37,925 nucleotides of DNA from Candidatus Omnitrophota bacterium (GCA_016209715.1 JACQVP010000066.1:1-37925), one strand, 5' to 3'. Positions 1 to 37,925 are shown, numbered from the stretch's first letter. Numbers and translations: made by a program. The notes: generated from the letters alone by a model not told the origin.

Positions 1-176
1 AGCAGCACGGCGACGCCCCAGCCTTTCCCCACCGTACGGAAAACGTTCGAGGCGCCCACGTTTCCGCTTCCGAGTTGACGGATGTCAACCCCTTTGATCG
101 CTTTTCCCACCCAAAAACCAGTCGGGACGGATCCGATCAGATACGCCGCTCCCAGGGCCAGCAAAAATGAAAGCAT
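1..176 (-). CDS. plsY: Glycerol-3-phosphate acyltransferase PlsY, N-terminal part (cut by left window edge)
   Basis: Reverse-strand translation from ATG at 176 reads [58 protein letters not shown]; IGSxPTG and GSGNxGAxNVxRxxGK are PlsY motifs. Not in the ORF track because it is truncated. Confidence 0.9.
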
Positions 177-179
177 GGG

Positions 180-1523
180 CTAATCCTTTCTTGCTTCCTC
201 TTTGATGGACACATTCACCGGAAGGCCTTCGAGCTGCAACTCCTCGATCAATCGATTGCGGAAGTATAAGATGTAATTATCCGGCAGCCGCCGCCGGTTT
301 TTCACGAACAAGAGAAAGGATGGAGGCTGGACGCCGACCTGGACGAAATATTTGAATTTCACCGTCGGAGGAGGAGCGTTGCGGCGCGTCACGCGCGTCA
401 GGAATTCGTTCAATTGTTTCGTGGGGAACTTGATCTTTGCCCGGTCCGCAATTTCGCGCGCCGCACGGATCGGCTGGTCCAGACCTTTGCCGAGAAGCGC
501 GGACAGAGTTTCCAGCCTCATTCCCTCCCAAAAGGCGGCGGCATGGATCAGACGTTTCCGGAACTCCTGCCTGGAAAGTGTGACGAGATCCCACTTATTG
601 GCGACCAAAACACAGCCCTTGCCGGAATCCCAGATCAGGCGAAACACGTCCTTGGTCATCTTGGTCACTCCCGCCGAGGCGTCAAAAAGGAGCAGCACCA
701 CATCGGCTTTTTGAATGGCTTCGCGCGTCCTGGAAAGACTGAAAAAACCGACGGGTTCCTTGATCTTATTGCGGGAACGCAGCCCCGCCGTGTCGACCAC
801 GGCAATGAGTTCGTCTTCCCAGCGCATGTACTCGATCAGCGCATCCCGGGTGGTGCCGGGGATCTCGGAGACGATGGATCTCTCCTCCCGGAGGAGGGCG
901 TTCAAATAGGTGGATTTGCCCGAATTGGGTTCTCCCACCAGGGCGATCGTCAGGGCAGGCTTCAGATCCGCCTGCTCCCCCGCCGGCAAATACGAAACGA
1001 TACGGTCCAGCAATTCGCCGCTCCCATGCCCCTGGTTGGCGGAGACCGGCACCACATCTTTAAAACCCAGGCTGTAAAAATCCAGGCCTTGCTGCACGGA
1101 AGGATGGTCTGCTTTGTTGGGCGTCACGATGACCGTCTTGGCCGATTGACGGATCTTTGCGGCCAGCTCGAAATCGACGGGCAGAATGCCTTCGTTGACG
1201 TCCAGCACCCAGACAATGAGGTCCGATTCCCGGATCGCCTGCAGGACCTGTTTCTCAACCGCGCGCTGCAAATCGTCCCCCGCGCCCAGGAGAACGCCAC
1301 CCGAATCGCAAAGTTCAAATTTCCGGCCCTTCCACGAAACGGTTTTCCTCACGAGGTCGCGGGTGGTCCCCGACGCCGAATGAACGATGGCAACCCGCGA
1401 ACCCGACAGCCGATTGAATAGTGTGGACTTGCCGACATTCGGCCTCCCCACCAGCGTGACTGTGGGATGGAATGATCGGACCCGCCTGGTGGCCTGGGAA
1501 TTAATATCCGCTTCCGGCATCAT
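180..1523 (-). CDS. der: Ribosome-associated GTPase Der (EngA)
   Basis: Two tandem GTPase domains: GRPNVGKST...DSGG...NKAD and GEPNSGKST...DTAG...NKWD, followed by a C-terminal KH-like domain. The 5' end overlaps the pgsA 3' end by 23 nt, so a slightly later start is possible. Confidence 0.95.
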   Translation of the reverse strand: MMPEADINSQATRRVRSFHPTVTLVGRPNVGKSTLFNRLSGSRVAIVHSASGTTRDLVRKTVSWKGRKFELCDSGGVLLGAGDDLQRAVEKQVLQAIRESDLIVWVLDVNEGILPVDFELAAKIRQSAKTVIVTPNKADHPSVQQGLDFYSLGFKDVVPVSANQGHGSGELLDRIVSYLPAGEQADLKPALTIALVGEPNSGKSTYLNALLREERSIVSEIPGTTRDALIEYMRWEDELIAVVDTAGLRSRNKIKEPVGFFSLSRTREAIQKADVVLLLFDASAGVTKMTKDVFRLIWDSGKGCVLVANKWDLVTLSRQEFRKRLIHAAAFWEGMRLETLSALLGKGLDQPIRAAREIADRAKIKFPTKQLNEFLTRVTRRNAPPPTVKFKYFVQVGVQPPSFLLFVKNRRRLPDNYILYFRNRLIEELQLEGLPVNVSIKEEARKD

Positions 1524-2055
1524 TCAAACGCTTGGTTTCGCGGTATATGTAACCCAGCCCGGAAACGATCGTGAGCAGGGCCGCTACGAATCCGGACGCA
1601 GGGGCCCAGGAAAATTCAAGGAGCATGGCGCCCACGGTCGCCATTTGCGCCACGGTCGTCGCCTTCCCCAACAGCGTCGGATTGACCTTGAACTCCCGGG
1701 AGCTAAAAAAAACGATCAATAACCCCGATATCAGGATTATCTCGCGCGAGACGATGACGATCAGGACCCAGTTCGCCACCTTGTGATGAAAGCCCGCGGA
1801 AAAATTAATGGACAGGAAAGCCGAAATGAGGAGCAGTTTGTCGGCAAAGGGGTCCAGAATAGCGCCCAGCGTGCTCTGCTCGTTTCTCACCCGCGCCAGG
1901 TATCCGTCCAGGGCATCGGACAGACTTGCCAGCAGGAAAATGGCCGTGGCCAGCCATTTGAAGTAGGCGGAATCGGGAGTGTAATAGACAATGCAGCTGA
2001 CGAAGAACGGGACCGCGAGAATTCGGGCAATCGTGATCTTCGTCGGAATATTCAT
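1501..2055 (-). CDS. pgsA: CDP-diacylglycerol--glycerol-3-phosphate 3-phosphatidyltransferase
   Basis: CDP-alcohol phosphatidyltransferase motif DALDGYLARVRNEQSTLGAILDPFADK (DGx2ARx8Gx3Dx3D). Start set at MNIPTKITIARIL (ATG at 2055), not the track start at 2238, because the extra N-terminus overlaps the upstream lipoprotein gene in another frame. Confidence 0.92.
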   Translation of the reverse strand: MNIPTKITIARILAVPFFVSCIVYYTPDSAYFKWLATAIFLLASLSDALDGYLARVRNEQSTLGAILDPFADKLLLISAFLSINFSAGFHHKVANWVLIVIVSREIILISGLLIVFFSSREFKVNPTLLGKATTVAQMATVGAMLLEFSWAPASGFVAALLTIVSGLGYIYRETKRLNDAGSGY

Positions 2056-2068
2056 TCCCGAAGAAAGA

Positions 2069-2512
2069 TCACCGGATGTACTGGAGCTCTTCCCCCGTGT
2101 TGGGGTCGTACTTGAATCGCTCCGGAAAGGTCTGACCCGTCCGGGCATTGTACTTCGTGTGCACTTCCTGCTGCGGTTGTTGCGGAGGAGGCTGGTACGC
2201 GGGCTGCTGCGGCGGATACGGCTGGCCGTATTGGCCATACTGCTGCTGAGCCATCTCGCGGCGAAGCTCCTCTTTGGTCGCTTGGCGGCTTCTCTTCATG
2301 CCTTCACCGACCAGCGCTCCCGCCAGCGCTCCGGCCCCGGCGCCTATGGCCGTGCCCGCACCGGTATGCCCGGTCTGATTGCCGATGATCGCACCTAATC
2401 CGGCTCCCAATCCGGCGCCTCCTAACGCCCCGGTCTGAGTTTCGTCCAAACTGGTGGCGCATCCTGAATTGACCAACGCCAGCACGGCAATCAGCGCAAG
2501 CACTCTCTTCAT
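2069..2512 (-). CDS. Glycine-zipper lipoprotein-like envelope protein
   Basis: N-terminal signal MKRVLALIAVLALVNSGC (Cys at a plausible lipidation site), Gly/Ala zipper (GALGGAGLGAGLGAIIGNQTG...GTAIGAGAGALAGALVG), then a Q/P/Y-rich tail. Confidence 0.75.
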   Translation of the reverse strand: MKRVLALIAVLALVNSGCATSLDETQTGALGGAGLGAGLGAIIGNQTGHTGAGTAIGAGAGALAGALVGEGMKRSRQATKEELRREMAQQQYGQYGQPYPPQQPAYQPPPQQPQQEVHTKYNARTGQTFPERFKYDPNTGEELQYIR

Positions 2513-2536
2513 TTTGATCTCCTTGAACGATTGATG

Positions 2537-5500
2537 TTAATTCAAAAGAACGTTCGTTTCCGGTTCCTTGTTCGCGATCGGCTCACCGGCCGGCGCACTG
2601 TCATTTAATTTAACCGAAACGATCTTGGACACTCCCGCCTCTTCCATCGTCACCCCGTACAACGAATCACCGGCCGCAATGGTCTTCCGGTTGTGTGTCA
2701 CAATGATGAATTGCGAGGTCGACAAAAATCCCCGTACCACCTCCAAAAAGCGATGCACGTTCGATTCGTCGAGCGGGGCGTCCACCTCGTCCAGAACGCA
2801 AAACGGCGAAGGCTTGATCTTGAACAGGGCAAAAAGAAGCGCCGTAGCCGTGAGCGCCTTTTCTCCGCCGGAAAGCAGCGAGATCGATTGGTTCTTCTTC
2901 CCCGGGGGCCTGACCATGATGTCTATGCCGGACTCGAGGGGGTTGTTCTCGTCGATCAAAAAGAGTTCCGCCTCTCCTCCCCCGAACAGGACCCGGAAAT
3001 AATCGCGGAAAGCGGCCTGGACAGCGGAAAATGTATCCTCAAAGAGCTTCTTCGTCTCCCGGTTAATCTTCCGGATCGCCTCCAGGAGGTCTTCACGGCC
3101 TTTTTCAAGATCGAGCTTCTGACCGCTGAGAAAATCAAACCGCTCTTTCAAGGAGTCGAATTCCTCGATGGCCAGAAGATTGACGGTGCCGAGCGACTGG
3201 AGCTTTTCCTTCAACTCCGAGATCTCCTGCTCCAATTCGGAGACCGAATTATTTTGCAGGTCGAAACCGGTCTTGTCAAGGGCGCTCAAATCAATCTGAT
3301 AGGTTTGTTTCATACGCTCCTGGATCGCCGTTTTCTTGTAGCCGATCTCCATTTCGCGCATCTGACAATTTCTTTCCGATTCGCGGGCGGTGTCGCTCCG
3401 CTTCTTCGCGCCCTCCAGGCGGGAGAGCAACTCAGCCCGCCGGGAAACAAGCTCCGACTTCTCCAGACTCGCCTGAGCGGCTTTGGCCTCCTCAGCGGCA
3501 ATCAAGGACGACAATTCAGCGATCTCGGCCGCGCGCCGTTCATTTTCCAACACGATTTCCTCTGATACCCGCACGTTGTCGGCAATCTGAGACGACCGCT
3601 TGTCCTGAAGCTCGTTTTCCGAGGACACGTTCCGATGAAGCATCTCATTGGAGTCCGCGAGGTACCGTTCACGGTCCAACAGCCGGGCCAGGCGTTGTTC
3701 CTCCTCGGTGAAGGTCTTGAAAAATTGCTCCTTCTGCTGAGCCAGAGCGCTCAATTCCTCGGCCTCCGCCTTGAGGCGGGCCTGATGATTATTTTCAGCC
3801 TCAACCCTGCGGGCCAATTCGTCCGTCAGGCCTTGTTTTTTCAGGGCCGACTCTTCAATCTCGGACTTGATCAAGTCGATTTCCCTCATTCCTTGAAGGA
3901 TTTCTGCCGACAATTCTTCGGCGCGGGCCTGGAGCGACTGCTTCAATTTGGAGAAACTTTGATATTGGATCTCAGCTTCGACGATCGCTTTTTCCAGGCG
4001 CTCGACCTCCTGCACGGCCACGGAAATTTGAGCGTCGAGAACGCCGCGCTCTTCCCGCCGGAGAGCGATAATTTGAGAGGCGCGGGCCAGTTTGTCCCGC
4101 AAATCCGACTGGCTCTTTTTTCGATCCAGGGTCCGCACGTTGGGCAGGGACCCAAAGTAGCGGATTTTTTTGCCGGGCCCCAGCACATACCCGTCTTGCG
4201 TAACGATCCGAACGCCGTTCGCCGACGCCGCCCATTGGGACAGCCGTTCCTCGTTGAGAGGCTCCGCGACCATGACGTGCCGGAGGTGTTCCTCGACAAG
4301 CCCCGCATAACCCGGCTGGACCGAAACAAATTCCGCAGCTCGGCCCTGGATACCGGTCAAATCGGGCGTTGCATGATCGTCGAGGGGGGCGTCCACGGGA
4401 GAGTCGATGAGAAGCGCGATCTCCTTGGTCTTGCTGGCCCGAGCAAACTCCAGCACCTTCAGGGCCTTGTCATGGTCTTCGACGATCAACGCGCAGGCCC
4501 AATCCGCCATCGCGGCCCGTATGGCGCACTCATAACCGGGCCGGACTTCGAGGATGTCCCAAAAAGATTTCACCAGGCCCCAGAGCTCGGACCCTTCCCG
4601 CCGGCTTTCATCCAGCACGTGCTGCGGGAACGCGTCGTCAAACGCGCCTTGCTCCTGCAATTCCGATAAAAGCGTCAACTGCGATTCCGTTTCCTTGATC
4701 TCGGTATTCACCCGGATGATTTCGTCCTCGAGTTCCCGGCGCTGCGTCTCCAAACCCGCCAACGATGTCTGCCTGGCCTCGAATTCCAGCTTCCGCTCGC
4801 CTTGCGACAGATCAGGGCCCGATTCCCCGCCCAATTCGGCGACCCTCCTCAGGCATTCCTCCCGCTCCCGGGACAGACGCTCAATCAGCTCCTCCGTCCG
4901 GTTCTTCCGCGCATTCTCGCCGTGCACTTCGATTTCGAAGGCATGGATTTGATTTTTCAACTCGGTAACGGAATGGGCCGCCTGAAACACAAGACCCTGA
5001 AGCTCCTTCACCGCATTTTCCTTCGCCGTGAAGGATTCCCGCGCTTCGTCGTAGAAGCGCTCGGCGTGGTCCACCCGGGATTTTAGGCCCTGGATCTCCT
5101 GAACCACCGCTTCAATTTCCGCCTTCTTCCGCGCGATCTCTTCCTCGAAGGCCGCGATTCGGACGCGTCCCACTTCAAGGTCCTTTTGCAATCCCTGCGT
5201 GCTCCGCTCGAGGTCCTGCTTTTTATCCCGATTCACCCGCAGACGTTCTTCGTTCTGAGAGTGCCGGAGTTTGAGGTCGTACTTGGCCTTTTCGATTTTC
5301 GAAGAGATTTCCTCCATGGCAAAGACCCGGGAGTCCATCTCCTTGAACCGGACCTCTTCGTCGGCCAGCCCCCCCTCGAGGAGATTGATTTCATCCCTCA
5401 AGAGGTTCCGCGCCGCAACCAAGGCCTCGTTCTCGCGATCGAGGGCCTCGATGTCCATGAACGCCTTCCGGGATTCAAGAGCTTTCAGTTGATCGTATTT

Positions 5501-6151
5501 TTCCCGGTATTTCTCGGCGCGCTTGGCCTGGCGCTCCGCGTAACGGATATTCTTTTCCACTTCACTGACGATATCGTTCAGGCGCAGGAGGTTGGCCTCG
5601 GTCCGTTCGAGTTTCCGGATGGCTTCTTCTTTCTTGATTTTGAATTTGGAAATCCCGGCGGCCTCTTCGATGAGAAAACGCCGTTCTTCTTCGTGCGCGT
5701 TCAAAATATAATCGATGCGTCCCTGCTCGATCATCGAATACGAATTAGAGCCGATGCCGGTGTCCAGGATGACGTCCTGGATGTCCTTGTAACGGCAGGG
5801 GGTTTTGTTGATGAGGTATTCGCTCTCGCCCGAACGGTACAACCGGCGCGTCAGCACGACTTCTTCATAGGCGATGGGCAAGGCGTTGTCCGTGTTGTCA
5901 ATGGTCAGGGAAACCTCCGCCATGCCGATGGGCTTACGGAATTCGGTGCCGCTAAAAATGACGTCTTCCATTTTGCTGCCGCGAAGAAGCTTGGCGCTTC
6001 TCTCGCCCAGCACCCATCGGACCGCGTCAGAAATGTTGCTCTTTCCGCAGCCGTTCGGCCCAACGATGCAGGTTATGCCCTTCTCGAAGACGATTTCCGT
6101 TCTGTCGGCAAAGGACTTGAATCCGTGAATGGCGACCTTTTTTAGATGCAT
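2537..6151 (-). CDS. smc: Chromosome segregation protein SMC
   Basis: 1204 aa; Walker A GPNGCGKSNI, N-terminal MHLKKVAIHGFKSFADRT, long coiled coils around a hinge, signature LSGGEKALTA, Walker B CVLDEVDAPLDESN. Confidence 0.98.
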   Translation of the reverse strand: MHLKKVAIHGFKSFADRTEIVFEKGITCIVGPNGCGKSNISDAVRWVLGERSAKLLRGSKMEDVIFSGTEFRKPIGMAEVSLTIDNTDNALPIAYEEVVLTRRLYRSGESEYLINKTPCRYKDIQDVILDTGIGSNSYSMIEQGRIDYILNAHEEERRFLIEEAAGISKFKIKKEEAIRKLERTEANLLRLNDIVSEVEKNIRYAERQAKRAEKYREKYDQLKALESRKAFMDIEALDRENEALVAARNLLRDEINLLEGGLADEEVRFKEMDSRVFAMEEISSKIEKAKYDLKLRHSQNEERLRVNRDKKQDLERSTQGLQKDLEVGRVRIAAFEEEIARKKAEIEAVVQEIQGLKSRVDHAERFYDEARESFTAKENAVKELQGLVFQAAHSVTELKNQIHAFEIEVHGENARKNRTEELIERLSREREECLRRVAELGGESGPDLSQGERKLEFEARQTSLAGLETQRRELEDEIIRVNTEIKETESQLTLLSELQEQGAFDDAFPQHVLDESRREGSELWGLVKSFWDILEVRPGYECAIRAAMADWACALIVEDHDKALKVLEFARASKTKEIALLIDSPVDAPLDDHATPDLTGIQGRAAEFVSVQPGYAGLVEEHLRHVMVAEPLNEERLSQWAASANGVRIVTQDGYVLGPGKKIRYFGSLPNVRTLDRKKSQSDLRDKLARASQIIALRREERGVLDAQISVAVQEVERLEKAIVEAEIQYQSFSKLKQSLQARAEELSAEILQGMREIDLIKSEIEESALKKQGLTDELARRVEAENNHQARLKAEAEELSALAQQKEQFFKTFTEEEQRLARLLDRERYLADSNEMLHRNVSSENELQDKRSSQIADNVRVSEEIVLENERRAAEIAELSSLIAAEEAKAAQASLEKSELVSRRAELLSRLEGAKKRSDTARESERNCQMREMEIGYKKTAIQERMKQTYQIDLSALDKTGFDLQNNSVSELEQEISELKEKLQSLGTVNLLAIEEFDSLKERFDFLSGQKLDLEKGREDLLEAIRKINRETKKLFEDTFSAVQAAFRDYFRVLFGGGEAELFLIDENNPLESGIDIMVRPPGKKNQSISLLSGGEKALTATALLFALFKIKPSPFCVLDEVDAPLDESNVHRFLEVVRGFLSTSQFIIVTHNRKTIAAGDSLYGVTMEEAGVSKIVSVKLNDSAPAGEPIANKEPETNVLLN

Positions 6152-6201
6152 CTACGCCTCCCAATTATGGGTTGAAAGAGGTCCTGACACAACTCGGTGA
6201 C

Positions 6202-6229
6202 ATTATAGCGCCCGTGTCAAATATGACAG
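6202..6229 (-). promoter_or_regulatory. Candidate sigma70-type promoter for smc with an overlapping inverted repeat
   Basis: Minus strand reads CTGTCA-N16-TATAAT: -35 at 6229-6224, -10 at 6207-6202, about 50 nt upstream of the smc ATG. TGTCA-AATA-TGACA lies at 6215-6228. Confidence 0.45.
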
Positions 6230-6297
6230 GATATAGAGCGTTCTAATATACTAACGACTATATATTGGGGGTATTGAGGGAAAATAAAAGGGGATTT

Positions 6298-7467
6298 CTA
6301 GGCTTTTTTGCGGTTCAAAAGGAGCTGGTCGATATAGACCCGGCCGCTGCGAGCCGGTCCCGATATTTGATCGTCGATCAGCAAAACCAGCGAATCGGCT
6401 CCTTGGGGAGCGCGAAAATTAAGCGGGTATTGAAACACGAGCCACTGGTTCTTGAGGCCCGAAATTTTTTGCCTCCAGACGGCCTCGCCGCCTTCACGAA
6501 ACTCAATGAAGACTCCATCCGAAATTCCCTGCTCTTCGTCACCGCGTAAAACCACGGAAAAACCGGAAAAGCGCGACAAATCGATGTCTTTGAGACGGAA
6601 AAGAATGCCCACCGAGGCGGGGACTTGAAAAAGTTCGTAATCGAGAGCGAGGACCTTCCCCCGGCCGGGAATAAACATCAATTTTTCCTCGGCGAAGCCT
6701 TCCTGCGGGCGGAACCACGCCGACCGGTCCATCTGCAGCTCCTGAATCAGCACCGGCATTCCGACCTCCTGAGAGCGCCTGACATCAGGGGCCTTCCCGT
6801 CGCGGGCGGAAACGCCGGCTCGTTGGCCCTCCGGGGCCCGGAAAAACATCAAACCGATCAACGCCAGCAAAAGCAGGATCAAAAAAGCGATGATCATGAG
6901 CCATCTCTTTTTTTGCTGCTCCTGCCCCGCCGCTTGCAGCCGGGAGCGCAGCTCCGGGAGATAATCGCGGAACTGATGGTTGCAAATCGGCCAGTCTATC
7001 TCGCGATACCCTTCCGCTTCCAAGGCGTTGATGCGCTCCATGAGTTTCATCGTGTCCTGGCCCAGGATTCGGCTGACGGCGCCCATACTCATCCCGTACT
7101 GGCGGGTCAAGACGAGCAGGCTCCGGTCAAAAAGGTCCAGATTCCCCCAGCCGCCGCCTTCCGTAGAGGGGCGGCGTGCCATCTCGCGCTGAAGCACCAG
7201 GTTCGCGGACCTGAAAAGCTCCGTGGCGACGTGGTCGCGATAGGCATACTTGAATAATTTCCGGTAAAAAATCAGAAAGGCCTCGATCAGGAGAGATCCG
7301 TGATGGTCCGCTTCCCGGTCCATCAGGTACAGGTATTCCAAGAGAGTCCCGGCATACCTCTCAAACAAGTCCTCGAAGGCCGGAAGATTCCCTCCCCGGC
7401 TGTGCTCTATGAGCATCTCATCGGTGGCTTGGATTTGTATTCTGGGAGAATTCACTGCGGGTTGCAT
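6298..7467 (-). CDS. ECF sigma-factor-like domain, TM helix and carbohydrate-binding-like domain fusion
   Basis: Residues ~15-100 resemble sigma region 2 (GGNLPAFEDLFERYAGTLLEYLY...). Residues ~110-150 resemble region 4 (LFDRSLLVLTRQYGMSMGAVSRILGQDTMKLMERINAL). TM helix ~189-209 (WLMIIAFLILLLLALIGLMFF). The C-terminus has the pattern LKDIDLSRFSGFSVVLRGDE...GVFIEFREG...KISGLKNQWLVFQYPLNF...GRVYIDQLLL. Confidence 0.6.
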   Translation of the reverse strand: MQPAVNSPRIQIQATDEMLIEHSRGGNLPAFEDLFERYAGTLLEYLYLMDREADHHGSLLIEAFLIFYRKLFKYAYRDHVATELFRSANLVLQREMARRPSTEGGGWGNLDLFDRSLLVLTRQYGMSMGAVSRILGQDTMKLMERINALEAEGYREIDWPICNHQFRDYLPELRSRLQAAGQEQQKKRWLMIIAFLILLLLALIGLMFFRAPEGQRAGVSARDGKAPDVRRSQEVGMPVLIQELQMDRSAWFRPQEGFAEEKLMFIPGRGKVLALDYELFQVPASVGILFRLKDIDLSRFSGFSVVLRGDEEQGISDGVFIEFREGGEAVWRQKISGLKNQWLVFQYPLNFRAPQGADSLVLLIDDQISGPARSGRVYIDQLLLNRKKA

Positions 7468-7503
7468 CCGTCCTCCGTCGCTGGGATCACGCCGACTGCG
7501 CGG

Positions 7504-8745
7504 TCAATCTTCGAAGCGTTTAAAGCAGAGAGTGGCATTGTGACCGCCGAAGCCAAAAGAATTTGAAAGGGCGTATTTCACGGTTGCTCGCCGAGCTTCA
7601 TTGGGCACGTAATCAAGATCGCAGTCCGGATCAGGGTGCTTGTAATTGATGGTGGGAGCGATGATTTGGTTCTTGATGGTAAAAGCGCAGGCGATGGTCT
7701 CGATTCCGCCGGCGGCCCCCAACAAATGACCGGTCATTGATTTGGTGGAACTGATCATGACTTTATAGGCGTGGTCGCCCAGCGCTTTCCTGATCGCCAG
7801 TGTTTCCGTTTTGTCGTTCAACACGGTAGAGGTCCCGTGAGCGTTGATGTAATCGATGTCGGCGGGCTTCGCCTGCGCGTCCTTGATCGCCCGGAGCATG
7901 CATTGGGTCGGACCGTCGCCTTCGGGGTCGGGCGCCGTGATGTGATTGGCGTCGGCAGTGAGTCCATAGCCGACCACTTCCGCATAAATATGGGCATTTC
8001 GATTTTTGGCGTGTTCCAGTTCCTCAAGAAAAACGATTCCGCATCCCTCCCCCATGACGAAACCGTCACGGGTCTTGTCAAACGGACGGGAGGCGGTGCG
8101 AGGATCCTCGTTGTGAGTGGTCAACGCGCTCATACGGTCAAATCCGCCGAATCCCAAAAGGGTGATGCAGGCCTCCGTACCGCCCGCGAGCATCATGTCC
8201 GCGTCCCCATGCTGGATCAGCCTGAAGGCATCACCGACCGCATGCGTTCCCGTGGCGCAGGCCGTGGCCACGCAACTGTTGGGACCCTTCAATTTGTATT
8301 GAATCGAGATCATGCCGGGTGCCATGTTCACAATGAGCATCGGGATGAGGAACGGCGACACTCTCGAAGGACCCCTTTCCAGCATGATGCGGCATTGCTC
8401 CTCGATGGTGTGGAGCCCGCCGATGCCGGATCCGACCAGGACTCCGATCCGGTGCGGGTCCTCTTTGGAAAGGTCAATCTGGGAATCTTCCAAGGCCATT
8501 CCCGCGCAGTATACCCCGAATTGGACAAAGCGATCCGTCTTGCGCGCCTGCTTGGGATTGAGATACTTGGTGGGATCGAAATTCTTAACTTCCGCGGCGA
8601 CCTTGCAATTGTACGCGTCCACGCTGATACATTTCACGTGGTCGACGCCGCTTTCTCCGGCGAGCAGCGCGTTCCAAAAATCTAGGGCCGTATTCCCTAT
8701 GGGAGTTAGGGCACCTGCTCCCGTGATGACAACTCTACGTGGCAT
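7504..8745 (-). CDS. fabF: Beta-ketoacyl-ACP synthase II
   Basis: MPRRVVITGAGALTPIGN, active-site region ATACATGTHAVGDAF, INAHGTST, GHLLGAAGG. Confidence 0.97.
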   Translation of the reverse strand: MPRRVVITGAGALTPIGNTALDFWNALLAGESGVDHVKCISVDAYNCKVAAEVKNFDPTKYLNPKQARKTDRFVQFGVYCAGMALEDSQIDLSKEDPHRIGVLVGSGIGGLHTIEEQCRIMLERGPSRVSPFLIPMLIVNMAPGMISIQYKLKGPNSCVATACATGTHAVGDAFRLIQHGDADMMLAGGTEACITLLGFGGFDRMSALTTHNEDPRTASRPFDKTRDGFVMGEGCGIVFLEELEHAKNRNAHIYAEVVGYGLTADANHITAPDPEGDGPTQCMLRAIKDAQAKPADIDYINAHGTSTVLNDKTETLAIRKALGDHAYKVMISSTKSMTGHLLGAAGGIETIACAFTIKNQIIAPTINYKHPDPDCDLDYVPNEARRATVKYALSNSFGFGGHNATLCFKRFED

Positions 8746-8778
8746 TATACTGCTAAGCTCTGAAGATCAACGCGAGGC

Positions 8779-9018
8779 TTATTTCGCCCCGGTCTTCTCT
8801 TCTATATATTTTACGGCGTCGCCGACCGTCTGAATTTTCTCGGCGTCCTCATCGGGAATCTCAATGCCGAACTCTTCCTCGAGCGCCATGACCAATTCCA
8901 CCGTATCGAGCGAATCTGCGCCCAAATCATCCACAAAAGACGCCTCGGTCGTGACTTCTTCGGGTTTTACGCCCAATTGCTCAACAATGATTTCGGTAAT
9001 CTTGTCATTAACTGCCAT
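8779..9018 (-). CDS. acpP: Acyl carrier protein
   Basis: 79 aa with phosphopantetheine site [32 protein letters not shown]. Confidence 0.98.
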
Positions 9019-9057
9019 TCGTAATCCTCCTCTTTTTAAAACTATGAACTACAGGGA

Positions 9058-9798
9058 TCACATCACCATCCCACCGTCAATCGCGATCACCTGCCCCGTC
9101 ATGTAATTGGATAAATCGGAGGCAAGGTAAACGACAAGCTGAGCAACATCTTGGGGGCTTCCAAAACGTCCGAGCGGTATTTGGTTCAACACCGCGGTTT
9201 TGGTATCCTCCCCGAGTTTATCCGTCATCTCCGTCTCGATAAACCCCGGCGCGACCGCATTCACTCGAACATTTCGGCGGGCCAGCTCTTTCGCCGCCGA
9301 TTTGGTCAGGCCGATGATGCCGGCCTTTGAGGCAGCGTAATTGGCTTGGCCCATGTTACCGGTCAAACCGACGACGGACGAGACATTCACAATGCTCCCG
9401 GCCCTTTGACGTATCATCGATTTGGTAACAGCTCGGGTGAAGAGAAACGTCCCCCGCAGGTTCACCGAAATGACGTAATTCCAATCTTCATCAGACATTC
9501 GAACGATGAGATTGTCCTTGGTGACCCCTGCGTTGTTGACAAGTATATCTATCCGACCATGGGTGTCAATAGTTTTTTTGACCGCATCTTCAACAGTTTG
9601 GGTATCTTGCACATCGGCGGGCAAACAAATTGACCGGCCGCCGGCCGCCGCGATTTCAGCGCTGACTTTTTCCAAACTTTCAATCGAACGGCTCACCAAA
9701 GACAGCACGGCGCCCTCCCGGGCGAAGCTCAAGGCGATCTCTCGTCCGATACCGCGGCTCGCGCCGGTGACCAATGCGACTTTGTCTTTCAGCAGCAT
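9058..9798 (-). CDS. fabG: 3-oxoacyl-ACP reductase
   Basis: SDR fold: VTGASRGIG, NNAG, YAASKAG. Confidence 0.96.
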   Translation of the reverse strand: MLLKDKVALVTGASRGIGREIALSFAREGAVLSLVSRSIESLEKVSAEIAAAGGRSICLPADVQDTQTVEDAVKKTIDTHGRIDILVNNAGVTKDNLIVRMSDEDWNYVISVNLRGTFLFTRAVTKSMIRQRAGSIVNVSSVVGLTGNMGQANYAASKAGIIGLTKSAAKELARRNVRVNAVAPGFIETEMTDKLGEDTKTAVLNQIPLGRFGSPQDVAQLVVYLASDLSNYMTGQVIAIDGGMVM

Positions 9799-9813
9799 GC
9801 CTGTTTCCTCGAG

Positions 9814-10749
9814 TTAAGAAGGTTGACTCGCCAAAACCGTCCCGATCTTCATCAAATCTTCCGGGGTCTCGGCGCTGAGAACGAGAAAATCATCCGCGAT
9901 TCTTTTTATCAAGCCCTTCAGGACCTTTCCGGGTCCCATTTCCAACCCCACTCTTGTCCCCTGAGAGGCAAGCGACTGGATGGTCTGGGTCCAACGCACC
10001 GATTCCGTCACCTGTTCAGAAAGATACGAGCGGATCTTTTCGACTTCGCTCTCAAAAGTCCCGCGCACGTTGGGGAGAAATTCGAGTTCCGGCTTGGCCA
10101 GGCGCGTCTGGGCGAGTTCCGTTCTCAACTTATCGGCCGCAGGAGCCATCAACCTCGAATGAAACGCACCGCTGACATTTAGTTGAACGACGCGTTTCGC
10201 CCCCTTTTCCTTGGCCAGATTCAAGGCCGCGGCGACCCCTTCGGCCTTGCCTGAGAGGACGATCTGTTCGGGAGAATTGTAGTTGGCGACTTGAATGCCG
10301 CATTCCTCCGCGACCTCCGCGCAGCGGCTTTCGGCGAGGCCTATCACGGAACACATGGAACCGGGATTGGCCTGGCCGGCCTCGTGCATCCATTGACCGC
10401 GTTTGCGCACCAGGCGTAGCCCGTCCTCAAAGCCGAGGGATCCCGCTGCCGTCAGCGCAGAAAATTCCCCCAGACTGAGGCCGCAGGCGCCGGTGGGACG
10501 AAGGTCGGGATAGCTCTGTTTGATCGCCGCCCAAATGGCCAGGCTGGTCACGTAGATGGCGGGCTGGGAATTGATGGTGAGATTCAAATCCGGTTCCGGC
10601 CCGGCAAAGCAAAGGTCCGAAAGGGAAAATTTCAGAATGTCGTCCGCTTGATCGTAAACGGCGCGGGCCGCGGGAAAGGCGTCGTAAATCTCCTTTCCCA
10701 TCCCCACGTATTGCGCCCCCTGACCGGGAAATAGAAGAGCCAGTTTCAT
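9814..10749 (-). CDS. fabD: Malonyl-CoA--ACP transacylase
   Basis: MKLALLFPGQGAQYVGMGKEIYD; nucleophile motif GLSLGEFSAL; GAFHSRLM. Confidence 0.97.
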   Translation of the reverse strand: MKLALLFPGQGAQYVGMGKEIYDAFPAARAVYDQADDILKFSLSDLCFAGPEPDLNLTINSQPAIYVTSLAIWAAIKQSYPDLRPTGACGLSLGEFSALTAAGSLGFEDGLRLVRKRGQWMHEAGQANPGSMCSVIGLAESRCAEVAEECGIQVANYNSPEQIVLSGKAEGVAAALNLAKEKGAKRVVQLNVSGAFHSRLMAPAADKLRTELAQTRLAKPELEFLPNVRGTFESEVEKIRSYLSEQVTESVRWTQTIQSLASQGTRVGLEMGPGKVLKGLIKRIADDFLVLSAETPEDLMKIGTVLASQPS

Positions 10750-10756
10750 GGACGCG

Positions 10757-11749
10757 TCACCATTTAATGGCGCAGGCGGCCCAGGTCAGACCGCCGCCGA
10801 AGGCCACCAGGATGACATTGGACCCCGGACGCACCGCTCCGGACTTCGCGGCTTCATAAAGTGCGACCGCCGTCGAAGCGGCCGACATGTTTCCGTATTT
10901 TTCGAGGTTGAGAAAAATCTTCTCCATGGGCGTTTCGAGCCTTTCCGCGACTGCCTGGATGATGCGTAGGTTGGCCTGATGCGGGATGAGGCAATCGACG
11001 TCCTCGAGTTTCCAACCGGCCCGCTTGCAGACCTCCTGCACCGCGTCCCCCATGGTCCGCACCGCAATTTTGAACAACTCGGAGCCGGACATTTTCACGG
11101 TGTGCATCTTCTCCGCCACCGTCCTTTGCGTCGGCGGCATCGCAGAGCCGCCCGCGGGGATCTTGAGGATTTCAGCCGCCGAGCCGTCGGAGCCGAGGTA
11201 AGTGGCCAAAAGGCCGCGCGCTTTGGCTGAGGATTCCGAGACCACTGCAGCTCCCGCGCCGTCCCCGAACAAAATGCAAGTGCTGCGGTCGGTCCAATCG
11301 ATGAAGGGCGACAGGACTTCGGCGCCGATGACCAAGATGTTCCGGTGCGCGCCGCCCCGAATCATTCCGTCCGCGACACTGAGCGCATACGGAAAGCCGG
11401 AACAGGCCGCGGCCATGTCGAAGGCGGCCGCATGGTGCGCGCCGAGCTTGTTTTGGACGATGCAGGCCGTGGAGGGAAACGACATGTCGGGCGTGATGGT
11501 GGCCACGATGACCAAATCGATATCGGTGGGCTTCAGGCCGGCGTTCCGGACCGCCTCCCGTCCCGCCTGGAGGGCCAAATCGCTGGTGGCGGAACCATTT
11601 TCGACGATGCGCCGCTCACGGATCCCGGTGCGGGTGCGGATCCATTCATCGGTCGTGTCGACCATCTTTTCCAGGTCAAAATTCGAGAGGACCTTCGTCG
11701 GCAGGCAGGCACCCATGCCGGCGATACGCGTGGGATTGCCCGATTTCAT
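10757..11749 (-). CDS. fabH: Beta-ketoacyl-ACP synthase III
   Basis: GMGACLPTKVLSN, RTGIRERRI, DMAAACSGFPYAL, IPHQANLRII, FGGGLTWAA. Confidence 0.97.
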   Translation of the reverse strand: MKSGNPTRIAGMGACLPTKVLSNFDLEKMVDTTDEWIRTRTGIRERRIVENGSATSDLALQAGREAVRNAGLKPTDIDLVIVATITPDMSFPSTACIVQNKLGAHHAAAFDMAAACSGFPYALSVADGMIRGGAHRNILVIGAEVLSPFIDWTDRSTCILFGDGAGAAVVSESSAKARGLLATYLGSDGSAAEILKIPAGGSAMPPTQRTVAEKMHTVKMSGSELFKIAVRTMGDAVQEVCKRAGWKLEDVDCLIPHQANLRIIQAVAERLETPMEKIFLNLEKYGNMSAASTAVALYEAAKSGAVRPGSNVILVAFGGGLTWAACAIKW

Positions 11750-12798
11750 TTCTTCGTGACGTCCTCGCTCTTCGGAAGCGGGTTCGCCTGGCGGTTTTTT
11801 TCGCGCTGCGTCACTTCGTTGACGATGTAGCCATTGACGTCGGATTCAATGACATGGGCCGCCTTCTTGATGGCATTCCGGATGGCCCAAGACGAGGACG
11901 CGCCGTGACTGATGATCACCACGCCGTTGATCCCGAGGAGCTGGGCCCCGCCGGCTTCTTCGTAATTGGTTTCGCGCCGGACGCTCATCAGGGCTGGTTT
12001 CATCAGCCAGGCGCCGATTTGGGCGAGATAATTCTTTGACAGTTCCTTCTGGATGAGACCCGTCAGGTTTTCGATGATGCCTTCGGTGACTTTGAGCACC
12101 ACGTTGCCGACGAAACCGTCGCAAACGATGCAATCGCATTTGCCCGTAAAAAAATCACGCCCTTCGATATTCCCGATAAAATTGATCGTCGACTCGCGCA
12201 AAAGCTTGTACGTCTCCTTCATCACGTCGGTTCCCTTGGATTCCTCCTCCCCGATATTGAGAAGACCGATAGTGGGGTGGCGCTTCTTATAGATAGTGCG
12301 GGAGTAAATGTCCGCCATGAGGGCGTACTGGAAAAGATGTTCCGGGGTGGGGTCAATGTTGGCGCCCACGTCCATGGCCAGCGAGATGCCGCGCAGCGTC
12401 GGGAGGCTGATCAGGATGCCGGGGCGCTTGATGCCCGGAAGTAGTCCGAGATTGAGTGTCGACGCCGCCACGGCCGCTCCGGTGTTGCCGGCGGAAACGA
12501 CCGCATCGACTTGCTTGTCTTTCAGCAGGTCCACGGCCACGGCGAGGGAAGAATCCTTCTTTTTCTTGACCGCCACGACCGGAGATTCGCCCATGTCGAT
12601 CACCTGCGAGGCGTGATGGATGGACAGCCGGCCGCCGATGACTTTGTGACGGCTCAACTCGCGCTTGAGCGCCTGCTCCTGCCCGACGAGGATAATTTCC
12701 AGGTCAAAATCATTGGCGGCTTGCACGGCCCCGTCAACAACGACGGCCGGCGCGTAATCGCCGCCCATGCCGTCGACCGCGATTCGATGGACTTTCAT
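11746..12798 (-). CDS. plsX: Phosphate acyltransferase PlsX
   Basis: IAVDGMGGDYAPAVVVDGAV, VSAGNTGA, LLNIGEEESKG, DGFVGNVVLK. The stop overlaps the fabH start. Confidence 0.97.
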   Translation of the reverse strand: MKVHRIAVDGMGGDYAPAVVVDGAVQAANDFDLEIILVGQEQALKRELSRHKVIGGRLSIHHASQVIDMGESPVVAVKKKKDSSLAVAVDLLKDKQVDAVVSAGNTGAAVAASTLNLGLLPGIKRPGILISLPTLRGISLAMDVGANIDPTPEHLFQYALMADIYSRTIYKKRHPTIGLLNIGEEESKGTDVMKETYKLLRESTINFIGNIEGRDFFTGKCDCIVCDGFVGNVVLKVTEGIIENLTGLIQKELSKNYLAQIGAWLMKPALMSVRRETNYEEAGGAQLLGINGVVIISHGASSSWAIRNAIKKAAHVIESDVNGYIVNEVTQREKNRQANPLPKSEDVTKK

Positions 12799-12996
12799 TT
12801 ATTGTTTGTTCTCCGATTTCTGCTTGATCGTGACCGTCTGCTTGCCCTTGTAGTGACCGCAATGGGTGCAGATACGGTGGGGCAAAATGCTCGCTCCGCA
12901 GTGTTGGCAGGTGGACATGGACGCGAGCTTGAGGGTATCGTGCGTCCTCCGGAGCCGGGTGCGCATGTTGGAATGTCTTCTCTTTGGATTTGCCAT
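12799..12996 (-). CDS. rpmF: 50S ribosomal protein L32
   Basis: MANPKRRHSNMRTRLRRTHDTL with Zn ribbon CQHCGASILPHRICTHCGHYKG. Confidence 0.97.
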   Translation of the reverse strand: MANPKRRHSNMRTRLRRTHDTLKLASMSTCQHCGASILPHRICTHCGHYKGKQTVTIKQKSENKQ

Positions 12997-13020
12997 GTTA
13001 GTCGTTCGCCTCTCTTGCGC

Positions 13021-13506
13021 TTATTCTTTTTTGCCTTTTTTTTGGGAATACCACTCTTTCAACTTGTCAAATGCGCCCGGGCCCGTCTTTTTCTCGACCC
13101 GCGGGCACCGGCATGATTCCTCGTTCCAATTGGCCCCGCATTGGGGACACAACCCTTTGCAGGATTCTTTGCAAAGAAACTTCACGGGATAGGACAACAA
13201 CATCACTTCGCGAATGTCATCGGTGGCGTCAATCGTCTCCTGCCCCGTGTAGGGGTAGTAGAGGTCGAAGGTCTCTTTGACTTTTTGGTTCACCGGCTTC
13301 AGACAACGCGTGCACAAAATCTCAAACCCGCTCCGCAGGGTGCCCTTAAAAAAAAGCGACGTTCGGACCCGCTCGAGGCGCCCTTCGAGCCGCAGAGGCT
13401 CCCGGTAATGGAGATCGTAAAGCTCCAGGTTCAGATTTTTAGGGTTGTACTCGTGCTCCAGCTCCAGGAATTCGTCGTACTTGAGCTTTGAAATATCAAT
13501 GATCAC
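13021..13506 (-). CDS. DUF177/YceD family protein (23S rRNA accumulation protein-like)
   Basis: Position upstream of rpmF-plsX; CTRCLKPV and CxxxCKGLCPQCGANWNEESCRC cysteine pattern typical of DUF177. Confidence 0.88.
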   Translation of the reverse strand: MIIDISKLKYDEFLELEHEYNPKNLNLELYDLHYREPLRLEGRLERVRTSLFFKGTLRSGFEILCTRCLKPVNQKVKETFDLYYPYTGQETIDATDDIREVMLLSYPVKFLCKESCKGLCPQCGANWNEESCRCPRVEKKTGPGAFDKLKEWYSQKKGKKE

Positions 13507-13984
13507 CGCGGAGCCGCTCGATTAACTGGCCTTCGATATAAGCCGGCACAAAGTCCCGAATCTTGCCGCCCAAGCGCGCAACCTCTCGGATCAGCGAGGA
13601 GGACAGATAAAAATTCTGCTCTGACGGGATGAGGAAAACGGTCTGAATGTCTTTGTTGAGTTTGCGGTTGGTGAGGGCCATTTGAAATTCATAGTCAAAA
13701 TCCGAGGTGGCCCGCATTCCCCGGATCATGACCTGAGTTCCTTTTTTGGCGGCGTAATCGACGATCAACCCGTCGAAGGTCTCGACGGTTACGCCCTTCC
13801 AGTTCCTGGTGGCTCGCTGAATGAAGCCTTTGCGTTCATCCGCCGAAAAAATCGGCTTTTTGTTCGTATTGCTCGCCACCGCCACGTAAAGCTTGTCAAA
13901 GATCTCTAACGCCCGTTTGATGATATCGATATGTCCAAACGTTACTGGATCAAAGGTGCCGGGGTAAATCGCGGTGTTCTTCAT
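13496..13984 (-). CDS. coaD: Phosphopantetheine adenylyltransferase
   Basis: AIYPGTFDPVTFGHIDIIKRA; RGMRATSDFDYEFQMA; SSSLIREVARLGG. Confidence 0.97.
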   Translation of the reverse strand: MKNTAIYPGTFDPVTFGHIDIIKRALEIFDKLYVAVASNTNKKPIFSADERKGFIQRATRNWKGVTVETFDGLIVDYAAKKGTQVMIRGMRATSDFDYEFQMALTNRKLNKDIQTVFLIPSEQNFYLSSSLIREVARLGGKIRDFVPAYIEGQLIERLRGDH

Positions 13985-14013
13985 ATGATCCGGGGCCGTT
14001 TTGACGGAAAACG

Positions 14014-14565
14014 TTATGCGGTCTTATACAAAAAAGAAAGGCAAGTGATGCCATATCGATTGGTTCGGTCCAGGCGGTATTGCCCGAGACATGGCAGTTC
14101 TTCTTGCCTCGCGTGTTCGACCACAATTTTTCCGTGAGGCGAAAGTATATCAAATTGCGCCACCAGCAGCAAGGTCTTTTTTACAAGTCCTTTATTATAA
14201 GGGGGATCGATAAACGCCACGTCAAAGCGCCGGCCCCGGCGAAAGAGGTCAGGCACGGACCTTAAGACATCCGCCTTCAGAACCTCGGCCCGGTTATCGA
14301 GCCCCAGAGCCCGGATATTCTCCTGAATGTAACGGACGCCGAGCGCGCTCTGCTCCACGAAGGTCGCGCGGAACGCGCCGCGAGAAAGAGACTCGATTCC
14401 GAGGCTTCCCATGCCGGCATAAAGGTCTAAAACCTCCAGTCCGTCCAGCGACTGCCCCAAGATGTTGAATATGGTTTCCTTGTTCCGGTCCGTGGCGGGC
14501 CGGATCATTGGGTTCTTGGGAAATTTCAGGTGGCGGCTTTTAAACATTCCGCCGATGATTCGCAT
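14014..14565 (-). CDS. rsmD: 16S rRNA (guanine966-N2)-methyltransferase RsmD
   Basis: MRIIGGMFKSRHLKFP...RPATDRNKETIFNIL, DLYAGMGSLGIESLSRGA, FIDPPYNKG. Confidence 0.94.
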   Translation of the reverse strand: MRIIGGMFKSRHLKFPKNPMIRPATDRNKETIFNILGQSLDGLEVLDLYAGMGSLGIESLSRGAFRATFVEQSALGVRYIQENIRALGLDNRAEVLKADVLRSVPDLFRRGRRFDVAFIDPPYNKGLVKKTLLLVAQFDILSPHGKIVVEHARQEELPCLGQYRLDRTNRYGITCLSFLYKTA

Positions 14566-14567
14566 GA

Positions 14568-16658
14568 TCAGTCCTGAGCCTGATTGAAGAAGTGGCGCGA
14601 TTCCCGTTCCACCTTTTCGCGGAGCGCCGGATTCGCTGCCATCCCCCCCTGCCGCTCGATCAAACGGGCCGCCTCAGCCCGCGCCAGTCGCAACAGATCC
14701 GCGTCCCGCAACAGATCCCCGATCTTGAACAATGGAACCCCGCTCTGGCGTGTTCCCAGAAAGTCTCCCGGCCCCCGCAGTGCAAGGTCCTCCTCAGCGA
14801 TCGCGAATCCGTCCTGCGTCTTGGTCAAGACGCGGAGCCGACGCTTGCCCTCCTCGGTCGTAGGTTCCCCGAATAAAAAGCAATAGGAATCCCTGTCCCC
14901 GCGGCCGATGCGCCCGCGCAGCTGGTGCAACTGCGAAAGGCCGAACTTTTCGGCATGCTCGATGACCATGTGCGTGGCGTTCGGGTTGTCGATCCCGACC
15001 TCGACCAATGAAGTCGAAACCAACACTTTGACCTTCCCCTCCTTAAAATCCTTCATGACCCTGTCTTTCTCCTGGCGGGAGAGACGCCCGTGGATCAGGC
15101 CAACCTGAAAATCGCGAAAGACACCCCCGCGCAGATCTGCGTATCCCTTTTTCGCGGCCGCCAAATCCGACTTCTCCGTCTCCTCGATCACGGGATAGAT
15201 CACGTAGGCCTGCTCGCCCTCTTTCAATTTTTCGGCGATCCGCCGGAGCACTTCCTCCTCACGGGCCTGCGTGATCCAAAACGTCTGGATCGGCTTGCGT
15301 CCCGCCGGCAATTCCCGAATGGTGGAGATGTCGAGGTCGCCGTAAAGCGTCAATCCCAGCGTCCTCGGGATGGGCGTCGCGGTCATGACCAGCAGATGGG
15401 GCTTGATCCCCCCCGCCAAGAGCGCGGACCGCTGGCGGACGCCGAATTTGTGCTGTTCGTCAATGACCACCAGACCCAGTTTGGAAAATTTGATTTCATC
15501 CTGGATCAGAGAATGGGTGCCGATGGCAACCGGCGCGCGCCCGCTGCGCAGATCCGCGAGGATCTCCCCCCTCTCCGATGCCGGGGTGCTCCCGGTCAAG
15601 AGGACGCACCGGGTCCCGAACGGTGACAGCAGGCGGCTGACCGTCTGATAATGCTGTTCGGCCAGGACCTCGGTGGGGGCCATCAGAACCGATTGAATTC
15701 CGTTTCTCTGGGCCCAGGCGATGCAAAACGTCGCGACCACCGTTTTGCCGGAACCCACATCGCCCTGCAGGAGTCGGCGCATGGGCACCGGTTTCGCGGC
15801 GTCACGGGCGATCTCGCCGATGACCTCCAATTGGCCTCCGGTCAAACCAAAGGGGAGGCTCTTCTTGAAATTCTCGGTGACTTTCTCAGTGTGGGAAAAA
15901 GGATAGGCCCGGGTCGCCCGACGGTCGCGGTGGATTTTCGCGAGCAGGGCCAGTTCGAAGAGAAAAAATTCATCAAATATCAAACGTCGGCGCGCACACT
16001 CTAGCAATTCCTGGCTTTCCGGAAAATGGACGTTGCGGATCGCCTCCGGCAGGCGGTCCAGGCCGAGCCTATCACGCAGATCCTCGGGCATGAAATCGGC
16101 GGCTTCGTCCGCATAGGCGTCGATCAATTCTTTGACGGCCCGGCGGATCCCTCTCTGCCCCAGTCCCTCGCTCAGGGGATACACGGGAACGATGCGCCCC
16201 GTGTGAACCGTGTCTTCTGTCGAACCCGTCAAGACTTCGTATTCCGGGGAATTCAACTGGAGACGGGAATTGTAAACATCCGCCTTGCCGCTCACGATCA
16301 ATTCATCGCCTTCGCTGAACTGCCGCGCCAGATACGGCTGATTGAACCAGGTGGCGTGGATGAACCCGCTCGAGTCGCCGAGCGCCATCTCGAAAATGGT
16401 CATGGCGCGCAACCGTTTGAGCGTCTTGGAGAGGACCGAAACCTTCAGCGTGACGAATTGGCCTGCCGCAACGGATTCCACGGTCACGAAGCGGCTGCGG
16501 TCTTCATAGCGGCGCGGGAAAAAATAAAACAAGTCGCCGATGGTTTCGATGCCGAGGCGCTGAAGGGCCTCGGACCGTTTGGGGCCCACGCCGCGAAGAT
16601 ACCGGACCGGCCGGGAAAGGAAATTCTCCAACGAATCAGGGGGTGTTGCGGGCGGCAT
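14568..16658 (-). CDS. recG: ATP-dependent DNA helicase RecG
   Basis: RYLRGVGPKRSEALQRLGIETIGDLFYFFPRRYEDRS; LLQGDVGSGKTVVA; DEQHKFGVRQR; MTATPIPRTL; QLRGRIGRGD. Confidence 0.97.
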   Translation of the reverse strand: MPPATPPDSLENFLSRPVRYLRGVGPKRSEALQRLGIETIGDLFYFFPRRYEDRSRFVTVESVAAGQFVTLKVSVLSKTLKRLRAMTIFEMALGDSSGFIHATWFNQPYLARQFSEGDELIVSGKADVYNSRLQLNSPEYEVLTGSTEDTVHTGRIVPVYPLSEGLGQRGIRRAVKELIDAYADEAADFMPEDLRDRLGLDRLPEAIRNVHFPESQELLECARRRLIFDEFFLFELALLAKIHRDRRATRAYPFSHTEKVTENFKKSLPFGLTGGQLEVIGEIARDAAKPVPMRRLLQGDVGSGKTVVATFCIAWAQRNGIQSVLMAPTEVLAEQHYQTVSRLLSPFGTRCVLLTGSTPASERGEILADLRSGRAPVAIGTHSLIQDEIKFSKLGLVVIDEQHKFGVRQRSALLAGGIKPHLLVMTATPIPRTLGLTLYGDLDISTIRELPAGRKPIQTFWITQAREEEVLRRIAEKLKEGEQAYVIYPVIEETEKSDLAAAKKGYADLRGGVFRDFQVGLIHGRLSRQEKDRVMKDFKEGKVKVLVSTSLVEVGIDNPNATHMVIEHAEKFGLSQLHQLRGRIGRGDRDSYCFLFGEPTTEEGKRRLRVLTKTQDGFAIAEEDLALRGPGDFLGTRQSGVPLFKIGDLLRDADLLRLARAEAARLIERQGGMAANPALREKVERESRHFFNQAQD

Positions 16659-17904
16659 GAACGAGATGCTCTTCGAGCCTCGTGTCTTTCGGGATCACCA
16701 CGATGCCGGATTCGGAAACGTAAAATCGCTTCCGGTCCTCTTCCGGGTCATAGCCGATGATCGTGTCCGGCGGGATAATGACGTTCTTGTCGATGATGGC
16801 GCGGCGAATGCGGCACCTCCGGCCGACCTCCGCGCCTTCCATGAGGATGGATTCGTAAACGTGGCTGTAGCTGTTGACGCGGACGCTGGGTGAAAGGACG
16901 CTCCGCTCCACCTTGCCGCCGGAAATGATGCAGCCGCTGGAAACCAGAGAGTCCAGGGCCACGCCGAGACGCCCGCCTTCTTCCACCTGGGCAAAGACGA
17001 ATTTCGCCGGCGGGGCCTGCTCCTGATACGTCCGGATGGGCCAGTTTTGGTCGTATAGATTGAAGATCGGGGCCACAGAGACCAGGTCCAGGTTGGCCTC
17101 CCAATAAGCTTCGATGGTACCGACATCGCGCCAGTAGAGGACTTCCTTTTTGTTTTCGTCCTTGAAATTATACGCAAACACCCCGTCGCCGCGGCCGACC
17201 ATCATCGGGACTATGTTCCTCCCGAAGTCATGCTCGGTCTGCTCCCGTGAATCGAGCTCCAGGACTTCCTCCAAAATTTTCGTGTTGAACACGTAGATCC
17301 CCATGGAAACCAACGTCTTGTCCGGATCATTCTTCATGGGGGGCGGATCCTTCACTTTTTCCTTGAAGGAATCGATCCGCCAGTCGTCGTCGACCGACAC
17401 CGTGCCGAAATGGCTGGCCTTGCTCTTCTCGGACTCGATCACCCCCACGGTCATGTCCGCCCCTTTTTCGATATGGAAACGGATCATCTGCCCGTAATCC
17501 ATCTTGTAAATGTGGTCTCCGCTCAAGATCAGGACGTACTGGGGATGGAGTTTTTCGATCGTGTATAAGTTCTGATAAATCGCATCCGCGGTGCCCCGGT
17601 ACCAGCTCGCATCGACGCGCTGCTGCGCGGGGACCATGGTGACGAACTCGCCGATTTCATGATTGAAGATGTTCCAGCCCAGTTGCAGATGACGATGCAA
17701 CGACAGAGACTTGTACTGCGTGATGACATAAAGCTTTCGCAGGTTAGAGTTCAGGCAGTTGGAAAGCGTGAAGTCGACGATGCGGTAAGAACCGCCGAAG
17801 GGGACGGCCGGCTTGGTGCGGTCGCGGGTGAGAGGGTAAAGCCTCTCGCCTTTGCCTCCGGCCAGAATAAAAGTGATGACGTTTTTCAGGGCGTTGAGAT
17901 TCAT
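16636..17904 (-). CDS. glgC: Glucose-1-phosphate adenylyltransferase
   Basis: ILAGGKGERLYPLTRDRTKPAVPFGGSYRIVDFTLSNCLNS; SGDHIYKMDYG; C-terminal beta-helix repeats. Confidence 0.95.
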   Translation of the reverse strand: MNLNALKNVITFILAGGKGERLYPLTRDRTKPAVPFGGSYRIVDFTLSNCLNSNLRKLYVITQYKSLSLHRHLQLGWNIFNHEIGEFVTMVPAQQRVDASWYRGTADAIYQNLYTIEKLHPQYVLILSGDHIYKMDYGQMIRFHIEKGADMTVGVIESEKSKASHFGTVSVDDDWRIDSFKEKVKDPPPMKNDPDKTLVSMGIYVFNTKILEEVLELDSREQTEHDFGRNIVPMMVGRGDGVFAYNFKDENKKEVLYWRDVGTIEAYWEANLDLVSVAPIFNLYDQNWPIRTYQEQAPPAKFVFAQVEEGGRLGVALDSLVSSGCIISGGKVERSVLSPSVRVNSYSHVYESILMEGAEVGRRCRIRRAIIDKNVIIPPDTIIGYDPEEDRKRFYVSESGIVVIPKDTRLEEHLVHAARNTP

Positions 17905-17940
17905 GATGGAAGAAATATTCGCTATTCTCTCACAGATGCA

Positions 17941-20133
17941 TCACGCATTCCACATCAGGCTTTCGAAAGTCTCGTCCGGTGTGCGAAATCCGAGCAGGCC
18001 GTGCCGGGGCCATTCTTCCACCACCAGTTGTGAGGTATCTTCAATATTTACCGTGAAATACAGCTCGTCCCTCGGTTTAAGATCAAGGGCGGTGAAAGGG
18101 ACCGAAAGCTCCAGAATCGAGGCCGCGCGCAAATTCCCCTCCAACAGGGCCCCCGGCTGTCTCTCGTCCGCCAAGAACTCGGTCACCTGGATTCCTGCAC
18201 CGTCCCGCAATTCGAACCGGACCTCGAACTCCCGCTCGCCGGCGGCCTTGGCCGCGGAAGATCGCGTCTGCACCCGCAAGATCCCGCTTTTGCCCGCCAG
18301 CGATTCCCATTGCAGTTTCTTCTCCAAATCGATGCGAACAAACCAGTGCGTCAGGCTGAATCCGTAATAAATCTCCGAGATGAGCCGCTCGCTTTGATGC
18401 ATCGCGATATCGGCTTCACCGGTCCGGAACTTGCCGGCATTGATCCATTCATAAAAATCGGTCAACCGGCCGTCGAGAAGGGGATCCAGAAACCCCGCGG
18501 GCTCATGAATCCGCCGGGAACGATGGGGCTGTTTGATCGGCCGTTTCAAATACGCGGGGTGCCGCCGTTTGAGGAGCGCGTACACGTTCATCAGTCGCGA
18601 GCGGAAAAGGCTGTCGAAAACATCCTGGGTCTGGCTCGTGAATTCATCCCCGTACCACCAGAACCAATCGCTCGCCTCCGCAGCATATATTTCTCTCCAG
18701 GCCTTCTCCAGGACGTCCGGGGCCGCGCTCTCCGCAGCCAGGAATTGGCGGGTTTTCGCCAGATAATCCCAGGCCAGGCGGTCTTCGTGATGGCCGTACC
18801 ATATTTGATAATTGTGGTTGATCCAGGACCCCGGATAAAGCCTCGACAGGCGAGAACCCGGCGCGTGTTCGGAAAGGAACTCACCGGGCAGCACCGTTTC
18901 GAATCCCGGTTCCTCGCTTAATTTTTCATACAAAAAGGACAAAAACCTCTCGCCGCCGTAATGATAGTGCTCCCAGGCGTTCTCGCCGTCGAGGATGATC
19001 GTGATCACGTTCGGCTCCGAGGAACCCGAGAGGTGCTGGCGGATAGACCGGAGCCGGCGCATGAAGTCGTCGACGCAGGCGTGAGGGTCCGCGCCCGCAT
19101 AACTGAAACCGATGAGATCCGACAGTTTCCGGTCCCGGAAAAGAATCGAAAGGGCCGAATCGCCCTCTTGGACCCGGTAAGCCCGGTAAAGCGCGTCCTC
19201 CCGCTTGAACCGCTCGGAAACCGGGGTCTCTCCGCCTTCCGCCGCGAGCGTGGAATGCATCAAGATGTCCTCGTCCGTGGCGATCCAGCGGACGCCTTCA
19301 CCGGCGAACAGCGGAATCACGTCCTGGGACACGCTGCCTTCCGCCGGCCAGATTCCCGCCGCGCGCACCCCCATCATCTCCTGAAAGTATCGGATCCCTT
19401 CCCGCACCTGCCACCGGGCATCTTCCTCCCAGAGATAGGCATATCCCAGGGAACGGTCGCTGATCAACGGCAGGATGGGATGATAAAACGGCGTCGTCGT
19501 CAATTCCGCCTGGCCGCTCGCCGCCAATTTCCGGTACAAACCGAACACCTCCCGGAGAGCCCGCAGCTGAAAATCGACCACTTCCCTCTTTTCCTCCTCC
19601 GTGTATCTGGCCCCCTTTTTGATCAGCTCCCTCAGGCGCCCCTCCTTTTTGCGGTACGAATATCCGAACCACATCAGGTTGAACAACACTTGAAGGTCGA
19701 GAAAGTCCTGCGTCTCGAATTTCTCGCGGGCCTTACGGATCTCCTCCGTGTCCGAGCCGTGGCCGCGCCGGTTCAGGAGCTCCGAATAACGCGGGTGCGG
19801 CTTGACTACCGTCGTCCAATTGTTCATGAAAAAATTGGAGAGGATGAAATCCTTGTCCTCGTCATTCAACTGGTCCGCCGGTTTGAGCGTGAGGTCCAGG
19901 AAGACGTCCTGGACTTTCGGGTTTTCGGCGTAATCTTTCATCTGAGAAAGAAGAGACGGCGTCAGATTGAACACCTGCCGGATCTTGGGGAATTTCGAGA
20001 GCAGGGCGGGCATGTCATAATAGCCCTTGGTGGCGTGCAGGCGAACCCACGGGAGGGCGTAGCGGCCGGTGAGCTCGTCCTTGTAAGGCGGCTGGTGCAT
20101 GTGCCAGATGAAGGCAACCGCGACCGTCTTCAT
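17941..20133 (-). CDS. Glycoside hydrolase family 57 protein (alpha-amylase/alpha-mannosidase-like)
   Basis: MKTVAVAFIWHMHQPPYKD, NLTPSLL, GIWPAEGSVSQDVI, LDGENAWEHY. Confidence 0.88.
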   Translation of the reverse strand: MKTVAVAFIWHMHQPPYKDELTGRYALPWVRLHATKGYYDMPALLSKFPKIRQVFNLTPSLLSQMKDYAENPKVQDVFLDLTLKPADQLNDEDKDFILSNFFMNNWTTVVKPHPRYSELLNRRGHGSDTEEIRKAREKFETQDFLDLQVLFNLMWFGYSYRKKEGRLRELIKKGARYTEEEKREVVDFQLRALREVFGLYRKLAASGQAELTTTPFYHPILPLISDRSLGYAYLWEEDARWQVREGIRYFQEMMGVRAAGIWPAEGSVSQDVIPLFAGEGVRWIATDEDILMHSTLAAEGGETPVSERFKREDALYRAYRVQEGDSALSILFRDRKLSDLIGFSYAGADPHACVDDFMRRLRSIRQHLSGSSEPNVITIILDGENAWEHYHYGGERFLSFLYEKLSEEPGFETVLPGEFLSEHAPGSRLSRLYPGSWINHNYQIWYGHHEDRLAWDYLAKTRQFLAAESAAPDVLEKAWREIYAAEASDWFWWYGDEFTSQTQDVFDSLFRSRLMNVYALLKRRHPAYLKRPIKQPHRSRRIHEPAGFLDPLLDGRLTDFYEWINAGKFRTGEADIAMHQSERLISEIYYGFSLTHWFVRIDLEKKLQWESLAGKSGILRVQTRSSAAKAAGEREFEVRFELRDGAGIQVTEFLADERQPGALLEGNLRAASILELSVPFTALDLKPRDELYFTVNIEDTSQLVVEEWPRHGLLGFRTPDETFESLMWNA

Positions 20134-20151
20134 GATGAGCCTCCCGTTCGA

Positions 20152-21177
20152 TCAGGCGTGGACGATGACTTCCCGCAGGAATTTGGCGGCGTCTTCCGGG
20201 GCCGTGGGGTTGATATAAAACCCCGTGCCCCACTCGAAACCGGCCACGCGCGTCAGGCGCGGCATGATTTCGAAGTGCCAGTGGTAATCGTCCCGGATGG
20301 TGTGCCAGTATCCGCGGCGCGGAAATAGATTGGGCGCCGAATGGATAATGAAATTGTATTGAGGGCGGTTCAAGGCCGTGTGCAGTTTCTCCATCGTCAT
20401 TTTGAGCGCCAGCGCCATGTCGTCAATCCTCTGGCGCGAGGCGTAAAAGTCCGGCTCGTGATTCTTCGGCAGCAGGCAAAGCTCGAACGGAAACCGCGAC
20501 GCGAACGGGCAGAAGGAAATAAAATGGTCGTTTTCATACACAATGCGCTGTTGGGAGTCCTTCTCCTGATTGATCATGTCACAGAACACGCAGCGTTCTT
20601 TCGTCTTGTAATAGGCCTCGGCGCCCATCAGTTCCTCCTTCACCCGTTTCGGCGTCACCGGCGTCGCGATGAGCTGAGAATGCGGATGATAAAGAGAGGC
20701 CCCGGATTCCCGCCCCTCGTTCCGGAAGATGAGGATGTACCGGAAGCGGATGTCGCGATGCAAATCTTCCACCCGGTTCTGGTAGATGGTGAGGATGTCC
20801 TTGATCTCGCTGAGGCTCAATTGGTCCACGGGGCGATGGTGGTCCGGCGTCTCGATGATCACTTCGTGCGCCCCGAACCCGGACATCAGGTCGTACATTC
20901 CCACGCCTTTTTTAATCAAGTGATCGTCGATCCCTAGCGAAGGAAATTTATTGGGGACTACCCGCACGGACCATCCCGGCGTGTTGGGGGCGCTGCCATC
21001 CCGGCGGACGGCGCAAATCTCGGCCGGGGTCATGGATTCGTTGCCATAGCAAAACGGGCAATTGCCGCTGTCTGGGACCGGAGTCGCGTCGGGCTTGAAA
21101 TCGCTCGGTCTTTTTCCCCGCGCCGTGGAAATGATGACCCACCGGCCCGTCACCGGGTCTTTCCTCAATTCTGGCAT
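20152..21177 (-). CDS. galT: Galactose-1-phosphate uridylyltransferase
   Basis: MPELRKDPVTGRWVIISTARGKRP; SLYHPHSQLIATP; YHWHFEIMPR. Start moved to ATG at 21177, preceded by AGGAGGG; the 60-residue extension in the track overlaps the upstream gene. Confidence 0.94.
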   Translation of the reverse strand: MPELRKDPVTGRWVIISTARGKRPSDFKPDATPVPDSGNCPFCYGNESMTPAEICAVRRDGSAPNTPGWSVRVVPNKFPSLGIDDHLIKKGVGMYDLMSGFGAHEVIIETPDHHRPVDQLSLSEIKDILTIYQNRVEDLHRDIRFRYILIFRNEGRESGASLYHPHSQLIATPVTPKRVKEELMGAEAYYKTKERCVFCDMINQEKDSQQRIVYENDHFISFCPFASRFPFELCLLPKNHEPDFYASRQRIDDMALALKMTMEKLHTALNRPQYNFIIHSAPNLFPRRGYWHTIRDDYHWHFEIMPRLTRVAGFEWGTGFYINPTAPEDAAKFLREVIVHA

Positions 21178-21205
21178 GGATTTCCCTCCTCGTAAAAGTA
21201 TGATT

Positions 21206-21985
21206 TTAAGGCCATTTCGGCACCGCCGCAAGCAACCTTTTGGTGTATTCCGATTCCGGATCGTCCAAAATCCGACGTGACGGGCCTTGCTCCACGAGTC
21301 TTCCGGCCCGGAAGACCAGAATACGGTCCGCCAGACGGCTGACCAGGGCGATGTCATGGGTGATGAACAGGATGCCGCCCTTCAGGCGCGGTTTCAATTC
21401 TTCGAGCAGGCAAATGATTTCGAACTGCACCGAGACGTCAAGCTGCGACGTCGGTTCATCCAGGATCAAAAAATCGGGCCTCATCGCGAGCGCCCGCGCA
21501 ATGGCCACCCGCTGCCGCTCTCCGCCGCTCATCTGCGAAGTCTTCCGCGCAAAAAAAGATTCATCCAGCCTGACGGCGCGCAGCGCCTCGGCCGCTCGCG
21601 GTTCCATTTCTTTTCGTCCCAAATGCCCGATCCCTTCCGCCACCAGCGCCCGGACTGTCCAGCGCGGGTCCAGCGAGGAATAGGGGTTTTGAAAGACCAT
21701 TTGGACTTTTCGACGGTAAGCGGCCGCGTCCTTGAGCAACACTTCCTCGAGGGCCGTCCCTTCAAAATAAACAGTCCCGGAGGTGACTCTCTCGAGGCCC
21801 ATCATCAGTTTAGCGGCGGTTGACTTTCCGGAACCGCTTTCGCCCACCAGCCCATAGATCAAACCGGCTTCCAATGCGAAATCGACATCGCCGAGGGCCG
21901 CGAATTCATTTGCCCGGCGGAAGACGCCCTGACGGACGGCATAGCGCTTTGAAACGTGGTCGAAGCGAAAATAAGGAACCGTCAT
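21206..21985 (-). CDS. Oligopeptide-type ABC transporter ATP-binding protein (OppF-like)
   Basis: Walker A GESGSGKST, signature MSGGERQRVAIARAL, Walker B LILDEPTSQLD. Confidence 0.9.
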   Translation of the reverse strand: MTVPYFRFDHVSKRYAVRQGVFRRANEFAALGDVDFALEAGLIYGLVGESGSGKSTAAKLMMGLERVTSGTVYFEGTALEEVLLKDAAAYRRKVQMVFQNPYSSLDPRWTVRALVAEGIGHLGRKEMEPRAAEALRAVRLDESFFARKTSQMSGGERQRVAIARALAMRPDFLILDEPTSQLDVSVQFEIICLLEELKPRLKGGILFITHDIALVSRLADRILVFRAGRLVEQGPSRRILDDPESEYTKRLLAAVPKWP

Positions 21986-22722
21986 GCGATGCCGCTCCTC
22001 CGAAGAGCCGGGACCGCGCGTAGCAGCGAGCGCGTATAATCATGGGAGGGATGAGCGAAGACCTCCGCCGTGGGACCGCTCTCCACGATCAGGCCCTTCC
22101 TCATGACGGCCACGCGGTCCGCGAAGGCCTTGGCGACCGGCACATTGTGAGTCACCATCACGAAACTGATTCCCTGCCCTTTGAGTTCCTGGAACAATTG
22201 CAAGATTTCCGCCTGCACGGTCACATCCAGCGAGGAGGTGGGTTCGTCCGCCACAATGAGGGAAGCCTTGCGAGCGACCGCGAGCGCGATCAGGACCCTC
22301 TGGCGCATTCCACCGCTCAACTCATGAGGATAGCTCTTGAGGCCAACCCGGTCGAGCGGCAAGCGGACCCGCTCCATGGCGGACAGCGCCTCTTCCTTCC
22401 CCAGTCCGACGGCGCGAAATAAAACTCCCAGCGGGCACAAAGGATCCATCGCGCTCAAGGGGTCCTGGGGAATCAATGCGACGCGCTCCCGCGGGACGTT
22501 GAGTCGAATTTCACCGCCGAGCCTCTGGCCCGAACGGAAGGTCAGCAATCCGAGGATTTCCAGGGCCACCGTGGATTTTCCCGCGCCGGACTCTCCCAGC
22601 AGGCCCAGGGCCTCCCCCTCGGCGACGGAAAAACTGAGCGGTCCCACGACCCGGCACGCCGGCCCCGTCCCACTGGGCCGATAACCCAACTCCAGGTCCC
22701 GCACTTCCAAGACCGGTTTCAT
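21982..22722 (-). CDS. Oligopeptide-type ABC transporter ATP-binding protein (OppD-like)
   Basis: Walker A GESGAGKST, signature LSGGMRQRVLIALAV, Walker B LIVADEPTSSLD. Start placed at MKPVLEVRDLELGY, overlapping the oppC-like stop (ATGA). Confidence 0.88.
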   Translation of the reverse strand: MKPVLEVRDLELGYRPSGTGPACRVVGPLSFSVAEGEALGLLGESGAGKSTVALEILGLLTFRSGQRLGGEIRLNVPRERVALIPQDPLSAMDPLCPLGVLFRAVGLGKEEALSAMERVRLPLDRVGLKSYPHELSGGMRQRVLIALAVARKASLIVADEPTSSLDVTVQAEILQLFQELKGQGISFVMVTHNVPVAKAFADRVAVMRKGLIVESGPTAEVFAHPSHDYTRSLLRAVPALRRSGIA

Positions 22723-23705
22723 CCCATCCCCCCCTTCTCGCGAACGGGGTCCCCCAGGACATTGAAACACACCGAAGCCAAAACCAGAAAAATGCCCGGC
22801 GCCAGCACCCATGGGTGCAAGGTCAAATGCGCGACCGCAAGCGATTCAGAAAGCAGATTCCCCCAGCTGACGTCCGGCTCCTGAATGCCGAGCCCCAGCA
22901 CGCTCAGCGCGGATTCTCCGAGGATGTAACCCGGAACGGAGACGCTCCAGATGATGGCCACATAACTCCACGTGTGCGGGAGGATGTGCCGGATCAATAT
23001 CCGGCTGTGACTCTGGCCCAGCACTCTCGCCGCAGCAACGAAATCCGCCTCCCGGAGCGACAGGACCAGGCCGCGAACCACTCGGGCCACGCTTCCCCAG
23101 CCGATGCAGCTGAGCACGATCACCACCAGGGCGTAGATCTGCCGTGAATCGAGAACCGGCGGCAGGGCGCTGCGGACGGCCAGCAGGAGATAAAACCCCG
23201 GGATCATGATGAACAATTCCGCCGTCCTCATCAGGAATTGGTCCGCCCGGCCGCCGAAATATCCGGCCGTGGCGCCCACCGCGAAGCCCAGGGCGCAGGC
23301 AATCGCGGCACCCAGCAAGCCCAAGGACAAAGAAATGCGCCCGCCGTACAAAACCCGGGAAAACAGGTCCCTCCCGCGCGAATCCGTTCCCAACAAATAA
23401 AGCCTTCCCGGCTCGTCCACGCGGATCAGGCGGCGCCCGCCGAAACGGATGAAGCAGAGGCGGTCTTTGATATCAACATAACGCCGCCGGAGGTGCTCGT
23501 CCCGCTTCGCGACTGTCGGATAAACGAAAGGCCGCCAATGCAGGACCCCCTGGGCATCGCGAAAATGAATCCGGGTGGGCGGGTGATATGAATGGTCCCT
23601 TCGCGCGTCGGAAACGTCATAGGGGGCGATGTACGCTGCGAAAAGGACCGCCAACGACAGTCCCCCCAGAATCACCCAGGCGGAAACGCGCATCGGATTA
23701 GCCAC
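22719..23705 (-). CDS. Oligopeptide-type ABC transporter permease (OppC/DppC-like)
   Basis: LLGTDSRGRDLFSRVLYGGRISLSLGLLGA; EAA-like loop EADFVAAARVLGQSHSRILIRHILPH; VSWGNLL. Confidence 0.93.
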   Translation of the reverse strand: MANPMRVSAWVILGGLSLAVLFAAYIAPYDVSDARRDHSYHPPTRIHFRDAQGVLHWRPFVYPTVAKRDEHLRRRYVDIKDRLCFIRFGGRRLIRVDEPGRLYLLGTDSRGRDLFSRVLYGGRISLSLGLLGAAIACALGFAVGATAGYFGGRADQFLMRTAELFIMIPGFYLLLAVRSALPPVLDSRQIYALVVIVLSCIGWGSVARVVRGLVLSLREADFVAAARVLGQSHSRILIRHILPHTWSYVAIIWSVSVPGYILGESALSVLGLGIQEPDVSWGNLLSESLAVAHLTLHPWVLAPGIFLVLASVCFNVLGDPVREKGGMG

Positions 23706-24681
23706 GGGAACCCTCGAGGCGGATACGCGGGTCTACGGCCACCAGCAAGAGGTCCGCCGCCAGATTTCCGGCGATGAGCAGAAACGAAATCATGACCATA
23801 TTGCCGAGGACCAGAAACACGTCCTGCGTTCGGACCGCCTGCAACATCACCTGCCCCAGCCCCGGCCAGCCCGTGAAAATCTCCACCAGGGCGGCCCCGC
23901 TAAACAACGCCGGCAATTCCAGACCGAAGATGGTGACGAGAGGATTCAGGGCGTTCCGAGCGATATGCCGGAAGACAATCATCCGCCGCGGAATGCCGAG
24001 CGAGCGGAGGTAGAGGACAAATTCCCGCGACGCGACGTCCACGGTTTGGGAACGCATGATGCGGAAGAGATAGGCGAAAGTCCCGAGACCCAGCACGGAA
24101 GCCGGTATCAGCAGGTGGACGGCCACATCGGCGAGGCGCCCGCCTAAAGGAAGCGCCTCATGATGGACTGACCGCATTCCGCCCAGGGGGAGGATGTCCG
24201 TCCGGGAGGCGGCGTACAAAAACAGGATGCATAGAAAAAATGCCGGGATTGACAACGCGGCATAAGAAAAAGCGCTCATTGCCCGGTCAAACCAGCCCCC
24301 CGGCTTCAACCCCGCCGCGAGTCCGGCCAGAACGGCCAGCAGCCAGGCACCTAGAAAAGAAACGCCCGACAGCAAAAAAGTGTTCCACAACCGCGAGCCC
24401 AATATTTGCGTCACGGGCTGGCGGTAGGCGAAGGAATAACCCAGATCGAGCCGGAACAGATTAAGGAGCCAGTGAAAATACTGCACCGGCAGAGGGGCGT
24501 CGAGGTGATACATCGCCTCGTACTGCCGGATCGTCTCCGGCGATATTTGCGGGTTGAGCCGGAGGGTGTCGAAATAATTGCCGGGCATCCAATGCATGAG
24601 CAGCAGGGTCAAGAACGGCAGGAGAACGAGGATCGGCAAGACCGCGGCGGCCCGGCGCAAAACATAGGTCAGAAGGTTCAA
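23698..24681 (-). CDS. Oligopeptide-type ABC transporter permease (OppB/DppB-like)
   Basis: YVLRRAAAVLPILVLLPFLTLLLMHWMPGN; SREFVLYLRSLGIPRRMIVFRHIARNALNPLVT; FTGWPGLGQVMLQA. Confidence 0.93.
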   Translation of the reverse strand: MNLLTYVLRRAAAVLPILVLLPFLTLLLMHWMPGNYFDTLRLNPQISPETIRQYEAMYHLDAPLPVQYFHWLLNLFRLDLGYSFAYRQPVTQILGSRLWNTFLLSGVSFLGAWLLAVLAGLAAGLKPGGWFDRAMSAFSYAALSIPAFFLCILFLYAASRTDILPLGGMRSVHHEALPLGGRLADVAVHLLIPASVLGLGTFAYLFRIMRSQTVDVASREFVLYLRSLGIPRRMIVFRHIARNALNPLVTIFGLELPALFSGAALVEIFTGWPGLGQVMLQAVRTQDVFLVLGNMVMISFLLIAGNLAADLLLVAVDPRIRLEGSRG

Positions 24682-24685
24682 CGAG

Positions 24686-26368
24686 TCACTCCTCGGCGCG
24701 AAGGTATTCGATGTTGTGAAACGGCCCGCCCAGGACGGTCGGCCGCAGACTGCGGAACCGGTCGCGGATCGCGTAGACCACCTTGGGAAGGACGGTATAA
24801 ATCATCGGCAATTCCCGAGCCGCGATCAACTGCCATTCCTCGTATCGCGCGCGTCTCTCCCGAGGGTCCAGCACTCCCACCGCCTCCTCGAAAATCAAAT
24901 CCACCTTCCGCTCCCATTCCGAGGGACTGTCCTTCGCCTCCGGGTTCCAAAAATGGAGACTCCCGCTCGATTTCCACACATTCACGCCAAAGTGCGGATC
25001 TACCTCTCCGGTCAATCCCAAAATCAGCGCCTCCCAGTCCTTCGTGGCCACCAGCTTGTTGACCAACGAGTTGAATTCGATGGGCTGAAGATGAACCTGA
25101 ATCCCGATCCTCGCCAAATCCTCGCGGACCATCCCGGCCATCTGCATCCGGTCGGGGTTTTCAGTATTCGTCATGAGCAGGAACTCTACGCGCCTGCCCT
25201 CCCGGTCCTCCAGCCAGCCATCCCCGTCCCGATCGGCGAACCCCTCCCCTTCCAGCAGTTGTCGCGACGCCTCCAGATCCCGGTCGTAGCAGGGCGGCAA
25301 TCCCGAGTAAAAGACCACGTTCGCCGGGCTCAGAGGCGAGCATTGCACTTCGCCGAGGCCGTTGTAAACGATGTCGATCATGGCGTCGCGGTCGAGCGCC
25401 CGCGCCACCGCCTCTCTGAAGACCCGGCTCCGGAACCATTGCCTCTTGACCGGGTCCGCGGCGCCCTGATTGAAGGCCATAAAATTTGATCCCGGCGCGG
25501 CCCCCAAATCCGTCAGCCTAAAACCGCCTTGCCTCTGCCGCGGGCTCAAAAGAGGAAAATCCCCGCCGGCCAGCTGATACACGTCCGTTTCGCCCTCCAG
25601 AAATTTCAACAGGCGTCCGTCCGAACTCGGAACGATGATCATCACGATTCTGGCCAGATACGGCAGGGCCTTCCCTTCCCGGTCCCGGCCCCAATATCGC
25701 TCGTTTCGGACCAGTTCGATCCTTTCCCCGGGGCGATAGCGGGCCAATTTGAAAGGCCCGGTCCCGATAAGGTCCTCAGGGTCCGTGTCGACGCCCCAAG
25801 TGCTTTGAAACGATCCTTGCGCCACTGCCTTTTCGAGGGCATGGCGCGGATAAATCGATTGAGTGAGGGCGAGCAAAAGAGGCGCGAAACGCTTGGGAAG
25901 CCTGAATTGTACGGTGTGTGGGCCGGCGGCCGAGACTTCGATGGGTTTGCCGTCGAGCAGGAAGACGTCCCGGGCCGGCGTGATGATTTTCGGATTGTAG
26001 ATGAGGTCCCGGAAGGTGAAAACCACATCGCCGGATGTGAACGGCCGGCCGTCGAACCACGTCACGTCGCGGCGGAGGCGAAAGGTCCACAACAATCCTT
26101 CCGCGTCGGCCTCCCAGGATTCGGCCAGGCGCCCCTCGATTTCCCCGGTTTCCGTGTTGAGCCGGGTCAAACCCTCAAAAAGGAAACCCGTCACCTGCGT
26201 GGTGGTGGTCTCCTGGGCGATCAGCTCGTTGAATGATTTCGGTTCGGCGGCGGCGGCGATGACCAGGGTGTCTCGCACCGAGGCCGCGCGGGCCGGTAAA
26301 GGAACGGAATAGAATAAAAAAAAGGAAAGGGTGAGCCCTGCGGTTAGGCGGCGCCTGTCCTCACCCAA
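24686..26368 (-). CDS. Oligopeptide-type ABC transporter substrate-binding protein (SBP_bac_5)
   Basis: Signal peptide-like LTAGLTLSFFLFYSVPLPARAAS; LVIAAAAEPKSFNELIAQETTTTQVTGFLFEGLTRLNTETGEIEGRLAESWE; RRDVTWFDGRPFTSGDVVFTF. The track start at 26569 gives an R/P-rich N-terminus overlapping secG; a TTG at 26368 fits better. Confidence 0.85.
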   Translation of the reverse strand: MGEDRRRLTAGLTLSFFLFYSVPLPARAASVRDTLVIAAAAEPKSFNELIAQETTTTQVTGFLFEGLTRLNTETGEIEGRLAESWEADAEGLLWTFRLRRDVTWFDGRPFTSGDVVFTFRDLIYNPKIITPARDVFLLDGKPIEVSAAGPHTVQFRLPKRFAPLLLALTQSIYPRHALEKAVAQGSFQSTWGVDTDPEDLIGTGPFKLARYRPGERIELVRNERYWGRDREGKALPYLARIVMIIVPSSDGRLLKFLEGETDVYQLAGGDFPLLSPRQRQGGFRLTDLGAAPGSNFMAFNQGAADPVKRQWFRSRVFREAVARALDRDAMIDIVYNGLGEVQCSPLSPANVVFYSGLPPCYDRDLEASRQLLEGEGFADRDGDGWLEDREGRRVEFLLMTNTENPDRMQMAGMVREDLARIGIQVHLQPIEFNSLVNKLVATKDWEALILGLTGEVDPHFGVNVWKSSGSLHFWNPEAKDSPSEWERKVDLIFEEAVGVLDPRERRARYEEWQLIAARELPMIYTVLPKVVYAIRDRFRSLRPTVLGGPFHNIEYLRAEE

Positions 26369-26834
26369 CTTTTTCAGAAGCGGCGGGGGCCGGCGCTTCC
26401 TGCGGCGCGGCGGGTTCGGATGAAACCTGCGTTTCCTGGCCAGGCACGCCTGCCGGCACGAACGGGGCGGATTCCTCCCCTTCACCGGTCTTGGCGGCCT
26501 GCTCGGCCTTGATTTTCTCGAGGACTTCCCGGATCTTCTGGACGTCCACCTTTTGTCCGGCGGCAGCACCGGGCCTGGCGGGACCGAAAAGCGACCGGCT
26601 GCGGCGGGCCTGCAGGATGTCCAGCGAAATGCAGGTGATCAAGAAAACAATGGCCATGACGGAGGTCGCCTTGGACAAAAAATCAGCGGTCTTGGTGCCG
26701 AATACCGTTTGCACCCCGGACTGCGAAAAGGATGCGCCGGAGAGCCCGTGGCCCCGGCCTACCTGCAACAGGATCACCAAAATCAGCGTGAGACAGGCCA
26801 TGATATGAAAGAATACGAGGATCGCGTTCAACAC
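26361..26834 (-). CDS. secG: Preprotein translocase subunit SecG with extended C-terminal tail
   Basis: Two TM helices around LLQVGRGHGLSGASFSQSGVQTVFGTKTADFLSKATSVMAIVF; located after tpiA. Confidence 0.93.
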   Translation of the reverse strand: MLNAILVFFHIMACLTLILVILLQVGRGHGLSGASFSQSGVQTVFGTKTADFLSKATSVMAIVFLITCISLDILQARRSRSLFGPARPGAAAGQKVDVQKIREVLEKIKAEQAAKTGEGEESAPFVPAGVPGQETQVSSEPAAPQEAPAPAASEKVG

Positions 26835-26835
26835 G

Positions 26836-27615
26836 TTAGGCGCCCTCTTTTACGGTGTCGTGAGTGGATTCATTGACGATTTGCACGAAAGATTCCGCCT
26901 TCAAAGAGGCCCCCCCGACCAGAGCGCCGTCCACGTCCGGCAGCCGCATCAATTCCTGCGTGTTGTCCGGCTTGACGCTCCCCCCGTAAAGGATACGCAA
27001 TTCCCCGGCCACGGACTCGCCGAAGAGCTCCTTCAGAAGGCCCCGCACGAAAGCGTGCATTTCCTCGGCCTGCGCCGGGGTCGCCGTCCGGCCGGTGCCG
27101 ATGGCCCAAACCGGCTCGTAAGCGATCACGACTTTTTCCATTTCCTCGGGGGTAAAACCCGCGAAACTCCCGCGGACCTGTCCGCGTACGACTTCCTGGG
27201 CGCGCCCGTCCTCGCGCTCGGCCAGGGTCTCGCCGACACAGACGATCGGGATGAGATTGAATTTCACCGCCGCCTTGGCCTTCCTATTAATCAGCTCGTC
27301 CGACTCCTGAAAGTAGGCGCGGCGTTCGGAGTGGCCCAGGATGACGTAGCGGCATCCCAGGTCCTTCAGCATGAGCGGGGAAATTTCGCCCGTGTATGCC
27401 CCCTCGGTTTCGAAATGCATGTCCTGCGCCCCCAGGTCGACCACCGATTCATTGACCAGTTGAGAGACGACCTGCAGCGCGGTGAACGGCGGGCAGATGA
27501 CCACGTCGGCGTCGGAGAACTTGGAAAGTCCGGCCTTGATGCTGTTAACCAGGTTCGCGGCCTCCGGCACGGTCTTGAACATTTTCCAGTTGCCGGCAAT
27601 CAGCTTCTTTCTCAC
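26836..27615 (-). CDS. tpiA: Triosephosphate isomerase
   Basis: MRKKLIAGNWKMFKT; ILGHSERR; VIAYEPVWAIGTG; LYGGSVKPDN. Confidence 0.98.
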   Translation of the reverse strand: MRKKLIAGNWKMFKTVPEAANLVNSIKAGLSKFSDADVVICPPFTALQVVSQLVNESVVDLGAQDMHFETEGAYTGEISPLMLKDLGCRYVILGHSERRAYFQESDELINRKAKAAVKFNLIPIVCVGETLAEREDGRAQEVVRGQVRGSFAGFTPEEMEKVVIAYEPVWAIGTGRTATPAQAEEMHAFVRGLLKELFGESVAGELRILYGGSVKPDNTQELMRLPDVDGALVGGASLKAESFVQIVNESTHDTVKEGA

Positions 27616-27627
27616 CTCAGCCTCCTT

Positions 27628-28824
27628 TTAAGAATGTTTCGCGGCCGCCTCATTTTCGAGCAACGCCGCGACGCCCGGGAGGACCTTTCCCTCGAGAAAT
27701 TCGAGGGACGCGCCTCCGCCCGTGGAAATATGGGACATCTTGTCTTCCAAATCAAACACCTTGATCGCGCTGGCCGTGTCGCCGCCGCCGATCACGCTGA
27801 CCGCGCCGGAATCGGCAATGGCCTGGGCCACCGCCCGGCTGCCGCCGGCGAAATTTTTCCATTCGAACACTCCCACCGGGCCGTTCCAGAGCACCATCTT
27901 GGCGGCGCCTATTTCCCGGCGGAAAAGCTCGACCGTCCGGGGCCCGATGTCGAGCCCCATCCAGCCGTCTTCAATTTTATCGACGGTCTTGAACTTCGCC
28001 GTCTCGCTGAAAGAATCCGCGACGACATGATCGACCGGGAGGACAATTTTCACTTTGCATTGAGCCGCCTTCCCGAGGATGCCCTCGGCGATGGCCATTC
28101 CCGGCTGATCGAGCTTTGAGCTGCCAATCGGGATCCCCTGCACTTTGAGAAAGGTGTACGCCATGCCGCCGCCGATGAGCAAGCAGTCGACTTTGGCAAG
28201 CAGGTTCTCGATGACTTTGATCTTGTCCGAAACCTTCGATCCGCCGAGGATGGTGACAAACGGACGTTCCGGCCGGGTCACCACGCGCGTGAGATAATCG
28301 ATTTCCTTGGCCAAAAGCAGGCCGCTCACGGCCGGCAAATAGCGGGTCACGCCGTCGACGGAGGCATGAGCGCGATGGGCGGCACCGAAGGCGTCGTCCA
28401 CGTAAACCTCGCCGAGCGAGGCCAATTCCTTGGCAAACGAGGGGTCATTCTTTTCCTCTTCCGCGTGATAGCGGAGATTTTCCAGCAAAACGACCTCCCC
28501 TTCCTTCATCGCTAAGACTTCCCCCTTGACCGCTTCCCCGACACAGTCCCCGAGCAGCCGCACCGGCCTCGACAAAAGTTCTCCCAATCGGATGGCCGCC
28601 GGCTTCATGCTGCAGGATGCGTCCTTGCCCTTGGGCCTTCCGAGATGGGACATGAGCACGAGTTTGCCTCCCTGGGCCAGGATATAACGAAGGGTGTCCA
28701 GCGTCTTCACGATCCTGGCGTCGTCGGTGATTTTTCCCTGCGGGTCCAGAGGCACGTTGAAATCCACCCTCGCCAGGACGCGCTTTCCCGTGAGATCGAT
28801 ATCTTTGACGGTTTTCTTATTCAT
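27628..28824 (-). CDS. pgk: Phosphoglycerate kinase
   Basis: KRVLARVDFNVPLD; LMSHLGRPKGK; NLRYHAEEEKNDPSFAKELA; GGDTASAIK; STGGGASLEFLEGK. Confidence 0.98.
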   Translation of the reverse strand: MNKKTVKDIDLTGKRVLARVDFNVPLDPQGKITDDARIVKTLDTLRYILAQGGKLVLMSHLGRPKGKDASCSMKPAAIRLGELLSRPVRLLGDCVGEAVKGEVLAMKEGEVVLLENLRYHAEEEKNDPSFAKELASLGEVYVDDAFGAAHRAHASVDGVTRYLPAVSGLLLAKEIDYLTRVVTRPERPFVTILGGSKVSDKIKVIENLLAKVDCLLIGGGMAYTFLKVQGIPIGSSKLDQPGMAIAEGILGKAAQCKVKIVLPVDHVVADSFSETAKFKTVDKIEDGWMGLDIGPRTVELFRREIGAAKMVLWNGPVGVFEWKNFAGGSRAVAQAIADSGAVSVIGGGDTASAIKVFDLEDKMSHISTGGGASLEFLEGKVLPGVAALLENEAAAKHS

Positions 28825-30616
28825 GGGATTTGAGACGGTCCTTGAGGTCGTTCAATTCTTGACGGAGCGCAGCCGGCAAACGGTCGCCAATCTTCCCGTA
28901 AAATTCTTCAATTTCCGCGACCTCCTGAAGCCAGCCTTCCCGGTCCACGGCCAGGAGCTGCGCCGCGGCGGAAGAAGGCAAATTGAGGCCCGACAGGTCG
29001 ATCGCTCCGGGTGCCGGCAAATAGCCGATCGTGGAATCGACCGCTCCGGCCGCACCTTTGGTCCGCTCGACAATCCAGCGCAGCACGCGGATGTTTTCGC
29101 CGAATCCGGGCCACAGGAAGTCCCCGTTCTGGTCCCGGCGGAACCAATTGACGTGAAAGATTTTCGGGGCGTGTTGCAGGCGTTTGCCGACGGTGAGCCA
29201 GTTCTGAAAATAATCTCCGACATGATAACCGCAAAACGGGAGCATCGCCATGGGGTCCCGCCGGGTGACCCCGGTCGGTCCTTGCGCGGCGGCCGTCGTT
29301 TCAGAGGCCATCGAGGAACCGATGAATGTCCCATGCTGCCAGTTCTTGGATTCATATACGAGCGGGGCCAGGCGGGAGCGGCGGCTGCCGAAAACGATGG
29401 CGCTGATCGGAACGCCGCGCGGATTCTGCCATTCCCGCGAGATGCTGGGGCATTGGGCCGCCGGGGCCGTAAAACGGGCGTTGGGATGCGCGGCCTTGGA
29501 CGGGGACGCTGGCGTCCAGGTCTTGCCCCGCCAGTCTAACGCTTCGGCCGGGGGCTCTTCATCCATGCCCTCCCACCACACCGTGCCGTCCGGCTTCTTG
29601 GCGACATTGGTGTAAATGCTGTTTTTCTGAATGGTGCGCATGGCATTGGGATTGGATTTATAGCTGGTCCCAGGCGCCACGCCGAAAAAACCGGCTTCCG
29701 GATTGACTGCCCACAGTCTTCCGTCTTCCCCCACCCGCATCCAGGCAATGTCATCGCCCACCGTCCAGACCCGGTAGCGCGACTGCGATTCGGGCGGGAT
29801 CAGCATGGCAAGATTGGTCTTGCCGCATGCGCTCGGAAATGCCGCCGCCACGTAGGTCACGTTTCCGGCGGGATCTTCCAGGCCGAGAATCAGCATGTGC
29901 TCCGCCAGCCAGCCCTCGTGTTTGCCCAAATAGCTCGCGATGCGGAGGGCCAGGCACTTCTTCCCGAGCAAGGCGTTGCCGCCGTAGCCCGATCCGACGC
30001 TCCAGATGGTGTTGTCTTGGGGAAAATGGCAAATATAGCGGCGATTGACATCGAGATCGGCAAGACCGTGAAGGCACCGGGTAAAATCGTTGGACTCTCC
30101 CAGCGTTTGCCAGGCGATATTGCCCATTCGGGTCATGATGCGCATGTTGAGCACCACATACACGCTGTCCGTGACTTGGACGCCGACTTTCGAAAACGGC
30201 GAGCCGGCAGGCCCCATCACGAAAGGCACGACGTAAAGAGTGCGGCCGGCCATGGAACCCTTGAAAATTTCACGAAGCTTGGCATATGCCTCGGAGGGCT
30301 CCATCCAATTGTTGGTGGGGCCGACATCTTCTTTTTGGGGAGTGCAAATAAAGGTGAGGTGTTCGGTGCGGGCAACGTCGTCTTCATGACTGCGGTGGAA
30401 ATAACAGCCCGGAAGCTTCGCTTGATTGAGCGGCTCGAGCGCCCCGGTACGCACGGCGAGCTCGGTGAGGCGGACACTCTCCTCTTCGCTCCCGTCGCAC
30501 CAATAAACGCTCGCCGGTTCGCACAAAGACGACATCTCCTCCACCCAGGCCTTGACCAGGGGATTGGGAGACGCATTCAAATGTTTCTCTGCTGTCATGT
30601 TCGGTGGGAATGGCAT
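28817..30616 (-). CDS. pckG: Phosphoenolpyruvate carboxykinase (GTP)
   Basis: AAFPSACGKTNLAMLIPP; GDDIAWMRVGEDGRLWAVNPEAGFFGVAPGTSYKSNPNAM; NWFRRDQNGDFLWPGFGENIRVLRWI. A start at ATG 30598 (MTAEKHL) is also possible. Confidence 0.96.
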   Translation of the reverse strand: MPFPPNMTAEKHLNASPNPLVKAWVEEMSSLCEPASVYWCDGSEEESVRLTELAVRTGALEPLNQAKLPGCYFHRSHEDDVARTEHLTFICTPQKEDVGPTNNWMEPSEAYAKLREIFKGSMAGRTLYVVPFVMGPAGSPFSKVGVQVTDSVYVVLNMRIMTRMGNIAWQTLGESNDFTRCLHGLADLDVNRRYICHFPQDNTIWSVGSGYGGNALLGKKCLALRIASYLGKHEGWLAEHMLILGLEDPAGNVTYVAAAFPSACGKTNLAMLIPPESQSRYRVWTVGDDIAWMRVGEDGRLWAVNPEAGFFGVAPGTSYKSNPNAMRTIQKNSIYTNVAKKPDGTVWWEGMDEEPPAEALDWRGKTWTPASPSKAAHPNARFTAPAAQCPSISREWQNPRGVPISAIVFGSRRSRLAPLVYESKNWQHGTFIGSSMASETTAAAQGPTGVTRRDPMAMLPFCGYHVGDYFQNWLTVGKRLQHAPKIFHVNWFRRDQNGDFLWPGFGENIRVLRWIVERTKGAAGAVDSTIGYLPAPGAIDLSGLNLPSSAAAQLLAVDREGWLQEVAEIEEFYGKIGDRLPAALRQELNDLKDRLKSHE

Positions 30617-30642
30617 ATTAATTAATAATCTTAAAGCATGTA

Positions 30643-30671
30643 CATATATCAGAGGATCTATAGCGCGTCAA
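30643..30671 (-). promoter_or_regulatory. Candidate sigma70-type promoter upstream of pckG
   Basis: Minus strand reads TTGACG-N17-TATATG: -35 at 30671-30666, -10 at 30648-30643, inside the 92-nt gap between the giant gene and pckG. Confidence 0.4.
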
Positions 30672-30708
30672 TGCCAAAGTTAGCGGGGCAGACGATATAC
30701 GGCGAGAA

Positions 30709-33700
30709 TCAGGCGGCGCGGCCGACCGCTTCCGCTTCCTCTTTGGCGCGGAGGAAGGAGGCGACAAATCCCTGGATATTGAGCCGCACCGTGCCCTCCA
30801 GCAAATCAAATTGGTCCGCCAAGAACCGGGTCCGGTCATCGTCCTCAATGAACCGGCGCAGTTTTTCCGGGCTGGAACGCACCGCCAGCGCTTCCTCATC
30901 GCCGAGCGAGGCCAGCCGAATGAGAACGACCAGCGCCGCCGTATAGGCCAGGATTTGAAGCCGCCGGCTCGGCAAGCGCCCGATCTCCGCCATCAGGGTG
31001 TTGAATTGCTGCGGGATCGCCTCCGCCCCGAGATCAGCCGTGAAGGCGAAAGCGGGGCTCTCTCCGAGGCCGCGCTTCACGACTTTTTCCAGCGCCCCCC
31101 GCAAATTCAAACGATCATAGAGCTGGGTCGAGAGCTGGGGGAAGGCCTTCCATTCGGCGCGCTTCAACGGCTGGCTCTTTTCATGCAGGACCTCCAATCT
31201 TTGAATGAAGGGCGCGAAACGAGCCAAAACGCCCAGCACGATTTCGATGTCCGATTCGGGATGATTGATGGCGAGGACCAGCCGCCGGCCTCGGTCGCCG
31301 GCTTGAAGCGCCGCCAGGGCCCCGTCCAATCGGGACTCAAACACGGCCAGCTTGCCTTCATCCAGGTCCCGGATCATTTCCGCCAGCCGTTCATCCGCCA
31401 AATCCACAGTCTGCACTGCCATTCCGAGGACCCGGCTCCGGATACTGACCGCTAATCCTTCTATCTCCCGCGGTTGGATCACGCCCTCATCCAGCGAGGC
31501 TTGAAAATACCCTTTCAATTCACGATCCCAATCTTCCGAGACGAGAAATTGGAGGATCGCTTCCGTGGTTTCCAGGGCGTGAATGGCCGCCCGCACGCGA
31601 TCCGCGTCCGCTTCGAGGGCTCGGTCGAGAGCCTGGAATCGTTTTTCGAAATATTCCCGGTACATTCGCTCGGCTTGGCTTATTCTCTCCTCCGGGGAAC
31701 CCGTCTGAGCATTGAGATAATCCGCCAGCTCCCGGGGAGGCATAACCTCCGCTAACTCCGCTGAAACGTCGATGCCGGGCTCCGTGAGCTCCTCACCGGC
31801 GGAGGCCGCGCGGGGCGCGTTTCCCGACTCCAGCCATAAGTCCGCTTCGCTGGACTCATCCGTGTCCGGCATTGAACTTTGGGTCACCGGCTCGCCTTTT
31901 TGCCGTTCACGCTCGCGATCCACTCTCAATTGTTCGACGTAGGAGGAGAGGCCATCCAGCACTTCCGATCTGCTCCCCGCCCGGAAAATTCGTTTCAATT
32001 CTTCTACTGAACCGTACTCGGCGAAATAGGCCATTTCCTCTTTTCCGCCGCCGTTCCGGGACAGTTCCGCGATGATTTTGTCACTGAGATTTTTATCCGC
32101 GGCCAGTCCGGTCAATTTGAGAAGGGCGGCGACAAAGGTCTCGGTGACCTCGCGCCGGATCGCGTTCACGGTTCCATAGTCCCCTTTGATCCGTGCCAGG
32201 ACTTCGAAGAGGGGCTGAATATAGTCCTCCGCGCGGCTTTGCGGTTGGGCCTGGATGACTTGCCTCACCAAAAGCCCGCCTTCCGCCACGGCCGATGAGG
32301 CGTGCGAACCTTTCACATTCACCCGGGCCAGGCCTCGAATGACCACCCGTGCCGCCTCCTCCCGCTCTGCCGCGCTCATTTTCGGATACACCAAACCCAG
32401 CGAGTGCCATAAAATCGCGCGCACTTTGTCCCAGGCGGCCTTTCGATTACTTTCTTGAACGGGGGTTCGCTCCGACGCCTCAAGAATGACCGGAACCAGC
32501 TCCCGCACGGCGCCTTCGTCCAAACCGGGAAGTTTTGCCTTGAGCACCTTGTCGATATAAAAGCGGCCGTTCACCGCGTCCTGACGCACGCCCGCCACGC
32601 CTTCCAGTTCGCGGATCAGGTCCCGCGGATCCATCGCCTGATATTGGTTCAAATCTCTCCCGACGGAAGAAGCGGAAGGAGCGGCGGACTGTGCCATCCA
32701 CAGCGACGCGTCCGCATCGCCTTCCTTGGCGGCCCCGGGAGCGCTCAATCCGCCCGGGACCTCTTTCGCCGCTTCCAGCAAAAGCTGTTCACGGTACTCC
32801 CCGATGGCCTGCGGTATTCGAGCGGGATCGGCCTTCAAAATTCTCCGCAGTTCGGCCAAATCGCCGTAATGAGAGAACAAAAGCCGGAATTCCCTGTTCC
32901 TTTCCACCCAAATCTCTAAAAACTCACTCAGCGCTTTCCCGGCATCATCCGGAGTTCGCGCACCCACCGGCGCTTGCCACTCCCCGCCCGAGCTCCGTCG
33001 AAGGGCCTCTAAAAGAGCCCAGCGGAGCCGGTCGATTTCATTCGCCGACTGCACTTTGGCCGCCGCGTCCGGACGGATATCTTTCAACGCTTCCAAGATT
33101 GCATTTTCGACTCCTTCCAGCTGGGCGACCTCGATCCGCTGAATCACGGGGCGCAGAGCGTCGGCGATCATCGCGTACGAAGCCAAGGGATGATTCGAGA
33201 TCGCTTCGCTGTCGAGGCGCGTTCTCTGCATGGCCCTCATCAGGGCATTCGCGGCGACCGGGAGCTCGTCGGACGAGACCCGGCCGGCGATTTCCTTCAC
33301 GACGGTCGACAATCCCCCGCGGCTCCGGTTGCCCAAAGCTGAAAATTCGTCATAGCTGTCCAGCGCCTCAAGAACATCTCCCAACATAGGCCCCAGGTCC
33401 CCGGTTTCCGTCTGACGGCTGAGGTCCACCAAGGATTGAACGATCCGAAAACGAAGGGACCCTTGCGGCTCGTCAACGCCTTTCAGGGACTTGAAACGGG
33501 CAAGCGCTTCCGCCACCCGAATCCTTTCCGGATAATCACGGCCAAGCGACGCGGCTGAACCGCCCCCCGCCATCCAGAGCTCATCGCCGGCATTGGGAAC
33601 GTCATCCGGCACTTCGGCGCCCGGCACGGAGACCGCCTTTGCAGCCGCCCTCTCCGCAATTCCCTGCAGTTGTTGCGCATACCGCGCAAGTCCCCCGGAG

Positions 33701-36700
33701 GCCTCGCCACCGGTCTTGAGGATCCTGTTCAGCTCGGCCAGATCCCCGTGCTTCAAGATCAAAGATTCCCGCTCCTCGGTAATGATCGCCAGGAGTTTCA
33801 AAAGTTCCGAGCTCAGCTGCCGGTCCAGGAGCCGGGCCGTTTCGGGGAATTGAAGTTTCCACCGTTCCAGGATCCCGTCCCGGAGAAGACCGGTGTACGC
33901 GGCCTTGTTCCTGAGCCGGATGCCCGCCGGCGAAGACTGGCTGACGGCATACGCCTCAATCATGATTTCCAGGAGGTCCGCCGCGTCCTCCGGCGCCATG
34001 CGCTTGGCCAGCATGGTCATGAGGATGCCGAACAAATAGCGCTTTTCGGCTTTGACCAGCGGATCCCCGGTAACATTCGCCAACGCCTCGCGGACGGCTT
34101 GCATCAGCGCGGAGACCCGTTCCGGACCGAAGGGGACGCCCTCCCGCTCCGCGATCCTGTCAAAAGCGCGGTTGCGCGGATTCCGCGAGTCCGACTTGGA
34201 ATCATCTTTGGCCATCGCGTCGATCTGGACCCGGATGTCATAGGCGACGGAAAAGGACTGCCCGTACGCGCTTAGTTTTTCGATCAATGAATCCAGCGCT
34301 CCATCGTTTTGCCGGCGTCTCATTTTCTCGACGTAATCCGTGGGCAGAGACACGGGAATCATCAACTGCTCCCGTTCGGACCGGACGATTTCATCCATTG
34401 CGGCCAAAGAGCCATAATCAGGAAACACGGAGGAATCTTCCTCCCTTAAAGGCGCGCGACCGAAAATCGACCGCAAAACCGCCAGAAGCGGACCGTATTC
34501 CTGACTATCGATGGCGCTTTGCATTGCCGCCCGAAGATTCGCCTCTGACGCCGTCAGGCGCGACACGAAGAGACTTTCACTCGTCTCGGCATCCGGACGG
34601 TACAAATAATAATGGGCCAGCAATGTTCCTACCGCCTCCCTGGCGCCCTCGGCCGGCTTCGAAAGGCCGCGGATGCGCTTCAGGACGCCCAGGTAATCTT
34701 CAATCGCTCCGGCCGGCTCCGGCAGCGCGACCAGGATGTTGAGCAACAGGACCAAATTTTCCGCCAGCACCTGCATCAAGGAATAGTTCTCCGGCGAGGA
34801 TTCAGTCAAAGAAACTAGCGTCTGTTTGAACTTGAAATAAAGCTGACGGCTCAATTCGTTGTCCCGATGGACAGCGATCGGTAGGAGCGCGGACGCGAGG
34901 GCCTCCCGCGTAGAATGCGCCCTCTTCGACACTCCGGGCACAGTCAAAAGCCGCTTCTCGGTCCGCAGGAGAAAGGCCTCGCGTTCCCGCGCGGGCAAAT
35001 AATGGGCCAACTGAACGCTGGCCTCCGCGAGAGACAAGCGCGCCGAATCCGCCGCCTCATCGCGGCCCTCGACACGGTCATAGGCTTCCTCGATCCAGCG
35101 CCCGATCACGGCCGCTTGATCCTCCCCTTCGTTCATGATCCGATGACGCAAGGACGATACGATGGCCGTCCTGGCCCGATGGTCCTGGCCCTTCCCGCCC
35201 GACACTTCGGAAAATGCCTTTTGGAGCTGTTCGAAAGACATCTTTCCGTAATTTTGCCCCATCGACGAGGCCTGGGCGCCCGTTCCGGTATCCGGCCCCT
35301 CACGCGCCGCGAGCCACATCGCACCTGAAGGTCTCTCATCCTCTCCGGATCCCTTTAAAGATTCAGCGGACCGGGCATAACCCGCGAGCAATTGGGCCCG
35401 ATAGTCGGCCAGCGACGCGCGGATGGCGTTTTCATCGCCGGTTCGAAGAATTCTGCGCAGTTCTTCCCAATCCCCATATTTCGGGAAGAGCGGGATTTCT
35501 CGCTCATCCTCCGAAGTCAACGCAATCAGATCGCGCAGATCCGTGAAATAGAAAGGTTCCCGCACGGGGCCCCGGCCGGGCAGATAGGAATCCGGAATGG
35601 TCACGCGCTCGGACCGGAGCAGCATCACCTTCAGAATGTCCGCCGCCGCCTCTCTCGCCGCGGACCGATTGGGGGAATCCCCCGCCAGCCCGTCGAGAAA
35701 TTCCAGGACCTGCCGGACCTTGCGCGGGTCCGCCGCGGCGGGACCGTTTTGAACGGTCATTCTCATCGCATTGGCCAAGGCGTAGCGGGCCTGATTGGCC
35801 ATTTCGCTCTCCCCCACCACTCCGTTCATGGTTTGCCAGATCCTTCCCCAAATTTCCTCGAGCCCGGCCTCATCGGCCACGGCGGCAAATGTATAAAAGA
35901 AGGACGAGAGCGTCCAGCGGGTCCGATTGGCGCTTTCTACCGCGCGAAACCCGTCGATCAAGCCGAACAAGGAATCGCGCATGCCCATATATTTGTTGGT
36001 CCGCATCACCAGCGAATCCCGGAAAAACAAGCCGCCCAGGCCCGAGAGCAGCGCGCTCCTCACGGCATAATCCCTCGCCTCATGGCCGCTGATATTGATC
36101 ACTTCCTGCCAGAACCGGTCATACAGCCCGTCCCTCTTATCCTCGCGCACCATTTCCGCAGCGGCCTTGAGCAGCAAGCCGCCGCTCAGCCCCACTCCCT
36201 CCCAATCGAGCACAGTCACTTCCGGCCCGCTCTCCAGGCGGGCCCGGCTCAGGACGGACAAAGCCAGATCGATCATGGCGTCGGCTTCTTCCGGCGTCGC
36301 GTTTTTTGCGGCGTCCCTCAACCGTTCAAATTTCCGCATCACGCGATGAAAATGAAATTTTTCCTCCCCGTTCACCGCTTTGATCTCTTCCATCAATTTC
36401 CCGAGCGACGACGACTGCGGGCCGGCAAGCCACAGGGGCCCTTCGTCATTTTCGCCGTCCCCTTCATCCTCCTCCGGTTTCTTTCCGGCCCGCTCCGCGG
36501 ACATCTTCAATTGGACCAGATAAATGACGAGGCCCTCCCGGATGCTGACGGCCGAGCCCGTCCGCAGAATGCGGCGGATTTCATCCAGGTCCCCATATCG
36601 GGCGAACAGAGATTCTTCCCCGCCTCCGGTTTCCTTAAAGAAATCACCGAGAAGAATGGCCACCGAATTCACGGCTGAATCGCCCGCGTCCGCGAATTCG

Positions 36701-37896
36701 GGCTGCGTGCGAACCAAGGCCTCCGCCAGCAGGTTTGCGACCGCGCGCAAGGACTCCGGGCTGTGCATCCCGCGCGAATTCTTCAAGGCCGCCTGAGCGG
36801 CTTCAATCAGGTCTTCCCGCCTGGCAGACTGGACACTGGGAACCCAAGTCTGTAAGCGCGCGGCCATTTGCCGGAGGGATATCTGGACCGGTTTACTTTC
36901 CCCCGCCGCATTCCGGAAAAGATCGATCATGCGTTCCCACATTTCAGTCCGAAAATCGCGCGAGGGCAGATGGGTGACCGCGGAGATGTACGCGTCCGCG
37001 AGAGAGGCCCTCGATTCCCGCGCCTCCTCAATCTCCGGCAGAGCCCTCAGGGCCCGGTCTGAAGCCCGCACGATCCGCGAGACCGCGTTCAAATCCGCCT
37101 GGTAAACGAAGGGCGCCAGATCGGCCAGGACATTTCCCAAAACGCTGCGAAGCCCATTCGAAATATCCCCGCTGTCCAGCAACGCCAACGCGCGGTCCAT
37201 CACTTTTACGATTTCTTCTTCCCGCAGACGCATCGCCAGGCTCTTCACGGCCTCCTCGGCCGCGCGCAAAGCCTCCCCGGTTTTATTTGAATTTGCCGCC
37301 GCCGCCTCGAGGGCGCCGAACAATGGTTCGATCATCTCGAACGACAACCCGGCGAGTAAAGGATTGTCTCTCTTTTCCGGGTCACTCCATCCCATTCCGC
37401 CAAGTTCGCGGAGCTTGCCAAACTCCCGGATCAGCCAAAAGATCACGATCCTGCTCTCCTGAGCGGCCAATCTGGAGGACCGGAATTTCGGCAGGAGCCG
37501 CTCCAGGAGTTCCAGGGTCGTCCGGGCGCGAACGGCCTCAGAGACGAGGTCGTGAAGTTTATTTTGATACAGAACCAGGGCGATCTTACCGCTCCTGAAT
37601 TCCTCGTCTTCCGTGAGGGTCTCTTTGCCGGCAATTGCCGCCAATTCTTTGATGAGCTCCTCGGCGTTCAATGTTTCCACTTCCTCACCGAGCGATTGCG
37701 CGGAAAGCCACAACGAACCCGAATCGCCCGCACGCTGGTCGCTTTCGCGGATGGGATCTTGACGGCGGGACGCGGTCATTTGGGACTGAACCTCCAATTG
37801 GCGCGCGTAAGCCCGAATGGATTCTCCCGCTTCCTCCGCTCCGGATTCCGCGCCGCGAAGCAACCGGTCGATCTCAGCCGTGTCTAAAATATCCAT
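30709..37896 (-). CDS. Giant multi-module helical repeat protein of unknown function (>=2395 aa; ORF open to the right window edge)
   Basis: Single uninterrupted reading frame with normal amino-acid composition, seven copies of a YGDLxELRRIL-type motif, six of them paired with an LW[LM][AS]...SLG-type motif. No Shine-Dalgarno is visible at ATG 37896 and the frame stays open upstream (SELYINKDV|MDIL...). Confidence 0.9.
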   Translation of the reverse strand: MDILDTAEIDRLLRGAESGAEEAGESIRAYARQLEVQSQMTASRRQDPIRESDQRAGDSGSLWLSAQSLGEEVETLNAEELIKELAAIAGKETLTEDEEFRSGKIALVLYQNKLHDLVSEAVRARTTLELLERLLPKFRSSRLAAQESRIVIFWLIREFGKLRELGGMGWSDPEKRDNPLLAGLSFEMIEPLFGALEAAAANSNKTGEALRAAEEAVKSLAMRLREEEIVKVMDRALALLDSGDISNGLRSVLGNVLADLAPFVYQADLNAVSRIVRASDRALRALPEIEEARESRASLADAYISAVTHLPSRDFRTEMWERMIDLFRNAAGESKPVQISLRQMAARLQTWVPSVQSARREDLIEAAQAALKNSRGMHSPESLRAVANLLAEALVRTQPEFADAGDSAVNSVAILLGDFFKETGGGEESLFARYGDLDEIRRILRTGSAVSIREGLVIYLVQLKMSAERAGKKPEEDEGDGENDEGPLWLAGPQSSSLGKLMEEIKAVNGEEKFHFHRVMRKFERLRDAAKNATPEEADAMIDLALSVLSRARLESGPEVTVLDWEGVGLSGGLLLKAAAEMVREDKRDGLYDRFWQEVINISGHEARDYAVRSALLSGLGGLFFRDSLVMRTNKYMGMRDSLFGLIDGFRAVESANRTRWTLSSFFYTFAAVADEAGLEEIWGRIWQTMNGVVGESEMANQARYALANAMRMTVQNGPAAADPRKVRQVLEFLDGLAGDSPNRSAAREAAADILKVMLLRSERVTIPDSYLPGRGPVREPFYFTDLRDLIALTSEDEREIPLFPKYGDWEELRRILRTGDENAIRASLADYRAQLLAGYARSAESLKGSGEDERPSGAMWLAAREGPDTGTGAQASSMGQNYGKMSFEQLQKAFSEVSGGKGQDHRARTAIVSSLRHRIMNEGEDQAAVIGRWIEEAYDRVEGRDEAADSARLSLAEASVQLAHYLPAREREAFLLRTEKRLLTVPGVSKRAHSTREALASALLPIAVHRDNELSRQLYFKFKQTLVSLTESSPENYSLMQVLAENLVLLLNILVALPEPAGAIEDYLGVLKRIRGLSKPAEGAREAVGTLLAHYYLYRPDAETSESLFVSRLTASEANLRAAMQSAIDSQEYGPLLAVLRSIFGRAPLREEDSSVFPDYGSLAAMDEIVRSEREQLMIPVSLPTDYVEKMRRRQNDGALDSLIEKLSAYGQSFSVAYDIRVQIDAMAKDDSKSDSRNPRNRAFDRIAEREGVPFGPERVSALMQAVREALANVTGDPLVKAEKRYLFGILMTMLAKRMAPEDAADLLEIMIEAYAVSQSSPAGIRLRNKAAYTGLLRDGILERWKLQFPETARLLDRQLSSELLKLLAIITEERESLILKHGDLAELNRILKTGGEASGGLARYAQQLQGIAERAAAKAVSVPGAEVPDDVPNAGDELWMAGGGSAASLGRDYPERIRVAEALARFKSLKGVDEPQGSLRFRIVQSLVDLSRQTETGDLGPMLGDVLEALDSYDEFSALGNRSRGGLSTVVKEIAGRVSSDELPVAANALMRAMQRTRLDSEAISNHPLASYAMIADALRPVIQRIEVAQLEGVENAILEALKDIRPDAAAKVQSANEIDRLRWALLEALRRSSGGEWQAPVGARTPDDAGKALSEFLEIWVERNREFRLLFSHYGDLAELRRILKADPARIPQAIGEYREQLLLEAAKEVPGGLSAPGAAKEGDADASLWMAQSAAPSASSVGRDLNQYQAMDPRDLIRELEGVAGVRQDAVNGRFYIDKVLKAKLPGLDEGAVRELVPVILEASERTPVQESNRKAAWDKVRAILWHSLGLVYPKMSAAEREEAARVVIRGLARVNVKGSHASSAVAEGGLLVRQVIQAQPQSRAEDYIQPLFEVLARIKGDYGTVNAIRREVTETFVAALLKLTGLAADKNLSDKIIAELSRNGGGKEEMAYFAEYGSVEELKRIFRAGSRSEVLDGLSSYVEQLRVDRERERQKGEPVTQSSMPDTDESSEADLWLESGNAPRAASAGEELTEPGIDVSAELAEVMPPRELADYLNAQTGSPEERISQAERMYREYFEKRFQALDRALEADADRVRAAIHALETTEAILQFLVSEDWDRELKGYFQASLDEGVIQPREIEGLAVSIRSRVLGMAVQTVDLADERLAEMIRDLDEGKLAVFESRLDGALAALQAGDRGRRLVLAINHPESDIEIVLGVLARFAPFIQRLEVLHEKSQPLKRAEWKAFPQLSTQLYDRLNLRGALEKVVKRGLGESPAFAFTADLGAEAIPQQFNTLMAEIGRLPSRRLQILAYTAALVVLIRLASLGDEEALAVRSSPEKLRRFIEDDDRTRFLADQFDLLEGTVRLNIQGFVASFLRAKEEAEAVGRAA
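31795..32028 (-). repeat. Protein repeat block 7
   Basis: YFAEYGSVEELKRIFRAGSRSEVLDGLSSYVEQL-linker-LWLESGNAPRAASAG. Confidence 0.8.
32659..32880 (-). repeat. Protein repeat block 6
   Basis: LFSHYGDLAELRRILKADPARIPQAIGEYREQL-linker-LWMAQSAAPSASSVG. Confidence 0.85.
33541..33762 (-). repeat. Protein repeat block 5
   Basis: LILKHGDLAELNRILKTGGEASGGLARYAQQL-linker-LWMAGGGSAASLG. Confidence 0.85.
34321..34428 (-). repeat. Protein repeat block 4 (diverged; no LW motif)
   Basis: VFPDYGSLAAMDEIVRSEREQLMIPVSLPTDYVEKM; the second half is not recognisable. Confidence 0.5.
35257..35490 (-). repeat. Protein repeat block 3
   Basis: LFPKYGDWEELRRILRTGDENAIRASLADYRAQL-linker-MWLAAREGPDTGTGAQASSMG. Confidence 0.85.
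36400..36609 (-). repeat. Protein repeat block 2
   Basis: LFARYGDLDEIRRILRTGSAVSIREGLVIYLVQL-linker-LWLAGPQSSSLG. Confidence 0.85.
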
Positions 37897-37925
37897 AACA
37901 TCTTTATTGATATAGAGTTCAGACA
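37687..37925 (-). repeat. Protein repeat block 1 (N-terminal, partial)
   Basis: SELYINKDVMDILDTAEIDRLLRGAESGAEEAGESIRAYARQL-linker-SLWLSAQSLG. Confidence 0.65.

What the first reader, a model, noticed from the sequence alone, without database searches (positions are those of the whole stretch)
30709..37925. Giant modular helical-repeat protein with no recognisable family, in an otherwise housekeeping region
A single frame of >=2395 aa fills the right 7.2 kb. Reading the translation, a composite motif recurs seven times (tyrosine-equivalent positions near residues 4, 434, 807, 1161, 1383, 1677 and 1961), dividing the protein into segments of about 220-430 aa. The intervening segments look helical and start similarly: NAEELIKELAAIAG..., SFEQLQKAFSEVSGGKGQDHRARTAIVSSLRHRI..., IRVAEALARFKSLKGVDEPQGSLRFRIVQSLVDL..., DPRDLIRELEGVAGVRQDAVNGRFYIDKVLKAKL.... 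This suggests tandem duplication of an alpha-solenoid-like domain followed by strong divergence. I recognise no catalytic motif, signal peptide or TM segment, so a cytoplasmic scaffold is one inference. Giant proteins are known from some uncultured phyla such as Omnitrophota; assigning this window to that lineage would be a guess.
Basis: partly seen in the sequence, partly recalled or inferred. Interest (0 to 1): 0.85.

Follow-up and report, generated by a model that had tools for sequence, protein, structure and literature searches.

The report
Secreted giant modular proteins with junctions
The giant gene is real: it is the back end of an Omnitrophota protein family with fixed ends, interchangeable middle domains and a short recurring junction signature that differs between lineages, which suggests a bacterial polyprotein that may be cut into parts.

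Summary
Confirmed: a single frame fills window 30709-37923. It is on the minus strand and truncated at its 5' end by the contig end, so it is the C-terminal 2,404 aa of a larger protein. Helical units recur, joined by a YGDL...LWLA linker (BLAST E down to 2e-9). The organism is Omnitrophota. Own-genome and relatives' ORFs reveal a common plan not found in the open literature searched. (1) A Sec signal plus a ~650-aa head domain, probably a divergent TIKI/EreA/ChaN-superfamily enzyme with the catalytic D/E-x-H, E, R, GxxH set; all 48 genomes searched in the order have it. (2) Interchangeable cargo modules, in ORFs up to 13,298 aa. (3) A short junction motif between modules: [AGQST]SLG in family f1 and genome G016 (f7), R[SA]ExR in f4, f6 and f8, almost mutually exclusive. 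The motif follows the genome, not the head-domain paralog. (4) A C-terminal domain, with most chains ending -AA. The window piece carries the C-terminal domain, -AA and six junctions; its head is off-contig. Best explanation: a Sec-exported giant polyprotein whose junctions are read by a lineage-specific factor, most likely a protease. Architecture is shown; cleavage is inferred. The cytoplasmic-scaffold reading is not supported.

The parts
30709..37923 (-). Giant ORF, C-terminal 2,404 aa, open at the contig end (5' truncated); stop codon at 30709-30711
37687..37701 (-). Junction 1, AQSLG (residues 75-79), after LWLS
36400..37686 (-). Helical unit 1 plus YGDL...LWLA linker (residues 80-508)
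36400..36414 (-). Junction 2, SSSLG (residues 504-508)
35257..36399 (-). Helical unit 2 plus linker (residues 509-889)
35257..35271 (-). Junction 3, ASSMG (residues 885-889)
33541..35256 (-). Helical double unit (residues 890-1461); contains a YGSL copy at 1170 with no LW/SLG after it
33541..33555 (-). Junction 4, AASLG (residues 1457-1461)
32659..33540 (-). Helical unit plus linker (residues 1462-1755)
32659..32673 (-). Junction 5, ASSVG (residues 1751-1755), degenerate
31795..32658 (-). Helical unit plus linker (residues 1756-2043); AF2 all-helical at low confidence, linker disordered
31795..31809 (-). Junction 6, AASAG (residues 2039-2043), degenerate; lies in the predicted disordered stretch
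30712..31431 (-). Conserved C-terminal domain shared with other giant ORFs (last 240 aa); alpha/beta then helical in the model
30712..30717 (-). Conserved C-terminal Ala-Ala
28817..30616 (-). Downstream neighbour, GTP-type PEPCK; a member of the giant family lies upstream of PEPCK in both other genomes of the family

Best explanation
The ORF is the C-terminal part of a giant secreted modular protein of Omnitrophota. Members have a constant front (Sec signal plus a TIKI/EreA/ChaN-type head domain), a variable run of cargo modules (here, HEAT-like helical units), and in many members a constant C-terminal domain, with most chains ending -AA. A short motif, the same in all giant proteins examined within one genome but different between lineages, sits in the linkers between modules. 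Most likely mechanism: the chain is exported by Sec as a polyprotein, and a lineage-specific recogniser, most likely a protease acting in trans, with the TIKI head domain as second candidate, cuts at the junctions and releases modules that act outside the cell or in a partner cell. SHOWN: ORF, repeats, C-terminal domain, -AA, junction motif and its lineage specificity, and its linker position; head domain and Sec-type signals in paralogs and relatives. INFERRED: that this gene's missing front is like its paralogs', that the junctions are cut, by what, and where the products act.
For: C-terminal domain shared with other giant ORFs, own C10 at E 1.2e-13, profile hits in 15 of 48 genomes of the order, all 15 aligned ends -AA. 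Head domain in 48 of 48 genomes of the order, most often in ORFs of thousands of aa; eight own-genome copies with signal-like starts. Head catalytic set D-x-H, E at H+28, R, GxxH conserved as in TIKI-family enzymes (PMC6254334); sub-threshold Pfam hits include TraB, erythromycin esterase and ChaN. Junctions: R[SA]ExR zero in about 55,000 aa of the four SLG-class genomes but 0.9-3.1 per 1,000 aa in the others; synonymous codons vary; hydrophobic-poor flanks, p 4e-8 and 2e-17; disordered in the AF2 model; none of the junctions inside a detected domain, p 0.02. Motif class tracks genome rather than head paralog, as a trans-acting reader would predict. Cargo differs between genomes at the same PEPCK locus while the end is kept.
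Against: No direct evidence of cleavage. The front of this gene is not on the contig. TIKI assignment rests on motifs and sub-threshold hits; Foldseek not significant. The two protease families tested do not fit as the shared reader: C11 in 0 of 48, S41 in 18 of 48 genomes. Many recognised cargo domains are normally cytosolic and ATP-dependent, odd for a Sec-exported protein. Some members do not end -AA (15 of 43), and some long ORFs outside the order use neither motif.
Confidence: 0.5

Rival explanations
1. Uncut giant surface or periplasmic protein (coat, adhesin or scaffold). The junction motifs are linkers bound by an assembly, anchoring or export partner rather than cut.
For: Published view of Omnitrophota giants is adhesin or coat (PMC10066038). 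Helical units suit a scaffold. The motif data fit any lineage-specific binding partner equally well.
Against: Cargo includes many unrelated enzyme domains, which is unusual for a coat. The window protein itself has no adhesin domain hit.
Confidence: 0.33
2. The junctions are remnants of how modules were duplicated and shuffled (shared ancestry of linkers), with little present function.
For: Junction serine is TCN in 52 of 52 f1 cases (p 2e-8), which indicates common descent.
Against: Flanks have diverged beyond recognition while S-L-G is kept with varied synonymous codons, so selection maintains it; the motif is uniform across unrelated modules and head paralogs of a genome.
Confidence: 0.1
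3. One reading: cytoplasmic alpha-solenoid scaffold.
For: Helical units; no signal in the visible part.
Against: N-terminus missing; the own-genome ORFs with the head domain have Sec-type signals; C-terminal domain and -AA are shared with members that have signals.
Confidence: 0.06
4. Assembly artefact.
For: Draft MAG, 115 contigs, 69% complete.
Against: Same architecture in many independent MAGs and in a single-cell genome, Omnitrophus fodinae; a family member sits upstream of PEPCK in both other genomes of the family.
Confidence: 0.01

Closest known systems
Giant ORFs of Omnitrophota (Seymour et al. 2023, PMC10066038)
   Same: Same phylum, very long ORFs, few annotated domains
   Different: Reported as poorly conserved with unclear function; the passages read describe no shared head, shared C-terminal end or junction code. 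The related preprint (West-Roberts 2023) is not held and could not be checked.
TIKI/EreA/ChaN superfamily (TraB/PrgY, erythromycin esterase, ChaN, VvRRSP)
   Same: Head domain of relatives keeps D/E-x-H, E at +28, conserved R and GxxH
   Different: Long helical insertion, Sec-exported front of giant chains, below every Pfam cut-off; activity unknown. The window protein itself has no visible copy.
MARTX autoprocessed multi-effector proteins (analogy only)
   Same: One very long exported chain carrying several unrelated effector domains that are released by cutting between them (own knowledge)
   Different: No RTX repeats or cysteine protease domain found; junction motifs, head and tail unrelated
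HEAT/ARM alpha-solenoid repeat proteins
   Same: All-helical tandem units; weak HEAT_EF3_N hit in the sister fragment C53, E 0.014
   Different: Below cut-off; low model confidence; most units end in a YGDL-LWLA-SLG linker not matched in Pfam

Membership tests
Omnitrophota constant-ends giant family (defined here) | Conserved C-terminal domain | tested here: met
   E 6e-77 to the profile, which includes this sequence; independent pairwise match to own C10, E 1.2e-13
Omnitrophota constant-ends giant family (defined here) | C-terminal -AA | tested here: met
   ends GRAA; 28 of 43 head-domain ORFs end [AS]A against 14 of 387 controls
Omnitrophota constant-ends giant family (defined here) | Lineage junction motif between modules | tested here: met
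   six copies, three with strict xSLG and three degenerate
Omnitrophota constant-ends giant family (defined here) | Sec signal plus head domain at the front | tested here: inconclusive
   5' end is off the contig; present in own-genome paralogs and relatives
TIKI/EreA/ChaN superfamily (head domain of relatives) | 2His/2Glu-type catalytic set with conserved basic residue | tested here: met
   D85-x-H87, E115, R436, GGFH464 nearly invariant in 38 rows; D in place of the first Glu; spacing as in PMC6254334
TIKI/EreA/ChaN superfamily (head domain of relatives) | Match to a superfamily profile over cut-off | tested here: not met
   best sub-threshold hits TraB 0.016, Erythro_esteras 0.02, ChaN 0.0086
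TIKI/EreA/ChaN superfamily (head domain of relatives) | Same fold as solved members | tested here: inconclusive
   model pLDDT 87; Foldseek best superfamily hit EreC rank 13, E 2.6
TIKI/EreA/ChaN superfamily (head domain of relatives) | Hydrolase or peptidase activity | not testable with these tools
   needs biochemistry
HEAT/ARM alpha-solenoid | Profile match over cut-off | tested here: not met
   none in the window protein; HEAT_EF3_N 0.014 in C53, below cut-off
HEAT/ARM alpha-solenoid | Tandem antiparallel helices forming a solenoid | tested here: inconclusive
   all-helical model of one unit at pLDDT about 55
MARTX (analogy) | RTX repeats and cysteine protease domain | tested here: not met
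   no such Pfam hits in the giant ORFs scanned

The most novel reading that the evidence does not exclude
Omnitrophota run a polyprotein economy: each genome Sec-exports a set of giant precursors made of interchangeable enzyme and scaffold modules, and one genome-wide cleavage code (SLG-type or RSExR-type), read by a co-evolving protease, releases them, perhaps as effectors against partner cells.
Probability: 0.35. Interest if true: 0.93.

Novelty: new variant of a known kind. Interest (0 to 1): 0.78.

Why it matters
Giant ORFs are among the most puzzling features of Omnitrophota, and the literature read here calls them poorly conserved and hard to interpret. A shared head, a shared tail end and a lineage-specific junction code turn them into one recognisable family with a direct test (are junctions cut?), a way to slice any giant ORF into modules for annotation, and a candidate enzyme at the front of each. 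If they are cut, these would be giant exported bacterial polyproteins with a site code that switched between lineages.

Tried and rejected
Contig overlap between C53, C50 and C10: none; C53 could precede C50 after a short gap, but that is inference. Joint alignments of helical units with C-terminal domains misaligned, so the second AF2 job used C-terminal rows only and the helical unit was effectively single-sequence. Foldseek of both models against PDB: nothing significant. PDB sequence searches of head, C-terminal domain and window protein: nothing significant. DNA-level element at the junction: rejected because synonymous positions vary, though the serine is always TCN in f1. Cis-only processing by the head domain: weakened because motif class follows genome rather than head paralog. 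Candidate proteases C11 (0/48) and S41 (18/48) do not fit as universal processors. Domain-boundary test is modest, p 0.02. No RNA family or tRNA in the window.

Full report
Observation. The ORF at 30709-37923 is real, on the minus strand, and open at the contig end. The window is the whole contig C50 of a 115-contig, 69% complete draft genome. Known-family searches are empty.

Same-genome relatives. Searching the own genome with this protein finds two other giant frames. C53 is a 6,762-bp contig consisting of one frame open at both ends, with the same helical units. C10 is a 2,725-aa frame with different domains (NUDIX and a weak glycosyl-transferase-3-like match) but the same C-terminal domain (28%, E 1.2e-13). 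In all three a short [AGQST]SLG motif recurs; in C50 and C53 it mostly follows LW[LMF].

Family plan. In relatives the C-terminal domain ends ORFs of up to 9,879 aa, and all 15 aligned C-termini end AA. Complete ORFs start with a Sec-type signal and a conserved ~650-aa head domain. That head occurs in all 48 genomes of the order and in 146 of 292 sampled in the phylum, in ORFs up to 13,298 aa. Named relatives are Omnitrophota, including a single-cell genome, with weaker relatives in Elusimicrobia and Endomicrobia. The own genome has eight ORFs with the head domain, all with signal-like starts. Among ORFs with the head domain and a real stop, 28 of 43 end in [AS]A against 14 of 387 other ORFs (Fisher 7e-23).

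Head domain. Conserved residues are D85-x-H87, E115, R436 and GGFH464. H87 to E115 is 28 residues, as in Bcr135 (H85, E113) and VvRRSP (H3902, E3930); the second histidine and a conserved basic residue also correspond (PMC6254334). Pfam gives only sub-threshold hits, but three are to TIKI-superfamily families (TraB, erythromycin esterase, ChaN), with DUF5694 and DUF5682 alongside. The AF2 model is confident (pLDDT 87), but Foldseek finds no significant match. I call it a probable divergent member; activity is untested.

Junction code. Over-represented peptides show two motif classes. SLG class: G000, G001 and G002 (family f1) and G016 (f7). R[SA]ExR class: the f4 genomes examined, G007 (f6) and G019 (f8). 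Densities are nearly exclusive: zero R[SA]ExR in about 55,000 aa of the four SLG-class genomes. Neither motif is enriched in the two genomes outside the order that were examined. Leucine and glycine codons vary, so selection is on protein; the junction serine is TCN in 52 of 52 f1 cases (background AGY 28.6%, p 2e-8), which suggests shared ancestry of the junctions. Flanks are poor in hydrophobic residues (p 4e-8, 2e-17). In the window the last junction lies in a predicted disordered stretch (pLDDT 27-36) between the helical unit and the C-terminal alpha/beta domain. No junction falls inside a detected Pfam domain (0 vs 3.5 expected, p 0.02), and a dynein/midasin-like AAA module in G031 spans a 4,033-aa gap without junctions. 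In the own genome the motif is enriched in giants over housekeeping proteins (18/7,383 vs 4/10,067 aa, Fisher 1.8e-4). A head-domain tree mixes both motif classes in both main paralog groups (backbone support moderate, 86/97), so the motif follows the genome, not the paralog. That points to a recogniser acting in trans.

Cargo and locus. Cargo is varied: histidine-kinase-type ATPase domains, GNAT acetyltransferases, methyltransferases, metallophosphatase, FAD oxidoreductase, NUDIX, transaldolase, M48, AAA; most modules have no Pfam hit. The window gene lies just upstream of PEPCK. In both other genomes of the family a family member also lies upstream of PEPCK, but with different cargo; against the G001 copy only the last ~425 residues of the window protein align (E 7e-13), against the G002 copy nothing does. 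So the locus is kept while the cargo is exchanged.

Mechanism. Shown: the architecture and the code. Inferred: Sec export of this protein (about 0.8), and cutting at the junctions (about 0.4-0.5), more likely by a shared protease than only by the cis head domain. The main rival is an uncut surface or periplasmic giant whose junctions bind a partner. The helical units in the window would then be one cargo type, a scaffold or binding module.

Limits. The 5' end is missing; there are no expression or proteomic data; the key giant-gene preprint is not held; only open-access papers were searched, so novelty is 'not found', not 'proven absent'. Motif patterns were chosen after seeing the sequences, so their p-values describe enrichment and are not blind tests; the classes did recur in genomes fetched afterwards.

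Noticed in passing
L037-L038 (G031 C24), protein residues about 2900-5250: Six AAA_5 (dynein/midasin-type) matches in one Omnitrophota giant ORF, in a 4,033-aa stretch without junction motifs: a possible bacterial midasin-like module.
   Followed up: no
L152, L163, L149, L162, L154, L169, L146: Shorter (~705-755 aa) head-domain ORFs on the opposite strand, in several loci divergent from a long head-domain ORF; they too mostly end in A or AA.
   Followed up: no
L226 (G002 C10) 11981-19597 and L227 (G001 C87) 2-4555, against window 30709-37923: Same place (upstream of PEPCK), same giant family, different cargo: apparent cargo replacement at a fixed locus.
   Followed up: partly
L157, L164, L165, L170, L172, L175, L179, L182: Weaker head-domain relatives in Elusimicrobia/Endomicrobia; three long ORFs there also end RAA or SAA.
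   Followed up: no
window 6301-7467, minus strand: 389-aa ORF beside the fatty-acid synthesis genes with no Pfam match at E 0.001.
   Followed up: no
L010 (C53) residues 16-34 and 625-643: TM-like segments begin within about 12 residues after two SLG junctions, as if each module had its own N-terminal anchor.
   Followed up: no
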